Source: a virus. From it: a stretch of 59,529 nt of DNA. Under the pieces are notes generated by a model. That model saw nothing but the letters and a program-made list of their open reading frames with translations. It ran no database searches and was not told where the DNA came from. Shown piece by piece: positions 1-59,529 of the stretch. Position 1 is the stretch's first letter, and each line of letters starts with the position of its first letter. The position numbers were made by a program, and so were the translations under genes. Where the stretch lies: positions 1-59,529 of the IMG/VR virus record IMGVR_UViG_3300010885_015984, one strand, 5' to 3'.

Positions 1-1
1 T

Positions 2-931
2 ACTCCTGGTGCTTTTCTTAATTTTGGTGGCACCAATATATACAAGTCTAGTCAAGTTGAGCAAATGGGCCGTTTATTTTGTAGCGGATCCGTTCATCCC
101 GGCGACCACTTTATTTTTACTGATGCTTGGCATCCGGGCATTATAAACTTAAAGTATATGAGTGAACTGTTACAGGTACCTGTAACTATACACGCATTAT
201 GGCATGCTGGTAGCTATGATCCTCAAGATTTCTTAGGACGTCTTATTGGTGCTGCTCCTTGGGTGCGACACAGTGAAAAAGCATTCTTTGAAGCAATTGA
301 TCATAACTATTTTGCCACAGACTTTCACATTAACATGTTTATCGAAAATCTCCTAGGTAAAACACCTAGAGATGCTCGTATGGGATTAATGACTACAGAT
401 AAGGTTGTGCGTACCGGGTGGCCTATGGAATATATGGAAGATACCTTGTTGATGTATAAGGACATGCCAAAACGTGATCTTATATTGTTCCCTCATCGTA
501 TTGCTCCAGAGAAACAGGTTGAAATTTTCCGTGACTTAAAAGAACAGTTACCACAATATGAATTTATAGTATGTCAGGACCATCAACTTTCTAAACGAGA
601 ATATCATAATCTGTTAGGTGAAGCAAAAATAGTATTCAGTGCGAACCTGCAAGAAACATTGGGTATCAGTGCGTTTGAAGGTGCGGTAGTTGGTGCTATT
701 CCAATGGTACCTGATCGGTTAAGTTATACTGAGATGTATATTGATGCATTTAAGTATCCAAGCGAATGGACAGATTCATTTGCATCTTATAAAACAAATA
801 AACACTTTATTGTGGCACAGATTACTGAGTACATAGAAAATTACAAACAGTTTCTACCTAGCCTAAATAAACAAGTAGATTCATTAAAATCAAACTTTTT
901 TAGTTGCAATAGTCTACTAGAGAAGCTATAA
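2..931 (+). CDS. Glycosyltransferase, GT-B type (5' truncated)
   Basis: The reading frame is open from base 2, so the N-terminus lies outside the window; the first internal ATG is at 65. The visible part looks like the C-terminal Rossmann half of a retaining GT-B glycosyltransferase (GT4-like): a strand with FPHRIAPEKQ (the usual 'GR..PEKG' region), a middle part EFIVCQDHQLSKREYHNLL, then ANLQETLGISAFEGAVVGAIPM, which matches the donor-sugar-binding E-x7-E loop of the family (ETLGISAFE). It probably transfers a sugar from a nucleotide-sugar to an unknown acceptor. It ends 43 bases before folE with a promoter in its last codons, so it belongs to the preceding transcription unit. The family call is fairly sure; donor and acceptor are unknown. 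Confidence 0.7.
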   Translation, partial: TPGAFLNFGGTNIYKSSQVEQMGRLFCSGSVHPGDHFIFTDAWHPGIINLKYMSELLQVPVTIHALWHAGSYDPQDFLGRLIGAAPWVRHSEKAFFEAIDHNYFATDFHINMFIENLLGKTPRDARMGLMTTDKVVRTGWPMEYMEDTLLMYKDMPKRDLILFPHRIAPEKQVEIFRDLKEQLPQYEFIVCQDHQLSKREYHNLLGEAKIVFSANLQETLGISAFEGAVVGAIPMVPDRLSYTEMYIDAFKYPSEWTDSFASYKTNKHFIVAQITEYIENYKQFLPSLNKQVDSLKSNFFSCNSLLEKL

Positions 932-932
932 T
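904..932 (+). promoter_or_regulatory. Host sigma70-type promoter for folE
   Basis: TTGCAA at 904-909 and TATAAT at 927-932 are separated by 17 bases, a near-consensus -35/-10 pair. Transcription would start near 939, inside the perfect 10-base palindrome acatatatgt (934-943), which might be an operator. The first gene downstream is folE at 974, with the ribosome binding site cggaga at 961-966. The pair overlaps the end of the preceding glycosyltransferase gene. Confidence 0.6.
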
Positions 933-973
933 AACATATATGTCATCCACGACATTAACTCGGAGAAATTTAG

Positions 974-1738
974 TTGACAACATTTACATCAGAAGATTTA
1001 CAAAGCGTACTTAAAGGCGCAGACGACATGAGTGACAAAGGTTATCAAGAAGCTAACATAGCCGATGCTATTCGTTTTAAGATGAAGCGTGACCAGAAGC
1101 GTTACTGGGCAGGTGACAACATCAGCGAATATATTAGCGAAGATGACAAAGTAGTCTTAATCAAAGAAGCAACTCTAGCATTTGAAAAAGTACTAGACAC
1201 GTTGTTAATAGATCGCGAGAATGATCCAAACTCAAAAGGTACTGCCAAGCGTCTAGCTAAGATGTACTACAATGAAATAATGGCAGGACGATATGACCCG
1301 TTACCAGATGCTACAGCTTTTCCAAACGATAGTAAAGATAGGTACGAAGGTATGCTGGTGGTTAGGTCTGAGCTTCGTAGTATGTGTAGTCATCATCATC
1401 AGCCTGTTGCTGGTGTTGCCTACATCGGAATCATCGCCGCCCAAAAACTTATCGGCTTGTCAAAATATACTCGTATTGCCCAATGGTGTGCCCGTCGCGG
1501 TACCTTACAAGAAGAACTGTGTAACGACATAGCAAGAGAAATTCAGAAAGCAACAGACAGTGAAAACGTAGCAGTCTATATTCAAGCTACGCACGGTTGT
1601 TGTGAAAATCGCGGCATTATGGCACACAGTTCATTAACACAGACAACTGTTCTTAAAGGTGCGTTCAACAGCGACCCACATGCAAAGAAAGAATTCTTTG
1701 ATAACATTAAACTACAACAAGAGTTTGCGCCACGATAA
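974..1738 (+). CDS. folE: GTP cyclohydrolase I
   Basis: Converts GTP to 7,8-dihydroneopterin triphosphate, the first step of folate and of queuosine/7-deazaguanine synthesis. The C-terminal 170 residues align well with FolE: Zn ligands Cys138 and the His140-142 stretch (MCSHHH, equivalent to CEHH), the GLSKYTRIAQWCARRGTLQE signature (161-180), and HGCCENRG (207-214) with the third Zn cysteine. The first ~60 residues are an extension beyond typical bacterial FolE. The start is TTG, chosen because it follows cggaga by 7 bases and no ATG fits. QueE lies 3 kb downstream on the same strand, so a role in 7-deazaguanine synthesis (DNA modification or tRNA queuosine) is likelier than folate supply. 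QueD and QueC are not in the window. Confidence 0.93.
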   Translation: MTTFTSEDLQSVLKGADDMSDKGYQEANIADAIRFKMKRDQKRYWAGDNISEYISEDDKVVLIKEATLAFEKVLDTLLIDRENDPNSKGTAKRLAKMYYNEIMAGRYDPLPDATAFPNDSKDRYEGMLVVRSELRSMCSHHHQPVAGVAYIGIIAAQKLIGLSKYTRIAQWCARRGTLQEELCNDIAREIQKATDSENVAVYIQATHGCCENRGIMAHSSLTQTTVLKGAFNSDPHAKKEFFDNIKLQQEFAPR

Positions 1739-1749
1739 GGAGATAGGCA

Positions 1750-1950
1750 ATGCAAATAAGAGCAACTGAAAATACAGAAGATTTTGGTAAGTGCGGATGC
1801 GGTCGTAGCCCAACTGGCAAATGTATTGGTTGGCATTCATACAATGACGAACAATTGGCAGAAGCTCGTCGAGTATGGGAGTTAGATCAATATATGAAAC
1901 AAGCACAAGACCTTTGGTCTGATAGTTGTACTAGTGGGAGAGCAGAATGA
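1750..1950 (+). CDS. CDGSH-like iron-sulfur miniprotein
   Basis: 66-residue protein with a good ribosome binding site (aaggaga) ahead of the ATG. Residues 15-29 read CGCGRSPTGKCIGWH: Cys15-x-Cys17, Ser20, Cys25 and Gly27-x-His29. CDGSH proteins such as mitoNEET bind a 2Fe-2S cluster with C-x-C-x8-C-x3-H. This protein has the same three Cys and one His in the same order, but seven rather than eight residues before the third Cys, and Ile in place of the Asp of CDG. I infer a small Fe-S or metal-binding protein. The rest (residues 30-66) is a charged helix. Its role is unknown; its place between folE and a DNA glycosylase gives no clear pathway. Confidence 0.5.
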   Translation: MQIRATENTEDFGKCGCGRSPTGKCIGWHSYNDEQLAEARRVWELDQYMKQAQDLWSDSCTSGRAE

Positions 1951-2180
1951 ATGCTGCTCAAGACTCCGCTGATTTTATTACAAGAGTAATGAATCTAAAA
2001 GAATTTGAAGTTAAAAGACTGTTAGACGAACCGTTGGCATTTAGGGGAGGTGTTGTACCTTTTGATATTCGGGCTAGTCAAGACTGTGCTTGGTTCAAAG
2101 TATTAGCACTTACACAAAAAGAAGCAGAAGGTAAAGTAGACCACTGGCTGAACTCACAGAAAGATGGCTGGGATGATTAA
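1947..2180 (+). CDS. Conserved-looking small protein, unknown
   Basis: 77 residues; its ATG overlaps the preceding stop (ATGA), so it is translationally coupled, and it overlaps the DNA glycosylase gene downstream by 17 bases. No known motif is recognised. The sequence looks globular: a helical N-terminal half and a central segment with FRGGVVPFDIRA, ending in an acidic tail with two Trp. There is no signal peptide or membrane segment. No function can be assigned. Confidence 0.6.
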   Translation: MNAAQDSADFITRVMNLKEFEVKRLLDEPLAFRGGVVPFDIRASQDCAWFKVLALTQKEAEGKVDHWLNSQKDGWDD

Positions 2181-2583
2181 ACCGTTACGTGACGACTTAA
2201 TGGTTCAACAACAAGTTGACGACTCCTGGCAACATTTTGTTGGGGTTATCATGCTTAACCAAACCGGTCGAAAAGCGGTAAAGACTACATTACCAGAATT
2301 TCTTTATTGGTTCCCAACAGCATTAGCACTGTTGTATGCCGATGAATCATTTGTTAAAAGTATTATCCAACCGCTGGGCATGGTAAATGTTCGTTATACC
2401 CGTTTGATTAGGATGAGTCAAGACTACTTGACTTGGGACGGAAATGATGCTACAATGTTATATGGCATTGGAAAGTATGGTAGCGATAGCTATGAAATCT
2501 TTTACAAGCACAACTACACAGTTGAGCCAACCGACAAAGAATTAAAACGATACTTAGAAGAGGAAGTGTTTGATGTTGCTTAA
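2164..2583 (+). CDS. MBD4-like HhH-GPD DNA glycosylase (minimal)
   Basis: 139 residues resembling the glycosylase domain of eukaryotic MBD4 and its bacterial/phage relatives (endonuclease III superfamily). Visible: FVGVIMLNQTGRKAVK (25-40), matching the 'LLNQT' helix of MBD4; LGMVNVRYTRL (71-81); the helix-hairpin-helix LYGIGKYGSDSY (99-110); and EPTDKELKRYLEE (121-133), where Asp124 sits at the catalytic Asp of MBD4 (PEDHKL). No Lys replaces it in the hairpin, so a monofunctional glycosylase is expected. There are no C-terminal Fe-S cysteines. MBD4 removes T or U from G mismatches and deaminated 5-methylcytosine products; the phage substrate is unknown and could be a modified or deaminated base. 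An alternative start is the ATG at 2173. Confidence 0.75.
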   Translation: MAGMIKPLRDDLMVQQQVDDSWQHFVGVIMLNQTGRKAVKTTLPEFLYWFPTALALLYADESFVKSIIQPLGMVNVRYTRLIRMSQDYLTWDGNDATMLYGIGKYGSDSYEIFYKHNYTVEPTDKELKRYLEEEVFDVA

Positions 2584-3046
2584 ACTGTTAGCAAAGTTAG
2601 GTCGTAAACGTGTCATCTATGATCGAGTTTGCAACGAACCTTATTTAGAAAGATATTATATTTTTCTAAAAGACCGCACATGGTTTCCATTTAATATCTT
2701 TCTACATAAATTCTTAAAAGGCGATCCAGATGATGTTCATGATCATCCATGGGGCTATGCTACCTTAATTCTTAAAGGTGGATACTACGAATGGGTTCCT
2801 ATGTTTGATGCTAATCGAAATCAAATTGGCGAAGTGCAATACTGGCGTGGCCCTGGGCATTTCCGATTTTGTAGTCCTAAATCATATCATCGTATTGAAC
2901 TAAAACCAGGGGTTACTGCCTGGACATTGTTTATGCCAGGTCCTCATAAACGTGAATGGGGATTTCTAGTTAATAGTAAATGGATTCATCACGAAACATA
3001 CTTAAAAGATCGCAAGGAGAAAAAAGTTGAACAAGCGACCAGTTAG
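2573..3046 (+). CDS. Cupin-fold protein
   Basis: 157 residues from the ATG at 2573, which follows agaggaag (2558-2565); a TTG one codon earlier is less likely. The core shows DDVHDHPW, a His-x-His metal-binding pair of cupin motif 1, followed by LKGGYYEW, and a second motif SYHRIEL with a third His. This fits a small double-stranded beta-helix (RmlC-like jelly roll) that may bind Fe or Zn, as in small dioxygenases and isomerases. The strongly helical, basic first 35 residues are outside the cupin core. No substrate can be named. It overlaps both neighbours, so it is made with the DNA glycosylase and the phosphoribosyltransferase. Confidence 0.7.
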   Translation: MLLKLLAKLGRKRVIYDRVCNEPYLERYYIFLKDRTWFPFNIFLHKFLKGDPDDVHDHPWGYATLILKGGYYEWVPMFDANRNQIGEVQYWRGPGHFRFCSPKSYHRIELKPGVTAWTLFMPGPHKREWGFLVNSKWIHHETYLKDRKEKKVEQATS

Positions 3047-3563
3047 TTGGCAAGAGTATCAAGGCTTAGTAGCAAAAATATGCAGAGACATTGCAGTTAG
3101 TGGATGGACTCCAGATTATGTTATAGGAATTACTCGCGGGGGATTGTTACCTGCTAAAATGATTAGTTATTATTTTGATGTTCCGTGTCATACCCTAAAA
3201 GTTTCTCTTAGAGATCACGAAGATACTGAATCTAATACATGGATGGCTGAAGAAGCATTTGGTCATGAGTTTTACGATCCAATGGCTTCCGGTAGCGGTA
3301 TTAAAAACATTCTTATAGTTGACGATATTAACGACACTGGTGCTACACTTAATTGGATCATGAAAGATTGGCAATCTGGTTGTTTTCCAGATGATCCATC
3401 ATGGGAGAATGAAATTTGGAATGTTAATGTTAAGTTTGCTGTATTATTTGATAACCTAGCATCTAATTGTACTGTTAAAATGGATTACTCCGGGGAAGAA
3501 ATTGATAAAAGCGAAAACAATACTTGGATTGATTTCCCTTATGAAGATTGGTGGATGAAATGA
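3027..3563 (+). CDS. Phosphoribosyltransferase
   Basis: 178-residue type I PRTase. The PRPP-binding loop is ILIVDDINDTGATLN (95-109), which fits the family signature of hydrophobic residues, two acidic residues and DTG(A/T)T. The earlier GITRGGLLPAKMISYYF (34-50) is the first conserved loop, where a nucleobase PRTase has its 'RGGL' turn. It probably transfers ribose-5-phosphate from PRPP to, or from, a purine-type base (xanthine-guanine/hypoxanthine PRTases are nearest). The start is TTG, selected by aaggag seven bases ahead. Salvage is likely; with FolE and QueE nearby, a link to deazapurine bases is possible but only speculation. Confidence 0.85.
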   Translation: MNKRPVSWQEYQGLVAKICRDIAVSGWTPDYVIGITRGGLLPAKMISYYFDVPCHTLKVSLRDHEDTESNTWMAEEAFGHEFYDPMASGSGIKNILIVDDINDTGATLNWIMKDWQSGCFPDDPSWENEIWNVNVKFAVLFDNLASNCTVKMDYSGEEIDKSENNTWIDFPYEDWWMK

Positions 3564-3799
3564 GTACACTCATAAGACATAGTGACACTTGCCAAATTAC
3601 TCAAGCAGTTAGCAAAAAAACTGTAGAAGCAGTAGTACAAGATTTTGAAGAACATGTTAAACTTAATGTAATACTTAATAAAGCTGTAAAAATTAGTATG
3701 AAATGGAACGGGCAACTATACGAAGGCCGTGGGGCTGGAATGGATTTTATCAGTAACGGTCCTGTCGTGTCTCGAACACAAACAAGCTCAAGAGGTTAA
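3560..3799 (+). CDS. Small protein, unknown
   Basis: 79 residues starting at an ATG that overlaps the PRTase stop (ATGA); in-frame TTG and GTG codons at 3548 and 3551 would lie inside the PRTase gene. The protein has a central helix (TVEAVVQDFEEHVKLNVILN) and a Lys-rich strand, with no cysteines beyond one and no membrane segment. No family is recognised. Its stop at 3799 nearly touches the HIT protein start. Confidence 0.55.
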   Translation: MSTLIRHSDTCQITQAVSKKTVEAVVQDFEEHVKLNVILNKAVKISMKWNGQLYEGRGAGMDFISNGPVVSRTQTSSRG

Positions 3800-3800
3800 A

Positions 3801-4178
3801 ATGAATTTACATTATTCGTTAGAAGACGCAAAAGACGCTGGACACGCACCGTGGACCAATGTTGTGCAAGATGATTTTCATGTTGTAGTTTACAAAGATG
3901 CATATCCGGTAACAGATGGACATCTATTGTTTGTGCCTAAATACTCAGCAGTGGGTGTAATTGAAGATTGCTTTGCTGATGCACTTAAACTAGGGCAAGA
4001 AAAAGTTAAGGCAGGTGAGTGGGACGGATTTAATATTGGACTTAATTGGGGGGAGGCGGCAGGACAAACTGTTCCGTATCCACATGTTCATTTAATTCCA
4101 AGACGCAAAGGCGATATGGCAGATCCCACGGGGGGAGTCCGTCATGTCATTCCGGAAAAAGGCAATTATAAAAAATGA
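3801..4178 (+). CDS. HIT family nucleotide hydrolase/transferase
   Basis: 125 residues from the ATG at 3801, preceded by agagg; a longer frame from 3729 would overlap the previous gene by 71 bases. HIT features: ALKLGQEKV helix, GFNIGLNWGEAAGQTVPYPH, and the loop HVHLIPRRKGD. The family loop is His-x-His-x-His; here the first His is Tyr93, while His95 (the expected nucleophile) and His97 remain. The end, DPTGGVRHVIPEKGNYKK, is typical of bacterial HIT proteins of the Ap4A hydrolase/Fhit kind. It probably hydrolyses nucleotidyl phosphoramidates or dinucleoside polyphosphates; whether the Tyr change lowers activity is not known. Confidence 0.85.
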   Translation: MNLHYSLEDAKDAGHAPWTNVVQDDFHVVVYKDAYPVTDGHLLFVPKYSAVGVIEDCFADALKLGQEKVKAGEWDGFNIGLNWGEAAGQTVPYPHVHLIPRRKGDMADPTGGVRHVIPEKGNYKK

Positions 4179-4384
4179 CTAGAATAACCGTTCCTTGGGA
4201 AAATCAAAATAATACTTGGTGGACAGATACTTGTACTCGGGTTATTGAACATTTTGGATTACCGGGCGGAAAATATAACACAGAAGTTAGTGCCGAATGT
4301 ATGCATTTTGACTTTCACGATGACCGTGAAGCATTGATGTGCAGATTATTAATAAGTGATTCTTTACAATGCCAGATAAATTAA
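4175..4384 (+). CDS. Small protein, unknown
   Basis: 69 residues, coupled to the HIT gene by an ATGA overlap and overlapping the next gene by 16 bases. Rich in aromatic and acidic residues (NTWWTDTCTRVIEHFGLP, HFDFHDDREA). The pattern resembles small phage proteins of unknown role found in T4-like phages; no motif points to a function. Confidence 0.55.
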   Translation: MTRITVPWENQNNTWWTDTCTRVIEHFGLPGGKYNTEVSAECMHFDFHDDREALMCRLLISDSLQCQIN

Positions 4385-4578
4385 TTGCAGCAATACTAAC
4401 AGTAATTGCATTATTGTTTTTGTTATTCGCTGATTGGGGTCCGCAGGCTCGGGTATATGATTGCGGTATGGCAGAGTGGCATCCGGATATTCCGAAAGAA
4501 GTAAAAGAAGAATGTCGCAGAATGAGGCAAGACCATTTTCAGCAACAACAAATTGAAAGAAAGACTATATCAACATGA
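4369..4578 (+). CDS. Small single-pass membrane protein
   Basis: 69 residues with one hydrophobic segment, about residues 5-21 (LIAAILTVIALLFLLFA), followed by a soluble, charged tail with two Cys and a basic-acidic helix. This suggests an N-terminal membrane anchor with the tail on one side of the inner membrane. The start overlaps the preceding gene by 16 bases. The role is unknown. Phages use such proteins in lysis control, exclusion or membrane remodelling, but nothing here decides between them. Confidence 0.6.
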   Translation: MPDKLIAAILTVIALLFLLFADWGPQARVYDCGMAEWHPDIPKEVKEECRRMRQDHFQQQQIERKTIST

Positions 4579-4760
4579 AACATTGGACTATAACTGTAGA
4601 AGAAGATCCCGACACTAAAGAATTAGTATTGCCATTCACTGATGAAATCCTAGAAGCCGTAGGATGGAAAGAAGGTGATGTAATAGTTTGGAAAAAGAAA
4701 GATAATAAATCTTGGACTTTACGGAAAAAGGTTGACAAAATGGCTGAAAAGAGTGTATAA
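4575..4760 (+). CDS. AbrB/MazE-like small protein
   Basis: 61 residues. The part LVLPFTDEILEAVGWKEGDV followed by VWKKKDNKSWTLRK fits the swapped-hairpin AbrB fold (beta strand, 'lP.e.l..lgw.eGD' turn, strand). MazE/AbrB domains bind DNA as dimers; here there is little besides the domain, so a DNA-binding or RNA polymerase-related role is possible but not shown. It overlaps its neighbour as ATGA. Its last codons carry the near-consensus promoter for queE. Confidence 0.5.
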   Translation: MKHWTITVEEDPDTKELVLPFTDEILEAVGWKEGDVIVWKKKDNKSWTLRKKVDKMAEKSV

Positions 4761-4761
4761 T
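4732..4761 (+). promoter_or_regulatory. Consensus sigma70 promoter before queE
   Basis: TTGACA (4732-4737) and TATAAT (4756-4761) both match the full bacterial consensus, with an 18-base spacer. It lies inside the last codons of the AbrB-like gene. The expected start of transcription, about 7 bases after the -10 box, falls on or next to the A of the queE ATG (4767). The resulting RNA would have no leader for queE, but would serve the genes after it. Confidence 0.7.
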
Positions 4762-4766
4762 ATATT

Positions 4767-5615
4767 ATGAGCAAAATTAAAATAGCAGAGTTATTTTACA
4801 GCATACAAGGCGAAGGACGGTATATGGGCGTTCCTTCTGTTTTCTTGCGCACATTTGGATGTAACTTTAAGTGTGCCGGTTTTGGTATGCCTAAAGGAGA
4901 ACTAAGTGAAGAATATCTTAAAATTGATCCAACGCAATATGCCAAATACGAAGAACTTCCATTGGTTAGTACAGGATGTGATAGCTACGCTAGTTGGGAT
5001 CCTGCTTTCAAGCATCTTAGTCCTATGCTTACTGTTGATGCCATTGCTGATCGTATTACAGAAATTTTACCGTTTAATACGTGGCAAGACGAACATCTCG
5101 TCATCACAGGAGGCGAACCTTTACTAGGTTGGCAACGTGCTTATCCAGACTTACTTAATCATCCTAAGATGGCAGGTTTGAAAGAAATTACATTTGAAAC
5201 AAATGGTACTCAAAAGTTAACTCCAGAGTTTAAGGAATATCTAGTAGAATGGCAAATGCCTAACTTAGAGTTTTCTAGAGAAATTACATTCAGTGTAAGT
5301 GCTAAACTAAGTTGTTCAGGTGAACATCCAGATGAAGCAATTAAACCTGAGGTTGTTTGCGAGTATGAAGAAATTGGGTACACATATCTAAAGTTTGTTG
5401 TTGCAACAGAAGACGATGCAGAAGAAGCACTAGAAGCGGCAGACATTTATCGTGCCGCTGGCTTTAGAGGACCAATTTATTTAATGCCTGTTGGTGGTGT
5501 TGAAAGTGTATACACACTAAATAATCGTCGTGTAGCAGAATTAGCAATGAAACATGGATTAAGATACAGTGATAGATTACAAGTACCGTTATTTAAGAAT
5601 GAGTGGGGAACTTAA
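4767..5615 (+). CDS. queE: 7-carboxy-7-deazaguanine synthase
   Basis: Radical SAM enzyme that converts 6-carboxy-tetrahydropterin to 7-carboxy-7-deazaguanine (CDG). Family features: FYSIQGEGRYMGVPSVFLRT (10-29), the cluster region from Cys32, ITGGEPLLGW near residue 113, and FETNGTQ. The three Fe-S cysteines are Cys32, Cys36 (FGCNFKC) and then probably Cys71 (STGCDSYASWD), giving C-x3-C-x34-C instead of C-x3-C-x2-C. An insertion in this loop has precedent in some QueE enzymes, and other phage proteins appear to share it. At 282 residues it is longer than bacterial QueE (~210-225). With FolE it makes CDG; QueC and an inserting enzyme are not present here. A poor ribosome site and a start at the promoter's +1 suggest leaderless translation or coupling. 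Confidence 0.9.
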   Translation: MSKIKIAELFYSIQGEGRYMGVPSVFLRTFGCNFKCAGFGMPKGELSEEYLKIDPTQYAKYEELPLVSTGCDSYASWDPAFKHLSPMLTVDAIADRITEILPFNTWQDEHLVITGGEPLLGWQRAYPDLLNHPKMAGLKEITFETNGTQKLTPEFKEYLVEWQMPNLEFSREITFSVSAKLSCSGEHPDEAIKPEVVCEYEEIGYTYLKFVVATEDDAEEALEAADIYRAAGFRGPIYLMPVGGVESVYTLNNRRVAELAMKHGLRYSDRLQVPLFKNEWGT

Positions 5616-6049
5616 TGAAAATTATTAAAAGGTTATTAGGATTAGACAAGGTTGAAGAAAACATCAAAGTAGCAGAACAGATGTTAGCAGAAGCCGAGGC
5701 TAAACAAAAACTTGCAGAAGAAGCAACATCGGCGGCACAGGAGCGTGAAGAATTATCAAAATTAACTCCAAAAGATCGTGCTACTCGTAAGAAAGAGCCT
5801 TGGGTAGGAGTATTGAATACACATGTTAATCAAGATAACGTTCGCAATGGGTTTTTTGAACTTGACTGGAATGACCTATTTGTGTTAAAATTAAGACAAG
5901 AAGGTTACGGTGAAGACGGTGACAAAGATGAAGAAGTTGTAGATCGTTGGTTCCGTGAACTCTGTGCAAATGTAGTAGTTGATGGTGATTACGGCGGCCC
6001 AATTCAAACTGGTAGTATAGACATTCAAAGTGTAAAGAAGAATAATTAA
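5615..6049 (+). CDS. Conserved phage protein with N-terminal coiled coil
   Basis: 144 residues from the ATG that overlaps the queE stop (TAATG); a GTG four codons earlier is in frame. Residues ~10-55 form a long Ala/Glu/Lys helix (VEENIKVAEQMLAEAEAKQK) likely to coil. The C-terminal half (from PWVGVLNTHVNQDNVRNGFF to about residue 140) looks like a compact acidic domain with VVDRWFRELC. I recall this type beside RNase H/exonuclease genes in marine T4-like phages, but no function is known. It is coupled to the exonuclease gene by TAATG. Confidence 0.6.
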   Translation: MKIIKRLLGLDKVEENIKVAEQMLAEAEAKQKLAEEATSAAQEREELSKLTPKDRATRKKEPWVGVLNTHVNQDNVRNGFFELDWNDLFVLKLRQEGYGEDGDKDEEVVDRWFRELCANVVVDGDYGGPIQTGSIDIQSVKKNN

Positions 6050-7059
6050 TGACATATATTTTAGTCGATACAGCTAACACATTTTTTCGTGCTAGACATG
6101 TAATCAACGGTGATGCCGATATTAAACTCGGCATGGCATTTCATATTACACTTAACAGCGTAAAGAAGGCATGGCAAGACTTCAACGGTAGTCACGTTAT
6201 CTTCTGTTTAGAAGGTCGTAGCTGGCGCAAAGATTATTATCCCCCTTATAAGGCGCAACGTGCCGCAGCTCGTGCAGCGCATACTGAAAAAGAAGCAGAC
6301 GAAGAAAAGATCTTTTGGGAGGCCTTTGATACATTTAAGGATTTCATCATTGAAAAGACTAATTGTACAGTAATGCAAAACCCACGCTTAGAAGCAGATG
6401 ATCTAATTGCTGGTTGGATACAGAGTCACCCAAACGATAACCACGTTATTATTAGCACAGATACAGATTTTGTACAGCTTATTGCACCCAATGTAAAGCA
6501 ATATAACGGTGTTATGGAAACAACTATTACACACGAGGGTATCTTTGATGCAAAAGGCAAAAGAGTCATTGACAAGAAAACACAAGAACCCAAAGCAATT
6601 CCAGATCCAGAGTGGTTGTTGTTTGAAAAATGCATGCGTGGTGATACCAGTGATAATGTCTTCTCGGCGTATCCAGGTGTGCGTACTAAAGGCACAAGCA
6701 AAAAAGTGGGTCTTGCTGAAGCGTTCGAAGATCGTGGCGCCAAAGGATTTGCGTGGAACAATCTCATGCTACAGAGATGGTCTGACCACAACGGTGAAGA
6801 ACATCGTGTCTTAGAAGATTACGAAAGAAATCGTCGACTGATTGATCTTACACATCAACCAGATGATATTAAACAAATTATTGCAGAAACAATCGCTACT
6901 GCTACATCCGCTGATAAAAATATCAGTCAGGTTGGCATTAGATTAATAAAGTTTTGTCATCTGTACGATCTAAAGAAGATTGCAGATCAAGCAGCAAGTT
7001 ATGCGGAGCCATTAAATGCTAGATATATTATTAAACAAGACCACAGCTTGTCCGTATAG
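6049..7059 (+). CDS. 5'-3' exonuclease, T4 RNase H-like (FEN family)
   Basis: 336-residue flap/5'-exonuclease of the kind that removes RNA primers during lagging-strand synthesis (T4 rnh). Metal-binding acids are present: Asp7 (LVDTAN), Glu115/Asp117/Asp118 (LEADDLIAGW), Asp138 and Asp140 (STDTDFVQL), and Asp199/Asp202 in MRGDTSDNVFSAYPG, which starts the helix-three-turn-helix DNA-binding motif. The arch region carries basic residues RSWRKDYYPPYKAQR. It acts in the cytoplasm at the replication fork, likely with the phage helicase and single-strand binding protein, which lie outside this window. The start overlaps the previous stop (TAATG). Confidence 0.92.
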   Translation: MTYILVDTANTFFRARHVINGDADIKLGMAFHITLNSVKKAWQDFNGSHVIFCLEGRSWRKDYYPPYKAQRAAARAAHTEKEADEEKIFWEAFDTFKDFIIEKTNCTVMQNPRLEADDLIAGWIQSHPNDNHVIISTDTDFVQLIAPNVKQYNGVMETTITHEGIFDAKGKRVIDKKTQEPKAIPDPEWLLFEKCMRGDTSDNVFSAYPGVRTKGTSKKVGLAEAFEDRGAKGFAWNNLMLQRWSDHNGEEHRVLEDYERNRRLIDLTHQPDDIKQIIAETIATATSADKNISQVGIRLIKFCHLYDLKKIADQAASYAEPLNARYIIKQDHSLSV

Positions 7060-7102
7060 GGCAACCTGTGAATGCGTTACAGACACATGTTGGGAGGGTC
7101 CA

Positions 7103-7579
7103 ATGACAGACATACATGCAAAGCCAATAATTGAAAATAAATTTTGGATTGTTGAAGAGAACGGAATGAAAATTGCCACTCTTCGAAAGAACGAAGACAA
7201 TCGTTTTATTATGAGTAACGAATTAGGTATTAAAATTTACGACACAAAAGAAAGTCTAACTCGTGAGTTTGGAAAGAAATTCTTTACAGTTAAAATTGTT
7301 AAAGAAGCCAATAATGCTCATACTAATGAAGTTCACGGATATGGAACTAGTGTTGAGCCACATAATGCTATGTTTGATATACAAAGAAAATTACCTTTGT
7401 TTACAAAAAGCGGTGATAGTAAAAGTTTATACTGTGCAGGATATTATGTTATTCGATTTGAAAAAGGTTGGGTTAAATCATTTTGTCCTAAGTTGATTAC
7501 TTTACAAAGATACGAATACAAAGGTCCTTTCAAAACTGACATTGAAATGAAACAGGTACTATCAAATGTCAGCAAATAG
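7103..7579 (+). CDS. Conserved phage protein, unknown
   Basis: 158 residues from ATG 7103, which follows gggaggg (7092-7098). A longer frame reaches back to 7016 inside the exonuclease gene, but lacks a ribosome site. The sequence begins with alternating strands (KFWIVEENGMKIATLRKN) and has a middle helix and several aromatic-basic stretches, with a C-terminal part PKLITLQRYEYKGPF. It looks like a small globular, basic protein; similar proteins next to RNase H genes occur in T4-like phages. No function can be given. Confidence 0.6.
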   Translation: MTDIHAKPIIENKFWIVEENGMKIATLRKNEDNRFIMSNELGIKIYDTKESLTREFGKKFFTVKIVKEANNAHTNEVHGYGTSVEPHNAMFDIQRKLPLFTKSGDSKSLYCAGYYVIRFEKGWVKSFCPKLITLQRYEYKGPFKTDIEMKQVLSNVSK

Positions 7580-7814
7580 TTTACCTACTAATTTACCTAC
7601 TGTAGAAAAACTCATTCAACGTGTAGTTGCTGCTGAAAAAGGCCAGCAAAGAGAAATTCGTATGACTATTCAAGAAGCTAGAGACCTTACTGCTGAATTA
7701 GCTGTAATAACATCTAAATTAGGTCGTACTGTACAAGAAATACACGCTATGTTAACGCAAATACGTGATTCCACTACAAACATAGACGTTAAATTTGACG
7801 GCGGCGGCTTCTAA
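7566..7814 (+). CDS. Small coiled-coil protein, unknown
   Basis: 82 residues, overlapping the preceding gene by 14 bases with no clear ribosome site, so probably coupled. Residues ~12-65 are strongly helical with hydrophobic spacing expected of a coiled coil (VEKLIQRVVAAEKGQQREI, ELAVITSKLGRTVQEIHAML). The tail KFDGGGF is short and flexible. No family is recognised. It is the last gene before the late promoter at 7819. Confidence 0.55.
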   Translation: MSANSLPTNLPTVEKLIQRVVAAEKGQQREIRMTIQEARDLTAELAVITSKLGRTVQEIHAMLTQIRDSTTNIDVKFDGGGF

Positions 7815-7818
7815 CCGA

Positions 7819-7826
7819 GATAAATA
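7819..7826 (+). promoter_or_regulatory. Candidate T4-type late promoter (GATAAATA)
   Basis: GATAAATA differs from the T4 late core TATAAATA only at the first base. Its 3' end is 31 bases before the ATG at 7857. It lies in the 42-base gap between genes and overlaps the left arm of a perfect hairpin, so RNA started here (about 7832) would lose most of that arm. A gp55-like sigma factor is encoded at 58775. Confidence 0.5.
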
Positions 7827-7858
7827 TATACGTGGTTAATTAGGAAACACGTATATAT
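7824..7858 (+). promoter_or_regulatory. Start-codon-covering hairpin
   Basis: Perfect inverted repeat: atatatacgtg (7824-7834) and cacgtatatat (7848-7858), with a 13-base loop gttaattaggaaa. The loop holds the likely ribosome site (agga), and the first two bases of the ATG (7857-7859) lie in the right arm. In RNA reading through from upstream, the start codon would be paired; in RNA started from GATAAATA it would be free because most of the left arm is missing. Confidence 0.6.
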
Positions 7859-8141
7859 GAGTAGACCAAAACCTAAAATATTACTAGAGTACGCTAACAA
7901 GGAAAACTTCAAAATTGAACAGATCCTCGATAGTGAAGCCATCTGGGCAGTATTTTACAAAGGGCAACCATTTAATCTAAAAAGCGGCAGTTTAGTTGCT
8001 AGCTACCCAGGACCTAAATATAAAAAAGTTTCATTCAGTAATCCGGGTCACGCATTGAATCTAGCCAAGAAACTTAATAGGTTGTTTAAGACCAAAGACT
8101 TTGAAGTTATGAAACTCACTCAAGGTGAGAAGGTAGAATAG
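7857..8141 (+). CDS. Conserved small phage protein, unknown
   Basis: 94 residues beginning MSRPKPKILLEYANKENFK. It has a mixed alpha/beta pattern with YPGPKYKKVSFSNPGHALNLA in the middle and a basic helix at the end (residues ~67-78, LNLAKKLNRLFK). The C-terminal part KDFEVMKLTQGEKVE is a strand plus tail. Proteins of this type are widespread in T4-like phages without known function. Ribosome site agga in the hairpin loop at 7842-7846; expression is probably controlled by the late promoter/hairpin pair described there. It starts a six-gene run reaching 10000. Confidence 0.65.
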   Translation: MSRPKPKILLEYANKENFKIEQILDSEAIWAVFYKGQPFNLKSGSLVASYPGPKYKKVSFSNPGHALNLAKKLNRLFKTKDFEVMKLTQGEKVE

Positions 8142-8543
8142 ATGGACATCAAGGATACCTATACTAAGGTATTCCTACAAGCAGCAAATCAAGACGCTGA
8201 CTCGAATACCCTAAAACAATATCGAAGCACATGGTGGTGGAATGTTCGCGGCAAAGACACCGGTGGACTTAGATTGACAGAACCCGCCTTGCAGTTTATC
8301 ACCAAAGATGCTAAAATAAAGATATACAAAGTAGATTTCCCCAAAGATTTTGCTATTACAGCTCAGATCCTTCTCTGGTTAGATAACAATATTGACGGCC
8401 CGTATTATATTACTAAAAAATCTATTACAGTATTAAGAGAAAAAGCAGCATTTCAACTCTATATGTTTTCTGGAGATATTAAGAAGATGGGTTATAACAA
8501 AGCATTAGCCAGAAAATTTAGCCAAGAATCCGTCGAAGAATAA
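8142..8543 (+). CDS. Conserved phage protein, unknown
   Basis: 133 residues; the ATG directly follows the preceding stop and has aagg nearby. The middle contains RSTWWWNVRGKDTGGLRLT followed by a helix-strand pattern, then PYYITKKSITVLREKAAFQLYMFSGDI. The second half looks like a small DNA- or protein-binding fold with basic residues, but there is no diagnostic motif. I recall relatives in marine T4-like phages annotated only as hypothetical. No cysteines, no membrane segment. Confidence 0.6.
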   Translation: MDIKDTYTKVFLQAANQDADSNTLKQYRSTWWWNVRGKDTGGLRLTEPALQFITKDAKIKIYKVDFPKDFAITAQILLWLDNNIDGPYYITKKSITVLREKAAFQLYMFSGDIKKMGYNKALARKFSQESVEE

Positions 8544-8551
8544 TATACTAC

Positions 8552-8559
8552 TATAAATA
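8552..8559 (+). promoter_or_regulatory. Candidate late promoter, exact TATAAATA
   Basis: An exact match to the T4 late promoter core, in the 24-base gap between two genes. The end of the box is only 9 bases from the next ATG (8568), so transcription would start about 8565 and the first gene would be nearly leaderless; it may mainly serve the genes from 8841 onward. A bulged 8-pair stem (8538-8564) surrounds it but does not reach a ribosome site. Confidence 0.4.
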
Positions 8560-8567
8560 TTTTCACT

Positions 8568-8840
8568 ATGTTCGATCTTAATCCTATTGATGTATTAAAG
8601 CAACGCAAAGTTAAAACATTGCCCCCACACTTTTCAAAAGTTACGGTATCCGATACCGAGCTGTTTGAAGGTGATATTCAATCTTGGATTGAAAATAAAT
8701 TAAAGGGTAGGTATTGTGTACTACGCTCGCCCTCAATAGATAAAGACGGAAAATTGAAGTCGGCCACATTTGTAGCATTTGAAGAACAAAAAGAGCTAAC
8801 ATACTTTATGCTAGCCTGTCCACATTTAAGGAGAAACTAA
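8568..8840 (+). CDS. Small phage protein, unknown
   Basis: 90 residues starting MFDLNPIDVLKQRKVKTLPP. No ribosome site precedes the ATG; an exact late promoter box ends 9 bases before it, so RNA from that promoter would be leaderless. The C-terminal half has two or three strands (GRYCVLRSPSIDKDGK, LKSATFVAFEEQK) suggesting a small beta-sheet domain. No family is recognised. The stop abuts the next ATG. Confidence 0.55.
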   Translation: MFDLNPIDVLKQRKVKTLPPHFSKVTVSDTELFEGDIQSWIENKLKGRYCVLRSPSIDKDGKLKSATFVAFEEQKELTYFMLACPHLRRN

Positions 8841-9068
8841 ATGACAGAAGAAGTTAAAGACCAAGTAGAGCAAGCAACAGCACCTGCTCAAGCACCAGAA
8901 GCGGCTCCATCAACTGATCTAAACATCAGTGATTTAGTTGCACTAAAAAGTATTATCGAAGTAGCATCACAAAGAGGAGCGTTCAAAGCAAATGAACTAG
9001 AAGCAGTTGGTAAAACTTTTAACAAGTTGAACACATTCTTAGAGTCAGTTGCAAAAAAGGAGGCTTAA
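8841..9068 (+). CDS. Small helical phage protein, unknown
   Basis: 75 residues with a strong ribosome site (aaggag) before the ATG that follows the previous stop. The first ~25 residues are acidic and Ala/Pro rich (disordered); the remainder is helical (DLVALKSIIEVASQRGAF, ELEAVGKTFNKLNTFLESV). This shape, a flexible tail plus a two-helix unit, is common in small T4-like phage proteins near the structural region. No function can be assigned. Confidence 0.6.
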   Translation: MTEEVKDQVEQATAPAQAPEAAPSTDLNISDLVALKSIIEVASQRGAFKANELEAVGKTFNKLNTFLESVAKKEA

Positions 9069-9069
9069 T

Positions 9070-9702
9070 ATGAAGTCATTAAAACATGTAGGTAAAATGA
9101 AAAATACAGGTGCTAAAGTACTTGTGGTGTTTCGTACTTTACCAGGCGAATCAAATATGTCGCTAGTTCTACCAACAGCAACACTACCAGATATCTATCA
9201 CAATAGTATTATGGAATTAGTCGAAACCGACTCAGCTCAACAGTCATTTGAATTTGGTGAAATGATGTTTGTGCGTTTCTTTCCAGATGGTCGTACTATG
9301 TTACAAGCAATGCAGGCTGATAATCGATTACAAAAAGTACCTACTGACAATGTTATTATGACGCCAACTAATAACAACGAAATACCACTTGATCAGTTAA
9401 ACATATTAATTTCAGAACAAAAAAATTGTACTATTGATGAACTATGTACATTCGTTAAAGGTGCATCTAAATCTGCTAGCGGAGTAACTGATATTGCAGA
9501 AGTTAAGGATGTAGTAGCTCCGGTTGCTCCGCTAAAGGCTCCAGAGAATGCAGTATTAAGTGACAAGGATATTGCTAAATCGTATCGTAGTCAAGCTGAT
9601 GCTCTTTATAAAGAAGCAGCAAAATTACGTAAAGATGCTGACGATTTAGATCCTCCAGCTAAGAAAACTGCTAAGAAGGTAGAAGAATCAGCTGATGCCT
9701 AA
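9070..9702 (+). CDS. Conserved phage protein with helical tail, unknown
   Basis: 210 residues from ATG 9070, set by the very strong aaaggagg at 9056-9063; a TTG at 9049 is in frame but lies upstream of that site. Residues ~1-135 form a globular domain (GAKVLVVFRTLPGESNMSLV, ELVETDSAQQSFEFGEMMF). From ~140 on the protein is Ala/Lys/Val-rich, ending with KSYRSQADALYKEAAKLR as a charged helix and a Lys/Glu tail. Relatives occur in marine T4-like phages as hypothetical proteins. The strong ribosome site suggests high expression, perhaps of a structural or abundant regulatory protein, but this is inference. Confidence 0.65.
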   Translation: MKSLKHVGKMKNTGAKVLVVFRTLPGESNMSLVLPTATLPDIYHNSIMELVETDSAQQSFEFGEMMFVRFFPDGRTMLQAMQADNRLQKVPTDNVIMTPTNNNEIPLDQLNILISEQKNCTIDELCTFVKGASKSASGVTDIAEVKDVVAPVAPLKAPENAVLSDKDIAKSYRSQADALYKEAAKLRKDADDLDPPAKKTAKKVEESADA

Positions 9703-10000
9703 TCCGTTATTCAAGCCACCAAGGCATTTAGTAAAAGAGTGGCCAGAGGTCTTTGAAGATCTGTATATGAATACCATGCCGGTAGCTTACCTAGAAACTG
9801 TACATCTAGAGTTTGCTGACGGCAGGGTATGGCAAATTGATATCAAAGAGCAGATGAAAACCGTTGATGCAGATTCTATTGCAACACGGTTGTTAGAGAC
9901 CCTTCAAGAATATAAAGACGATATTAAAAAATTAGATTTCAAAGTTGATATCGATCGGTTAAAAAAAGATATTGGAGATTCTACTAAAACAATATTTTAA
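9695..10000 (+). CDS. Conserved phage protein, unknown
   Basis: 101 residues, overlapping the previous gene by 8 bases. The sequence begins with PPRHLVKEWPEVFEDLYMNTMP, then a strand-rich part (YLETVHLEFADGRVWQIDI), and ends with an amphipathic helix (KLDFKVDIDRLKKDI). Looks like a small alpha/beta protein with a coil; similar proteins are seen in T4-like phages. Its stop lies only two bases from the stop of the convergent radical SAM gene, with no terminator visible between. Confidence 0.6.
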   Translation: MPNPLFKPPRHLVKEWPEVFEDLYMNTMPVAYLETVHLEFADGRVWQIDIKEQMKTVDADSIATRLLETLQEYKDDIKKLDFKVDIDRLKKDIGDSTKTIF

Positions 10001-10002
10001 TA

Positions 10003-11199
10003 TTACCAAGTTTTGATATCGTACTCATTAGCAAGTTCTATAAAGTACGGAAGTGTTTGAAAAAGATTTTGTTTGCGTAAGGCATCAAAATCTTTTTGTT
10101 TTTTGAAAAACTCTTTTACTGTTCCTAGTTGAATGTTATTTTTATTACTCAACGCTTTTTTATAATAATTTGTTAGTTCTTGTATCCTATTATAAGGATC
10201 ATGTAATACTGAAATATCTTTAATGGCAGTTTCTAATATATGTGACGGTGTTAAGTCAATATAGTTGCATCCGGTTACTGGTATAAAATAAAAAGATAAA
10301 TTTTTATCAATGTCTTGTATTTTAGTAATGAGCGTAGCAATATTACCTGCGTTTAGATTTTGTGCAGTAACAGCAATACCTGGAATAATATTTCTAGTTT
10401 CAGATGCAATCTCATTAACTTTTTTAAGATTGTTGTACACTTTATTCCACGACCCTGGCCAGCGTATATATTCGTATACTTCATCAGAGCCATCAATACT
10501 TACACTCATCTCAACTAGCTTAAATTTTGCCCAGCGTTCTAAATGTTTTTCTACATCAGTATGTAAGTTAGTACTATAATGTATTGTAACATTTTTAGCT
10601 CGATCTAATTTAATTAGCAACTCTAAAATTTCATCATGAAAGTCGTTAATTAACGGTTCGCCACCAAGCAGATATATACTTGCCAAATTTGGTGCTTGAT
10701 TAATTAATTCTAAAATTTTATCTTTTGCAGATCTATCAAATTCAATAGTTGTTGTAGTATCTTTTGTATACTTTAATTCAATATATTGTTTAGCTAATAA
10801 CGAACTACTGCCTGGATGGCACATACGACATGCTAGATTGCATTTATTTCCAAGACTTATGTCAAGATAACGAATGTTTTCATATCCAATTGTCTTTGAA
10901 AATCCCTTAGGAGATATTGTATGTATTCCATGATCAGTGTTTTCATTAGCAATGTGTCGAAAACTTTTATTACCAATGTCTTCCATTTTCCAACATCTAT
11001 CGCAAATTGGATCTTTTTTATCTTGTAACAATGCTGAGCGTAATCTTTGAATCGATGAATTGTTTATAAGTCCATTAGTGTTAATTGTTTGTACACTTTC
11101 AGCAAATACTCCAGCGTCAGAATTACAACACTGTCTTAGTTTTCCAGCAGGATCTATACTAACGCTATTAAATGGTAACGAACAAATTACATTATTCAT
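10003..11199 (-). CDS. Radical SAM enzyme with N-terminal twitch/SPASM-like motif
   Basis: 398 residues from the ATG at 11199, which overlaps the stop of the upstream gene; a GTG/ATG further upstream (11226) is less likely. Two Cys groups come first: Cys6, Cys24-Cys25 (KLRQCCNSD) and Cys66-x2-Cys69-Trp (ICDRCWKMED), which look like an auxiliary Fe-S site. The radical SAM motif follows: CNLACRMC (Cys120, 124, 127), then LLGGEPLIN and a SAM-binding region with VSIDGSDEVYEYIRWPGSW. It probably cleaves SAM to a 5'-deoxyadenosyl radical that acts on a peptide or sugar substrate. It is the last gene of the eleven-gene late operon. Confidence 0.85.
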   Translation of the reverse strand: MNNVICSLPFNSVSIDPAGKLRQCCNSDAGVFAESVQTINTNGLINNSSIQRLRSALLQDKKDPICDRCWKMEDIGNKSFRHIANENTDHGIHTISPKGFSKTIGYENIRYLDISLGNKCNLACRMCHPGSSSLLAKQYIELKYTKDTTTTIEFDRSAKDKILELINQAPNLASIYLLGGEPLINDFHDEILELLIKLDRAKNVTIHYSTNLHTDVEKHLERWAKFKLVEMSVSIDGSDEVYEYIRWPGSWNKVYNNLKKVNEIASETRNIIPGIAVTAQNLNAGNIATLITKIQDIDKNLSFYFIPVTGCNYIDLTPSHILETAIKDISVLHDPYNRIQELTNYYKKALSNKNNIQLGTVKEFFKKQKDFDALRKQNLFQTLPYFIELANEYDIKTW

Positions 11200-12442
11200 T
11201 TGGTGTATCCCAGTCCTTAGGATCAAAATAAGAATCTTTCTTTTCGCCTAGTTCACCAAAATCCAGTCCATTAAATTCAACTCCACAACATTGTCCGCAT
11301 TTAGCAGGACGCATTGATTTGTTTCCATTAGCGTCCCAAGTATCGGGAATCCACTGTTGAAATATATCTAATTGTAGAATGTCATAAAGATTGTTTTGAT
11401 GCATGTTTAGCTTATCAACTCCGCCCTGGAGTTCTATCATATTAACATAATTTTCATCGCGATCTTTTACCTTTGTATCAACAAAAGGTTCTGAACCTAA
11501 AAAGCAGCAAGGAGAAACATGTCCATTAGCACTGATATAAATTTCGTTAAATGGTTGATGATCCCTAGCATTTTTTACAGCTCGGCATGCTATTGATAAA
11601 TCTGTTAAATCAATTTCACGCCATTTACCATCAACAAATCGCATGTCGGTATTTTTTACACCTAACATATTTTTGAAATCTTCTAACTTAATACTTTGAT
11701 ACTTGCTTTGTTTGAAATACGTAGCATCTTCAAAATTATGTTTGAATCGGTCTTCATTGGGCTGTTTTAGATCGTATAGATACTTGCCCTTCCAGTATAC
11801 AGGATATATTCCTTGTTTTTCTTTCTTAAATATACCTTTGTATGACGACCATCTAGTTGTTCTTTTAACATTAAAATTCTTAAAGCCCATTTCTCTTGCT
11901 AAGGTACGTGCTTCTTCAACTTGATGCTCGTTGTGTTCAAAAACAATATAATCCCAATGTGCTATGCCGCCAGCATCTATAAATGCTTTGGCATTTTCCA
12001 TTATTTTTTTCCAATTAGTATTGCGTCTATATAAATGGTTAGTGTCTTCAAGCCCGTCTAAACTAAAAGTACAATAGTTGCCTTTATTCTGATCGCCACG
12101 CATTACAGCACCTAGTCTTGCCCACCATGCCGGTGTACGCAAACTACCGTTAGTGTTACATGCAAGCCCTATGCCCGGATTTATTTCTCTACAATACTCG
12201 TATATGTCTACAAATTCTCTACAGGCACAAGGATCACCAAAGTTACCGCAAGCTAATATCTTCCATAGTCCTTTGACAAATTCTTCTGGCCAGGATTTCT
12301 TAAAACTTTCTAACGTCCATTCTGTGTTGACCAGTGTTGAAATTTCATTGCCTTTTTCATCGTATCTTGGACACATAGGACATCCGCTGTTACACTTGTC
12401 TGTGGGTTCCCAATGTACTTGTGTTATATCACCTTTCCACAT
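11192..12442 (-). CDS. Radical SAM/SPASM-type enzyme
   Basis: 416 residues. The order is canonical: CNSGCPMC (Cys17, 21, 24) at the N-terminus, then ACGNFGDPCA (in the place of the GGEP-type SAM loop), FSLDGLEDTNHLYRRNT, and at the C-terminal end an auxiliary cluster region with CRAV, ISANGHVSPCCFLG and CGQCCG (382-387). This is the SPASM-like pattern of peptide-modifying radical SAM enzymes such as sactisynthases and mycofactocin/PQQ maturases. The substrate is not seen. It has a different build from the other four radical SAM proteins in the operon. A 7-base gap separates it from the preceding gene. Confidence 0.85.
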   Translation of the reverse strand: MWKGDITQVHWEPTDKCNSGCPMCPRYDEKGNEISTLVNTEWTLESFKKSWPEEFVKGLWKILACGNFGDPCACREFVDIYEYCREINPGIGLACNTNGSLRTPAWWARLGAVMRGDQNKGNYCTFSLDGLEDTNHLYRRNTNWKKIMENAKAFIDAGGIAHWDYIVFEHNEHQVEEARTLAREMGFKNFNVKRTTRWSSYKGIFKKEKQGIYPVYWKGKYLYDLKQPNEDRFKHNFEDATYFKQSKYQSIKLEDFKNMLGVKNTDMRFVDGKWREIDLTDLSIACRAVKNARDHQPFNEIYISANGHVSPCCFLGSEPFVDTKVKDRDENYVNMIELQGGVDKLNMHQNNLYDILQLDIFQQWIPDTWDANGNKSMRPAKCGQCCGVEFNGLDFGELGEKKDSYFDPKDWDTPNE

Positions 12443-12449
12443 AATAATC

Positions 12450-13652
12450 CTATAAGTATTCTTTCATTACCTGATAAAATTCAGGAAATGTATTTTCAAA
12501 TGATTCGTTTCTGATATTGTCACGCATTTTTATTTCTTGCCAAAACTCTTTCCACGTTGATTCGTTATATTCTGTATTTTCTAAATGGCGGCAAATCATA
12601 TCTCTTTCTTTATGCCATTGTCGAGTTTTATATGCGGACTCGTGTGTATTTAATTTATTAATAATTGTTTGTTTTAATCCAGGTGGAAGAATTCTAATAC
12701 CGTGATGATCATGTACTATATTAATGTATATTGGTATATTCTTTTCTGCATAATGTTCAAACGTTTCAAAAAAATCAAATACGTTAAATGCAGATATTGA
12801 TAGACAAACTCCAATGATCCATTCGGTATTGCTTTGATCTCTAACTGTACACAATTTGTTAATTGTTGATTCTGCAACTTCCCACTTAGCCGGGTGGCGA
12901 AGATATTCAAACTTTGCGCCAACTCCATCGGAGCTGACCTGTATGTCAACTGTCTTAAATTGCTCTAATAGGTCTATATATTTTTCTGGATATATTGTAC
13001 CGTTGGTGTTGTAGTGTATATGCTGTTTTTTACTCCAGCCGTTTTCTACACACATCTTAACTACATCCCAATGTTTTTCTATATAAAAAGGTTCGCCGCC
13101 GGCAAAATCAAACCGTTCTGCATCTGGTAATAACTTAACAATATCGTCCCAGAAAAATTTATTGTCGTAATCAAAACTTTCTTTGAAACTAATCCACTGT
13201 GGTTGATTAATATATTCTTTAGGATTGTTTGGTGATCTGACTTTTGCCTGTTCCATCAACCAAGGCGTAGAATGCCAAGGACTACAAATTCTACATTTGA
13301 TATTACATAAATTGCCCATAGATAAATCTACAACTATGGGCAACATATCTTCTGATAATTCTTTATCCTGATAAGTTTTATTATCTCGAATACGTTTACT
13401 TTCTTTACCTGCTGCTTCTTCTTTCCAACAAGCACTGCATTCAGATATCTGTATACCGTTATTAAGATCTGCAATCATCTGTTTGCGTTTATCACTATTC
13501 CAAAATTCAAGAATAGATGCTTGATTAAGAGTAGTTTTTTTAGAATCTGTTACATATTCTAATGTACTCATACAACACGGCTTAGTTGTGCCGTTAGGTT
13601 GCACACTTAAATTTAAGTATGGATTCACACACCAGGTTGTATTATTTTTCAT
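12450..13652 (-). CDS. Radical SAM enzyme with N-terminal twitch-like motif
   Basis: 400 residues. Cys8 (TWCVNPYLNLSVQPNG), Cys26-Cys27 (KPCCMST) and Cys72-x2-Cys75-Trp (ECSACWKEEA) precede the radical SAM motif CNIKCRIC (Cys116, 120, 123). Then come FDFAGGEPFYIEKHW and VSSDGVGAKFEYLRHPAKW. The layout matches the enzyme at 10003-11199 and suggests a common ancestor. The protein overlaps the previous gene by 11 bases and likely acts in the same pathway as its neighbours, on a peptide or glycan substrate that is not identified. Confidence 0.85.
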   Translation of the reverse strand: MKNNTTWCVNPYLNLSVQPNGTTKPCCMSTLEYVTDSKKTTLNQASILEFWNSDKRKQMIADLNNGIQISECSACWKEEAAGKESKRIRDNKTYQDKELSEDMLPIVVDLSMGNLCNIKCRICSPWHSTPWLMEQAKVRSPNNPKEYINQPQWISFKESFDYDNKFFWDDIVKLLPDAERFDFAGGEPFYIEKHWDVVKMCVENGWSKKQHIHYNTNGTIYPEKYIDLLEQFKTVDIQVSSDGVGAKFEYLRHPAKWEVAESTINKLCTVRDQSNTEWIIGVCLSISAFNVFDFFETFEHYAEKNIPIYINIVHDHHGIRILPPGLKQTIINKLNTHESAYKTRQWHKERDMICRHLENTEYNESTWKEFWQEIKMRDNIRNESFENTFPEFYQVMKEYL

Positions 13653-14997
13653 AGTTATCGTATACGTCTTTACAGAAATTATAAAATTCTGTATATTCTG
13701 GAAATAGCTCTAATAAGTTAGTTCCAAGACGTCGATCATTTTCTGTAAAGAAGCTATAAAAGTCTCTACGGCCTGCACGAATCTTATCTTCTGGAATTGT
13801 TTTAGCCTTCATATAATCTGTTACACGCAGAAACTTTTCATATTCTAAATCACTTAACCATTCACTGGTTTTAATAAACTCTAATGTGTCATCCATGTAG
13901 TGCATGAAATCATCTGTTAAAATATTAATCATCCAGTGCGGTGGTTCTTTAAGATACGGAGTATCAAATTTAATTGCTTCCTTACCAAATTCTTTACGCC
14001 ATTCAATTACTTTTTCTAACAAGCTCTTGAAGTTAGTAACACACAAAACATTAAACGTACACATGAAGTTTACAGTAGTGCCTGTAGCAAGCACAGCCCG
14101 CATATTACGTTCCCAATGCCCACAGTTTAATCCTGTACGCATATATTCTGCTTGTGCCCCCCAACTATCGATACTGGTGTAAAAACTAAATGATTTAATT
14201 TTTTTATTAGTTAATAGTGATCCCACTCGGTCAATTAATCTGTCTACTCGATCAAACGAAACTCCAAGATTACTGTTTAGGCTGATTTCAAGTCCAGGGG
14301 CTGGTTCGTTTTCTAATAAATCAAAGAATTGCATTGCTCCTGGATTCATTAACGGTTCACCACCTGTAATACGCAATGTATGTAAGTCGTTACGTAGACT
14401 TGGCCACCAACGCCAAAACGCTTCTATGTAGGGGTTTTCGTCTTTAGGACCGTAGTACGTTCCTGATTCTAAAAACTCAATTCCATATTGATTATAAGTT
14501 AAATCATAATTGCCGTGTTTCTTAACTTCTTCCATCCACATAGTACTTGCTTGTGGCGCACAATATCCGCATCGATAGTTACAGGCATTACCAAAGCTAA
14601 CTTCTAAATACCGTGGATTAATATTTTGATCCCAAGGTAATTTAGCTACTTCATCAATTATAGGGACACTGAAATCGCTAGCACTATGAATCATTCGATC
14701 ACTGATATGTTCGCCTTCTAAGTCCTCAATGTTCCAACAATACTGACATTCACTTGGTCGCTCTCCTTCTAACATTTTCTTGCGCTGTTCTTTTTTCCAT
14801 TTGGTATTATGCAAGGCACTGGCGTCAATGGCAATTTCATCTAACCCTATGTGATGCGGCCTAGGATGATAACAACTGTGATTATCACCTGTGTGGAGAT
14901 ATAAGGTTTGGTGTAACCATTTCATTGTACAAAAACTAGGACTTATATTGTTCAGCTTATCTCTAACTAGTTTAATATATTGTAATTTATGATCCAT
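13642..14997 (-). CDS. Radical SAM enzyme, paralog of the next gene upstream
   Basis: 451 residues. N-terminal SPSFCTMKWLHQTLYLHTGD with Cys23, then SCYHPR (Cys42), IAIDASALHNTKWKKEQRK, and Cys84-x2-Cys87-Trp (SECQYCWNIED). Radical SAM motif CNYRCGYC (Cys139, 143, 146); RITGGEPLMNP; SIDSWGAQAEYMRTGLN. The N-terminal motif differs from the operon's other twitch proteins by having CYH rather than CC. The protein at 14987-16414 aligns throughout, with the same motifs in the same order, so one copy arose by tandem duplication. The C-terminal ~100 residues are helical. It overlaps both neighbours. Confidence 0.85.
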   Translation of the reverse strand: MDHKLQYIKLVRDKLNNISPSFCTMKWLHQTLYLHTGDNHSCYHPRPHHIGLDEIAIDASALHNTKWKKEQRKKMLEGERPSECQYCWNIEDLEGEHISDRMIHSASDFSVPIIDEVAKLPWDQNINPRYLEVSFGNACNYRCGYCAPQASTMWMEEVKKHGNYDLTYNQYGIEFLESGTYYGPKDENPYIEAFWRWWPSLRNDLHTLRITGGEPLMNPGAMQFFDLLENEPAPGLEISLNSNLGVSFDRVDRLIDRVGSLLTNKKIKSFSFYTSIDSWGAQAEYMRTGLNCGHWERNMRAVLATGTTVNFMCTFNVLCVTNFKSLLEKVIEWRKEFGKEAIKFDTPYLKEPPHWMINILTDDFMHYMDDTLEFIKTSEWLSDLEYEKFLRVTDYMKAKTIPEDKIRAGRRDFYSFFTENDRRLGTNLLELFPEYTEFYNFCKDVYDNYEK

Positions 14998-16414
14998 TTA
15001 ATTCCTTACATTCATTCCAAAAAGTTTCTAATTGCGGGAATACATCTATAAAATTTCTATTATTACGAGTATCTTGCTCATTAAAGAATAGATAAAAATT
15101 CTTCATTGCAGTGATTTTATTAAAATTGCTGTCTGCCTTAATCCAATCGATTAATCTTTGTACTTTGCTAACTTCAAAATCCTTAAACCCTTTGTGATGA
15201 TTAAACAATCCTTCACGATTACTTAGCATGTATGCTTTGGCCTCTTCTAATTCTGTAATCATCTCTGGTAATAATTTAGGATTTAAGAAATCTGGATCTT
15301 GTAATTGAGGTATATCAAACCAAATTAATTGTCGATCTTTACTAAACTCTTTTCTTAGGGTATGTATATTTTTAATATATTCTACAAATCCTGTATAACT
15401 TAACGCATTAAAAGTAATAATGAATGTCAAACTATGCTTGTTACTGTTGGCAAGGTAATCTCTTATATTTTTGTGCAGTAAATTAAAATCCATGCCGTTA
15501 CGGATATATTCAGCTTCTATGCCCCACGAGTCTAAACTGCAAAACAACATAAAATGATCAATTGCGTCTTTTTCAGTGATTTTCTTCAATGATATCATAA
15601 ACTTATTCCACTGATTTCCTGGCGGACAGCAATTTGACGTTATAGACAGGTTTAAGTCGGTTTTAGGGTGCTCGTGTATGTAATCGAACATCTTAAAGGT
15701 GTTTTTATCCATTAGCGGCTCGCCGCCGGTCATACGGAAAGTTTGCAGCTTAGGATATACAACAGGCAGCCAATTCCAAAATGCTGTTAGGTAAGGATTG
15801 TCTGGACCATTATCTATATTCAAAGACTTAACCCATGACATGTCATTATGTTTTCTATCAGATAGTACATACGAGCCGTGTTGTTCAATTTCTTGTTGCC
15901 ATGCTGTACTTAAATGTGGGCTGCAATAGCTACACTTAAAATTACAGGCTTGATTAAAGTTTACTTCTACATAGCGTGGAATAGCGTTACCTTCAAACCC
16001 TAAGGCCCGAGCTTCTTCAACTAGTCCGTCTTCGTATACATCCTTACTACGATAGGCACGATCGCTTAACTGTGTACCACTATCTTCTATTTGCCAACAG
16101 AAATTACACTCTGTAGGACGCTTACCTTCGATCATTAATTTACGTTGTTCTTTTTTATGTTTGGTATTGTGTAACGCACTAACATCTATAGCAATTTCTT
16201 CAAGAGGAATTTGATGACTACGAGGATGATAACAACTGTGTGTTTGCCCTGTAGGAATATGTATACTTACGTTAAACCATTTAGCCAAGCAGAAACTAGG
16301 ACTTACTTCATTTAATTTTTCAAACACTGCACCAGCGTCTTGAAAATATTTAGATTGGTATCGTCCGTTAATTTTTACTAACTCGTTTCCTTTGATATTG
16401 TTGTTAATGGTCAT
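14987..16414 (-). CDS. Radical SAM enzyme, paralog of the adjacent gene
   Basis: 475 residues. SPSFCLAKWFNVSIHIPTGQ (Cys42), SCYHPRSHQIPLEEIAID (Cys61), ALHNTKHKKEQRK, Cys103-x2-Cys106-Trp (ECNFCWQIED), then CNFKCSYC (Cys157, 161, 164), RMTGGEPLMD and SLDSWGIEAEYIRNGMD. A sequence of ~20 residues before the first motif is extra compared with the neighbouring copy. It is the first radical SAM gene of the operon in transcription order and overlaps the glycosyltransferase upstream by 11 bases, so sugar transfer and radical chemistry are likely made together. Confidence 0.85.
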   Translation of the reverse strand: MTINNNIKGNELVKINGRYQSKYFQDAGAVFEKLNEVSPSFCLAKWFNVSIHIPTGQTHSCYHPRSHQIPLEEIAIDVSALHNTKHKKEQRKLMIEGKRPTECNFCWQIEDSGTQLSDRAYRSKDVYEDGLVEEARALGFEGNAIPRYVEVNFNQACNFKCSYCSPHLSTAWQQEIEQHGSYVLSDRKHNDMSWVKSLNIDNGPDNPYLTAFWNWLPVVYPKLQTFRMTGGEPLMDKNTFKMFDYIHEHPKTDLNLSITSNCCPPGNQWNKFMISLKKITEKDAIDHFMLFCSLDSWGIEAEYIRNGMDFNLLHKNIRDYLANSNKHSLTFIITFNALSYTGFVEYIKNIHTLRKEFSKDRQLIWFDIPQLQDPDFLNPKLLPEMITELEEAKAYMLSNREGLFNHHKGFKDFEVSKVQRLIDWIKADSNFNKITAMKNFYLFFNEQDTRNNRNFIDVFPQLETFWNECKELNGS

Positions 16415-17450
16415 TATATTTCTCCATTAACCAATCAAAGTCGTTAATCTTTTTTAAGGCTTCAATATTATTTTTGTTTTCTTCCCCGTATTTTTGTCCT
16501 GCTATTGCACCACGATATGCTTCTGATCCAAACTCTACAGCCGGATTTAATTTACACCAAAAGTATAACCTTGCTTGTGTTTCTTCGTTAATTTGGCCGT
16601 TAATAACTTTACTAGATAATTTAACACACTCACGAAACGCAGATTTCCAAGTATTAAAAGGATCAGTATTAAATGCGGTAATGTTTGAAACTGTATCAAC
16701 TGCCTTAAACTTTGTAGAAATACTTGTAGTCATGTCTGCCGAGTTAACATCCATAGTCAATGTTAGCTTGCGAGGTAACAATTTAACTCCGCCATATCCG
16801 TATTCTAAATTGTTTATAGGATTGCGACTACGCCATACGTGTACTGTAAATTTTTCTGGGTCATTAAAATTAAAATTAAAATTGTCAACAATTATAGCAT
16901 CACCATCTACTACCCAGAACATATCTGTAGTAGCTAAATTAGCTGCGGCAATATGTGCTTGATGTATTCCTTTAACACCGTTGACTCGATGTATTTTATT
17001 TGAAGTTACTTTAGATAGTAAGGTTTGAAAATTAGTATCTGCATTGGGCTCATTATAAGAAATAAAAACAATGTCAAAATTTGTATTTTTACTGTCACTG
17101 GCTACAATATCAATTTCTTTTTTAACATTAAAAAATCTAAAATCGTATTCTCTTTTAGAAACGCTGGCAGACTTAGGAAATAAACAAACACCGTTATAGT
17201 GACTTCCATTTCTGAAAACATGAATATACTGTTCGTCCCATTTAGGTACACGATAATCAAATATAAAATCATCATGCACAACTAAATCATCCCAAACTAC
17301 CCAAAACAATTTTGTAAATGCACGTTTTTTTATATCTTCAAACGATACAGCATTTTCTATTTTCTGTGCCGTAGGGAATCGCTGCTTGAAAATATTCCAA
17401 TCTTCATCAGCAATACTGTCCTTACTAACATAAAACAAATCATATATCAT
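16404..17450 (-). CDS. GT-A-like glycosyltransferase with a duplicated half
   Basis: 348 residues. The C-terminal part is like its upstream neighbour: FDIVFISYNEPNAD (125-138), GVKGIHQAHIAAAN, and FWVVDGDAIIVDNFNF with Asp182-x-Asp184 as the metal/nucleotide-sugar DxD, then VHVWRSRNPINNLEYGYGG and KLLPRK. The N-terminal 120 residues repeat that core in shorter form: FWVVWDDLVVHDDFIFDY (49-66), YIHVFRNGSHYNGVCLFPK. So one DxD-like half was probably duplicated inside the gene; the first has WDD, which may bind differently. Donor and acceptor are unknown. It overlaps both neighbours by 11 bases. Confidence 0.7.
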   Translation of the reverse strand: MIYDLFYVSKDSIADEDWNIFKQRFPTAQKIENAVSFEDIKKRAFTKLFWVVWDDLVVHDDFIFDYRVPKWDEQYIHVFRNGSHYNGVCLFPKSASVSKREYDFRFFNVKKEIDIVASDSKNTNFDIVFISYNEPNADTNFQTLLSKVTSNKIHRVNGVKGIHQAHIAAANLATTDMFWVVDGDAIIVDNFNFNFNDPEKFTVHVWRSRNPINNLEYGYGGVKLLPRKLTLTMDVNSADMTTSISTKFKAVDTVSNITAFNTDPFNTWKSAFRECVKLSSKVINGQINEETQARLYFWCKLNPAVEFGSEAYRGAIAGQKYGEENKNNIEALKKINDFDWLMEKYNDH

Positions 17451-18351
17451 TTGGCATTCTATAATATGTAAGACCTAAGTTGATTGTTTCTTCATACAAC
17501 TCTAACATGTATTTGCTTTGTTGTGCATCAAGTGTAGGCCAATCTAATCCTAGGTTTATTTTTATCTTTTCTCCTAATGATTCAATTTCTTCTTTCAGCC
17601 CAGTTCCGTATACTTCTTCAAAAGGTCGACCGTATTGGTTCCATATACCCTTAAGGATTTCAAAGTCCCTAACTTCTATATAATTCCACTGTGTACAATT
17701 TGCTAACCATGTACCTAATCTAGCACCGTATACTGCATATAATCCATTCTCTTCGTGTGCGCCAACCGTTGACCACATACGTAATCTATGGATATTATGC
17801 CACCAAATTTTTTCTTTAATTTCTTGTGCGGGCACTTTCTCGCCATCAAGTAAGGTCATCTTTACACCTTCACGGAATCCTGCCCTCCATGCTTGGAAAG
17901 GACTGCCTGTAATAATGCTTTCACTATAGACCCTAGGGAAATTACGATATCCTTCTTCCCAACAAAAATCAACCTGCGCACGATCGCTTTCGCTGGCTTC
18001 GTGTGTTTTCATGTTAAGGACAAAGTCCTTCTTCCAGATTTTTAATCCACCGTTGCCGTAACGTAGTCCATTAATACTATTGCGGCCGCACCATCCATAC
18101 ACTTGTATTTTAGGATCTGCCATATCTAATTCTAAATTAAAGAATTCACTGTCAACTATATTGTCAGCATCAACTGTAATAAACCAATCAGTTTCGCTTA
18201 GATTAGCAGCAGCCTTATGGGCAGCGTCGCTACCTTTGACTCCGTGTACACGTTTAGCCCAAGGCACTTTATTACACAGGTCAGCATAGTGAAGATCAGC
18301 ATTAGGCTCATCATAAGAAATAAAAACAATGTCAAATTCTATAACTTTCAT
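17440..18351 (-). CDS. GT-A-like glycosyltransferase
   Basis: 303 residues. FDIVFISYDEPNAD near the N-terminus, VHGVKGSDAAHKAAANLSET, and WFITVDADNIVDSEFF with Asp61-x-Asp63, the DxD that binds the divalent metal and nucleotide sugar; then VYGWCGRNSINGLRYGNGGLK and KIWKK. This set of motifs is shared with the 348-residue neighbour. The remaining ~150 residues are helical with Trp-rich sections. No membrane segment is seen, so it acts in the cytoplasm. It starts with ATGA overlap on the 209-residue gene upstream. Confidence 0.75.
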   Translation of the reverse strand: MKVIEFDIVFISYDEPNADLHYADLCNKVPWAKRVHGVKGSDAAHKAAANLSETDWFITVDADNIVDSEFFNLELDMADPKIQVYGWCGRNSINGLRYGNGGLKIWKKDFVLNMKTHEASESDRAQVDFCWEEGYRNFPRVYSESIITGSPFQAWRAGFREGVKMTLLDGEKVPAQEIKEKIWWHNIHRLRMWSTVGAHEENGLYAVYGARLGTWLANCTQWNYIEVRDFEILKGIWNQYGRPFEEVYGTGLKEEIESLGEKIKINLGLDWPTLDAQQSKYMLELYEETINLGLTYYRMPNDI

Positions 18352-18977
18352 AGATCACCCAATACATAATTCTTAAAAATTCGTCTAGTGTATATACTAA
18401 ACCTTTCTGGTAATTCAATATTCTCAAATATTTTTTTCTGTTCTACTAAATCAGCTACTGTAAGAGTAATCATTGTGTACAAAACATTTGGATCATTATA
18501 ATCTGTAATCAATAACTTCATTGTTGTATCGCCACTCCAAATAACTTTTCGCTTATTGACCGGTTGAAATTTTTCTGCTAATTTTTTTGTTCCGTGAAAC
18601 TCTTCTGTAAGTTCAACAGTCAATGTGTTTTGCGATTTATCGTAAGTAATGTAGATATCGGCTTTGTCAAATTCCGCCCACTTAGTTTCAACTACACGAT
18701 GCAACACATCGTCAATCTTAAAAACTGATTTTATCTCTGCAATTTCTAAAGTGTTACCTGTAATGTCAACAAAGCAGGAATTAATTCTAATCTTGCCTTC
18801 AATTATTAATTCAGCCGTTTCTTTATCTAAAGGGATTTTATATGGCTTGTTTTCAAATGCGTGTGAAGGCCCTACACTTTTTACTTCACCTGTTTCTGGA
18901 TCAAATACCGCAACATATGAAACTTCAGGAAGTTTAATGTTTCGCAGAAATTCTTCAAAATCAATTATTTCTTCCAT
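18348..18977 (-). CDS. Unknown protein between the glycosyltransferases
   Basis: 209 residues. No motif of an enzyme is visible. The N-terminus carries YVAVFDPETGEVKSVGPSHAF, and there are repeated strand-rich stretches (KADIYITYDKSQNTLTVELT; TMKLLITDYNDPNVLYTMI), which suggest a beta-sandwich or a structural/adaptor protein. 'FDPETGEV' is also similar in style to segments of tail proteins. Its place inside the glycosyltransferase/radical SAM operon, overlapping both neighbours, makes it a candidate substrate, carrier or adaptor of the pathway, but that is inference only. Confidence 0.55.
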   Translation of the reverse strand: MEEIIDFEEFLRNIKLPEVSYVAVFDPETGEVKSVGPSHAFENKPYKIPLDKETAELIIEGKIRINSCFVDITGNTLEIAEIKSVFKIDDVLHRVVETKWAEFDKADIYITYDKSQNTLTVELTEEFHGTKKLAEKFQPVNKRKVIWSGDTTMKLLITDYNDPNVLYTMITLTVADLVEQKKIFENIELPERFSIYTRRIFKNYVLGDL

Positions 18978-19804
18978 GCAATTTCCTCTAAGATATTAAT
19001 TGTTTCTGCGGTAATTTTATCTTTCTCAACATAATGCACAATATCATACTGCTGGTAATTGCCAATTTTCAAATGACCTTGCCGATTAAAATAAAAGCCT
19101 ACATGGTTACTCCACTTGTCTGACGGCCACGGCCAATTCTGTACTAGTGGTTTCATGTGAACTACTCTAGGAAATTCCAGAGGATATGCAATTATATCTT
19201 GTATGTCTAGTATCTTTGCTGCCAAAGCAAATGCTTCATCGGTCCCTACAATTTTAGGTTTGAATTCTGATAAAAACAAATTACTAAATTCTGTAGGATT
19301 TTTTATAATAGCTCGGCCTAATGTAAAAAATTCTGTTACCAGCTCTGAGTCTTTCTTAAAGAATGTATAAAAACTATACAAGTTAGGTAATTTATTTTTT
19401 GTAAAAGTTCTACGATAGTCGTCACTGATTACCAATTCATTTCTATAGGTATATGCTTTATTAGATATGTATAATTCTGCATTTTCAATAAAGTAATCAA
19501 TCCAATGACTGTAATCTTTTAGAAACAGCATATCAGCATCAAGGCATACTGTATTTTCAAATGGTGTTAGTTGATCCATCCAACTGCGGCCATCCCAAAA
19601 TGTTTCTTGATCCCACTCAATTACTTCATCAAACACCCAAGCAGATTTTAATTCTGATACTGCTTTAGAATTGTTAGTAACCAATGCTACTTGATCGTAT
19701 CCTGGTTTTTGAGTATTTTTAATACTCAATGCTAGTGCATAGGCCATCTGAAGATAGTCATGTTCTGCGTTTTCAGAAATAATTATTAAATATCCAAATT
19801 TCAT
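18965..19804 (-). CDS. GT8-like glycosyltransferase
   Basis: 279 residues with a Rossmann-like start (GYLIIISENAEHDYLQMAYA) and VALVTNN, then FENTVCLDADMLFLKDYSHW, where Asp89-x-Asp91 is the DxD motif of GT-A retaining transferases such as glycogenin/LgtC. A region GTDEAFALAAKI matches the second conserved acceptor/donor loop of that family (usually 'DQDa.N'). VVHMKPLVQNWPW near the end resembles the C-terminal 'H.....KPW' signature. Likely transfers a hexose from a nucleotide sugar; the acceptor is unknown. It is coupled by ATGA to the gene before it. Confidence 0.75.
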   Translation of the reverse strand: MKFGYLIIISENAEHDYLQMAYALALSIKNTQKPGYDQVALVTNNSKAVSELKSAWVFDEVIEWDQETFWDGRSWMDQLTPFENTVCLDADMLFLKDYSHWIDYFIENAELYISNKAYTYRNELVISDDYRRTFTKNKLPNLYSFYTFFKKDSELVTEFFTLGRAIIKNPTEFSNLFLSEFKPKIVGTDEAFALAAKILDIQDIIAYPLEFPRVVHMKPLVQNWPWPSDKWSNHVGFYFNRQGHLKIGNYQQYDIVHYVEKDKITAETINILEEIAWKK

Positions 19805-20664
19805 ATTAATGATAATAGAGCCTCTGCATTCCTTATTATACTTTGTTTATTCATAATATGCAAGTCCATTCCTGTTATTGCAGCGGCAGAATAATTGGAA
19901 TCCATATTATATGCGATTAAAAATGTTAATTTGCCTTGACTATCTACACTATGTAATATGTCTTTATCCATAGTTGTTAGTAATGGTGGCAAGCTCATAG
20001 CTGTTGAAGTTTCAAATCCATCTAAAATATGTTTGGCCACACTAAAAGCTATGTCATTTCGATATTGCCTACTATCAAATCTAAAAATATCTGCATAGTA
20101 TTCATAATTGTTTTTAACATATTCAATCATATCAAATAATGACCTACTTCGATCGTTTTTAGTAAACATCACGGTAGTTGCCCAAAACAGATGTACGCCA
20201 GTATCGGAAACATACTTGTCGTGATACCCTAATCTTTTTTGATCGTAGATATCATTTGCTGAATTAGCAATTAAAATATCTTCATCTAAATTCCAATATT
20301 CATCTAACTTATTAGAAAAAATTAAATAATCACTGTCTAATAACAACGTACGATCATATGGAGTTAATTCCCAAACACTATTTCTATTTGTGTTTACAAA
20401 AGGAATTATTTTGTTAACCCCACCATCATGCAATCTTCTGCTATTGGTAGTTTTGGGTTTTTCTACTGTAATAATTTTATCAAAGACTTCAACTGCACGT
20501 TCATAAGTTTTGGAAGTTTGCATCCATTCAATTGTTGATGCATCTGTGATTAATGAAACAGGAATATTTAGATGTTTTTTAGCAAGCCCGCCAGAAATTA
20601 CTGCCAATAAAGCGTAATCAATATCTCTGCTATTGTGTGCAAAAATTATTGCGCCGCGGGTCAT
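19801..20664 (-). CDS. GT8-like glycosyltransferase
   Basis: 287 residues. GAIIFAHNSRDIDYALLAVI, VSLITDASTIEWM, then ELTPYDRTLLLDSDYLIFSN with Asp110-x-Asp112, the DxD position. The order of strands and the region FDSRQYRNDIAFSVAKHIL resemble the GT8 family and the neighbouring gene, but overall similarity is lower. The last ~60 residues (from LPPLLTTMDKDILH) may be a separate strand-rich cap. Like the other transferases in this operon it lacks any membrane anchor. The start overlaps the stop of the 116-residue gene (ATGA). Confidence 0.7.
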   Translation of the reverse strand: MTRGAIIFAHNSRDIDYALLAVISGGLAKKHLNIPVSLITDASTIEWMQTSKTYERAVEVFDKIITVEKPKTTNSRRLHDGGVNKIIPFVNTNRNSVWELTPYDRTLLLDSDYLIFSNKLDEYWNLDEDILIANSANDIYDQKRLGYHDKYVSDTGVHLFWATTVMFTKNDRSRSLFDMIEYVKNNYEYYADIFRFDSRQYRNDIAFSVAKHILDGFETSTAMSLPPLLTTMDKDILHSVDSQGKLTFLIAYNMDSNYSAAAITGMDLHIMNKQSIIRNAEALLSLI

Positions 20665-21011
20665 AGGCTTAATAATTTCTCTACAGATCTACTTTTTTTA
20701 AGTTCTTGATATTGTTCGTAGTATTCTAAAGTAGAAGTAAAATATCTGTCTAAAATTTCATCGCGAAATTTTTCAAGATCGTCAATTAGAATTGGATTTT
20801 CATTGGCGTCAATTAACGGTACTCCTACCTTGCGGTCTTGGTCAATTAACAGTTGAACAAACGCAATTAATGATCGATCAATCTTAAAGATACCGCCATT
20901 AATGCCATATGTTAATTTGGCATCAGTTTTTTCTTTAAGGGTTTTTCTTTGGATCGAAAAGGTTTGACGATAATTTGAAAACTCAAGAGCTTTTTTGAGT
21001 TGTGGTTCCAT
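20661..21011 (-). CDS. Small protein, first gene of the late glycosylation/radical SAM operon
   Basis: 116 residues. Predicted mostly helical with Lys/Glu-rich stretches (LKKALEFSNYRQTFSIQRKTLKEK; KFRDEILDRYFTSTLEYYEQYQELKK). In the middle is TYGINGGIFKIDRSLIAFVQLLIDQDRKVGVPLIDANENPILID, which is likely a small fold. I recall similar proteins near tail genes in T4-like phages, function unknown. It follows the exact late promoter TATAAATA and the hairpin at 21017-21063. Ribosome site aggag lies in that hairpin. Confidence 0.6.
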   Translation of the reverse strand: MEPQLKKALEFSNYRQTFSIQRKTLKEKTDAKLTYGINGGIFKIDRSLIAFVQLLIDQDRKVGVPLIDANENPILIDDLEKFRDEILDRYFTSTLEYYEQYQELKKSRSVEKLLSL

Positions 21012-21016
21012 GGATT

Positions 21017-21063
21017 CTCCTAATTAACATAGCACTTTATTTATAATGCTAGTTTATTAGGAG
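21017..21063 (-). promoter_or_regulatory. Ribosome-site-hiding hairpin with an internal late promoter
   Basis: In minus-strand RNA, a 12-base arm starting CUCCUAAU (21063-21052) pairs with a 12-base arm ending AUUAGGAG (21028-21017), with 11 of 12 pairs formed. A further inner stem of seven pairs (UAGCAUU with AGUGCUA, one wobble) is set off by one bulge, leaving an 8-base loop AUAAAUAA that holds most of the late promoter. The AGGAG ribosome site of the 21011 gene is fully paired at the base of the stem. There is no U-run after it, so it is not an intrinsic terminator. Confidence 0.7.
21038..21045 (-). promoter_or_regulatory. Late promoter, exact TATAAATA, for the eleven-gene operon
   Basis: On the minus strand the box reads TATAAATA, an exact match to the T4 late core. 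It ends 27 bases before the ATG of the 116-residue gene (21011). The box lies in the loop of a long hairpin, so a transcript started there (about 21032) would lack the left arm. No -35 element is needed for gp55-type promoters. Confidence 0.7.
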
Positions 21064-21075
21064 ATATGTATGTGA

Positions 21076-23709
21076 TTATACTTCTGTAGCTAATAATGCA
21101 AACGAACCACTAGACATTGCTGATGTTCCGGCGTCAGTATACATTTCTACGTCTAGACGTATTACGGTACCAATTGCCATAATATATGGTCCTTGCACAC
21201 CAGAAACACTTCGAGTAGTAGCGGTTCTTACACCACCATCTGCAAATGTATAAATGTCAGTGCCAATTACCAAGCGATAGTTGATAATTCGATTACTAGT
21301 TGCTGTAATTGATACTGAAAATCTAGCTGTACCGCGGCGTGTACAAGTAATACTACTAATTGTTTGCCAACCTGCTCCAGACACGTTTGATACTGATCCT
21401 GTTATAAAGGACACGCTGGTGCTAGCAGTTATTAATCGTAATGCTGAAGTATCTTGGATAGCAATTGATTGACTAGTTGCCAATACTGTAGTTCCTGATT
21501 TCAATCTTACTACAAATGATTCTAAATCTTCTGTTGCTACATCGTTAACTAAAGTTTTACTAAACGATCCAGCACTGCTAGTGACAATTCCTGAATTGGT
21601 TAATGTTCCGTCAGTAAAGTCTGCTCCAGTAACATTAGTTCCAACAATTTCATATGTATATGTCCCGTCTGGAATAAAATACCCGCTGATATAGAAACTC
21701 ACCGTGCCGCCTTCGTTAACTGATGTTACAGACGGTGTTATTAAGTATACTGGCACACCTGCAGTTGTCAAGTCGCTGATTGTTACTGCCGGTGACTCAA
21801 CTGTAAATGTTCCTGTCCCGGACGGTTGAAGAACTCCAGTAGCTTCATAGGTATTAACTGCCAAAGTCAGCGTACCATCAACTTGGTCGCCAGGCGATGG
21901 GTTTTCTGGAACTGCTGGTCCTGGATCAACATATCCGTCAATCCATTCTACTAAGAATTCAATCACAGTTGCAGTACCTAAAATGTTTATAGGTACGCTA
22001 GGAGTTCTAGCCGATATTCTAAATACGTTAGATGTATATGGGCTAGATGCCGTCGAAGTTGACCAAATTTGATAGGTGCTGGTTAATCTATAAAAATTGT
22101 TGCCGTTGGCAGGGGCTGTTCCCGTGCTTGGTTTATTGCCACCAAACGCTTTTGGTGTTACTGTAGTTGGGCTTAATAAATTAGTCCATGCTGTATTTTG
22201 TTGGTGGCCCGGAGTTGGACTTGTTGCGCCACCTGTTCTTGATGATGCAAATCTAATTTCGCCGCCGCTATTAAAGAAATATCTAGCTTGAGCTGCTGAT
22301 GAAAAACTTACCTGCACTATTGATGATACTGTACCATTCCAAAATGTACCTAACGTTGCAGACGGCCATGTATGTGATTTAGATCCTTTGGCGGTAGTAC
22401 TTGCTTGACTAACTGCAACACTAAATTTATTAGTGGTTAATGTGTTGGCAAATGCATCATATTGTGAATATGGGTATTCTGTTGCACTTGCTAATGTTAA
22501 CGATCTACTGGCTAATGTTTGTGATGTGCTGGTAGTCCATGTGCTTCTGCCCCACGGATTTGTTGCCATCGATGCCGTTACTGTCGTTGTTCCTGTTCCG
22601 TATGCTAGCTTGAATATTACTGTACTAATTGGTGTTGACCCGGGAGCAGCACTTAATAATATCATTGTATCATTTATTACACTACTAACAGTCTGTGAAG
22701 TAAACCCTGCACCTGCAATGCTCATTCCCGGAAGAACTCCTACTGTACTAGTAACTTTTAATCGAGTACCTGCAGATCCAACACTAAATGATCCAGTGGT
22801 TGAGGTAGAGGAAAAAGGATTACTTATATTAATAGCATAATAATCGTCACCAATTGATGTAGTTGCTGTTGCTATTGATGTAATAGTAGTATTAGCTGGT
22901 ATGCCTGTTCCTGATATGCCGTTGCCTACCGCAAACATACCGCTGTAATTTGCATTATTAAAATTAGTTACAGACATGTAGAATATGCTTTTACCTACAA
23001 ACACTCTGTTTGGCCCCAACGATGATAATGTACCGGTTGCGGTATATAGCGGCTCAGGCGAAACTGTAATATTAGTAGCAACCGTAGATATTACTGTTCT
23101 TTCCGGATCGGTGTCATACTTTAATGTTAGTGAGGTTGTTGTACTGGCCGTTGCTGCAAATGTGCCGTTAAATGTTGCATTACTATTACCGGCAACAGTG
23201 TATGTTAATCCTGTTTCTAATGCTAATGGTTCTGCTGGAATTGTATATGCTACATAATACGGACCGGTGCCTGTTTTGCTAACAAAACTTGAAATTGTAA
23301 TTGGTGTTTGTGCAGCCGCCGCTGTTATTGTTGGAGTTCCCACAATTCCTGTTCCAGAAATTGTTTGGCCGACTGTAACCATTCCTGAGGTTACTCCGTA
23401 CACGATAAGACTTGTTCCAGATCTTGCAGCAGTAATTATTGTAGTGTCAATATCCGATTTAATAATGTTGTTTAATGTAGCAGAAGTTGCACCTGCTGGC
23501 ACAGCACCTGTTTGATGAACATAACAATTTACAATATCGTAATATAGTTTACCCCATTCGTTAATTGTAATGTTGTTACTGTCGGTTACTGCGGTGCTTA
23601 ATATAGTTTGGCCGTATCCAGAGTCTGCAGATCCTGGACCTAAAATAGTAATTACTTTAGTTCGAATATCATTATAATCTGCTGTTTGTATTTTTTTATT
23701 TACGGTCAT
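21076..23709 (-). CDS. Large Ser/Thr-rich tail protein with Calx-beta-like domain
   Basis: 877 residues. The N-terminal ~70 residues (DYNDIRTKVITILGPGSAD, GYGQTILSTAV) and residues ~425-645 (NTLTTNKFSVAV to FTVESPAVTI) match the 308-residue protein upstream, including YFFNSGG and SSPYTSN. Between them lies a ~350-residue Thr/Ser-rich insertion of repeated strands. Residues ~655-755 look like a Calx-beta/Ig-type domain (VTSVNEGGTVSFYISG, TLTNSG, FVVRLKSGTTVLATSQ), and the last ~120 form another strand-rich domain. Probably an adhesin or tail decoration protein that binds the host surface. A weak GTTAAATA box lies 25 bases before the ATG. Confidence 0.7.
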   Translation of the reverse strand: MTVNKKIQTADYNDIRTKVITILGPGSADSGYGQTILSTAVTDSNNITINEWGKLYYDIVNCYVHQTGAVPAGATSATLNNIIKSDIDTTIITAARSGTSLIVYGVTSGMVTVGQTISGTGIVGTPTITAAAAQTPITISSFVSKTGTGPYYVAYTIPAEPLALETGLTYTVAGNSNATFNGTFAATASTTTSLTLKYDTDPERTVISTVATNITVSPEPLYTATGTLSSLGPNRVFVGKSIFYMSVTNFNNANYSGMFAVGNGISGTGIPANTTITSIATATTSIGDDYYAINISNPFSSTSTTGSFSVGSAGTRLKVTSTVGVLPGMSIAGAGFTSQTVSSVINDTMILLSAAPGSTPISTVIFKLAYGTGTTTVTASMATNPWGRSTWTTSTSQTLASRSLTLASATEYPYSQYDAFANTLTTNKFSVAVSQASTTAKGSKSHTWPSATLGTFWNGTVSSIVQVSFSSAAQARYFFNSGGEIRFASSRTGGATSPTPGHQQNTAWTNLLSPTTVTPKAFGGNKPSTGTAPANGNNFYRLTSTYQIWSTSTASSPYTSNVFRISARTPSVPINILGTATVIEFLVEWIDGYVDPGPAVPENPSPGDQVDGTLTLAVNTYEATGVLQPSGTGTFTVESPAVTISDLTTAGVPVYLITPSVTSVNEGGTVSFYISGYFIPDGTYTYEIVGTNVTGADFTDGTLTNSGIVTSSAGSFSKTLVNDVATEDLESFVVRLKSGTTVLATSQSIAIQDTSALRLITASTSVSFITGSVSNVSGAGWQTISSITCTRRGTARFSVSITATSNRIINYRLVIGTDIYTFADGGVRTATTRSVSGVQGPYIMAIGTVIRLDVEMYTDAGTSAMSSGSFALLATEV

Positions 23710-23733
23710 TATTCACACAGTTCCTTTATAGGA

Positions 23734-23741
23734 TATTTAAC
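23734..23741 (-). promoter_or_regulatory. Weak late-promoter-like box (GTTAAATA)
   Basis: On the minus strand GTTAAATA ends 25 bases before the ATG at 23709, the same spacing as clearer boxes at 26458 and 58693. It differs from the consensus TATAAATA at two positions and is offered only as a possibility; the small intergenic gap (36 bases) leaves room for it. Confidence 0.25.
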
Positions 23742-23745
23742 ATCT

Positions 23746-24672
23746 TTAGGAGGCCGTGATCGATGATATTGAATACCCTGGGCTAGTTATGCTAAAAGAT
23801 CCGCTAGGTAACATAGATCCAGATGCTTTAACTTCGTCAATTTGGATTTTTAAGGTACCGTTAACTGTATCGTATGGCGGCGATAGTACATCAATGTCAG
23901 TATAATCATCGCGCCATGTTACTCTAAATGTAATTGTACTAGCTGTTCCGTTAACATTGGTTGGATCTGTACAATTACATAGTGCTTCTATGGCATAGTA
24001 ATTTGCAGAATACGGTGAACTGGCTGTTGTTTGATATACTGTTTGATATGCTGTTGTAAGAGTATAAAAATTAACAATTACAGGAGTAATTGCACCAAAA
24101 TTAATCGTACCAATTGTAGTGTTTAATAAGTTATACCATGCATTATATTGTGATGTTGTTGTACCGCCCGACAGTGTACTTGTAAATCTTAATTTTCCAC
24201 CACTGTTAAAAAAGTATCTAGCTTCATCAGCATTTGCAAATGTTACTGTAAGTGTGCATTGACTTTGAGTACTCCAAGATCCAGTTCTTTCTTGACTAAT
24301 TGCTGATGACAGAACTGATTGCCCGTCACCGATACTAAATTTATCTGTAATTGCCTGTTCTGAAATAGTGTCGTAATTAATATTAGGAAATCCGGGACCA
24401 TACCCAATGTATCCACCTGCTTCAATTATTGACGGCAAGACTCCGTCTTGATGCACTTTAGCATTTATAATATCGTAACGTAATAAATCCCACTGTAATT
24501 TTGTGATATTATTTCCAGAAAATACAGCAGAACTAGCAACTGTTTGCCCGTATCCACGCTGCCCTGATCCTGATCCCAATATCGATACAATTTTATTACG
24601 GATTTCCGTATAGTCTAAAGGAACTATTCGTTTCTGACTATCTGGTACTGGTAGCGAGTCAAACTTAGGCAT
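23746..24672 (-). CDS. Tail/adhesin protein, minimal version of the 877-residue neighbour
   Basis: 308 residues. The N-terminus (DYTEIRNKIVSILGSGSGQR, GYGQTVASSAV) is close to residues 11-40 of the 877-residue protein, and the rest aligns with its residues ~425-645 (DEARYFFNSGGKLRF; TTASSPYSANYYAI; VNGTLKIQI). So the two genes share a core and differ by a long insertion and a C-terminal extension in the larger one. It is Ser/Thr/Gly rich, as in virion surface proteins, and lies between tail fibre genes. Probably part of the tail fibre or whisker system. Confidence 0.65.
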   Translation of the reverse strand: MPKFDSLPVPDSQKRIVPLDYTEIRNKIVSILGSGSGQRGYGQTVASSAVFSGNNITKLQWDLLRYDIINAKVHQDGVLPSIIEAGGYIGYGPGFPNINYDTISEQAITDKFSIGDGQSVLSSAISQERTGSWSTQSQCTLTVTFANADEARYFFNSGGKLRFTSTLSGGTTTSQYNAWYNLLNTTIGTINFGAITPVIVNFYTLTTAYQTVYQTTASSPYSANYYAIEALCNCTDPTNVNGTASTITFRVTWRDDYTDIDVLSPPYDTVNGTLKIQIDEVKASGSMLPSGSFSITSPGYSISSITAS

Positions 24673-24673
24673 A

Positions 24674-26458
24674 TTACAGCACCACTGCTTCGACTAATTT
24701 AACCCCTGCATCGTCATTAGATTCTAACGCTACAGCAAATACATCTAATCTATCAGCGGCTACTTGAGCAACTCCGTCGTTGCCTGCTACAAGTCGATCG
24801 CCTTTTTTAACTTCGCCGGCTACCTTAACAGGAACTCGTCCTTTAAGAGCTATATATGTCCCGCCTTCTAAATCTTTGTTCATCATAAACGCTGGGTTTG
24901 CACTTACAACCCCTATGGCTAACTCACCGTAACTTGATGCAGTAACTTCTGCGTTACCGCCAACTACTACTACTGTGCCAACTTCGTATTCTGCATCAGC
25001 TAGATATTTTTCAGCTAAGTCTGCATAGCGAGCTGCGGTAGCTGTTCCTTGAAATAATGACGCATAGATATCGCCGCTTGCATCTCTTGCCGCTACTGTA
25101 TTAATAGTTGCTGTCAATGCTGCTGATCTATATGTACCATCTACTAATAATTGTTTTGCTTGATCAGCAATACCATTAAATTCAACAGCAGAAATGTTTC
25201 CTGAAGAATTTCTAACTGCAACAGATGTTTTATTTGGATCGGTTGGGATTGCAATTGACGGTGGATATGTTCCGAGCAAGGTAGCAGTTCCTGCAGTTCC
25301 TGTAACGTTACCTTGAACGTTACCTATCACTAGTGCTGGTGTTGATACTGTTCCTAATGTACCTAAGAATGTTTTAGTTGTTGCATTGACTAAAATTGTA
25401 CTGTCAGTCGCTACAACATTTCCTGTTAACGACCCTGTAAATACTTTTGTTGCTGCGGTGTATGCTGTCGTATTATCGGCGGCTATTAAATTACCATTAA
25501 ACCCAGTAGCATATACATTTGCCCATTTGTTATCGGCAGCTCCTAGATTGTAAGCATTAGTTATACCTGGCACTATTCCAGTTCTATTCATCACCGCAAC
25601 GTCACGTTCGTCTGTAGCTTCAGTAACTGTTATTCTAAATGTAATTTCATTACCTAATCTGTTTTCAACAATAACTTCGTCACTGTTTTCAACACGAATT
25701 CTTAAATCGTTACCGTCACCTAATTGGAATCCTGGATCTTTGAAACTAATTTCGCTGTCAAATATTACACTACCTTTTTGTAAGTAGTCTGCTGCAAGTA
25801 CTCCGCCTAATCGCAATGCATTAGATGATGTTCCCCAGTATACATAATCATTTTGACTCACACCACTGGTGTTAGTTTCAGTTAATGTAAATCCTTTTTT
25901 AATGCTAGTAAATCCAGTAATTGGGTTAATTGTACTGTTTAAGATGAACGAATCATCACCGTTAACTATTCCTACACACTTACCCGAAGATAATAGTTTA
26001 AGAATTGTATGACTGTTGTTTACATCGTCTTTTACCACCTGTGCAATAACTGAACTTGTACCTAAATCGGGGCTAGCCTCTGGTCCTACTAGTACAAAGT
26101 CTGTTCCAGTATATGTGTATAGTTGCTTGGCAGAACTATCCCACCAAAATTCACCAACTTGTAAACCGCTTGGGGCTGTTATGCTAACTTCTGCACCACC
26201 GGCTACTTTGAATCTAGTACCGTCATAAAATTTTAATCTGCTGGTTGCACTATCATACCAAATTTGACCTTTAATAGTTTTTGGTGGTGCACTGGTATTT
26301 GCAAAATTTTCTAGTAAGTGAAGGAAATTTTCATTCTGTACCTCACCGTAGCCAGCGTAGTTTTTACCTACAAATCGAAGATCCGTAGTACTGTCAATAG
26401 TACCGTCTTCTACAGATGTTAAAAATGTCCCGTTAAATCTATCTACTTGATATGCCAT
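24674..26458 (-). CDS. Tail fibre protein (first of the MAYQ paralogs by position)
   Basis: 594 residues. The N-terminal ~125 residues hold the shared attachment domain seen in three other proteins here: MAYQVDRFNG, a GYGE-x3-ENFLHLLENF segment, KGQIWYDSATSRLKFYDGTRF, GEFWWDSSAKQLYTYTG. The middle is a Thr/Ala/Gly-rich beta-rich shaft with repeats such as FNGNLIAADNTT and TGTAGTATLLG. The C-terminal ~117 residues (ARYADLAEKYLADAEYEVGT to VKLVEAVVL) form a compact domain found at the ends of many phage fibres. It is likely a receptor-binding fibre. A late promoter-like AATAAATA ends 25 bases before the ATG. Confidence 0.8.
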   Translation of the reverse strand: MAYQVDRFNGTFLTSVEDGTIDSTTDLRFVGKNYAGYGEVQNENFLHLLENFANTSAPPKTIKGQIWYDSATSRLKFYDGTRFKVAGGAEVSITAPSGLQVGEFWWDSSAKQLYTYTGTDFVLVGPEASPDLGTSSVIAQVVKDDVNNSHTILKLLSSGKCVGIVNGDDSFILNSTINPITGFTSIKKGFTLTETNTSGVSQNDYVYWGTSSNALRLGGVLAADYLQKGSVIFDSEISFKDPGFQLGDGNDLRIRVENSDEVIVENRLGNEITFRITVTEATDERDVAVMNRTGIVPGITNAYNLGAADNKWANVYATGFNGNLIAADNTTAYTAATKVFTGSLTGNVVATDSTILVNATTKTFLGTLGTVSTPALVIGNVQGNVTGTAGTATLLGTYPPSIAIPTDPNKTSVAVRNSSGNISAVEFNGIADQAKQLLVDGTYRSAALTATINTVAARDASGDIYASLFQGTATAARYADLAEKYLADAEYEVGTVVVVGGNAEVTASSYGELAIGVVSANPAFMMNKDLEGGTYIALKGRVPVKVAGEVKKGDRLVAGNDGVAQVAADRLDVFAVALESNDDAGVKLVEAVVL

Positions 26459-26482
26459 GCTTGTTAGCCCCTAATGATATTA

Positions 26483-26490
26483 TATTTATT
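26483..26490 (-). promoter_or_regulatory. Late-promoter-like box AATAAATA
   Basis: On the minus strand AATAAATA, one base from the T4 late core, lies 25 bases before the tail fibre ATG at 26458, in a 45-base gap. The same octamer occurs before 34668 and 58693, so this is probably the common late promoter form in this phage. A short ctaat/attag inverted repeat flanks it. Confidence 0.5.
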
Positions 26491-26503
26491 AGTATTGCTG
26501 CGA

Positions 26504-26938
26504 TTAATAATTGACATCGGGTTTAGGCCAAAACGCATAAATGTCCGGATTGTCTTTATAAACCTGTTTAGCAGCAGCATGATTTGTTACTTTTTGTTTG
26601 ATAAAATCACGCATTTCTATGAATTCGGGTGTCAACGGAATCCCTGCTTTCTCTATGCATTCAGCAATGATGTTTAATTGCGTATGCACAGGATAGTTGA
26701 CTAAAATTTCTTTATTAACTACTGTATCAATAGCAATTTCGTCAATTAACGGTAACTCGTGTTTGTCAACAACTTGCCCGGTAGCATAATCGCCCCAATA
26801 ATATTCTTCAGCACCAATTTCTAAAACTTTATGTTTTATCGAAGTTGCTGTTAGATTAGCTGCAAATGCAGCATTATATTCTACCACAGATATTGGGTTT
26901 GCACCATCGTTACTGAAAATTACAATTTTTTGTGTCAT
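26504..26938 (-). CDS. Probable tail fibre assembly/chaperone-like protein
   Basis: 144 residues from the ATG at 26938, which overlaps the oxygenase stop (ATGA); a start five codons earlier would sit inside that gene. It shows a small alpha/beta N-terminal part (KIVIFSNDGANPISVVEYNA) and an acidic C-terminal helix (IEMRDFIKQKVTNHAAAKQVY) ending with AFWPKPDVNY. Size, place between fibre genes and the helical tail resemble small phage tail-fibre assembly proteins, but no diagnostic motif was found. Function is inferred from context. Confidence 0.45.
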   Translation of the reverse strand: MTQKIVIFSNDGANPISVVEYNAAFAANLTATSIKHKVLEIGAEEYYWGDYATGQVVDKHELPLIDEIAIDTVVNKEILVNYPVHTQLNIIAECIEKAGIPLTPEFIEMRDFIKQKVTNHAAAKQVYKDNPDIYAFWPKPDVNY

Positions 26939-27432
26939 AATATTTTCCCCCAAGTTAATACAAGACTATACTTTGGGTTTTCATCCTGTTCAATTGTTGT
27001 TACTTCGTGTTCTAAATTTATTGGCATTTTAAGCAACATGCCTGGTTTTTCTTCTACTAAATGTTGTTCACCTGCTTCGTCATACCATGCAAAATGTGGG
27101 CGATCCGATCTTAAAAAAATCAACTTAAATTTCCAATATCCACCAGCACTATCTTTATGTCTTAATAGATAATCGCCTGGCTCGTATCTATTAATAACAC
27201 ATCCGTCGCAGCTACGATCTTCTGCAGGAAGTGACTCATAAACAAGATCTGTTAATTCTTTAGGCATGTTCCATTGAAACATACTTCGCATTTGACTATC
27301 GCCGTAGTTTGTAGAAAAATTATATTTTTCTCCCGGTTTTCTTACATGAAATTTGTCTTGATTTTGATCTGCTAATTCAATAATAGCATCAACATTCTTA
27401 CAGTAATCTTCCACATAAGATACTTCTATCAT
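26935..27432 (-). CDS. 2OG-Fe(II) oxygenase (prolyl hydroxylase-like)
   Basis: 165 residues from the ATG at 27432, coupled by ATGA to the tail fibre gene; an earlier ATG at 27462 lies in that gene. Fe ligands are His92 and Asp94 in YEPGDYLLRHKDSAGG, and His142 in PINLEHEV. Lys154 in NPKYSLVLTWG is at the place of the 2-oxoglutarate-binding Arg/Lys. The strands FKLIFLRSD and GMLLKMP complete the double-stranded beta-helix. It would hydroxylate or otherwise oxidise a substrate with O2 and 2-oxoglutarate. Being in the middle of a fibre gene cluster suggests that a fibre protein is the substrate, as has been proposed for such oxygenases of cyanophages, but this is inference. Confidence 0.85.
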   Translation of the reverse strand: MIEVSYVEDYCKNVDAIIELADQNQDKFHVRKPGEKYNFSTNYGDSQMRSMFQWNMPKELTDLVYESLPAEDRSCDGCVINRYEPGDYLLRHKDSAGGYWKFKLIFLRSDRPHFAWYDEAGEQHLVEEKPGMLLKMPINLEHEVTTIEQDENPKYSLVLTWGKIL

Positions 27433-29783
27433 ACATAACTCCAAGATCCTGTATAGTTCCAAGTACTGCCATTTGAAGAATAAATTAATTTATACCCTGT
27501 TGAGTTATCGTACAACGTAGTGGTTGCACTCACTGATAGTGTTCCCCATTGGTACGCATTAATCCATCTGCCACCGCTTGCTGATGCAGTTGTGGCTGCA
27601 TATACTACATTAATGATAAAGTCAAATGTTGCACCTACTGTAACTGAGTTAGCTGGCAAGTATGCATTGATTAGATCTGCATATTGCGCACTCGGTGATG
27701 TTAGATTAGGTTGCGGATCACTGATAATTAATTTGTTTGGAATCTTAGATAACATGTTATCTACGTATGCCGTGGTAGCTATTCGTGTGCTGTTATCAAA
27801 TGCAGTTCGTGTTGTAGAGAATTGTGCGTTTACCGCAGTAGTATTCAATACATTAGTTGCGGCATTGTATGTTAAATTAGTATCTACCTTGGCAGGAAGC
27901 GAACCAGTAGATGCAGTAACGAATGTTACATAACCTGTGGTTGTTGTATCATCCACAGTTACTCCAACATTGGTAGCATTAGTAGCTGTAGAGGCTGTAC
28001 CTGTTAAATTGGCTGTGATGGTTCCTGCTGCAAAATTGCCACTGACATCACGTACTACTACCTTGTTTGCTGTATTTGTTGAAACCGCGTCAACATAAAT
28101 TGTAACAGGAACTGAACTAGATCCGTCATAGGTTAAGATAGGCGCACTAGTTAATGTATTTTTTAATGCAAGATGTGTACCAGGAGTTAGTCCTTCAAAT
28201 GTCGGATTAGTCCATGCAAGTGTGCCACCAGCAGCCGCTTTTAATATTTGTCCTGGTGCTCCAACAGCTAGTAATGATGTTATACTTGCTGCTGTTTGAT
28301 ATGGAATTGCACCTGGCCCGCCACCTACAATATTTGTTGCACGAGTTGCTAATGTTGCTGTGTCAGCATTACCTATTAAGTTACTGGCATAGATTTTGTT
28401 CCACGTTGCTGATGGGTGACCAAGATTTGTTGCACCTTCTGTATCTGGTATTAGTGCCGGAGCACTTAATCCGCCCAATGCCACTGACTCAGAGGCCGGA
28501 ATAAAACTTAAATCTGTAACAGCCCCGGGCTGGCTTGTATCTGCTATATCAAAATTAATTTTTTTATTAGTAGCTGTAGCTCTTATTGTAGGAACTCCAG
28601 CATCGACAAATATCTTAAATTGACCACCAATAGTAGCACCGAGGTCTGCTACAGCAAGACTAGTTAATGTGCCTACTGAAGTTAAATTTGATTCAACTAC
28701 TGTTGGATTAATATATGTGCCGGTTAATGTCTGTGCGCTAGCAGGAACAGTAACATTAGCAGTACCATCAAATGCTACTCCATTAATTGTTCTAGCTGAA
28801 ATAAGTTTTGTTGCGGTAAATGCATTACCGCTTAATGTTGGTCCTCTAAATTCAGTAGCTTCAACAATATTAAATTGACTTGTTCCTGTACTAGTAGTAA
28901 CATTACCTCGAACGTTACCAACTAAATCTGCTGTAATGGTTCCTGCGGCAAATCCGCCAGCACTGTTTCTTGCCACTACTTTACCTATTGAATTTGAAGA
29001 GCTAGCATCGACACTCCAAGTTATTGCTGAGGATCCATCAAAATCTGATCCTACAATATAATCTCCTTTTACTAATTTGTTAGTAGTGCTAGATTTAATT
29101 GTAATATTTGAGCCACCATTAAATGATATACCATTAATAGTTCTTGGATTTTCTAAAAAGGTTGCTGTGGTTGAATTTCCTACTAAACTGCCTTTGAATT
29201 TTCGTAGGCTTGAAAGAGTAATACCTGATTCTAAATCTAAAAATCCTTCAACTGAATTTGATGCTGCAATTGTAAATGCTACTGACGAACAAATTCCAAT
29301 AACTATCCCGTCAACAGTTAACATTATTACTGGGTGAGTTCCTCCTAGAGTACCGACTAATGAAGTGCTTCTTGCTCTAGTTGGTCCAAACCCTGCAACT
29401 GCTTCTGGCCCGATAAATGCCCATCCTGCTGGGGTCCATGTATGTAGTGTGTTATCTGTAGTTCGTAACCATAATTCGCCCACTGACGGAGTTGGTGGCG
29501 GTGTAAGGGATAATACTGCTGCGCCAACGATAGCCCATTTAGTACCATCGTATACATTTAATAAATTATTTTGACTGTCAAACCATGTCTGTCCTTTTAA
29601 TGGTCTCGCTGGAGGAAATGTATTAGAAAAGTTTTCTAACAAGAACACAAAATTTTCATTCTGTGTTTCTCCGTATCCTACATAGTTTCGTCCAACTAAC
29701 CCAAGGCTAGTAGAAGTGTCAATGGTACCATCTTCTAAAACTACTAGTTCTGGTCCGCTAAATTTGTTAATTGTATACGCCAT
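27429..29783 (-). CDS. Tail fibre protein with MAYT attachment domain
   Basis: 784 residues. N-terminal domain: MAYTINKFSGPE, GRNYVGYGETQNENFVFLLE, LKGQTWFDSQNNLLNVYDGT, GELWLRTTDNTLHTW. The shaft is built from many repeats of the type NGISFNGGSNITIK and AARTINGVAFDGTA seen in long phage fibres, with tracts such as FAAGTITANLTGTAS occurring twice. The end (WINAYQWGTLSVSATTTLYDNS, YTGSWSYV) is a different receptor-binding tip from those of its paralogs. It follows the 617-residue fibre and overlaps the oxygenase. Confidence 0.8.
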   Translation of the reverse strand: MAYTINKFSGPELVVLEDGTIDTSTSLGLVGRNYVGYGETQNENFVFLLENFSNTFPPARPLKGQTWFDSQNNLLNVYDGTKWAIVGAAVLSLTPPPTPSVGELWLRTTDNTLHTWTPAGWAFIGPEAVAGFGPTRARSTSLVGTLGGTHPVIMLTVDGIVIGICSSVAFTIAASNSVEGFLDLESGITLSSLRKFKGSLVGNSTTATFLENPRTINGISFNGGSNITIKSSTTNKLVKGDYIVGSDFDGSSAITWSVDASSSNSIGKVVARNSAGGFAAGTITADLVGNVRGNVTTSTGTSQFNIVEATEFRGPTLSGNAFTATKLISARTINGVAFDGTANVTVPASAQTLTGTYINPTVVESNLTSVGTLTSLAVADLGATIGGQFKIFVDAGVPTIRATATNKKINFDIADTSQPGAVTDLSFIPASESVALGGLSAPALIPDTEGATNLGHPSATWNKIYASNLIGNADTATLATRATNIVGGGPGAIPYQTAASITSLLAVGAPGQILKAAAGGTLAWTNPTFEGLTPGTHLALKNTLTSAPILTYDGSSSVPVTIYVDAVSTNTANKVVVRDVSGNFAAGTITANLTGTASTATNATNVGVTVDDTTTTGYVTFVTASTGSLPAKVDTNLTYNAATNVLNTTAVNAQFSTTRTAFDNSTRIATTAYVDNMLSKIPNKLIISDPQPNLTSPSAQYADLINAYLPANSVTVGATFDFIINVVYAATTASASGGRWINAYQWGTLSVSATTTLYDNSTGYKLIYSSNGSTWNYTGSWSYV

Positions 29784-29800
29784 TTATTCGCCCCTAAACC

Positions 29801-31654
29801 TTAGAATGTTGGTCCGTCTGATTGGTGTGTCCACACACCTACTTCTATCTTAAATGTTTTAATAAATCTGATAGTTGAAATACTTGATGCTGATACTGTG
29901 GCTGGTCCCACTGATATGTTTGTAACTGCTTGTGCTGTGCTGCCTAATACATCTGTAAGGAATGGTGATGTTGATGTTCCTGCTGCAATTAGCGGGTTAA
30001 TATCTAACAGCGTTGATGATGTACTTATAACGGTACATAAAATATCTGCATATAAACCGTCTCGATAATCTGCACCAGGAGGTGCCATTACATTTAATAC
30101 GTTGTTGATAATATATGTGTTTGGACGACCGTCTGATAAATCCATACTAAGAATAATTTTTCGTCTTTCAAGAACATCATCAACATATTCTTTTGTAGCA
30201 GCATCTTGCTGAGCTGTTGGATCTGCAAGCCCAGTAATTTTTGGAGACCCGATTAATGCTACATTTCCCGAGCCATCTGGTTCTAATTGTATATCAAGAT
30301 TAGAACGAACTGTTGAAATCTTATTGTTTTCTAATTTTAACTGTGGATCAGCAGTACCACCTGGGTATGGTCCAACTGTTATACTTAACTGAGTACCAAG
30401 TTGATTAACGTTAGGGAATGACGGAACATTACATAATAATGAACTTAATATAGTAACTCCGTTAATTTTAATTTCTGGATTTGCATTAGAAGGAGTTGTA
30501 ACTAGATTAATATTCTCTGTCGAATTCCACGAACCACTTGCTTCAGGGGCTGTTGCTCCCGAAGTCAGCCAATACAATTTATGATCAGTTGTGCCTTTAA
30601 GAGTAATACCGCCGCCATCTGCTGTAATATCGCTTGGCGATGCATTTGATGCTAGTTCTATATTTTTATCGTCAACTGTTAATGTTGTAGAATTGACCGT
30701 TGTTGTTGTTCCATTTACGGTTAAATTTCCTTCAACGGTTAAGCTACCACCAACGTTAACTTGGCTAGTACTAAATCCGTTGTATAGATTAATTGATCGT
30801 GTTGCAGCCACAATCTTAATAGCATCTTCCTGTGTAACACCACGTTTAACGTTAATAACTAAATCTTTATCAGATGCGCCATTTGAAAGATATACGTTAT
30901 TTGAATTTACATACAAGTTTCCTTGATTAGATCCGCCGAGTGTAAGTCCTGCGTCAGCGGTAATGTATAAAGGTTCTGCTAATGTATTTGGCAAATCTTT
31001 TCTAACGTATTTGGTAGCAATTGCATTGCCTAATTGTTCTGAATTAGTACAAGTTACATTAAATTTTAATCCCGATAAGCTACCTGCATTAAATCCAGGA
31101 ATTATATTTCCTGTAAATCCAGGAATTGCTGTCTTTGGGGTAAAATCATCTTTAGAGAAAATACCTAACAAAATACCGTTAGTGTATAGATATGTAACAA
31201 CACGAGTTTGATTTAATGTATCAAACATGCTGACTACTTTAAGACCGCTAACTCCTTGACTTGTTGAATAAGCAGGTCCTAATAATATAGGTACTGTGCC
31301 GTCAAAGAAATACAATTGTGCATCAACATCATTAAACCATAAATCACCAACTCCTAAACTAGTAGGTTGAGTGTTTGATATTGTTGCTGAACTTACTGGT
31401 AAAAATTGTGTACCGCTATATACTTTTAATTTTAATTCTGACACATCGAACCAAATTTGACCACGTACAGGATGAGTAGGTCTAGTTGTGTTAGCGAAGT
31501 TTTCAAGCATTTTAATAAAGTTTTCATTTAATGCTTCGCCAAACCCACTGTAGTTTTTACCAATAAGTGTTATGTCGGTAGATAGTGTATCTATCTGGCC
31601 GTCTGCTACAGTTGCTACAACTGTTCCGTCTGTTTTGTTAATTTGATATGCCAT
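29801..31654 (-). CDS. Tail fibre protein with MAYQ attachment domain
   Basis: 617 residues. The N-terminus has the common domain (MAYQINKTDGTVVATV, NENFIKMLENFANTTRP, RGQIWFDVSELKLKVYSG, GDLWFNDVDAQLYFFDG). In the shaft, LTVEGNLTVNGTTTTVNSTT and LTVDDKNIELASN are the widespread phage fibre motifs. Around residue 490 there is PTAQQDAATKEYVDD, the usual junction to the tip in marine phage fibres. The tip begins with RKIILSMDLSDGRPNTYIINNV. Likely a trimeric receptor-binding fibre. Genes on both sides are also fibres. Confidence 0.8.
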   Translation of the reverse strand: MAYQINKTDGTVVATVADGQIDTLSTDITLIGKNYSGFGEALNENFIKMLENFANTTRPTHPVRGQIWFDVSELKLKVYSGTQFLPVSSATISNTQPTSLGVGDLWFNDVDAQLYFFDGTVPILLGPAYSTSQGVSGLKVVSMFDTLNQTRVVTYLYTNGILLGIFSKDDFTPKTAIPGFTGNIIPGFNAGSLSGLKFNVTCTNSEQLGNAIATKYVRKDLPNTLAEPLYITADAGLTLGGSNQGNLYVNSNNVYLSNGASDKDLVINVKRGVTQEDAIKIVAATRSINLYNGFSTSQVNVGGSLTVEGNLTVNGTTTTVNSTTLTVDDKNIELASNASPSDITADGGGITLKGTTDHKLYWLTSGATAPEASGSWNSTENINLVTTPSNANPEIKINGVTILSSLLCNVPSFPNVNQLGTQLSITVGPYPGGTADPQLKLENNKISTVRSNLDIQLEPDGSGNVALIGSPKITGLADPTAQQDAATKEYVDDVLERRKIILSMDLSDGRPNTYIINNVLNVMAPPGADYRDGLYADILCTVISTSSTLLDINPLIAAGTSTSPFLTDVLGSTAQAVTNISVGPATVSASSISTIRFIKTFKIEVGVWTHQSDGPTF

Positions 31655-31668
31655 TTATTTTTCTCTAA

Positions 31669-34017
31669 TTAAAATACTGGTGGGCCAGATCTAATAATAT
31701 AATTAATTGTTAGATATGGATTCATTACTGTTACTGGTAGAATTGTAGTTGCTGTTCTATCAACATATCCTGATTTTGGAAAATGTGCTACTTGCCCAGG
31801 AACTGTACCTCCAGAGAGTGACAATCCGCCTGCTGCCGAATCTGGATTCGATGTTGTAACGTAGGTTCCATAATATTGTTGATTCGATGGACCTTTCATA
31901 TTGTGTTGGTGATCTGGCACATTGTCTAGTGTTAATTCTACTGAACTTTGACCGGCACTGGCGCCAAGAATATCTGCTTTAGTATCTGGAACTCGATCAA
32001 TATTTCCGCCACCGCCGTCAACATATCCGCCTGTGGAGTTTGGAACTGAGCTTCCGTTATCCATGTTATCTCGTCCTAGCGGAAAACGACCACGTAAGTC
32101 AGGAACTCTAAATGTTCCTACACCCGCTAGTACCGTTGCTCCATTGTATATTGACCCTACAATATCGTATAAATCTGGATATTTTGTTTTTTCAACTTCT
32201 GCACCATCGCAGAACAAATATCCATAAGGTGCGTTACTTCCAGAATATGGCATGATTGCACCTATTGGTACTCCAAGGTCACCAATAAACGTATCTCTAC
32301 CTTGTTTTAATAAACCCTGTGATGACACGACTGTAACTGCTGTACCCGTTCCAGGAGTCGGTAATCCTAAAACAAGCGGTCCAGCTGAAGCTCCTGTGCC
32401 TGTTGCAATAAACGAAACCCCAACAGTATTTGCTACCGCTCCAATTAATATAAAATTAGTAGTACCAACTGTATCAATTGTATATGTTTCTCCAACAATA
32501 AACCCACCTGAAGCAACTGTTGCGGTTAACGCGGTTGAAGCTGCTAAACTCGGTCTATAAACTAATAATTGATCTTCTTCCTTTGATACTTTTGGAAATG
32601 GTTCATTTTTTCCTGCAATGATATTTGCAGTTAACGATGTTGTAAAAATTTTATTATACGAGCCTAATTGCCCATCAAATTGTACTACAGGAGATACAAC
32701 ATCGCCGGCTAAGCGGAATGTTGTTACATTCTTTAAGTTAGTTGCAGTATTAGCATTGCCATTGATATTACCATTAAGAACACCTTCGATCTGATCTGCA
32801 ATAATAGTTTTAGCTCTTACAGTTTTCCATCTTCTCAACGAAGTTCCGCTATCGTATGCATCTGTTGATTTAGGTTGGATATTATTAACCTGTGTTGTTC
32901 CAGTAACATCTAGGCCAGTACCAACTAATAGATTTTTAGTAATACTTACACCACCAGCAGTTCTAATTGAACCGTTGGTAAGATTAGTGCTTTCAGTAGT
33001 GTTAGTGATTATTAAATTACCGTTAGATAAAATATTACCGTCAACGTCTAGTGCTTCTGCTGGACTAGATTTATTAATACCAACATTATTATCTAAAATA
33101 CGTACAATTGTGCTGGCAATACCGTTTCTATTAACCTGTAAATCTAAGCTACTTCCAGCTGCGCTATTATAAATTTTTGCTGCTGTAGATGATGCTGAAA
33201 TATTAAATGTTCCGTCAATACCAACAGTAAGACCAGAATTGTTTCTAATGTTAACACCGTATTCTGTTGTGTTGATTGTATCTGATCTTAAAAATTTACT
33301 TGCAGAAATTATAGTTGGATCGGATGGTATATATGTTGCATCAACTGATAATGCATTAGCTACTAACGATGTTCCATAAAACTTAGGAAGGTACCCGCCA
33401 ACAAACTTTGCTATATCAGCTGATGTTGCCGGAGCATTAATATTAATTCCTGATTTAATTAACGGAAATCCTGATATAGTAACCTTTGGTGTAAAGCTGT
33501 CTTTACTGAATATTACAACCGGAAGATCTGCAATATAAAATGTTAATACTGATCTGTCAACGTTGTCAGAGTCAGCAATTTTTTCAATTGCTGGGCCGTA
33601 ACGTAACCCGTCAATAGAACTTTCGCTTGGTCCAACTAAAATCCAACGTGTTCCTGAATAGATACGCAATTGTTGATTTGTAGTATCAACCCAAAGTTCA
33701 CCTGCCTTTTCAGTTCCTGTGCTAGGTTCAGTTGTTGATTTTTGAATATTTGAGGCTGATTTCCAATTAGTATTATCCCAGATCATTAGTGTGCCGTTAC
33801 CACTATCATACCACAACTGTCCTTCGGTTGGGTTTACTGGTTCGGTTGCTGACGAAAAGTTTTCTAATAAATGTAAAAAGTTTTCAGCAATAATCTGTCC
33901 GTATCCTGTAACGTTACGTCCAGGAAATGTTAAGCTAGTATCTGTACTAGATGTGTTATCAAAGACCGTTAACGGAGTTTTATTATCACTATCTGTAAAA
34001 TTAACAATATATGGCAT
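31669..34017 (-). CDS. Tail fibre with C-terminal collar domain
   Basis: 782 residues. N-terminal domain as in the other fibres (PYIVNFTDSDNK, GQIIAENFLHLLENFSSAT, EGQLWYDSGNGTLMIWDN). The C-terminal 200 residues (from PIGAIMPYSGSNAPYGYLFC, near 584) are a phage collar domain: YLFCDGAEVEKTKYPDLYDI, FRVPDLRGRFPLGRDNM, VPDHQHNMKG near 700. This domain forms the C-terminal knob of T4 gp12-like short fibres. A strong cggagg site precedes the ATG. Confidence 0.85.
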   Translation of the reverse strand: MPYIVNFTDSDNKTPLTVFDNTSSTDTSLTFPGRNVTGYGQIIAENFLHLLENFSSATEPVNPTEGQLWYDSGNGTLMIWDNTNWKSASNIQKSTTEPSTGTEKAGELWVDTTNQQLRIYSGTRWILVGPSESSIDGLRYGPAIEKIADSDNVDRSVLTFYIADLPVVIFSKDSFTPKVTISGFPLIKSGININAPATSADIAKFVGGYLPKFYGTSLVANALSVDATYIPSDPTIISASKFLRSDTINTTEYGVNIRNNSGLTVGIDGTFNISASSTAAKIYNSAAGSSLDLQVNRNGIASTIVRILDNNVGINKSSPAEALDVDGNILSNGNLIITNTTESTNLTNGSIRTAGGVSITKNLLVGTGLDVTGTTQVNNIQPKSTDAYDSGTSLRRWKTVRAKTIIADQIEGVLNGNINGNANTATNLKNVTTFRLAGDVVSPVVQFDGQLGSYNKIFTTSLTANIIAGKNEPFPKVSKEEDQLLVYRPSLAASTALTATVASGGFIVGETYTIDTVGTTNFILIGAVANTVGVSFIATGTGASAGPLVLGLPTPGTGTAVTVVSSQGLLKQGRDTFIGDLGVPIGAIMPYSGSNAPYGYLFCDGAEVEKTKYPDLYDIVGSIYNGATVLAGVGTFRVPDLRGRFPLGRDNMDNGSSVPNSTGGYVDGGGGNIDRVPDTKADILGASAGQSSVELTLDNVPDHQHNMKGPSNQQYYGTYVTTSNPDSAAGGLSLSGGTVPGQVAHFPKSGYVDRTATTILPVTVMNPYLTINYIIRSGPPVF

Positions 34018-34020
34018 CTA

Positions 34021-34668
34021 TTAAACCTCCGTGAAACCGGTTAAGCTCTGCACACGGATTGTATAATCAATCTGCAATAGTCTGTTTAAGGATTTTTGTA
34101 CTGGGTGAAACACAACGTGAGTTAATAATTTCCCTTCAGCAAGAGGATTGTAAGATTTTAATCCTAATTCATCAAATACAAAATTACCACTTAAATCAAC
34201 AGAGTTATCAAACGCCTCTTGATCAACCGGCTCGCCGTAGTCAAGCAAGCAACTAATTATGATGTCACTATAAGTAGCACCGCTGATATGACGTATTTCC
34301 ATTTTATTTCTAACTGGATCTAAGTTATTAGACGAGTTTTGATCAACAATTTTTGCATACGTTTGATTATATAAACTTGAGTTTACACCAACAGTATTTG
34401 GAGTTAAGTACGAAATTAACCCTGTTGGGTCAACTACAGTACCACCTGTACCAAATACCATTTGATATACTGTTCCTTGTCCTTGATTTGACAACGCATT
34501 TACCATAGCTACTGACATGTTTTCGTAGTGAATTGCATTTCGTTTATTAATAAAGATTTCTCCGGTTTGCGGATCAAAAATCTTTATGTGTCCTTCAAAA
34601 TGAATGCCGCCCGTTTCGTCTGGGCGTTTTTCTACCTGTTGGTTTTTTTGGTCTATATTTTCTGGCAT
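34021..34668 (-). CDS. Virion structural protein, unknown role
   Basis: 215 residues from ATG 34668, preceded by agagac. An ATG seven codons upstream (34689) is in frame but lies only 6 bases from the AATAAATA box, which would leave no leader. The body starts with HFEGHIKIFDPQTGEIFINK and an acidic Asn/Gln-rich head; later it has VYQMVFGTGGTVVDPTGLI and YLTPNTVGVNSSLYNQTYAK. These fit a beta-rich virion protein. Its place directly after the giant protein and before the collar fibre corresponds to the gp8-gp12 region in T4. No family is assigned. Confidence 0.55.
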   Translation of the reverse strand: MPENIDQKNQQVEKRPDETGGIHFEGHIKIFDPQTGEIFINKRNAIHYENMSVAMVNALSNQGQGTVYQMVFGTGGTVVDPTGLISYLTPNTVGVNSSLYNQTYAKIVDQNSSNNLDPVRNKMEIRHISGATYSDIIISCLLDYGEPVDQEAFDNSVDLSGNFVFDELGLKSYNPLAEGKLLTHVVFHPVQKSLNRLLQIDYTIRVQSLTGFTEV

Positions 34669-34694
34669 ATTAGTCTCTTGTGATTCCATAGTTG

Positions 34695-34702
34695 TATTTA
34701 TT
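34695..34702 (-). promoter_or_regulatory. Late-promoter-like box AATAAATA
   Basis: On the minus strand the octamer AATAAATA lies 27 bases before the ATG at 34668, the same spacing as at 58693 and 26458. It overlaps the stop codon of the giant gene. If it is used, the shorter start at 34668 is the true start and transcription begins about 34689. Confidence 0.45.
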
Positions 34703-37700
34703 CGGGCAATTTAGTAGTACGATTAGCTATGAAAATAGCTATTGGAGTAGCTGATGCCGTTAATGCTACCCCATTGCTTGCTGTTGTTTCGCCTCGTTCG
34801 TACCAAACTTTACCGGTTCTTCTAATGATCGAAATCCTAGTTCCGGCTGCAATTGGCGTTGTTAAACGGATGTAAGATGCTGCACCATCAACTGAAAATT
34901 CAGCTTCTACTTGTACATCAGCCGACGGACTGCTAGCCCCCAATGTTTCGTTATAGACAGCCATCGGGTCTTTGCGTAGGCGTTTACCTGCGGCAAATAC
35001 TTCAATTTGATCGCACGGTCCGTGGTCTACTGGTATTGTTTTTTGATACCATGTTCTTCTACTAGCTTTTGCCGGAACAAAATCTAACGGACCTATTAAC
35101 AAACTACTACCGTCTGATACAAAATCTTGTCTTTCTTGTGTTTCGTTATACGGTATTGTTTCAGATGGTCCGATGTCAATTACTGCACTGCCAATAGCAT
35201 GTACCGTAGGAATTCCTGTTCCAAAACTTCCGCGACGTAGCTTAGACAACACATTTCCAACCTTTTGATTATATTCTATACGTTCACCGTTGACAGTAAT
35301 TATACCTGGGATATTTCTAGAAGCAATCGGTTCGCACAAATTACTAGCATCAGTTATACTGATTTCTTGATCATAATAATTTAGATCGGCAGCTAATGCT
35401 ATTTCGTTGATTGTATATCTCTTAAATTGGAATACATTTAACATATCTTTATGTATTTCAAAGGCACTTGGCATTTTATGAATCGTCGATCCAAATGTTA
35501 CTATTTTGATTAGATCAGATGTATTAGTATCTGCAGTTAGATATAAAACTCCGCGTGGTAAAGAAACATAATAATCTTTGTCTTTAGTTAACCGTACACC
35601 ATTTTTATATACCCACACATAACTAGCTGCCAATGGTGTTTGCGGTAAGTTGTAATTTACCTTTCCGCCTTTATATTCGTCTGCTAAAATATTCATTGAC
35701 GGATATTCGCTGAACCAGGTTACGTTTACAATGTCATCGTACACCATTGTAACGTCAGAACTAATTACTAAATTATTACCAACAATAGTATATTCGGCTC
35801 TAAAATTATTTTCAATTTTAATCGTGTCGCCTTTTGTTAATATTGAAGATTCAATTGTAAGTACCTTAGTAGCACCATTATAAATATAATCTTCAATTAC
35901 TGTTTGTACTTCATTGTTAACAAACACATTAATATTACTGGTTAAAATCGCTCCAGCAGGCTCTTCTGGGTCTAGTCCTAATACAAACTCGTTAGTTATT
36001 CCGTCATATATGTTATAGATTGTGTCTACACCCTTAAGGGCAACTCCATTTAATTCTACCACCATTGCTGCAACTGGAGATGCTCTATTAAGACTTACAA
36101 ATGTATCAAGGTCAAAACTACGAGTGCTACCTTCAAATTGTAATGCCTGTCTGTTAACTCTTACAATTGATGTTCCAGTTGAGTCAGTATCTATAGATGA
36201 GCCTATACAAATTATTTTAACAGTATCTCTGTAATTAGGTTTAGTTCCAAATTGCACCAATGTTTTATTTTCAGTGGTAACTATTCCTGTACTATCTGTA
36301 AATCCAACGTCTTTAGCTTCACCATTTACAGTTACTAAAATTGCTGCGGTGTCAGTATAATTTGCTGCCGTTAAGAATAGGCTAGTTGTTCCATCTGCAA
36401 TAAATTCTTGATAATCTAATAACGCTACACCTCCAATACCAATTGCAATTAATTCAATAATTGCACTAGCGGACGGGGCATTAGTAAATTCAACTTGATT
36501 ATTAACAAAATCAATAATGTAATTAATACCATATTCTTGTTTAATTTTGTCAACATACACCAATAGCGACTTAGCTTCGAGTATTTCTAACTCTATATCG
36601 TACAATTTAGTAGTACCATTAGAAATGATAGTTTTGGCTTGTAGCGGCGCAGCACCGTTTAGTGTATTATTAAATACTTTGATACTTAAACTATCTAATA
36701 CTTGTCCTGGTACATTTTCTTCCGGTGCAGGAACTTGATCGGGTGTAATAAATTTATCACCGTCAATGCTAATTTCTTCTGCTAGAGTACCTGTTGCTGT
36801 AACATAGGCTCCGCTCATTGCACTTAAACTGCCGCCGCTCAATTTAGTATCTAATAAATTGTTATCAGTAATAGTCACAGATCCGTCACTGTCAATCGGG
36901 CGGAATATTAAAATATCACCGCTATTTGTTTCAATGTATCGGCCAATTTGCACATCTGCGGTAATACCATTGCCAATGAATGTTGGCATTTCTGCATTAG
37001 GATTTGTTGCCACTGACGAATCCCATGAATCAGTATAATTAGGATCATCAATTCTAATAGTTATTGGTTCTGATGTTGACTCGGTTAATACTACCACCGG
37101 TGCTGTTGTTGGTCCTAAAGTTGCAATTTCTCTTGATGTTCCTACACCTGCACGTTTAATATAGATAGTAATCTGTTGCCCAGCAGCCGGTATAAACGGT
37201 AATGTTACATATCCGGTGCTACCATCACATACATGATAGTAATCTGCAGAAGCTTCGACACTGTCCCAATTATCTGTAAACCATGGTAATGCATCCCATC
37301 CGCCTGTAACATCAAATGTGGTGCCTTGGATTTGCACACCACCAAAGTCAATTCCTGTCATTAGCTGGCCAAGTTCTTTACCTTTCATTCCTGTCGACGG
37401 GTCGTAATATTTTTCAATACGATTAATTGCATCAAGCAACTGATCGTTCTTTTCATATACAACATCAATAATACTGCCTGCTTCAGGAACCGTTACAAAA
37501 ATAATTTTACCTTTTAATAAACTATAGGTATCTACTGTAGAAATATATAAACTTATTGTATATTCGTCATTCAATACTACTTGATTATCTTTAAGAATTG
37601 TTATCTTGCTTTTATCCCTAGTTGGCGCATAGTTTAAGTCAAATACTGATGTGTACCCTGTTGCTGTAAATTTTTGTGTTTGAGCTAGGTTGGTATAAAT

Positions 37701-40700
37701 TCCTTGTTTTGCTAGTCGATCAAATTTGATACCAACATTGAATGTTCTAGCATTAGAAGCACCTAGTATTGCAATTGCTTTTGCTTTATTTGCACTAGCA
37801 TTGTTTCCGCCAATTAAAGTAATTGTTGGAGCTGCGGTATACCCTTTACCAGGAGTTAATACTTCAATCCCAGAAATTACGCCATTAGATACAAATGCTC
37901 GTGCTGTTGCACCGGTTCCATTTCCTTCAATTAGGACTGATGGAACTGTAGTATATCCTGTGCCACCGTCTGAAACTTCAATTGCCGATACTGCAAATCC
38001 TTGGTTGTCTAACCACCATTTCCAAGGGTACGATTGAATTTCTTCGTTGGATATAGAAATTGGAATGATTTGACCTTCAGCTGTTGAATAGGTTGGAGGT
38101 AAATCAAAATCCGATGTTGCCTGTCCAAGCGGTTCCATCGCATCGTATCGGCTGAGATATTCCCGTACTGTAGTTCTATACGGCTTAACTTCTTCAATAT
38201 AGTCTTGGAAACTTGATAAGTTATCATTTTTATAATTTAATTTTTTCTCAAGTGATCCAACATTGTGTGTAGCGTTTAAGAAACTGGTCTTAAATGCCCA
38301 ATCAATATATTGTTGTTCTGCAAATGCATATCTAACACAAGTAAAGAATAGCCTATTCCATTCGATGGCATTTTCACCTACAAACAGATAGTTTTTAACT
38401 CTATCTAATATAATACGTAATTCTTTGCTATTATCTATATCATATAACCGAGTATCAAATGTTGATGCATTGTCAAAGCCAATTCCAGATTGGCCATTGT
38501 CCCAGAGCGCATCACTTAATTGGAATGTACCTGTACCTCTGCCTACTAATTTATAGTTGTCAAAGAAGTATGTATTTGCGTCAGAAATCTTTTCAAACAC
38601 CGCAAAGTCACCATTGCCATATTCGGTAACTCTAACTAATTCTCCAATGTTAACTGTAATACTTGGAAGTAATGTAAAATAAGCTACTTCTTTTGAAATT
38701 CTTGATGTTTTACTATATCCCGTTGCCCACCAATCTGCAGCGTACCCATAAAGATATGTGTCGTAGGCCTGGGCTCTACTTCTAAAGAACGTTTTTCTTA
38801 CATCGTCCCATGCATAAATTCCCCAGAACCCGTTTGTAGTTTCGTCCGATGTTACTAGTACAGAGAACTGTCTAATTGTCGCAGATGCTGAAGTATATTT
38901 TTTTCCTTTAGTTAATACGGTAGCTGAAATTACTCGACCCTGGCTATCAATAGCAAGTTCAGCTGTGGCTCCTTTGCCGTCACCTTCAATAATTATTGGA
39001 GGTATTACTCTATAACCAAACCCGCTATCAATAATAGAAATGTTATCGACTTGATTGTTTACAATGTTAACTTGTAATATTGCTTGTCTTATACGAGCAG
39101 TACCAACAGTAATTAAATCATTATAATTAGTAACTGTTTGATCATAAAGATTTAATTTGTCTGACGGTACTTCATCAGTTAAATTCAAATCGGTTATAGG
39201 AATGTAGTCTGTAAACGGTTCGGTCATTGCAAATTCGTTTATTTTATTAATTACAATTTTTAATATTGCACGACGATCAATAAACATGCTCTGACGCGGG
39301 CGGAAACTAACTCCGTATTTTTGTTTAGCTGGTAATTTAGGGTCCGGAATAACATTACCAACTGCATCGCTACCAATTAGACTATCGATCCATTTTGTTT
39401 CTAAACTCAGAGCTGGCAAGCTATCTGCAATCCCTTCGGTCAACAATTGAAACTCGTTATGTATTGGGTTTAATCGTTTTTTATTCTTATGATATTGAAT
39501 GTTTAATACTGCGCTATCCGATGCCATTACTGATTCAAAATTGTATGTTAAGAATTTATCGGCATCAATTAATGCAATAAATGCAGTTCCTGTTCCTGCT
39601 GGATTATTAATCGCTGATGCAACTGCCGATGCAGCTATTCTTCTGCTTGGCATATTAGTAGGAACTAATACTTTATTTTTCACCCAATAGTAATATAATG
39701 TATCTGTAGCTAACCCTGTAGTTGAATTACGCAATTCTTTTATTGTGTAGATGTTATTATTAGGATATAACGGTTGTCCAGAAATTCCTTGAGAGATGCC
39801 TTCATTTGTATCTGCTAACGCCGCCCATTCATTAGGAAGTAACAATGTTTCTACCCATTCGTAGACATCAACACTGGCTCCTTCGGCTAACTGGTTCCAA
39901 CTACCTGTTCGATAAGCAGCATCTCCTTGTTCATAATAATTCCATTTGGCCGTGGAAAGGTCCCACCATAACTCGCCAACATGTTGCTCGGCCCATGCTA
40001 ATGATGGGTCAACAACTTGTTCTTCTGTGCCAATTGAATAAATTGCAGGATCATATATTGTTTTGAATGTTAACTCTTGTTCTGCAAAATTTAATAATTT
40101 TAACTTGGCATGATCTACATAATCAATATCTTGTATTTTGATATTTTTTATAGTATCGTACAATGCAATACTCTTGATAGTTGAAATATCAACTACCGGC
40201 ATTTGTGTTTCTAATGTATTCCAAGAATTGACTGACGGATCTTTTCTAAACAATCTAGTCATACCAACTTTAGGACCATCATAACTTAGTGTAGACCCGT
40301 GTGGAGCTGGAGCAATATAATCTGGGGATCCTACTGCAATTGCCGATTGGGTACAGTCAACGCTAAATCCGAATGACTCTAACGGGGATAAGTCGGCTTC
40401 TAATTTTTCAGTTAAGAAATAATGATCTGCTTTTTTCTCAAATACATAAACTGCCCCGGCAAATCCTTTCTTATCAATAAATTTAGTTTTGCCTTGATCA
40501 AAAGTTGTACCTAATAATAAATCAAATCTAGTTGACAACGTATACGGCGAATTATTTGCCCCAATAGCAATACGATCGCCGGAATAACTTAATGATCCGC
40601 ATTGGCCGAAGAATTCGTTAGGGTAAATTTCAAAACTTTCAAGTTTTTGTTTTAATCTATATTCAACTCCGACAAAGCTATCTGTACGGAATATGTATGC

Positions 40701-43700
40701 ACTACCTTGATTTTGATAGTTTATATCTGCTTTAGGGCTAGTGACTAATAAAGTTATGCCAGTATAATCTAAATCGAGGCTCCACCCAAATTGATCACCG
40801 CTGGCGATTGGTGATTCGCCGGAATCAATATCATTTAAGTCGGGCATCGATCCTGTAGTAATTGTTTGTTTTAAGTCATAGGTTCCGTATTGTGATCGTT
40901 GATAGATAAAGACTTTACCTGTTGCATTACCTGTACTATCACCAACACTGTTCCACGGACTTCCTAGATCTGGTGCTTCATTAAAACTTCTAGTTGTCGA
41001 GTCAGCACCTTCGCCAACACGTTGCGATAGTTTATAATAATTTGTTTGATATCTAACAACATCATCTTCGTAATACTCTATGTCAGGGCGCCATTCACCT
41101 CTGTAATTAGCAAAGTATTGTCCATCGCTATACGGTGCGCCAACTGCTAAAATACTAGCATCTCGGTTCATGGCAATACTAGTACCAAATTTATCACCTA
41201 TTTTAATTAGTTCTGCCAACTGTGTGCTAGAAATAATTCCAACATTTGCTTCTAATAGATTTACAAGTGTTGATCCGTCGTCATCTATAGCGATGTTTGT
41301 TGGTAATGATGATTGGGTTGAGATTGGATCAATTTTCCTCCAACTTGTTGTTTCAATTGTTATTGTACTACCGTCACCTGGGACTGCCTCGTCTAAGCAT
41401 ACCCATAGATTGGAATCATGCCAAACAATTTCACCTTCGTGGTATGTTGTTGCTACTGGATCGTATATTCCTTTATAATTTTGATTTTCTAAATGTGCCC
41501 ACTCTGTTCCGTTATAAGTGTAAAGATATACTCGTCCACGGCCATCAACTGATTCAGTCGCTGATACTGCCATGTAATATGTATTGCCAGTTTTACCTAT
41601 AGCAATTGCTGATCCAAAAAATTCTTCATTTTCAGGGCGCGGGCTAACAAACGAATGTTTAACAGTCCATTGCTGGTTGACCCATTCGTAAATAGATATC
41701 ATTCCTTGATGAGTGTAGCCAACTTCTCGACCGGTGCCGGCCGCTGGAATCAATGTTGCTGGAGTCCAGTCTTGTAACGAAATATTAAGAGAACTTCCGT
41801 CGCCTATAACTTCGTTAGCTGCCTTCCATAATTTGCCAGCGTATGTTACAATATCGTCAACTAGATATGTGGCGCTAGGATTAAATACTCCCTTATAGTT
41901 ACTTGAGATTGCACTAGCAGATGGCGAGCCAATAATTAACCATCTGTTATCATCACTCACAGCCATTGCTTTACCAAATGACCCAACTACATTAGTTTGA
42001 AATTCTGTTGGCGGAGCAATGATTTGTTTTAACGCAAGGCCTGCTGTAGTTTCAATATACGTCATAACATATCCAGCACCTGGAATGCTAGAAATAGTTT
42101 GTTTTATATTGTCAACATATAATACTTTTGAACCAGAATATAATGGTGTGGTTGTACCATAATCTATAATTTGTTTTGAAGAAAATTGTTTTTTCTTTTC
42201 AATTACTTCCCATGCATCATTGCTGTTATTATCAATCCATAATTTAGAGCCATCTTTTAATGTCGCAGCCTGTTGGAAATCTAAATCATCGTATGACGCA
42301 AGTCTTGCAGGTGTTAATAGATACATGTTTACTATACTACTGCCATCTATAATAGGATCTTGCGCTGATTCGGCAACTTCAACAGTTAATGAATATAAAT
42401 CAATAGCTGTAACTTTGAAAAATCCTACAAGATTTACAACATCTTTAATTCCAATAATGTCATCAACCGCAATGGCATGTCGTCTGTTTAATGTTATACT
42501 AACTGATGTGCCTAATTTAACAGCATTAGTTATTACTAAAGTTGGCGATTGATTGTATCTCCATACTGACCATTTATACGTATCAAAAGTAACCCAGATA
42601 TGATCATTTTCAATTACCGATGCAATATCAATGCTTAATATGTCGTCTTTTGTTTGCACAACAAAATTTATTTGGTCAGTTTTTACATATCCGGCTGTTT
42701 TACTAGGTTCAGCATCTGTTGATAATGGATTAACTTCAAAGGTGAATGGTCTTGGTTCGATTGTAAAATCAGAACGTACAATTCTATAATATTGATCTAT
42801 GACATTATTAGGCAATGCGTTGACTAACAATATTGGTTGTGGATTGACTTGGAATTTGTCTTTTTCAATATTAATTTCAATTTCATTGAGCTGATCAACT
42901 CCGCCCAACCGACCTACACGGAATGCCCATTCTTCGTTAAGTACAACGCTGGCATCACTGGTTCGGCTAAGTTTATTGAATATTTTTGTAATAGCATTTG
43001 CTGTACCTTTCTCGCGGATAAATCCTTGATATAGTTGGAACTGTGTTACAGGATCTTCTGAAAGATTTTGCAAGTATTGTCGTGTTTGATATCCCACTGC
43101 GTGACGTGCAAGAGCTCGTTGGCTTTCGCCTACCCCGCTCGATGCTGCGTCATAAAAATCTTCAAACTGACTAATTTTATAATCAAAGTTTGCTATTAAT
43201 TGTTTTTCTGGAGTTGAATCTAACTTAGACCAATTAGTATCATTGAACTCTTCAGAACCTAGTTGGTTAGTTAAACTAGTCCAATTATATGATCGATACG
43301 AAACAATGTCGCCTAATCGATAATCTGTAAATGGTTGCCAAACTTTAATGTTTACATTATCAAACAAGAAGCCGGGGCTTGTATAATCTCCGTCCCAATC
43401 AACTGTACGGAACCCTTGCATCTTGATACGTTCTTGGCGATACCCGGTTGGCTTATCATATAACACATCGTTAAACACCGTGGTGTCATCAAATATTGTT
43501 ATGTGTTCTTTAAGCACATAATATAATTTTAGATAATATATACCTTCTTCAGTATTAACTGTTTCAACTGTAATATTTTGAAAACTTCTATTAACATTAA
43601 TAAGGTTTGGTGCTAAAGGTTTTCCGTCGCCTTTAAGAACTTGATAATCGTAAAACCCATCTAGGATGCTATCAGCAACCCCAATCGATATAGTAATATC

Positions 43701-46700
43701 TAATTTTTGTGCAGCTGGACTTAGGGTAATTAAAGAACCAATTGCCCAATTCTGTCTAGTCCAGAACATAAACTCTTTACAACTTGTAGTCCAATCTTGT
43801 GATACTTGATTTTCAGCATCATAGCGATCAAACTTAAATCCTTGTGATTTTAGATATTGTTCATACCCCAATAAGAAATCTACTACTTCTTGAACTGATA
43901 TTAATTTAGTACCGTAACTTAGTCTTCTAACGCTAAGATTAAAATTTCTTCTCTTAAGAGCTTCTACAGCGCCTACCATTGGCAGTTTAGCTAATTTTTT
44001 CCATTGTGCTTCATCAAATGTAGTAGACGAATTATGTGTTTTAATTGCTCGATAGAACATGTTATTATATCGAGTAATTTGTCCGTTACTGAATAATTTA
44101 TTTTGTTCCCAATTAATAAATGTTTCTGAAACTCCGCCTACTGTTAGCAACGGATCCTTTTGATTAGGTGATGCTGTATAGTAATTAAAATACGGTTGTA
44201 TGTCGTCATACCCAGTTGCTATCCATCCACCTTCGACTTTTTCTAAGATAACTCCGCTATAAGAAACATTAGCAATAGGTGTGCTAACATTAAAAATAAT
44301 ATCATAATTTTCTGGTGGAATATAAACACTGCTACTTACTGACTTAGGACTCTTACTATCCAATACATATCGTTGTTGGGCTTTGTCTACAAAGCCGCTT
44401 AGTCTTGTTGACAATTGCACATCAATATTTTTTATTTTTCTCGATACATCATCTATTGAAACTCCAATAGATTTTGCATAGTCTACAAGATAATTAACCA
44501 ATCCTGCAGCCATATTACCACCAGCAGTTGGGATTACAATATCGTTTAGTGTAATGAATAAATCAGTATCGGTATGTACAGTTTGGCCTAATTTGTTTAG
44601 TTTAACTCTTGACCTATCAAAACTGTCGTTGATAAAATCAAACGGTTTCATTAAGCACATAGCTGTAACAACAGCAAACGGCCATTCACTGCTTGATCTC
44701 CAAGCATATTCTACTGGGGCAATATCGCCTAAAATAAATGTTCCTTGATTGTTAATCAAAGAAAAATCGCCTGCTAGATTTGAATCAAGCGGACTTAATA
44801 ATTTGCCATCACCGTCAACTGGAATATGCTTTAATAACGACGGGCGTTTATATCTACTGTATGTACCTGCACGTGGCCCTTTACGAACTATACCGTCACG
44901 TAGGTCTTCCCATAAAATTAAATTGTTACTTGTATACGGTGCTGCACCGTATTGTGTTTCCCACCACTCTGGCATTTCTGTAAAGCCTAACATTTCCCAC
45001 GGGCAGCGATGAGGTCTATCTGTATCATAAAACCATTTATACACACCTCTCCAATATCCCGGTAAATTTTGTGTACCAGTTGGATCGGTCATATTAGTGT
45101 ATGTGTAGGTAAAACTATTTTCAGAATCAAATGCAGTATTTTCAGAATAACTAATATTGGTATTTTGAATCCATTTTAAGAATTCTTGATTTACAATATT
45201 ATCAAGTTGTGATTTTGTATATAACCCATTACCATAATACCCGCCAATTACAGCATCAATGTCAAATAGCTCTGCATTATATTCTTGTTTGATATTATTG
45301 TAGATACGATATTCTAATTCTAATAATAGGTCATCTCGATAGTCACCGTAGGTAAGAGTAATACTTCCGTCGTGTCCTTGAATAACTTCTTTTGGTTCTA
45401 GATACGTGTCATCGATAAATCGCATTGGCGTATATTTCTTATACAGTCCAATAGATGACGGAGTATGAGGAATGTAATTAGTCGCTGTTGATATGTACTC
45501 TCTAATTTCAATTACATCATTTTCGGCCAACACAGTTTTAATTGTCACAAAACCAAAGGTTGGATTAAATTCATAATCTTTTGTATTGAGTAATTGTTTA
45601 TCATTAACATATACATATACTGCCCTGCGGCTTAATTCGTTTAACGAAAATTTTGCAGACAACGCAAACGTATTGATGCCTGTATCCTCTACTACATAAT
45701 TAATTGAGGTATATGCACCGCTACCGATCATATCTGAATCTGCAAATGCGCTGTCTACAGTTTTTGTTTTAGATAATTCGGTAATGATATCATCAACGAA
45801 ATCTGGAATATTATCATTGAACGATATTGTTGTGGCTTTGTTTAAGAAATTATTCTTAAAATTTGTATAGGATTTTTTGGCATATTGTACTGCCTTAATC
45901 ACATTGTTGGTTTTATCGCATAACAAACTTATCGCAACAGGAGCAATTCCAGAGTGATGTAGGTACCGAGTACTATAGGTATTCCATGGTTGGCCAAACT
46001 CGTCGAGCGGAATATCTCGTAAGTCATTTAGTCCTGGTACTATTCCTGACCAAAATTTGTTAAAATCTAATCCAGAGTTTAAGTGATCAGCTGCCTGCCC
46101 TAATGTCCATACTGCCACTGGAGAATTTAACGGATTCTTTTCTAGGCCTAACGGAATTTCATAGTATCCTGTATCGGGTTCTAAATCTGTAACTAGTTTC
46201 ATAGAAACTATGTCGTGAACCTTAAATGTTTTTCCTGTAAATGTAAACTTACCGTTGTCTCTAATATACGGACCTCGATAGATAACTCCATTTACATAAA
46301 ATCTAATTTCATATTCGGCGTCGCTTGCTAGCTTAGTCCAATCGATTGTAGTGAATGTAACATTACTTGTTGCTTCAGTAATTTCTACACTGTCAATAAG
46401 CGGCATGAGATATTTTGTAGACGTTGGTACCCATCCATTGCCCCAACCGCCATACCCGCCCGATGGATCTAAATAATAGAATCCTGTAGCTACCCGTCTA
46501 GTAACCGTTGTTGTGCCTTCTTTATATCTAAAAGTATCAGTATCCCAATTAAAATGGAATAACATATCGCCAATATTATTAATATTGAGATACGTTAGTG
46601 GGAATCCTAATTTAGAGTCAACTGCTCCTGTTCCAACTTTGTACCCTGCAATTTCAGTACCAACAAATGTGCTTTCTGGATATTTTGTAGGATCAGAAAA

Positions 46701-48527
46701 ACTTACACCATCGGCATCAAAGACGTCAAACAACGGAGCTTGATTTACTTTAGTTTTTTCTTGACTTTTAACCCAAGCCGTTCCGTTGTAGTGGAACATC
46801 AACCCTGCATTTTTTAAGCCTCGACGTATTAATACGCATTCGCCTTCTGCAGAATCACTGTCTGCTGGTTCTGCTAGATGTAGTTGGGTTCTATTATTAT
46901 GAGTGATAAATTGCACTTCATAAATTTTATTATTTGCTAGACTGTCGGAGTCTGCAACTACTAAAATTCTAGCACCTTCAAACAACGCTTCGCCGTCAAT
47001 GCTATATCCTGAGCTACCTTCAATTTTACTAAACACATCGGTTGTATAGTCGTCAATGTAGTCAACTGTTTGTTTTGCAATACGCCCATGGTTGAATAAT
47101 TGTATACCTGCTAAGAATTCAAAAATTGGTCGTTTGGCTCTTGCACTTTCTGGTGCTGGAAAATCCTGTCCTCTAAAATTATAAGCATATTCGAGTACTG
47201 CACGATGAAACCAACGATTATATCTAGACCAGGGATTAAGGTCAATACTATCGCGACTGATTACAATATAATCTTGATCAGAAGGATATGCTGCCGCATC
47301 ATCGTACGGCCCAGTATCAAATCCGCCATCGTCAAACACTACCTCTGGTACTGCTTTTGCTAGTTTAGGAATTACTAGATCATCCCAGTTAACTACATTA
47401 ATCAAAACACCAACGTTTTCAATTACCCAACGTCCAGTTGCATATTTTGCAGGAGTAACATTACCTTTGAATTCAACAATCAACCCTGTGGTAAATTTAA
47501 CACCGTTACCGCTGGTGTATGTTTCCTTGCCAATGATTTCTTTTTCTACATCAACAAATGTATTTGATTCAATGTTTGCAATTATAATGCGACCAAATCT
47601 ATCAGGAGTTATGTTGCCTTGATAAAATAATACATCAGGAGCATCATATGGAACTTCAAATGTCATAAAGCCATTTTCAACACCGTTATTTGTAACGCCA
47701 ATGTTATAATCTAACGAAGTGCTTGCTGATACATTTTCTATGTAATCCCAATCTTCTGTGTCATTGAATATACTGCTACCGTCGCCTGGCAGAATATATT
47801 TGTTAGCTTTCCATAGTTTGCTATCGTAAACTGTTTTCTCGCCTGCTTTATATTCTCTATTAGGATTAAACTGCAACGATCCAGTGTCATAATTTGTGCG
47901 AATTGAAAACCCTTCTTTAGGGCAATTAACTCTAAATTTGTAAGTTTGACCTCTGTAGAAAGTCAGAGTGGGATTATTTGTATACCCGTCTGGAGTTAGA
48001 ATAAATGAGCTTTCATTCCCAAGAGCTACACTATATTGACTACCTACTTTGCCAGGTTGGCCGTATACATCTACCGGCGGTGGGCCTTCTGGTACCCAAT
48101 AGCACTCAAGAAAGTTAACGTATTTGTCGCAATGCTTTGGGGGGTTCCAGCCGTAGTGGTCTTGCGAAGTTATTAAGTTGTCACGTTCTTCGGTATTACC
48201 AAAGAATTTTAATTGATTTTTGAAATCAATAAAATCGTAAAAATTTTCTACATCACCACTATCACTTTTAATCACAACACCTGGTTCTAACTGATAGCGA
48301 CTTCTTAGGGTGTCATCTGTATCTAGATAGACGTCGTCACCGTTGTACGTCTTTCCGTATCTACGGCCAACATATCCTACTAATTTTTCTAAGGTACCTG
48401 GTTGTACTAATGGATCAACTACTGCCGACATAAACTTGTCGTTAGTATCAGATCTAAATACCGTAGGCAATAGCTCTACGGTTTTTCTAATAGGTAATCC
48501 GCTTTTTGGGAATTTTTTATCTGCCAT
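34698..48527 (-). CDS. Giant virion protein with beta-propeller and carbohydrate-binding-like modules
   Basis: 4609 residues (about 500 kDa), probably the largest protein of the virion. The start (PIRKTVELLPTVFRS, VQPGTLEKLVGYVGRRYGKTYN) resembles the heads of large structural proteins in marine T4-like phages. Residues ~2175-2740 contain six FG-GAP-like blades (GSFGKAMAVSDD, EFFGSAIAIG, GDKFGTSIAM, GDQFGWSLDL, EFFGQCGSLSYSGDR, LESFGFSVDC), as in integrin propellers. Six short motifs of the CBM5/12 type lie at ~226, ~1470, ~1728, ~2213, ~2355 and ~2479 (YKAGEKTVYDSKLWKA; ATYLVDDIVTYAGKLWKA); the last three lie inside the propeller. There are two 'GxGY..P' beta repeats (~3160, ~3515) and a run of 'fxxxGtt' Ig-like repeats (~3950-4480). 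It follows gp6, in the place of T4 gp7. A baseplate-attached adhesin is inferred. Confidence 0.75.
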   Translation of the reverse strand: MADKKFPKSGLPIRKTVELLPTVFRSDTNDKFMSAVVDPLVQPGTLEKLVGYVGRRYGKTYNGDDVYLDTDDTLRSRYQLEPGVVIKSDSGDVENFYDFIDFKNQLKFFGNTEERDNLITSQDHYGWNPPKHCDKYVNFLECYWVPEGPPPVDVYGQPGKVGSQYSVALGNESSFILTPDGYTNNPTLTFYRGQTYKFRVNCPKEGFSIRTNYDTGSLQFNPNREYKAGEKTVYDSKLWKANKYILPGDGSSIFNDTEDWDYIENVSASTSLDYNIGVTNNGVENGFMTFEVPYDAPDVLFYQGNITPDRFGRIIIANIESNTFVDVEKEIIGKETYTSGNGVKFTTGLIVEFKGNVTPAKYATGRWVIENVGVLINVVNWDDLVIPKLAKAVPEVVFDDGGFDTGPYDDAAAYPSDQDYIVISRDSIDLNPWSRYNRWFHRAVLEYAYNFRGQDFPAPESARAKRPIFEFLAGIQLFNHGRIAKQTVDYIDDYTTDVFSKIEGSSGYSIDGEALFEGARILVVADSDSLANNKIYEVQFITHNNRTQLHLAEPADSDSAEGECVLIRRGLKNAGLMFHYNGTAWVKSQEKTKVNQAPLFDVFDADGVSFSDPTKYPESTFVGTEIAGYKVGTGAVDSKLGFPLTYLNINNIGDMLFHFNWDTDTFRYKEGTTTVTRRVATGFYYLDPSGGYGGWGNGWVPTSTKYLMPLIDSVEITEATSNVTFTTIDWTKLASDAEYEIRFYVNGVIYRGPYIRDNGKFTFTGKTFKVHDIVSMKLVTDLEPDTGYYEIPLGLEKNPLNSPVAVWTLGQAADHLNSGLDFNKFWSGIVPGLNDLRDIPLDEFGQPWNTYSTRYLHHSGIAPVAISLLCDKTNNVIKAVQYAKKSYTNFKNNFLNKATTISFNDNIPDFVDDIITELSKTKTVDSAFADSDMIGSGAYTSINYVVEDTGINTFALSAKFSLNELSRRAVYVYVNDKQLLNTKDYEFNPTFGFVTIKTVLAENDVIEIREYISTATNYIPHTPSSIGLYKKYTPMRFIDDTYLEPKEVIQGHDGSITLTYGDYRDDLLLELEYRIYNNIKQEYNAELFDIDAVIGGYYGNGLYTKSQLDNIVNQEFLKWIQNTNISYSENTAFDSENSFTYTYTNMTDPTGTQNLPGYWRGVYKWFYDTDRPHRCPWEMLGFTEMPEWWETQYGAAPYTSNNLILWEDLRDGIVRKGPRAGTYSRYKRPSLLKHIPVDGDGKLLSPLDSNLAGDFSLINNQGTFILGDIAPVEYAWRSSSEWPFAVVTAMCLMKPFDFINDSFDRSRVKLNKLGQTVHTDTDLFITLNDIVIPTAGGNMAAGLVNYLVDYAKSIGVSIDDVSRKIKNIDVQLSTRLSGFVDKAQQRYVLDSKSPKSVSSSVYIPPENYDIIFNVSTPIANVSYSGVILEKVEGGWIATGYDDIQPYFNYYTASPNQKDPLLTVGGVSETFINWEQNKLFSNGQITRYNNMFYRAIKTHNSSTTFDEAQWKKLAKLPMVGAVEALKRRNFNLSVRRLSYGTKLISVQEVVDFLLGYEQYLKSQGFKFDRYDAENQVSQDWTTSCKEFMFWTRQNWAIGSLITLSPAAQKLDITISIGVADSILDGFYDYQVLKGDGKPLAPNLINVNRSFQNITVETVNTEEGIYYLKLYYVLKEHITIFDDTTVFNDVLYDKPTGYRQERIKMQGFRTVDWDGDYTSPGFLFDNVNIKVWQPFTDYRLGDIVSYRSYNWTSLTNQLGSEEFNDTNWSKLDSTPEKQLIANFDYKISQFEDFYDAASSGVGESQRALARHAVGYQTRQYLQNLSEDPVTQFQLYQGFIREKGTANAITKIFNKLSRTSDASVVLNEEWAFRVGRLGGVDQLNEIEINIEKDKFQVNPQPILLVNALPNNVIDQYYRIVRSDFTIEPRPFTFEVNPLSTDAEPSKTAGYVKTDQINFVVQTKDDILSIDIASVIENDHIWVTFDTYKWSVWRYNQSPTLVITNAVKLGTSVSITLNRRHAIAVDDIIGIKDVVNLVGFFKVTAIDLYSLTVEVAESAQDPIIDGSSIVNMYLLTPARLASYDDLDFQQAATLKDGSKLWIDNNSNDAWEVIEKKKQFSSKQIIDYGTTTPLYSGSKVLYVDNIKQTISSIPGAGYVMTYIETTAGLALKQIIAPPTEFQTNVVGSFGKAMAVSDDNRWLIIGSPSASAISSNYKGVFNPSATYLVDDIVTYAGKLWKAANEVIGDGSSLNISLQDWTPATLIPAAGTGREVGYTHQGMISIYEWVNQQWTVKHSFVSPRPENEEFFGSAIAIGKTGNTYYMAVSATESVDGRGRVYLYTYNGTEWAHLENQNYKGIYDPVATTYHEGEIVWHDSNLWVCLDEAVPGDGSTITIETTSWRKIDPISTQSSLPTNIAIDDDGSTLVNLLEANVGIISSTQLAELIKIGDKFGTSIAMNRDASILAVGAPYSDGQYFANYRGEWRPDIEYYEDDVVRYQTNYYKLSQRVGEGADSTTRSFNEAPDLGSPWNSVGDSTGNATGKVFIYQRSQYGTYDLKQTITTGSMPDLNDIDSGESPIASGDQFGWSLDLDYTGITLLVTSPKADINYQNQGSAYIFRTDSFVGVEYRLKQKLESFEIYPNEFFGQCGSLSYSGDRIAIGANNSPYTLSTRFDLLLGTTFDQGKTKFIDKKGFAGAVYVFEKKADHYFLTEKLEADLSPLESFGFSVDCTQSAIAVGSPDYIAPAPHGSTLSYDGPKVGMTRLFRKDPSVNSWNTLETQMPVVDISTIKSIALYDTIKNIKIQDIDYVDHAKLKLLNFAEQELTFKTIYDPAIYSIGTEEQVVDPSLAWAEQHVGELWWDLSTAKWNYYEQGDAAYRTGSWNQLAEGASVDVYEWVETLLLPNEWAALADTNEGISQGISGQPLYPNNNIYTIKELRNSTTGLATDTLYYYWVKNKVLVPTNMPSRRIAASAVASAINNPAGTGTAFIALIDADKFLTYNFESVMASDSAVLNIQYHKNKKRLNPIHNEFQLLTEGIADSLPALSLETKWIDSLIGSDAVGNVIPDPKLPAKQKYGVSFRPRQSMFIDRRAILKIVINKINEFAMTEPFTDYIPITDLNLTDEVPSDKLNLYDQTVTNYNDLITVGTARIRQAILQVNIVNNQVDNISIIDSGFGYRVIPPIIIEGDGKGATAELAIDSQGRVISATVLTKGKKYTSASATIRQFSVLVTSDETTNGFWGIYAWDDVRKTFFRSRAQAYDTYLYGYAADWWATGYSKTSRISKEVAYFTLLPSITVNIGELVRVTEYGNGDFAVFEKISDANTYFFDNYKLVGRGTGTFQLSDALWDNGQSGIGFDNASTFDTRLYDIDNSKELRIILDRVKNYLFVGENAIEWNRLFFTCVRYAFAEQQYIDWAFKTSFLNATHNVGSLEKKLNYKNDNLSSFQDYIEEVKPYRTTVREYLSRYDAMEPLGQATSDFDLPPTYSTAEGQIIPISISNEEIQSYPWKWWLDNQGFAVSAIEVSDGGTGYTTVPSVLIEGNGTGATARAFVSNGVISGIEVLTPGKGYTAAPTITLIGGNNASANKAKAIAILGASNARTFNVGIKFDRLAKQGIYTNLAQTQKFTATGYTSVFDLNYAPTRDKSKITILKDNQVVLNDEYTISLYISTVDTYSLLKGKIIFVTVPEAGSIIDVVYEKNDQLLDAINRIEKYYDPSTGMKGKELGQLMTGIDFGGVQIQGTTFDVTGGWDALPWFTDNWDSVEASADYYHVCDGSTGYVTLPFIPAAGQQITIYIKRAGVGTSREIATLGPTTAPVVVLTESTSEPITIRIDDPNYTDSWDSSVATNPNAEMPTFIGNGITADVQIGRYIETNSGDILIFRPIDSDGSVTITDNNLLDTKLSGGSLSAMSGAYVTATGTLAEEISIDGDKFITPDQVPAPEENVPGQVLDSLSIKVFNNTLNGAAPLQAKTIISNGTTKLYDIELEILEAKSLLVYVDKIKQEYGINYIIDFVNNQVEFTNAPSASAIIELIAIGIGGVALLDYQEFIADGTTSLFLTAANYTDTAAILVTVNGEAKDVGFTDSTGIVTTENKTLVQFGTKPNYRDTVKIICIGSSIDTDSTGTSIVRVNRQALQFEGSTRSFDLDTFVSLNRASPVAAMVVELNGVALKGVDTIYNIYDGITNEFVLGLDPEEPAGAILTSNINVFVNNEVQTVIEDYIYNGATKVLTIESSILTKGDTIKIENNFRAEYTIVGNNLVISSDVTMVYDDIVNVTWFSEYPSMNILADEYKGGKVNYNLPQTPLAASYVWVYKNGVRLTKDKDYYVSLPRGVLYLTADTNTSDLIKIVTFGSTIHKMPSAFEIHKDMLNVFQFKRYTINEIALAADLNYYDQEISITDASNLCEPIASRNIPGIITVNGERIEYNQKVGNVLSKLRRGSFGTGIPTVHAIGSAVIDIGPSETIPYNETQERQDFVSDGSSLLIGPLDFVPAKASRRTWYQKTIPVDHGPCDQIEVFAAGKRLRKDPMAVYNETLGASSPSADVQVEAEFSVDGAASYIRLTTPIAAGTRISIIRRTGKVWYERGETTASNGVALTASATPIAIFIANRTTKLPE

Positions 48528-48528
48528 A

Positions 48529-51500
48529 TTATGTTGTCGTTACAATGCTGTTAATTGGAGCTCTAACCTCAGCTGCGGTTATTGCGGAAACTATTTCAAT
48601 ATCATCTACAGTAGCACCATTAACAAATATTTCATCAGGTGTGCTTTGTATTTCAAATAAACTACCAAATGATTGTGTTGTCTGTCTTGGAACAATTACT
48701 ATGTTGCTTATGTCTGGGGATACTTGATTTAATACATAAGTTATTAATTCACTTAGATAAAATTTATCACCAAAATCCCAATTGTTAATACTAAAAAATT
48801 CATTAAGTGCTGTAACTATTCTAACTTTCAAATCATTATCATTAATTGTTTGTGTAGAATTTTTTACTATCTTAAATTGTGCTTGTAATTTTGTATCTGC
48901 TTTAGCCCCAAACAATACTTTATATTTTACAGGATGATAAACAATATCATCGCTAATTGCTTTAATCAAATCTAATTTAGAACCAAAGCTAATTTTTAAG
49001 CTATCGCTATCTGGTGATTCTGGTTGTGATGCTGTACCGCCGGCCAAATAAATTCTAAAAGCTTCGTCATACGATCTTGTTAACAAGTAGGTATCAATGA
49101 TATTGCTCACGCTTGGATCTATTCTACGATCTACACTGGCATTATGCACATATTGAAATTTAAGATTTCTTCTACCAATAACCCCTTTATACGCACTCTT
49201 TAATACTAATGTATTTGTAGTTTTATCAACTTGTTTTACTTGATTTTCTGCAATATCATAAAAATATATTAATTGCCCGTCTACATAGTTGTTGATATCT
49301 AACAACGATTCTTTTTCAACAACTAATATTAAATTGTTTGAATTATCTAATAATTGATAAACTTGAGATCCAACTTCGTCTGTGATTTCTTCAAAGAACA
49401 AATAATTTAATTGTGTATCGTCACCAACGATTTGTTCAAACGCTTCTGGGTTATCAATAATTCCGTCATCATCGCTGTCGGCAAATGCAACTTTAATTTC
49501 GATAGAGCTTTCATATCCGTCATCAAATTTAATAGTATCATCTACTTCAAAAGTGAAATCAGTTCCAATAGGTACAGCTGATCCTGTACTTGATTTGTTT
49601 ATTCCTAATACATTTACTTTATCTTTAACTACTGATCCTACGCTATCGTTATATTGCTTTTCATTTGAATCAAAATAAAATCTATTTTGTTCAACGCTAC
49701 CGAACACATAATTTAATCCTCGAATTCTTACAACATATTGATCTATATCTTTAACAAATGCTAAGATCCAAGACGAGTCTAGATTATTACTTGTAGAGTC
49801 ACCTGCTTTACCTAGATTAAAATCAGATATTAAATCTAAGTTGCTAGCAGTGATAATTTTCCATGTTGATGTTGCTACATCAAATCTTAATCCAAAATTA
49901 AGGCCGTTAAATACCTGCGTAACAATTTCTGATTCTAATGAAGTTGGCAAATCGTTAATAAATTTAGGAACTATACGTTTAGCAATTGCGCCGGACGGCA
50001 CAGGATCATTAAATGTGACTGGGCCTAACCCGCTTGTTAAGATTCCTCTTCCCGCATTAGTTCCGTCACCTACTATCTTAATAACCTTTGTCCAAAGTCG
50101 ATCTGTTTGTTCAGAATCATCTGTATCAATTAATACCAACTTACCTTTCTTAAAGGCATATCCGGCTGGCGGGTCAAATCTAATCATTGCACTAGGTGCA
50201 AGGTATTTTAAGCTGCTGGTTGAATATACCCCAACTTTTAACAATGAATTGTCAACTACGTTCTTAAAATATCCTGTAGACAGATTAATATCAGATGTTA
50301 CATTTTGCCAAACACTGTTTATATCAGTAAACAAAATTTTATCAAATTTAGTAAAATAAAAATTGTAAACATCAGTATTGGTAAACACCGGTTCAACACT
50401 GTTTTTAATGAAATTTAATATGTCAATTCTATTAGCAAATTTGAAATTTAATTGTGTTTCTGTTTCTTCTTTGTAGATAAACCCATCATCAGCAAATACA
50501 TTTATACTACTGTATTTTCCGCTAGCATCTAGTATTTCAAAGTTACGGCTAATGCCACTAGATGTTCTATTAATTGATTTAATTTTTAAGATATCTTGGC
50601 TGCTTGATAGCGGTGCAAGGTTATAATCTTCACCAGTAATCATTCTGTTTTGTGTATAATATACCGCAGGTGCATTAGTTCTGATAGCATTAATATCTTC
50701 AGATGCTGCACTCGATGACACAGAATATTGTAATGCTAGACCAATAGTTAATGTTTGTGCTTGGCCGTTTTTATTAGCATAAGGAATAGAAATATTAATT
50801 CCTCTTAATTCTGAAGGAGCAATAGTATAAGATAGGCCGTTACTAATTCTGTAATAAACTCTAAATGCACCTTGTGGTAAGTTACCGTATACTCCGTCGG
50901 CAAATACTAAATCAACTCGATCATCTTCTTTTGTATTAACTGCATAGATGTTTCTAATGTTTTGACTAATACTATTATAAGCAATATTATTGCCAATTAA
51001 ATTTGCAACTTGTGTCCATTGATTGAGTTGGCCGCCTGCGGAGCTCAGCGCAAATAACCAAACGTCGTCGTTATTAATATTAGCACTATCGACAGCAATT
51101 TTTTCATTTGTTGTTGGGACATCAATACTAAAATCTGCAAGTTCTAAACTGCCTTGTTTGAACATTAGGTAGAATCCGGTATTTTGACTGCTAGGGCCTG
51201 TTCCGTCGTTGCGATAAATGAATCCTAATTGATTTCCAGGAACCGGAGGTTCTTCGTAAACACTTTTTTCGTTATTAAATGCGGTACTAACAATTTCAAA
51301 AGTCATTGACCTTGCGGCAACTGTTTTAGCAAATGTATAAATTGGTACATCTGTACTTGTTGTTTTGAATCTGTATTGTTCTGTAGGAATTCCTTGAATT
51401 GTTCCAGATCCTTGACTACGACCAAATTCTGTATTGTCTGCCATTGCAGCATTTAGAATTGTAATGAATTGTTCTAACCAGTTAGTGTTGGTTGGGTCAT

Positions 51501-51933
51501 TCCACGAAACAATTTGATTAGCAAGATTTTTACCGTTGCTGTCTAAAATGTCTTCTGTAGTTGTAACGCTTGAAAATTTAATTAATCCACTTGCACCAAT
51601 GTTGCGTTTAGCATTATAAGATAACATACGTGCTAGACGCAAGACGCTTTCTTTACGTTCTGCTAATTCAATAAAATTTTCTCTTGATGCTAAATCAATA
51701 CGGAAACTTAGACTTTGACCTAAAAATGCAACAGCATCAATAAGGGCCATATACTCAGACGATTCAATATAATCATTGAAATCTTCTGGATAATTTTCAC
51801 GGAGATATGTAATAATAACTCGGCGTAGATTTTCAAAATCGTATGATTTGAAATCAGCATTTCTAAATGTCTGATAGATCCTAGTCCAATCTTCATTGAG
51901 TATTAAGTTATTTTGTCTGCTAGTCGTTGTCAT
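48529..51933 (-). CDS. 6: Baseplate wedge protein gp6
   Basis: 1134 residues. The N-terminus (TRIYQTFRNADFKSYDFENL, YPEDFNDYIESSEYMALIDA, FLGQSLSFRIDLASRENFI) is the signature of T4 gp6. The C-terminus has FFSINNWDFGDKFYLSELIT, IVIVPRQTTQSFGSLFEI and PDEIF, also a gp6/gpJ-type ending. In T4 the gp6 dimer forms the inner ring of the baseplate with gp25 and gp53. T4 gp6 is ~660 residues; here an extra ~450 are in the middle. It precedes the giant protein and follows gp25, as expected in the operon. Confidence 0.92.
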   Translation of the reverse strand: MTTTSRQNNLILNEDWTRIYQTFRNADFKSYDFENLRRVIITYLRENYPEDFNDYIESSEYMALIDAVAFLGQSLSFRIDLASRENFIELAERKESVLRLARMLSYNAKRNIGASGLIKFSSVTTTEDILDSNGKNLANQIVSWNDPTNTNWLEQFITILNAAMADNTEFGRSQGSGTIQGIPTEQYRFKTTSTDVPIYTFAKTVAARSMTFEIVSTAFNNEKSVYEEPPVPGNQLGFIYRNDGTGPSSQNTGFYLMFKQGSLELADFSIDVPTTNEKIAVDSANINNDDVWLFALSSAGGQLNQWTQVANLIGNNIAYNSISQNIRNIYAVNTKEDDRVDLVFADGVYGNLPQGAFRVYYRISNGLSYTIAPSELRGINISIPYANKNGQAQTLTIGLALQYSVSSSAASEDINAIRTNAPAVYYTQNRMITGEDYNLAPLSSSQDILKIKSINRTSSGISRNFEILDASGKYSSINVFADDGFIYKEETETQLNFKFANRIDILNFIKNSVEPVFTNTDVYNFYFTKFDKILFTDINSVWQNVTSDINLSTGYFKNVVDNSLLKVGVYSTSSLKYLAPSAMIRFDPPAGYAFKKGKLVLIDTDDSEQTDRLWTKVIKIVGDGTNAGRGILTSGLGPVTFNDPVPSGAIAKRIVPKFINDLPTSLESEIVTQVFNGLNFGLRFDVATSTWKIITASNLDLISDFNLGKAGDSTSNNLDSSWILAFVKDIDQYVVRIRGLNYVFGSVEQNRFYFDSNEKQYNDSVGSVVKDKVNVLGINKSSTGSAVPIGTDFTFEVDDTIKFDDGYESSIEIKVAFADSDDDGIIDNPEAFEQIVGDDTQLNYLFFEEITDEVGSQVYQLLDNSNNLILVVEKESLLDINNYVDGQLIYFYDIAENQVKQVDKTTNTLVLKSAYKGVIGRRNLKFQYVHNASVDRRIDPSVSNIIDTYLLTRSYDEAFRIYLAGGTASQPESPDSDSLKISFGSKLDLIKAISDDIVYHPVKYKVLFGAKADTKLQAQFKIVKNSTQTINDNDLKVRIVTALNEFFSINNWDFGDKFYLSELITYVLNQVSPDISNIVIVPRQTTQSFGSLFEIQSTPDEIFVNGATVDDIEIVSAITAAEVRAPINSIVTTT

Positions 51934-51974
51934 TTATAGTCCCTATATCATATTTACCAAACATTAAAATGTGG

Positions 51975-52412
51975 TCAGATAATGATAGAATTGTTCTTGT
52001 CAAAGTCAAATGTCATACGTTCATTGATGTTAAAGGGAATGTATGTTACATCTGCTTGTATCCTAATGCCCTGATCTGTACTGTCAATTAATACCTGGTT
52101 TACCGCAAGACGAGGGTCGTAGTTGATGATGTCTTCTACGTCTTTAGCAATCATCGTTTTAACATCTTCAGTAAACTGTTCAAAAAGTATATCCCAAATA
52201 ATTGTGCCAAATTCTGGGTTTTCTAACTTTTCGCCTTTGCGGATATAGAAATGATTCATTAGGTCTTGCTTAACTAAATCAATATCGTAGAGTTTGTAAT
52301 TTCTAGAATACTCTTTAGAACTAAATCCTTTATACTTAAAAGAGCCTCCTTTATCACCCACGGATGCTACATTAGTTGCTACTGTTTTCTGATTATATAA
52401 TTTGTTAGCCAT
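51975..52412 (-). CDS. 25: Baseplate wedge protein gp25
   Basis: 145 residues of the GPW/gp25 family. The core is LYDIDLVKQDLMNHFYIRKG (with the family RKGE), then PEFGTIIWDILFEQFTED, IINYDPRLAVNQVLID and ITADVTYIP-like strand (IQADVTYIPFNINERM). gp25 is the first protein of the wedge to contact gp6 and gp53 and also occurs in type VI secretion (TssE). Slightly longer N-terminus than T4 gp25 (132 aa) with a basic Ser/Gly-rich tail. Order gp5-gp25-gp6 is T4-like. Confidence 0.92.
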   Translation of the reverse strand: MANKLYNQKTVATNVASVGDKGGSFKYKGFSSKEYSRNYKLYDIDLVKQDLMNHFYIRKGEKLENPEFGTIIWDILFEQFTEDVKTMIAKDVEDIINYDPRLAVNQVLIDSTDQGIRIQADVTYIPFNINERMTFDFDKNNSIII

Positions 52413-52423
52413 AGTTTACACTC

Positions 52424-54946
52424 CTAGGTGATTGTTTTTTCACCTGACATAATTTGAGCAATTGTTATTGCACCACTCTTAACAGACTTAGGAACACCCT
52501 TAGTCATTTGTAATGGAACAAAGTGTCCGCAATCGTTTGCTCCTGCGTTATTGTGAGCTCCATAAGTTCTTAACACCTGTTGCGCAATACCTGTGTATGC
52601 ACCAAATTTATTTGCGCTATCCCATACTCCGTTTTTATACACAAGTATATCAATCGCTGCACCAAAGTTATGCCAGCTGTTGCCTGGACTTGCTGCTTGA
52701 GGACCTGTTCCTGCTTTATAGGCATCATATAATGCCTGACTACGTGCTAATGGACGTAGGCCTTCTGACACACTCATATCCCATCCTTCTTTGAAATATA
52801 AGTCTATAAATGCTTTGATACCTTTAGCAAATACTGGACGCACACTTGGATCAAGTGTATTAAGAGCATCGGCAGTACGTTTACCGTACTTACTTGGTGC
52901 AAAGAATTCCGGAGTAATTAACGCACCACCGGTTGGAATGTCGATCTTAGTTGGAATAACTGGTTTGCCGTCGGCACCAGGTACTTGTGCATCATAATCA
53001 TTTGTTTCCATAGTATGCACAACTACTTCTTTTGGTATACTTGCTTCAGTTGCGGCAACATAGCCGGGAGCAAGACTTCCTGCAACTTCTCGATCAGTGT
53101 CTGTTGGTTTTAATTGATCCGGCGCTTGGTTCTCATGTAGTAACCAAGGCTCATGCATTGGTACACGTTTCATGATGCTAGTAATCGTACCAGCTTGATA
53201 TTTTGTTGTAGCCCAATCCACCGGTGATGTTGCTGGTAAGGTGTGTACACTTAATGGCGGTGCTTCTACTGCTGCGATTGCTTGAGATGCTGCGGTTGCT
53301 GCTTCGGCTGTTGCTGTCACTGCGGCTATTCCGCCGCCTGCTGGCAATGAGAAGTAGCCTGCGGCATTTTGTGTGAACCTGCCTCCTGCTTTAATATTAG
53401 TGTCGCTACCTGATGTAAGATTAATTTTACCGCCAGTAGCTCCAACGTTCATACTACCGCCTACTGTTAATTTTCCATCAGTCGCTGCTTTGATATCTAA
53501 TGCTGCTGACGTTGTAACTTTTAATGCTCCACCGGAGAATATATCAGTTGCACCTTGTGTAGTAATCTTTGTAGCACTTGCTACACCAATATCTAAATTA
53601 GCACCAAACGTTAATTTAGCGTCAGTAGCTACTAATACATCTAGTGATGTGCCTACTGTAATTTTTCCATCCATGCCTGCGCGAAGATGTATATTTGCGC
53701 CAAAGTCTCCGTTAAATCTTCCGGCGGCTTTAACGTTAAAGTTACGGCCTGCTTCAAGATTAATATCACGGTCTGCTCGAATATTAAGATCGGTTTGTGT
53801 ATGTACGCTTACGCTATCTTGAGCATAGATATCAATCTTACCGTTGCTGGTTAACTCAATCCATGTTGTGCCTTTACTATTAGCAATGTAGATCAAGTCT
53901 TCCGAATTGTGCATTAATATTTGATGACCTGTGCGTGTACGAACACGGAAGTATTCGTTGTAAGGAATCGTTGGTTCACCGATATCATTTACTTTTTCAT
54001 CAGTCCCAACAACTTTCTTTTCAACAATATCAATATATTTCACAGGACCAGTAGATGCTGGGCTGGCTCTATGATAGCGATCATCGCCGTCATCCATTAC
54101 AAATTGCGTTCCGCCTAACCGGCTTACTGGAACTGGACTTTGTGTTTGTCCTTCGATCGTACCAATGTTTGCTTTTTTAGCATTTGTTCTTCTATCTAGC
54201 GGTCCCGGAGTACTAATACCAAATACCATGCTTGGTGCTTCTCTACGACTAGTTGTAGTAGTAACTCCGCGAACATCATCCTCTAAAAGTCCTTGTTGTA
54301 AAAATGCATCTGCAATAGGATGTACTGCTTTAGGAATTTTTTCTACATCAATTACTTGGTCACCTTCATTTAATCGTCTGTTAACTTCAGCGACAGGTAA
54401 AGGTGTTTTTTTGTTATAATCTTGATTTACACCATATTTCTTTTTGTCATCTGCATCGATATCTAATTCTTTAGAGCCACCGATTGCCGGAACCATATGG
54501 TTACCAAACCTTGATGGAATACAACCTATCCAGTATCCTTGACTTGGGTCTCCGTCAACAAACACCACTAATACTGTTACCCCAACATCTGGTGGTACAA
54601 ACCACATGCCGTAACTTTTTTGTGTATCGTTAAATGCTTCTTGTGTTGTAGAGCCTTGTGCAGAGGCACGTTGATTTAATGCCTGCTCACCTTGGGTTTG
54701 TTTTGGGATTGTTGAATTTTGTCCCATAAACTCGTAACCGGTATAGCCAAAAAATGGCTGTGCGCATCGAACAGTGTAAGTTTGTGTGTCTTCGCCCATA
54801 TTGTTACCCTGGCTTCTTAGCAAGGTCACTGCTAACCCTCCCATAAAACTAGGATCAAGGTGCCCTACAATTCTAGCCAAATATGGTCCGGTCCCAATAC
54901 CTCGTTGGTTTGTTATATCGACCGGGGTTCTACGTTCTTGTGCCAT
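52424..54946 (-). CDS. 5: Baseplate spike (gp5-like) with C-terminal M15 peptidase domain
   Basis: 840 residues. The N-terminal ~150 are a gp5 OB-fold region: GPYLARIVGHLDPSFMGGLA, CAQPFFGYTGYEFMGQNS, YGMWFVPPDVGVTVLVVFVDGD, QGYWIGCIPS. The middle (~340-540) is a triple-stranded beta-helix of short repeats (GKIDIYAQDSVSVHT, DLNIRADRDINLEAGR). The C-terminal ~130 residues are like Zn peptidases of family M15 (DD-/LD-carboxypeptidase-like): VSEGLRPLARSQALYDAY, SWHNFGAAIDI with His759 and Asp766, and DCGHF with His808. So the T4 lysozyme domain is replaced by a peptide-cleaving one at the other end. It would puncture and locally digest peptidoglycan. Confidence 0.85.
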   Translation of the reverse strand: MAQERRTPVDITNQRGIGTGPYLARIVGHLDPSFMGGLAVTLLRSQGNNMGEDTQTYTVRCAQPFFGYTGYEFMGQNSTIPKQTQGEQALNQRASAQGSTTQEAFNDTQKSYGMWFVPPDVGVTVLVVFVDGDPSQGYWIGCIPSRFGNHMVPAIGGSKELDIDADDKKKYGVNQDYNKKTPLPVAEVNRRLNEGDQVIDVEKIPKAVHPIADAFLQQGLLEDDVRGVTTTTSRREAPSMVFGISTPGPLDRRTNAKKANIGTIEGQTQSPVPVSRLGGTQFVMDDGDDRYHRASPASTGPVKYIDIVEKKVVGTDEKVNDIGEPTIPYNEYFRVRTRTGHQILMHNSEDLIYIANSKGTTWIELTSNGKIDIYAQDSVSVHTQTDLNIRADRDINLEAGRNFNVKAAGRFNGDFGANIHLRAGMDGKITVGTSLDVLVATDAKLTFGANLDIGVASATKITTQGATDIFSGGALKVTTSAALDIKAATDGKLTVGGSMNVGATGGKINLTSGSDTNIKAGGRFTQNAAGYFSLPAGGGIAAVTATAEAATAASQAIAAVEAPPLSVHTLPATSPVDWATTKYQAGTITSIMKRVPMHEPWLLHENQAPDQLKPTDTDREVAGSLAPGYVAATEASIPKEVVVHTMETNDYDAQVPGADGKPVIPTKIDIPTGGALITPEFFAPSKYGKRTADALNTLDPSVRPVFAKGIKAFIDLYFKEGWDMSVSEGLRPLARSQALYDAYKAGTGPQAASPGNSWHNFGAAIDILVYKNGVWDSANKFGAYTGIAQQVLRTYGAHNNAGANDCGHFVPLQMTKGVPKSVKSGAITIAQIMSGEKTIT

Positions 54947-54955
54947 TTATATCCT

Positions 54956-57265
54956 TTATGCCCAATTAGGTGGTATTTTAGATTCATCAGTTGGAGTTGA
55001 TTTAGGTTTTTCGTCTGGTCCAAATACTATTGCTCCAACAGTAGCATTATCTCGTTTAATTGTTGCATTAACTTCTTTTGGTGCGTTAGCTGTATCAATT
55101 GCTTGACCTGGCATTCTCAAACAAGATAGTTTTTGCTTAAACGTGCCTTCGTTGAATACACTTTCGCATTGTGTTACTTTATAAACTCCGCTAAATGGGC
55201 TTTCTGTTCCTTTGCCTCCAAAATCATATAATCCTGTTGCTTCGTTTATATCAACTGGAGTTTTGAAACTTAGATATATGTATACATCTCCACTTTCGTA
55301 ATTCATGGTGCCGTCTTCGGTTTGTTGAGGGCTGGCCTTTTTACCTGGCGAAAAATAATTCGCAAATCCGCTGTCAACCATCCAGAACGGATCACCTAGT
55401 ATTTCAACTACAATGGTTACCATTTCTGTTTGATTTTCTGTAAATGCTTTATGAAATGCTTCTGCTACTTTTAGTTGTGAATCTTCTTGATTAGACCCAC
55501 CTTTGATGCTTTTGTCTAATAACTTTGGATCTCGTAACGGTCTTGATCTACCGCCTGATGCAAATTTTGCTCCAGTGGCTGGTCCTTTGCCTGTTTTAGT
55601 TGTTGCATTTTTTTGCGTAGACGTTCCGCCTGATGTATTAGGATCAGATGCTTGTCCTGCAGAGTTTGGAGCCGACGGAGTAATTCCTGTAAAGAATGCG
55701 TTGTTAATTGTAATATCAAATTTTAATACATCAACGTTTTGTCCAGTGTATATGTAATCATATCCTTTACAGATTTTTTTCTTTAGATCGTCATATTTGA
55801 GTGCCGTGTTAGGATTGGCAAATATTGATTCATGTACTAAGAATGGCACTACTCTATAGGTAAAACGTCTAGCATAATCGCCGGTTAGGTCGTCAAATTT
55901 TAATAATTCTACTTGTACATCTAATCTAAACCATTTAATAAATCCGTCGGCAGTCCTACCGGTGGTAGATTTAGGATCAATTGCTTCTTTAACGTAGTCC
56001 GAGCTTAATACCATTTGATTAATAATAGCGGTTAGTGTTTGCCCTTGACTGAATTGGAATGTTCTATTTTTAGGATCGATGGTCATATTATCGCGCTTAA
56101 CCACTCCAGTGGCTGGATCGCGTTGATCGCCTTCTTTTTTCATAACAAAGTTACCACCTGAACTTTGACTAAATCCAAATGAAGCTCGCCCAATAGGGTT
56201 TGTGTCAAAGTCAGTTTTGAGTGCTACATCTTGGCGACCTTTAACAGTTAATGTTTCTGCTGCCTTTGGGTCAACAGTAGCTGACTCTGCATTTTTTATT
56301 TTTCCTACAGAGGTAAACTCTGATGACGAATTTGGAAACTGTATATTATATTCATCTTTTTCAGAAATTAGTCCATCTGCGAGCAATCGATCTTCAACAT
56401 CATTCAATACTTTTACAAGACTCTCTTTACCTGTAACTAATGCTTCTTCTACTGATCCTTTTTCGCCGGCCGTAATTTTTACATCGTTGTATGCTGTATT
56501 AATTGTATCGCTAAAACCTTGATGGTTGTATGGTATTGCTTCAACTTTATAGGAGCTGCCTGATTCATTAACGGTAAATTTTACGCCGACTAATTTTAAG
56601 ACAAAATACTTAGGCTTGAGTATAGTGTATTGAATTCCCTGGTCGTCAAAGCCCATAAAATCTAATCGCAATACGTACGGAGCATTATTTAGATAGTTAA
56701 CGTATCCTGCATTAACAGCGGCTAATTGTAAACTTTGTAACAACAGTCCCATAGAATAAGGTTCGTATATGTCCCATTCAAACTTAAAAGCATTTGTATT
56801 TCCTGTCTTAGGACCCGCTGTTATTACAGATTTCATACTAAAATTACTGATAAAAAATTCTGGAACACCACTAGTAGTTTGTACTCGTTGGCTGTCAAAT
56901 CGTCCTGCAGAACTTAATACTACATGCTTAAGATCGGCAGGACTATTTCTATAAGATGGAGGATTGTTAAATTGTTGCGGAGTTAAACAAGCTAATGTCC
57001 AGACAGAATTAAAAGATGCAAAATTTTCTAAAGGATTTTTTAATAAGGACGGAAGATTCTTAACTGAGGCCAATGGCTTGGTTGGATCTGTGGCAGTCTT
57101 ACTAACTCCGTTAACAATTACGTCTGTCGCTCTTGCGGGGGTTAATCCTGTAATTCTATCCACGACACCGCGCCCAACTGATGTCATTAGATCAAAATTA
57201 AGTGCTTGGCCGTTGTCCGGTCTAATAAAATCTACTAATCCCTTACCTAGATCTCTAACTGCCAT
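54956..57265 (-). CDS. Probable baseplate hub protein (gp27-like position)
   Basis: 769 residues. No clear motif, but its size class, place between gp53 and the spike, and segments with beta strands (KPKYFVLKLVGVKFTVNES, KVEAIPYNHQGFSDTI; IKWFRLDVQVELLKFDDLTG, YARRFTYRVVPFLVHESIF) are consistent with the hub that carries gp5 (T4 gp27). The middle third is Gly/Asn-rich and may be disordered (e.g. ~530-600). The last part (PSPFSGVYKVTQCESVFNEG-like; residues ~690-740) has the 'Y.V..ve..f..G.f.q.l...R' shape seen at ends of baseplate hub and tail proteins. Called from context. Confidence 0.6.
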   Translation of the reverse strand: MAVRDLGKGLVDFIRPDNGQALNFDLMTSVGRGVVDRITGLTPARATDVIVNGVSKTATDPTKPLASVKNLPSLLKNPLENFASFNSVWTLACLTPQQFNNPPSYRNSPADLKHVVLSSAGRFDSQRVQTTSGVPEFFISNFSMKSVITAGPKTGNTNAFKFEWDIYEPYSMGLLLQSLQLAAVNAGYVNYLNNAPYVLRLDFMGFDDQGIQYTILKPKYFVLKLVGVKFTVNESGSSYKVEAIPYNHQGFSDTINTAYNDVKITAGEKGSVEEALVTGKESLVKVLNDVEDRLLADGLISEKDEYNIQFPNSSSEFTSVGKIKNAESATVDPKAAETLTVKGRQDVALKTDFDTNPIGRASFGFSQSSGGNFVMKKEGDQRDPATGVVKRDNMTIDPKNRTFQFSQGQTLTAIINQMVLSSDYVKEAIDPKSTTGRTADGFIKWFRLDVQVELLKFDDLTGDYARRFTYRVVPFLVHESIFANPNTALKYDDLKKKICKGYDYIYTGQNVDVLKFDITINNAFFTGITPSAPNSAGQASDPNTSGGTSTQKNATTKTGKGPATGAKFASGGRSRPLRDPKLLDKSIKGGSNQEDSQLKVAEAFHKAFTENQTEMVTIVVEILGDPFWMVDSGFANYFSPGKKASPQQTEDGTMNYESGDVYIYLSFKTPVDINEATGLYDFGGKGTESPFSGVYKVTQCESVFNEGTFKQKLSCLRMPGQAIDTANAPKEVNATIKRDNATVGAIVFGPDEKPKSTPTDESKIPPNWA

Positions 57266-57266
57266 C

Positions 57267-57566
57267 TTAAACTCCTAGGTAATTTTCTAAATTGCTTTTT
57301 TTAGGAAGGTAGATAACTGTCCCCGGTTCAAAATCATAGATAGGATCTTTAATAACGCTCATATTGCGTTGAACAAACACCCACCATAATTTTGGATTGC
57401 CATATAAATCGTATGCTAAAAGATCTGGGCGGTGTCTATATTGATTTTCGATTACATATCGAAAGTCGTCTGGTTCAGACGGCACTGGGCGAATTTCTAA
57501 TAGTTCAAGATATAGATTATTTTCTTGTGTAGTTGCCCACGGTGATGATTTTGTATATGATGCCAT
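57267..57566 (-). CDS. 53: Baseplate wedge protein gp53
   Basis: 99 residues. YRHRPDLLAYDLYGNPKLWW followed by VFVQRNMSVIKDPIYDFEPG and VIYLPKK is the LysM-like core of gp53, a wedge subunit that joins gp6 and the hub in T4. T4 gp53 is ~196 residues; here only the core domain is present, as in other marine T4-like phages. The neighbours are gp54/48-like protein and hub, as expected. Ribosome site is weak (gggat). Confidence 0.88.
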   Translation of the reverse strand: MASYTKSSPWATTQENNLYLELLEIRPVPSEPDDFRYVIENQYRHRPDLLAYDLYGNPKLWWVFVQRNMSVIKDPIYDFEPGTVIYLPKKSNLENYLGV

Positions 57567-57568
57567 AA

Positions 57569-58693
57569 TTAAATATATCCCACTGGTCCGGCTGTTTTGC
57601 CTTTTGCATAATCTTCTAGGCTGAATTTTCTTAATCTGCGTCTGTTGTATACTGGTGACACTGTTACAGAAATCGTACTCATTACTGGAACCCAGGTGCT
57701 AGTACCAAATGTATTACATTTTATATAGTTAACATCGTCTTTTAGATCTACCGAGAACGATTTAACAATCACAGGAACTTTATCAAATATACTTGACCCG
57801 TACCCATGCAAGTGACAAATAATTGGTGGGTTTCCGGCATTTTTACCTTCGCCAAAAAACATTTTAGTTGCTGTCTTAAAGAATGTTGTAGCAGCGATCC
57901 AATAGGCTGCATCTGTTTCTGTTTCGCAACTAAACTCGCCGGATATCTGAATATCATCTACAACACTATTTTTGTAGGCTTGGAATTGATAGTTACTATG
58001 GATTGTATCAATTGAATTATAATTTGCTTTAGTTGAGACTGTGATATTTGGAGTATATGGCCAAACAACTCCGCCTGTTTCTTGAAGCCTATCAAATAAC
58101 GGGCTTTTGAACAATGTCCATTCGGCGCTAATTCTTACACGCCAATCATTTACTGCGTTTGGTGATAATTGTATTGCTGCGCCTGATTGTTTGAACAATT
58201 CTGCACCGCTTGGAAGATTGGCTCCTCGGGTTAAACTTAAAAAATTGTTTAACATTCCGGCTGCTCCTGACACATTCCCTGCTAGGCTTTGTAGGCCGCC
58301 TGCTAAATTACCGCCTGTTAGTTTGTTTAATGTTCCAGAAATATCAGCTGTAATATTACTTGTAGATCCTGCTACTGTTTGAAGGCTACTAATGCCACTA
58401 CCTACCGCACTCTGTACTGTGGTACTCAATCCGCTTAATGTTGTGCCAGCACCTGCTACAAAGCTAGATGCTCCACTTTTTAGACTGTCAGCCATTCCGC
58501 TAGCTGTACCAGTTAGTCCGTTCAGACCGCTGCCGATTCCGCCACCTAATCGACTAACTAGATTATCGAGATTGGCTTTTGATAACGCATTACCTACTTG
58601 CGGTACTTGTGCCTGAGCTTCATTTGTGGCTCTGCTAACTGATTCAGAAACACTAGCAACTAGGGTTGCCAAAGGGTTAATTGATAATGCCAT
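57569..58693 (-). CDS. Baseplate-tail tube junction protein (gp54/gp48-like)
   Basis: 374 residues. The N-terminal ~140 are low complexity Ser/Gly/Ala-rich with helix-like repeats (GLNGLTGTASGMADSLKSGA). The C-terminal ~200 are a tube-like domain: VVWPYTPNITVSTKANYNSI, NSVVDDIQISGEFSCETETD, WIAATTFFKTATKMFFGEG, PPIICHLHGYGSSIFDKVPV, VKSFSVDLKDDVNYIKC. I recognise this from proteins in T4-like marine phages called gp54 or gp48, which start and cap the tail tube on the baseplate; which of the two cannot be decided. First gene of the baseplate operon, with a late box 28 bases before the ATG and cggagat as ribosome site. Confidence 0.7.
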   Translation of the reverse strand: MALSINPLATLVASVSESVSRATNEAQAQVPQVGNALSKANLDNLVSRLGGGIGSGLNGLTGTASGMADSLKSGASSFVAGAGTTLSGLSTTVQSAVGSGISSLQTVAGSTSNITADISGTLNKLTGGNLAGGLQSLAGNVSGAAGMLNNFLSLTRGANLPSGAELFKQSGAAIQLSPNAVNDWRVRISAEWTLFKSPLFDRLQETGGVVWPYTPNITVSTKANYNSIDTIHSNYQFQAYKNSVVDDIQISGEFSCETETDAAYWIAATTFFKTATKMFFGEGKNAGNPPIICHLHGYGSSIFDKVPVIVKSFSVDLKDDVNYIKCNTFGTSTWVPVMSTISVTVSPVYNRRRLRKFSLEDYAKGKTAGPVGYI

Positions 58694-58720
58694 TTTGAGT
58701 AAATAATCTCCGTTATACTC

Positions 58721-58728
58721 TATTTATT
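58721..58728 (-). promoter_or_regulatory. Late promoter-like box AATAAATA for the baseplate operon
   Basis: On the minus strand AATAAATA ends 28 bases before the first baseplate ATG (58693). Same octamer and similar spacing as at 26458 and 34668. A partly matched arm (ttatttactc, just before the ATG) could pair with the box region, as at other late boxes, but this stem is weaker. Confidence 0.55.
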
Positions 58729-58740
58729 CTTGTAAAAATG

Positions 58741-58749
58741 TGCTATTAT
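58741..58749 (+). promoter_or_regulatory. Extended -10 host promoter for the late sigma gene
   Basis: TGCTATTAT is an extended -10 element (TGnTATAAT with one change). No good -35 is visible, as is usual for extended -10 promoters. Transcription would start about 58756, just before aggag (58759-58763) and the ATG at 58775. It diverges from the late promoter of the baseplate operon; the two share a 22-base region. Confidence 0.45.
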
Positions 58750-58774
58750 ATTAGTAATAGGAGAATCAAATCTA

Positions 58775-59529
58775 ATGATAACTGTACCTAAAATAAAGTA
58801 CCTAACCAACAAAGATCTACTTAAAGAGATCCATAGAAGTAAAAATACATACTGTACCTTCACTGACAAAGCATATGGCGATTACGATCTAATTATACCT
58901 AACTTAGAAAAGCTCAATATACGCACTATAGCAGAAGCCAAAAGAAATCGTGCATCTAGACTGAGCAAAATAGCTCATGAAGCTGCAATGTTAGCTGGCG
59001 GTAAGAAAATTCCTGCAAAAGAGTTTGAAATTGATTACAAAAAAATACCAAAACTAGACCTAGTATTTCGGGTTATGACCTTTGAGCATATTCCACTTGC
59101 TCCGGGTCGAAAGAAGACATTAAAAAATACAGCCGACAGTCACGATAAAGTAAACTTTCCTCCATTCCAACATTGGAAATTTGACGAGAAAGACAACCTT
59201 ATCTGTGTAGGTAAAAGCCATTGGAAAGGTCCGTTGGACTCTGGAGAGTTTAATAAAGAGCACGGGCAAATGACTGATAACTTAGCTCGCATGTTTTTGA
59301 AATTATGTGAGCGATATGCTACTAGAGGCAACGTCCGTGGATATACATATAACGATGAGATGCGTGGACAAGCCATTTTACAATTAACCCAAATAGGACT
59401 ACAATTTGATGAAAGTAAATCTGATAATCCTTTTGCTTACTATACTGCTGCTGTTACCAATAGTTTCGTACGTATCATCAACATTGAAAAACGTAACCAA
59501 AATATTAGAGACGACATCCTCGAGATGAA
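58775..59529 (+). CDS. 55: Late transcription sigma factor gp55 (3' truncated)
   Basis: At least 251 residues, running off the window end. The frame starts with ATG 58775 after aggag. The core GQMTDNLARMFLKLCERYAT, GYTYNDEMRGQAI, PFAYYTAAVTNSFVRIINIE and KRNQNIRDDILEM is the sigma region 2-like part of T4 gp55, which binds core RNA polymerase and recognises TATAAATA. The N-terminal ~150 residues (KIPKLDLVFRVMTFEHIPLA; FPPFQHWKFDEKDNLICVGK) are an extension relative to T4 gp55 (185 aa). In T4 the sigma works with gp33 and the gp45 clamp. It explains the TATAAATA-type boxes in the window. Confidence 0.92.
   Translation, partial: MITVPKIKYLTNKDLLKEIHRSKNTYCTFTDKAYGDYDLIIPNLEKLNIRTIAEAKRNRASRLSKIAHEAAMLAGGKKIPAKEFEIDYKKIPKLDLVFRVMTFEHIPLAPGRKKTLKNTADSHDKVNFPPFQHWKFDEKDNLICVGKSHWKGPLDSGEFNKEHGQMTDNLARMFLKLCERYATRGNVRGYTYNDEMRGQAILQLTQIGLQFDESKSDNPFAYYTAAVTNSFVRIINIEKRNQNIRDDILEM

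Follow-up and report, generated by a model that had tools for sequence, protein, structure and literature searches.

Glycosyltransferases (GTs) and radical SAM genes have both been found in aquatic phages. One example is the hypervariable host recognition cluster (HRC) of pelagimyophages, which lies between VrlC and gp14 and contains fibres, several GTs, and radical SAM cassettes, the latter changing from one related phage to the next; in the available part of the article, the GTs are read as modifying the host O-chain (Zaragoza-Solas et al., 2020; PMC7029224). As many as 12 radical SAM genes are reported for a T4-like marine genome in the available text of PMC5332604. In mycobacteriophages it has been shown experimentally that phage-encoded GTs decorate capsid and tail tube proteins (Freeman et al., 2023, as cited in the available part of PMC12619734). 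Moraphages, which are uncultured aquatic jumbo phages, have four glycosyltransferase orthogroups in their core genome (PMC12619734).

The DNA analyzed here (59,529 nt; IMGVR_UViG_3300010885_015984; in the following referred to as the window) is from a large uncultured aquatic phage, the nearest isolates of which, judged by gp6, are jumbo phages. On the minus strand of the window, eleven closely spaced open reading frames (10003–21011) are located 3′ of fibre genes (Table 1). We regard this operon, with somewhat more confidence than doubt, as a late-expressed tail-fibre glycosylation module.

Table 1. Features of the operon and of the fibre genes next to it (positions in the window)
Feature	Position	Strand	Basis or remark
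p594, fibre protein upstream of p308, autoproteolytic-chaperone-like C end	24674–26458	−	PHROG tail fibre match; sub-threshold Peptidase_G2
p308, candidate acceptor of fibre type, regular neighbour of the block	23746–24672	−	upstream of p116 in relatives
fib877, p308-related fibre protein with long Ser/Thr-rich part, candidate acceptor	21076–23709	−	p308-family paralogue in relatives
TATAAATA, late-type box of the operon	21038–21045	−	exact match, 27 bases before p116 ATG; place kept in relatives
p116, first operon gene, proposed adaptor/chaperone	20661–21011	−	between p308 and GTd in relatives
GTd, putative glycosyltransferase, DSD motif	19801–20664	−	conserved DxD in alignment; homologous to GTc; weak glycogenin similarity
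GTc, putative glycosyltransferase, DAD motif	18965–19804	−	alignment; homologous to GTd
p209, C-terminal beta-sandwich, proposed adaptor	18348–18977	−	model pLDDT 84.7; fixed position between GTc and GTb
GTb, glycosyltransferase of GTa type, DAD motif	17440–18351	−	profile match to GT domain of GTa
GTa, glycosyltransferase of GT-A fold; a single degenerate half-GT module at the N terminus	16404–17450	−	predicted structure; module homology
rS5, twitch-type radical SAM enzyme	14987–16414	−	NF033640, 309.2 bits
rS4, twitch-type radical SAM enzyme	13642–14997	−	NF033640, 298.1 bits
rS3, twitch-type radical SAM enzyme	12450–13652	−	NF033640, 298.6 bits
rS2, radical SAM enzyme of different build, cysteine region at the C end	11192–12442	−	Pfam Radical_SAM, 3.2e-8; NF033640 only 31.8 bits
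rS1, twitch-type radical SAM enzyme	10003–11226	−	NF033640, 270.6 bits

The first-pass annotation had described an operon of eleven genes behind the fibres, almost all of them overlapping, and this holds for nine of the ten junctions, which overlap by 4–13 bases if rS1 is counted from an inner ATG at about 11199. This ATG is the likelier true start of rS1, the listed TTG giving an overlap of 35 bases. The sole gap is between rS2 and rS3 (7 bases). The exact late promoter box claimed for the operon is present, although the 8-mer as such is not significant: it occurs 3 times in the window versus 10.8 times expected from shuffling. Since this is less than chance, the bare count is no evidence and only the conserved position counts. 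In diverged relatives the same box or its TAAATA variant is found again about 30–36 bases before p116, and TAAATA is present upstream of p116 in 37 of 90 clusters, as compared to 2/89 before GTd, 1/77 before p209, and 6/84 before GTb. With this conserved spacing upstream of p116, the box has the form known from T4-type late transcription and points to late control of the operon.

The genes p308 (fibre), p116, GTd, GTc, p209, and GTb form, in this order, a nearly invariant block across very diverged phages, which is new. When p116 was clustered (91 clusters, split at 70% identity), it was found to follow p308 in 88 clusters and to lead directly into GTd in 88. The linkage of fibre and core was recovered with four independent queries (p308, p116, p209, and rS5), and the block was found in several hundred aquatic virus contigs; at one locus (L416) p308 is present and the block absent. 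A cassette located far from structural genes in most relatives, which the first-pass annotation had named as contrary evidence, was looked for and is not the case; this supports the linkage to fibres. Since one and the same fibre gene accompanies the core in almost all of the approximately 90 diverged phage groups checked, the product of the core is most likely a variable sugar coat on the fibres. It should be noted that fibre and core could instead be linked because they share a late promoter and a hypervariable region for host interaction, rather than by a substrate relation. The linkage also bears on a possible function in DNA hypermodification (sugar on modified bases), which comes to mind because phage GTs often act on DNA and because the window carries a GTP cyclohydrolase I and a QueE-like gene. 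These two genes, however, sit in a separate plus-strand block, whereas almost all clusters link the GT core to the fibre gene, and a late-type box of its own precedes the core, which makes a function in DNA hypermodification very improbable.

Beyond GTb the genes are exchangeable. This concerns GTa, which in relatives carries 0–8 degenerate half-GT modules, and the segment with the radical SAM genes, which vary in number, are replaced, are on the opposite strand, or are absent from the flanking sequence. For example, in the loci L093 and L095 the stretch from p594 to p209 is 99–100% identical and GTa is replaced. In some relatives the exchangeable segment contains genes for sugar epimerases, dehydrogenases, and methyltransferases as well as nucleotide-sugar genes; the majority of its genes have no Pfam match. 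The first-pass annotation treated GTs and radical SAM enzymes as one unit; among relatives it is the radical SAM genes that are exchanged, the GT core staying constant.

The replacement of segments resembles serotype switching, and O-antigen loci typically hold nucleotide-sugar and GT genes. Both are in keeping with the main competing explanation, namely that late in infection the enzymes alter the envelope of the host (O-chain or capsule), and thereby block co-infection or prevent progeny from sticking to debris, as has been inferred for the similar gene region of pelagimyophages (PMC7029224, in its available part). We consider this explanation unlikely, although it deserves to be taken seriously. 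Host surfaces differ, whereas the GT core stays constant over many phage groups, for which reason a phage-made acceptor fits better; p116 and p209 match no envelope pathway; and by hydropathy none of the eleven proteins has a membrane-spanning segment (highest 19-residue mean 1.50). The operon is thus without flippase, polymerase, or ligase, and the membrane-spanning flippase and transferase that characterize Gtr-type O-antigen conversion (GtrABC) are not found in it. Lipid-linked glycans can, however, be served by cytoplasmic GTs without membrane segments, so that some probability remains for an action on the envelope.

The four GTs were annotated from the sequence as GT-A/GT8 enzymes with DxD motifs. 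The motifs stand, as does the GT-A fold of GTa and GTb. The structural model of GTa matches B4GALNT1 and many other GT-A enzymes (Z 11.8; rmsd 2.9 over 138 residues), with D182 and D184 of the DxD motif being invariant, and GTb belongs to the same group by homology (profile match to the GT domain of GTa, E 1.8e-38). The half-GT module of GTa is recognizable by homology with E 8.7e-12. Lysyl hydroxylase LH3 matched GTa across both parts, but with an rmsd near 10, and this match was set aside. Homology between GTc and GTd (E 1.1e-7) and the DxD conserved in both are the main reasons for assigning these two as putative glycosyltransferases. Family searches with the four GTs yielded almost no match (none in Pfam for GTc and GTd), and PDB sequence searches with the profiles of GTc and GTb were empty or gave chance matches. 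The GT8 label is tentative: similarity to glycogenin was weak for the GTd profile (E 0.1) and absent for the GTc profile.

The five radical SAM enzymes of two build types are confirmed. The CxxxCxxC motif is present once in each of them and in 104 of 105 radical SAM proteins of the cluster representatives. rS1, rS3, rS4, and rS5 belong to NF033640 (N_Twi_rSAM, NCBIfam; curated whole-protein cut-off 170 bits); rS2 does not. The Pfam radical SAM cut-off is exceeded by rS1, rS2, and rS4 and not by rS3 and rS5. Additional cysteines are found N-terminal to the radical SAM core in four of the enzymes and at the C end in rS2. Among relatives rS4 is the commonest radical SAM gene behind GTa. A RiPP precursor had not been visible in the operon, and indeed the genes, overlapping or at most 7 bases apart, leave no place for a separate one, which is why a RiPP reading was dropped; p116 has no cysteine and is conserved along its whole length. 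The lack of a separate precursor favours a sugar over a peptide as substrate, as do the nucleotide-sugar genes that some relatives carry in the exchangeable segment, and the radical SAM enzymes probably tailor sugars. Alternatively, the GTs could glycosylate the fibre while its polypeptide is the substrate of the radical SAM enzymes (e.g., for crosslinks or epimerised residues), which would then work like SPASM/twitch peptide maturases. Several radical SAM peptide maturases are weak secondary matches of rS1, all below cut-off, and the co-transcription of the genes beside the fibres would fit such a function. In relatives, however, the radical SAM genes share their site with the above mentioned epimerases, dehydrogenases, and methyltransferases, and in L108/L109 versus L121 the radical SAM block is swapped under fibres that are 95–98% identical. 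An action on the polypeptide is therefore improbable.

Glycosylation of the fibres with subsequent tailoring of the sugars could proceed as follows. GTd and GTc would put the first sugars on a conserved phage-made acceptor, most likely p308 or fib877. The Ser plus Thr content of fib877 (29.4%) is the highest among the window proteins measured, Ser/Thr richness being common in fibres. p116 and p209 may serve as adaptors or chaperones, a role (carrier or adaptor) proposed already in the first-pass annotation and fitting their fixed position in the GT block; in the fetched loci they were never present without the GT core. p116 has no match in Pfam and PHROG. For p209, a fold search covering essentially residues 104–209 gave no Foldseek match at E ≤ 0.001 and a best Z of 5.1. 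GTb and GTa would then lengthen the glycan. Its sugars would be modified by the radical SAM enzymes, joined in some relatives by epimerases, methyltransferases, and esterases, resulting in a serotype-like variable glycan on the fibres.

Somewhat more tentatively, and at slightly less than even confidence, we propose that this is a widespread phage system in which a fixed p116-GTd-GTc-p209-GTb core is tied to one fibre family, radical SAM tailoring is exchangeable, and the number of GTa modules changes quickly, giving serotype-like variation of the fibre glycan. The variation of phage tail fibres is commonly attributed to their sequence. If the proposal is correct, exchanging the glycan on a conserved fibre would offer a second way of altering adsorption or recognition, and a substrate class would be at hand for a large group of radical SAM enzymes lacking known function. 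The constant fibre gene p308 points to where the acceptor should be sought.

In the literature searched, no description of the fibre-GT block was found. Isolate phages searched by tblastn yielded no match for p209, p116, GTc, GTb, GTa, p308, GTd, or a marine p116, and neither did profile searches of nine isolate genomes for p116, GTb, p308, and GTd. Only the GTb profile had a positive control in the same run, detecting known carriers while three isolates were silent. The pelagimyophage isolate HTVC008M was not matched by the profiles of p116, GTb, GTd, and p308. The locus resembles the HRC in that fibres, several GTs, and radical SAM genes that vary among relatives occur together in a hypervariable region among the structural genes of a T4-like aquatic phage; a 4609-residue neighbour matches a virion structural PHROG. 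It differs in having a fixed fibre-GT core, none being described for the HRC in the available part of PMC7029224. The isolates of the Vibrio phage K566 group also have several N_Twi_rSAM-type genes in a row and differ in lacking matches to the same four profiles. With the genome of PMC5332604 the source phage shares the presence of several radical SAM genes, here mostly of the NF033640 subfamily, in one T4-like aquatic phage; the link of these genes to a fibre-GT block is not described in the available text of that article. Moraphages resemble the source phage by description only, namely in their GT orthogroups, the text of PMC12619734 making no mention of radical SAM. Finally, the proposed module is like virion glycosylation in mycobacteriophages, as far as the available description goes, in that phage-encoded GTs would act on a virion protein; it is unlike it in that the acceptors would be fibres and that radical SAM genes are involved.

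The glycosyltransferase part of the operon travels with a tail fibre gene. Loci of related phages were retrieved with rS5 (a radical SAM enzyme), p209 and p116 (two queries each) and the fibre protein p308, and redundancy was removed at 70% p116 identity, which left 91 clusters. In 88 of these p308 precedes p116, and p116 is directly followed by the glycosyltransferase GTd in 88/91. The order continues with GTd-GTc (85 of 91 clusters), GTc-p209 (75 of 91) and p209-GTb (72 of 91); in 8 further clusters the next recognised gene after GTc is GTb, the intervening gene being missed by the p209 profile. The most diverged p116 copies found have 34% identity to the marine query. The first-pass annotation had linked the cassette to the fibres, a claim that would have been contradicted by a position far from structural genes in most relatives; this was looked for and is absent, p308 and p116 being neighbours in nearly all clusters. 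It should be noted that one locus (L416) has a p308-family gene with flanking sequence but no p116 and transferase core after it.

The block is also found on contigs filed under bacterial metagenome-assembled genomes (L266-L268; Rickettsiales, Gammaproteobacteria). These are phage sequence binned as bacterial, because the L268 contig also encodes a gp6 homologue, the L266/L267 assembly has one (46%) on another contig, and a 46,940-base virus contig, equal in size to that of L267, carries a p116 identical to that of L266.

Coordinates of the operon and of features discussed with it
Feature	Sequence	Position	Strand
Gene group 974-5615	window	974-5615	+
Convergent genes	window	end at 10000	+
Eleven-gene operon	window	10003-21011	-
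Promoter box	window	21038-21045	-
fib877 (fibre)	window	21076-23709	-
p308 (fibre)	window	23746-24672	-
p594 (fibre)	window	24674-26458	-
175-residue oxygenase-like protein	window	26935-27462	-
4609-residue virion protein	window	34698-48527	-
GTa with 7 half-GT modules	L025	7093-10014	
GTa with 8 half-GT modules	L034	6757-10011	

The 59.5 kb virus record derives from a T4-type phage, whose nearest isolates by the gp6-like protein are the jumbo phages Phosso, Atu_ph07 and SCTP-2 (34-36% identity). Behind baseplate wedge and hub genes and the gene of a 4609-residue virion protein, its minus strand carries the fibre genes and then the operon, to which plus-strand genes run convergent. The virion protein, a single gene, has separate PHROG matches to structural, head-closure and baseplate-wedge proteins. 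Elsewhere, GTP cyclohydrolase I, a QueE-like radical SAM protein, a phosphoribosyltransferase-domain protein and an HhH-GPD protein are grouped (974-5615), possibly as a 7-deazaguanine or DNA modification pathway.

The operon is transcribed in the order p116, GTd, GTc, p209, GTb, GTa, rS5, rS4, rS3, rS2, rS1. Neighbours overlap by 4-13 bases, given a start of rS1 at an inner ATG, except for a 7-base gap at rS3/rS2. The late-type promoter box TATAAATA lies 27 bases upstream of p116; relatives whose sequence otherwise differs carry it again, or the variant TAAATA, about 30-36 bases ahead of p116. TAAATA occurs within 70 bases before p116 in 37/90 clusters; for comparison, it precedes GTd in 2/89, p209 in 1/77 and GTb in 6/84.

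The structure model of GTa (pLDDT 87.8) matches GT-A enzymes over residues 122-260 (Z 11.8, rmsd 2.9 over 138 residues), and GTb aligns to this domain (E 1.8e-38). GTc is a homologue of GTd (94% probability, E 1.1e-7), and both retain the DxD; their link to GT8 (glycogenin, E 0.1) is only suggestive. The first half of the transferase domain recurs, in degenerate form, as the N-terminal part of GTa (97.5% probability, E 8.7e-12); there, in the window, tryptophan stands in place of the first DxD aspartate. Judged from protein length and profile hits, 133 distinct complete GTa proteins have 0 to 8 such half-GT modules; adjacent modules in L025 are very similar to each other, as if recently duplicated. 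All five radical SAM enzymes (rS1-rS5) contain CxxxCxxC. The cut-off of NF033640 (N-terminal twitch domain family) is exceeded by rS1, rS3, rS4 and rS5; rS2, with extra cysteines at its C end, falls below it.

Behind GTb the content is variable, the next gene usually being GTa or a radical SAM gene. Where at least 4 kb follow GTb, a radical SAM gene is near in 50/57 clusters and none lies within the flank in 7/57. In L221, L228 and L238 the radical SAM genes are on the opposite strand, convergent with the core. Comparison of near-identical phages shows replacement beyond the core. For example, L108/L109 and L121 share p594 (98%), p308 (95%) and the core (93-98%), whereas GTa is only 73% and the radical SAM genes 30-42% identical; L093 and L095 have p594, p308, p116, GTd, GTc and p209 at 99-100% identity versus 93% for GTb and 72% for GTa. 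A Pfam scan of 69 representative proteins from this segment, a sample rather than a census because most have no listed match, found 1-4 members each of epimerase/dehydratase, UDP-glucose/GDP-mannose dehydrogenase, C-methyltransferase, B12-binding radical SAM, 2OG-Fe(II) oxygenase and tryptophan-halogenase-like proteins; GDSL-like esterases appeared below cut-off in single scans.

That the transferase core stays the same in many phage groups suggests an acceptor that is likewise constant; the sole constant neighbour of the core is the p308 fibre. Genes for sugar modification occur in the exchangeable segment, which suggests a role of the radical SAM enzymes in tailoring sugars. Since neither p116 nor p209 was seen without the core among the fetched loci, both would belong to the transferase function. 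Jointly, these points support late glycosylation of the fibre as candidate acceptor, with a glycan that may be exchanged while the fibre stays. Amid the fibre genes a 175-residue protein weakly resembles a 2OG-Fe(II) oxygenase (Pfam); its homologues keep HxD and a later histidine, and some relatives have it at the same position. A hydroxylase acting on fibre residues, for which this protein is a candidate, would fit the glycosylation reading.

Pelagimyophages are reported to have a host recognition cluster with fibres, glycosyltransferases and radical SAM cassettes, whose glycosyltransferases were inferred by the authors to modify the O-chain (PMC7029224). Their isolate HTVC008M gave no match to four profiles (p308, p116, GTd, GTb), with positive controls run beside the GTb profile only. 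An earlier study noted twelve radical SAM genes in a T4-like marine genome (PMC5332604), and mycobacteriophages provide known cases of virion glycosylation (cited in PMC12619734). Unlike the pelagimyophage cluster and the twelve-radical-SAM genome, as the relevant passages of those reports describe them, the present block has a fixed fibre-glycosyltransferase core.

What the first reader, a model, noticed from the sequence alone, without database searches (positions are those of the whole stretch)
21017..21063. Hairpin hides the ribosome site of the operon unless transcription starts at the internal late promoter
About 18 pairs with one mismatch and one bulge enclose the AGGAG of the first gene. 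The exact TATAAATA box lies in the loop, so late RNA lacks the left arm. The same logic is established for T4 gene e (lysozyme), where read-through RNA is not translated and late RNA is. Here read-through from the fibre operon would be silenced, giving the modification operon its own control.
Basis: partly seen in the sequence, partly recalled or inferred. Interest (0 to 1): 0.72.

Follow-up and report, generated by a model that had tools for sequence, protein, structure and literature searches.

The report
Late promoter inside a start-hiding hairpin
In an uncultured T4-like phage group, the gap between a virion-fibre gene and the next operon holds an RNA hairpin that should hide the operon's ribosome site in any message running on from the fibre gene, but not in messages started at the promoter inside the hairpin; the hairpin is kept by compensating mutations across many relatives, so the trick known from phage T4 lysozyme is probably in real use here as an insulator.

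Summary
On the minus strand, 21064-21016 forms a 19-bp hairpin (one A·A mismatch, one bulge; about -22 kcal/mol, z -5.2). All of AGGAG (21021-21017) is paired, and 7 of 8 bases of the TATAAATA box lie in the loop. A T4-type late start would fall at about 21032, leaving the ribosome site open. It is the most stable leader among 43 ORFs of at least 100 aa in the window.

In relatives of the 116-aa gene, 121 of 128 non-redundant leaders keep a late box 23-31 nt before the ATG. Read-through RNA folds at a mean of -15.6 kcal/mol, late-start RNA at -2.0. Swapping arms between phages destroys the fold (permutation p<1e-5; sister pairs 23 of 26, p=9e-5). Of 72 representatives, 51 have a strong hairpin, 10 a weak one, 11 none. 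Other late boxes in the same genomes show no such structure.

The mechanism is that of T4 e and I-TevI. The setting differs: the upstream gene is a virion-fibre gene, so insulation from fibre read-through fits better than delay until late time. Distant homologues use other insulators in the same gap. No transcript or translation data exist; function is inferred.

The parts
21016..21064 (-). RBS-sequestering hairpin of read-through RNA (left arm 21064-21045, loop 21044-21037, right arm 21036-21016)
   Evidence: fold -22.3 kcal/mol, z -5.2; persists in 351-nt context; arms covary in relatives
21038..21045 (-). T4-type late promoter box TATAAATA, 7 of 8 bases in the loop
   Evidence: late box kept in 121 of 128 non-redundant relatives at 23-31 nt from the ATG
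21030..21034 (-). predicted late transcript start (+1 about 21032), inside the right arm
   Evidence: box = about -13..-6 in T4 late promoters (PMC2988020); inference, no 5'-end data
21017..21021 (-). Shine-Dalgarno AGGAG, wholly paired in read-through RNA
   Evidence: sequence, fold; open in late-start RNA
20661..21011 (-). 116-aa first gene of the operon; helix-strand-helix fold, weak resemblance to DUF4376 proteins; function unknown
   Evidence: AF2 mean pLDDT 89; Foldseek
19801..20664 (-). 287-aa second gene, 4-nt overlap with the first; GT8/glycogenin-like fold with invariant DxD, putative glycosyltransferase
   Evidence: same family downstream in 126 of 126 relatives tested; AF2 pLDDT 92.5, Foldseek E about 3e-7 to glycogenin
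21076..23709 (-). upstream co-directional virion-fibre-like gene (877 aa), source of the read-through RNA
   Evidence: same family upstream in 121 of 127; no PHROG/Pfam hit of its own, neighbours 24674-34017 hit tail/virion families
59252..59524 (+). gp55-family late sigma factor (cut off by the window end)
   Evidence: phrog_234, E 9.7e-25

Best explanation
The 64-nt gap between the fibre gene and the 116-aa/GT8-like gene pair is a promoter nested in an anti-Shine-Dalgarno hairpin. RNA that runs on from the fibre operon contains both arms and folds the ribosome site away, so the downstream pair is not (or poorly) translated from it. RNA started by the gp55-type late RNA polymerase at about 21032 lacks the whole left arm and is translated. 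The arrangement makes the downstream operon's own late promoter its main control and insulates it from the fibre genes. Shown by sequence: hairpin, box, geometry, conservation, covariation, specificity to this gene. Inferred: promoter activity, translational silencing, and insulation (rather than delay) as the benefit.
For: Hairpin far beyond chance. The late box is present in 121 of 128 leaders; read-through RNA folds at a mean of -15.6, late-start RNA at -2.0, left-arm-shuffled RNA at -9.4 kcal/mol; z <= -2 in 73 of 121. Arm swap among 72 representatives not selected for a hairpin: native -15.9 against permuted -10.0 +/- 0.34, none of 100,000 reaching it. In 29 sister pairs native is better in 23, worse in 3, tied in 3, p 9e-5. 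Strong hairpins occur all over the tree (51 strong, 10 weak, 11 absent). Of 79 late-box/SD/ORF sites in 7 genomes, the 116-aa gene has z -3.0 to -6.7 in 6 of 7, while the other 72 average -0.42. gp55-family sigma in the window and 11 of 12 large relatives, T4-type capsid in 5. T4 e (-14.9, z -4.5) and I-TevII (-26.4, z -6.1) give the same signature. Upstream fibre family 121/127 and downstream GT-like gene 126/126 conserved. Distant homologues put other insulators in the same gap.
Against: No 5'-end, RNA or translation data. 21 of 72 representatives have a weak or no hairpin, so it is dispensable in some lineages. The anti-SD lies a median of 9 nt after the fibre stop codon (12 nt in the window), at the edge of a terminating ribosome's footprint, so translation of the fibre gene might partly open it. 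Column-wise covariation within one conserved subclade is modest. Many shuffled leaders also pair the SD, because the left region is pyrimidine-rich.
Confidence: 0.72

Rival explanations
1. Temporal gate as in T4 e: some early or middle transcript crosses the fibre region and the hairpin keeps the operon silent until late transcription begins. Same parts, different benefit.
For: Identical anatomy to T4 e and I-TevI (PMC3014915 and PMC2988022).
Against: Upstream genes are virion genes on the same strand from 58.7 kb to 21 kb, some with late-like boxes of their own (26483, 23734). In L221 and close relatives the promoter in the hairpin is sigma-70 type, so late timing is not the common factor.
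Confidence: 0.13
2. Translational coupling: ribosomes ending on the fibre gene open the base of the hairpin, so the downstream pair is translated from read-through RNA only when the fibre gene is being translated.
For: The fibre stop to anti-SD spacing is short and fairly constant (mode 8-9 nt); intergenic length is 55-64 nt in most.
Against: In the window the hairpin begins 11 nt after the stop, outside the expected footprint; a promoter in the loop would be unnecessary; distant homologues use terminators in the same gap, the opposite of coupling.
Confidence: 0.08
3. The hairpin serves the upstream message: 3'-end protection or an RNase III-type processing site for the fibre mRNA; hiding the ribosome site is a by-product.
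For: A long, nearly perfect stem right after a structural gene.
Against: The stem is placed over the Shine-Dalgarno in most lineages despite sequence change, with the promoter box in the loop; no such stems at the other late-box sites.
Confidence: 0.05
4. Intrinsic terminator of the fibre operon.
For: L299-L301 and L304 have the hairpin followed by T6; L307-L310 have terminator-like stems with T-runs.
Against: In the window and its close relatives no T-run follows the stem, and the scan finds no terminator at 20600-21300.
Confidence: 0.02

Closest known systems
T4 gene e (lysozyme) early-RNA inhibitory hairpin; also soc, 49, I-TevI, segB, and mobE of Aeh1
   Same: Shine-Dalgarno sequestered in longer RNA; T4-type late box inside the hairpin; late RNA lacks the 5' arm (PMC3014915, PMC2988022; recomputed for e and I-TevII)
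   Different: Those genes lie on transcripts encoding early/middle products; here the upstream gene is a virion-fibre gene. Different gene, uncultured clade, conservation with covariation over proteins down to about 54-60% identity
IS10/IS50-type protection of transposase from outside transcription (own knowledge; not found in the paper library)
   Same: Read-through RNA folds and hides the ribosome site; RNA from the element's own promoter does not. Purpose is insulation
   Different: Transposons with sigma-70 promoters; no late sigma factor; not phage virion operons
DUF4376-containing phage proteins (structure of the first gene's product only)
   Same: Foldseek ranks several DUF4376 proteins near the 116-aa model (TMq about 0.5, E 1e-3 to 1e-1)
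   Different: No convincing sequence match to Pfam, NCBIfam or PHROGs; membership not shown

Membership tests
T4-type late genes with a ribosome-site hairpin (e, soc, 49, I-TevI) | Shine-Dalgarno and/or AUG sequestered in a helix of the longer RNA | tested here: met
   AGGAG fully paired, -22.3 kcal/mol, z -5.2; covariation
T4-type late genes with a ribosome-site hairpin (e, soc, 49, I-TevI) | late promoter placed so that late RNA lacks the 5' strand of the helix | tested here: met
   TATAAATA 21045-21038, predicted +1 at 21032; late RNA open; the start itself is not mapped
T4-type late genes with a ribosome-site hairpin (e, soc, 49, I-TevI) | gp55-dependent late transcription system | tested here: met
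   phrog_234 at 59252-59524, E 9.7e-25, and in 11 of 12 large relatives; gene presence only
T4-type late genes with a ribosome-site hairpin (e, soc, 49, I-TevI) | gene lies on long transcripts of early/middle genes | tested here: inconclusive
   upstream genes are fibre/virion-like on the same strand, which argues against it, but no transcripts are known
T4-type late genes with a ribosome-site hairpin (e, soc, 49, I-TevI) | read-through RNA poorly translated, late RNA well translated | not testable with these tools
   needs reporter or proteomic data
intrinsic (Rho-independent) terminator | GC-rich stem followed by a U-run | tested here: not met
   no terminator-like site at 20600-21300
Rfam families | match at the gathering score | tested here: not met
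   0 matches in the window

The most novel reading that the evidence does not exclude
The fibre-to-GT gap is a dedicated insulator, kept across a wide family of T4-like phages by at least three interchangeable designs: a late promoter in an anti-SD hairpin (window and most relatives), a sigma-70 promoter in an anti-SD hairpin that also ends in T6 (L299-L301, L304), and a plain terminator in the gap, followed in several by a promoter-like sequence (L302, L303, L305-L310). The selected trait would be uncoupling of this operon from fibre read-through, not late timing.
Probability: 0.45. Interest if true: 0.62.

Novelty: new member of a known kind. Interest (0 to 1): 0.52.

Why it matters
The promoter-in-hairpin trick is textbook for T4 e and homing endonucleases, with conservation reported mainly among close T4 relatives. 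Here it is seen in an uncultured T4-like group with compensating changes in the arms, essentially at one gene only, and with different insulators replacing it in distant relatives. That turns a regulatory trick known from single genes into one with measurable selection, and suggests it can serve as insulation between late operons and not only as an early/late timer. It also marks a conserved fibre-adjacent gene pair (116-aa protein plus GT8-like enzyme) whose dosage the phage seems to control strictly.

Tried and rejected
PHROGs, Pfam and NCBIfam for the 116-aa protein and neighbours: mostly nothing. INPHARED phages: no homologue of the 116-aa protein even at E 5, so no isolate or transcriptome to read. 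A guessed PHROG number for the late sigma was wrong and was replaced by scanning T4 gp55. Gapless RNAalifold in Python gave empty structures and was dropped; one MAFFT alignment of all clades misaligned the arms, so arm-swap tests were used instead of column covariation. Probability of SD pairing proved a poor statistic because shuffled pyrimidine-rich left regions also pair the SD; energy z-scores were used. Column-wise counts within the CATAAATA subclade were only modestly above shuffles. Terminator rejected for the window. The reading that all late promoters in these phages carry hairpins was rejected.

Full report
Observation. On the minus strand, the 64 nt between the stop of the 877-aa fibre-like gene (21076) and the ATG of the 116-aa gene (21011) fold into one hairpin: left arm 21064-21045, loop 21044-21037, right arm 21036-21016, 19 pairs, one A.A mismatch and one bulge, -22.3 kcal/mol against -8.85 +/- 2.58 for shuffles. 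AGGAG (21021-21017) is wholly paired. TATAAATA (21045-21038) has 7 of its 8 bases in the loop. The fold survives in a 351-nt context and is the most stable leader of 43 ATG ORFs of at least 100 aa in the window. Exact TATAAATA is rarer than chance in the window, 3 against 10.8.

Promoter. T4 late boxes lie about one helical turn upstream of the start (about -13 to -6; PMC2988020), which puts +1 at 21032, within the right arm. RNA from there has no stable structure over the ribosome site. The window carries a gp55-family late sigma gene at its edge (59252-59524, E 9.7e-25), as do 11 of 12 large relatives, and several relatives carry a T4-type capsid gene. The late system is therefore likely present; that this box is used is inferred.

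Conservation. The 116-aa protein has no match in 50,697 sequenced phages but hundreds in IMG/VR. From 250 loci, 128 leaders are non-redundant. Of these, 121 have a late box 23-31 nt before the ATG: TATAAATA 38, AATAAATA 22, CATAAATA 20, GGTAAATA 20, GATAAATA 14, GCTAAATA 6, ACTAAATA 1. Mean energies are -15.6 for read-through RNA, -2.0 for late-start RNA and -9.4 after shuffling the left arm; 73 of 121 have z <= -2.

Covariation. Exchanging left arms among 72 representatives that were not chosen for having a hairpin raises the mean energy from -15.9 to -10.0 +/- 0.34, and none of 100,000 permutations comes near the native value. Among 29 sister or near-sister pairs taken from the protein tree the native pairing is better in 23, worse in 3, tied in 3 (sign test p 9e-5). 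On the tree, 51 representatives are strong, 10 weak, 11 lack the hairpin, and the strong ones occur throughout. The structure is therefore under selection but is sometimes lost. Column counts within one tight subclade are only modestly above shuffles.

Specificity and controls. Of 79 late-box/SD/ORF sites in seven genomes, the 116-aa gene gives z -3.0 to -6.7 in six of seven; the other 72 average -0.42. T4 e (-14.9, z -4.5) and T4 I-TevII (-26.4, z -6.1) score in the same way.

Context. A fibre protein of the same family lies upstream in 121 of 127 leaders. The downstream gene is the same 287-aa family in 126 of 126, mostly with a 4-nt overlap. The 287-aa protein models as a GT8/glycogenin-like fold with an invariant DxD, so a glycosyltransferase is likely. 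The 116-aa protein models well (pLDDT 89) with only weak resemblance to DUF4376 proteins and to prefoldin; its function is open.

Why it is there. The known T4 cases are late genes on transcripts of early and middle genes (PMC2988022). Here the upstream genes are virion genes, so the simplest benefit is insulation from fibre read-through. Distant homologues support this: L299-L301 and L304 place a near-consensus sigma-70 promoter (TTGACT-17-TATAAT) inside a hairpin that pairs the ribosome site and ends in T6; L302, L303, L305 and L306 have a terminator-like stem with a T-run followed by a sigma-70-like promoter; L307-L310 have a terminator-like stem with a T-run in the gap. Different parts, same gap, same expected effect. 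The parent phage of L221 also has the gp55-family sigma and a T4-type capsid gene.

Limits. There are no transcripts, no isolate and no translation data. Coupling by terminating fibre ribosomes is possible because the anti-SD starts a median of 9 nt after the stop (12 in the window). Lineages without the hairpin show that it is not essential. Contigs are fragments, and the count of late promoters per genome is incomplete. The promoter and terminator calls in distant homologues are sequence readings, not tests of function.

Verdict. The kind of element is known from T4; the setting, the breadth of conservation and the alternative insulators are the new parts.

Noticed in passing
L299, L300, L301, L304 (about 45 nt before the ATG): Sigma-70 promoter TTGACT-17-TATAAT nested in a hairpin GCCTCCGTTATGTATAA..TTATACATAAACGGAGG followed by T6, pairing the ribosome site: promoter, terminator-like stem and anti-SD in one element.
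   Followed up: partly
window 7819-7860 (+): GATAAATA box followed by ATATACGTG..CACGTATATAT enclosing the AGGA of the 94-aa gene at 7857: a possible second hairpin at a late-like promoter, this one partly within the late RNA.
   Followed up: no
relatives G012 (472-513 +), G009 (58191 -), G008 (7570 +), read as L114, L113 and L107: TATAAATA upstream of 287-289-aa genes in three relatives, where the leader folds with arms on both sides of the box; the three genes were not compared with each other.
   Followed up: partly
window, whole: TATAAATA is under-represented on both strands (3 found, 10.8 expected; with up to one mismatch 141 against 208), as if stray late promoters were selected against.
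   Followed up: no
window 10003-16414 (-): A run of radical-SAM-like genes downstream of the GT-like genes on the same strand, an unusual amount of tailoring enzymes behind a fibre gene.
   Followed up: no
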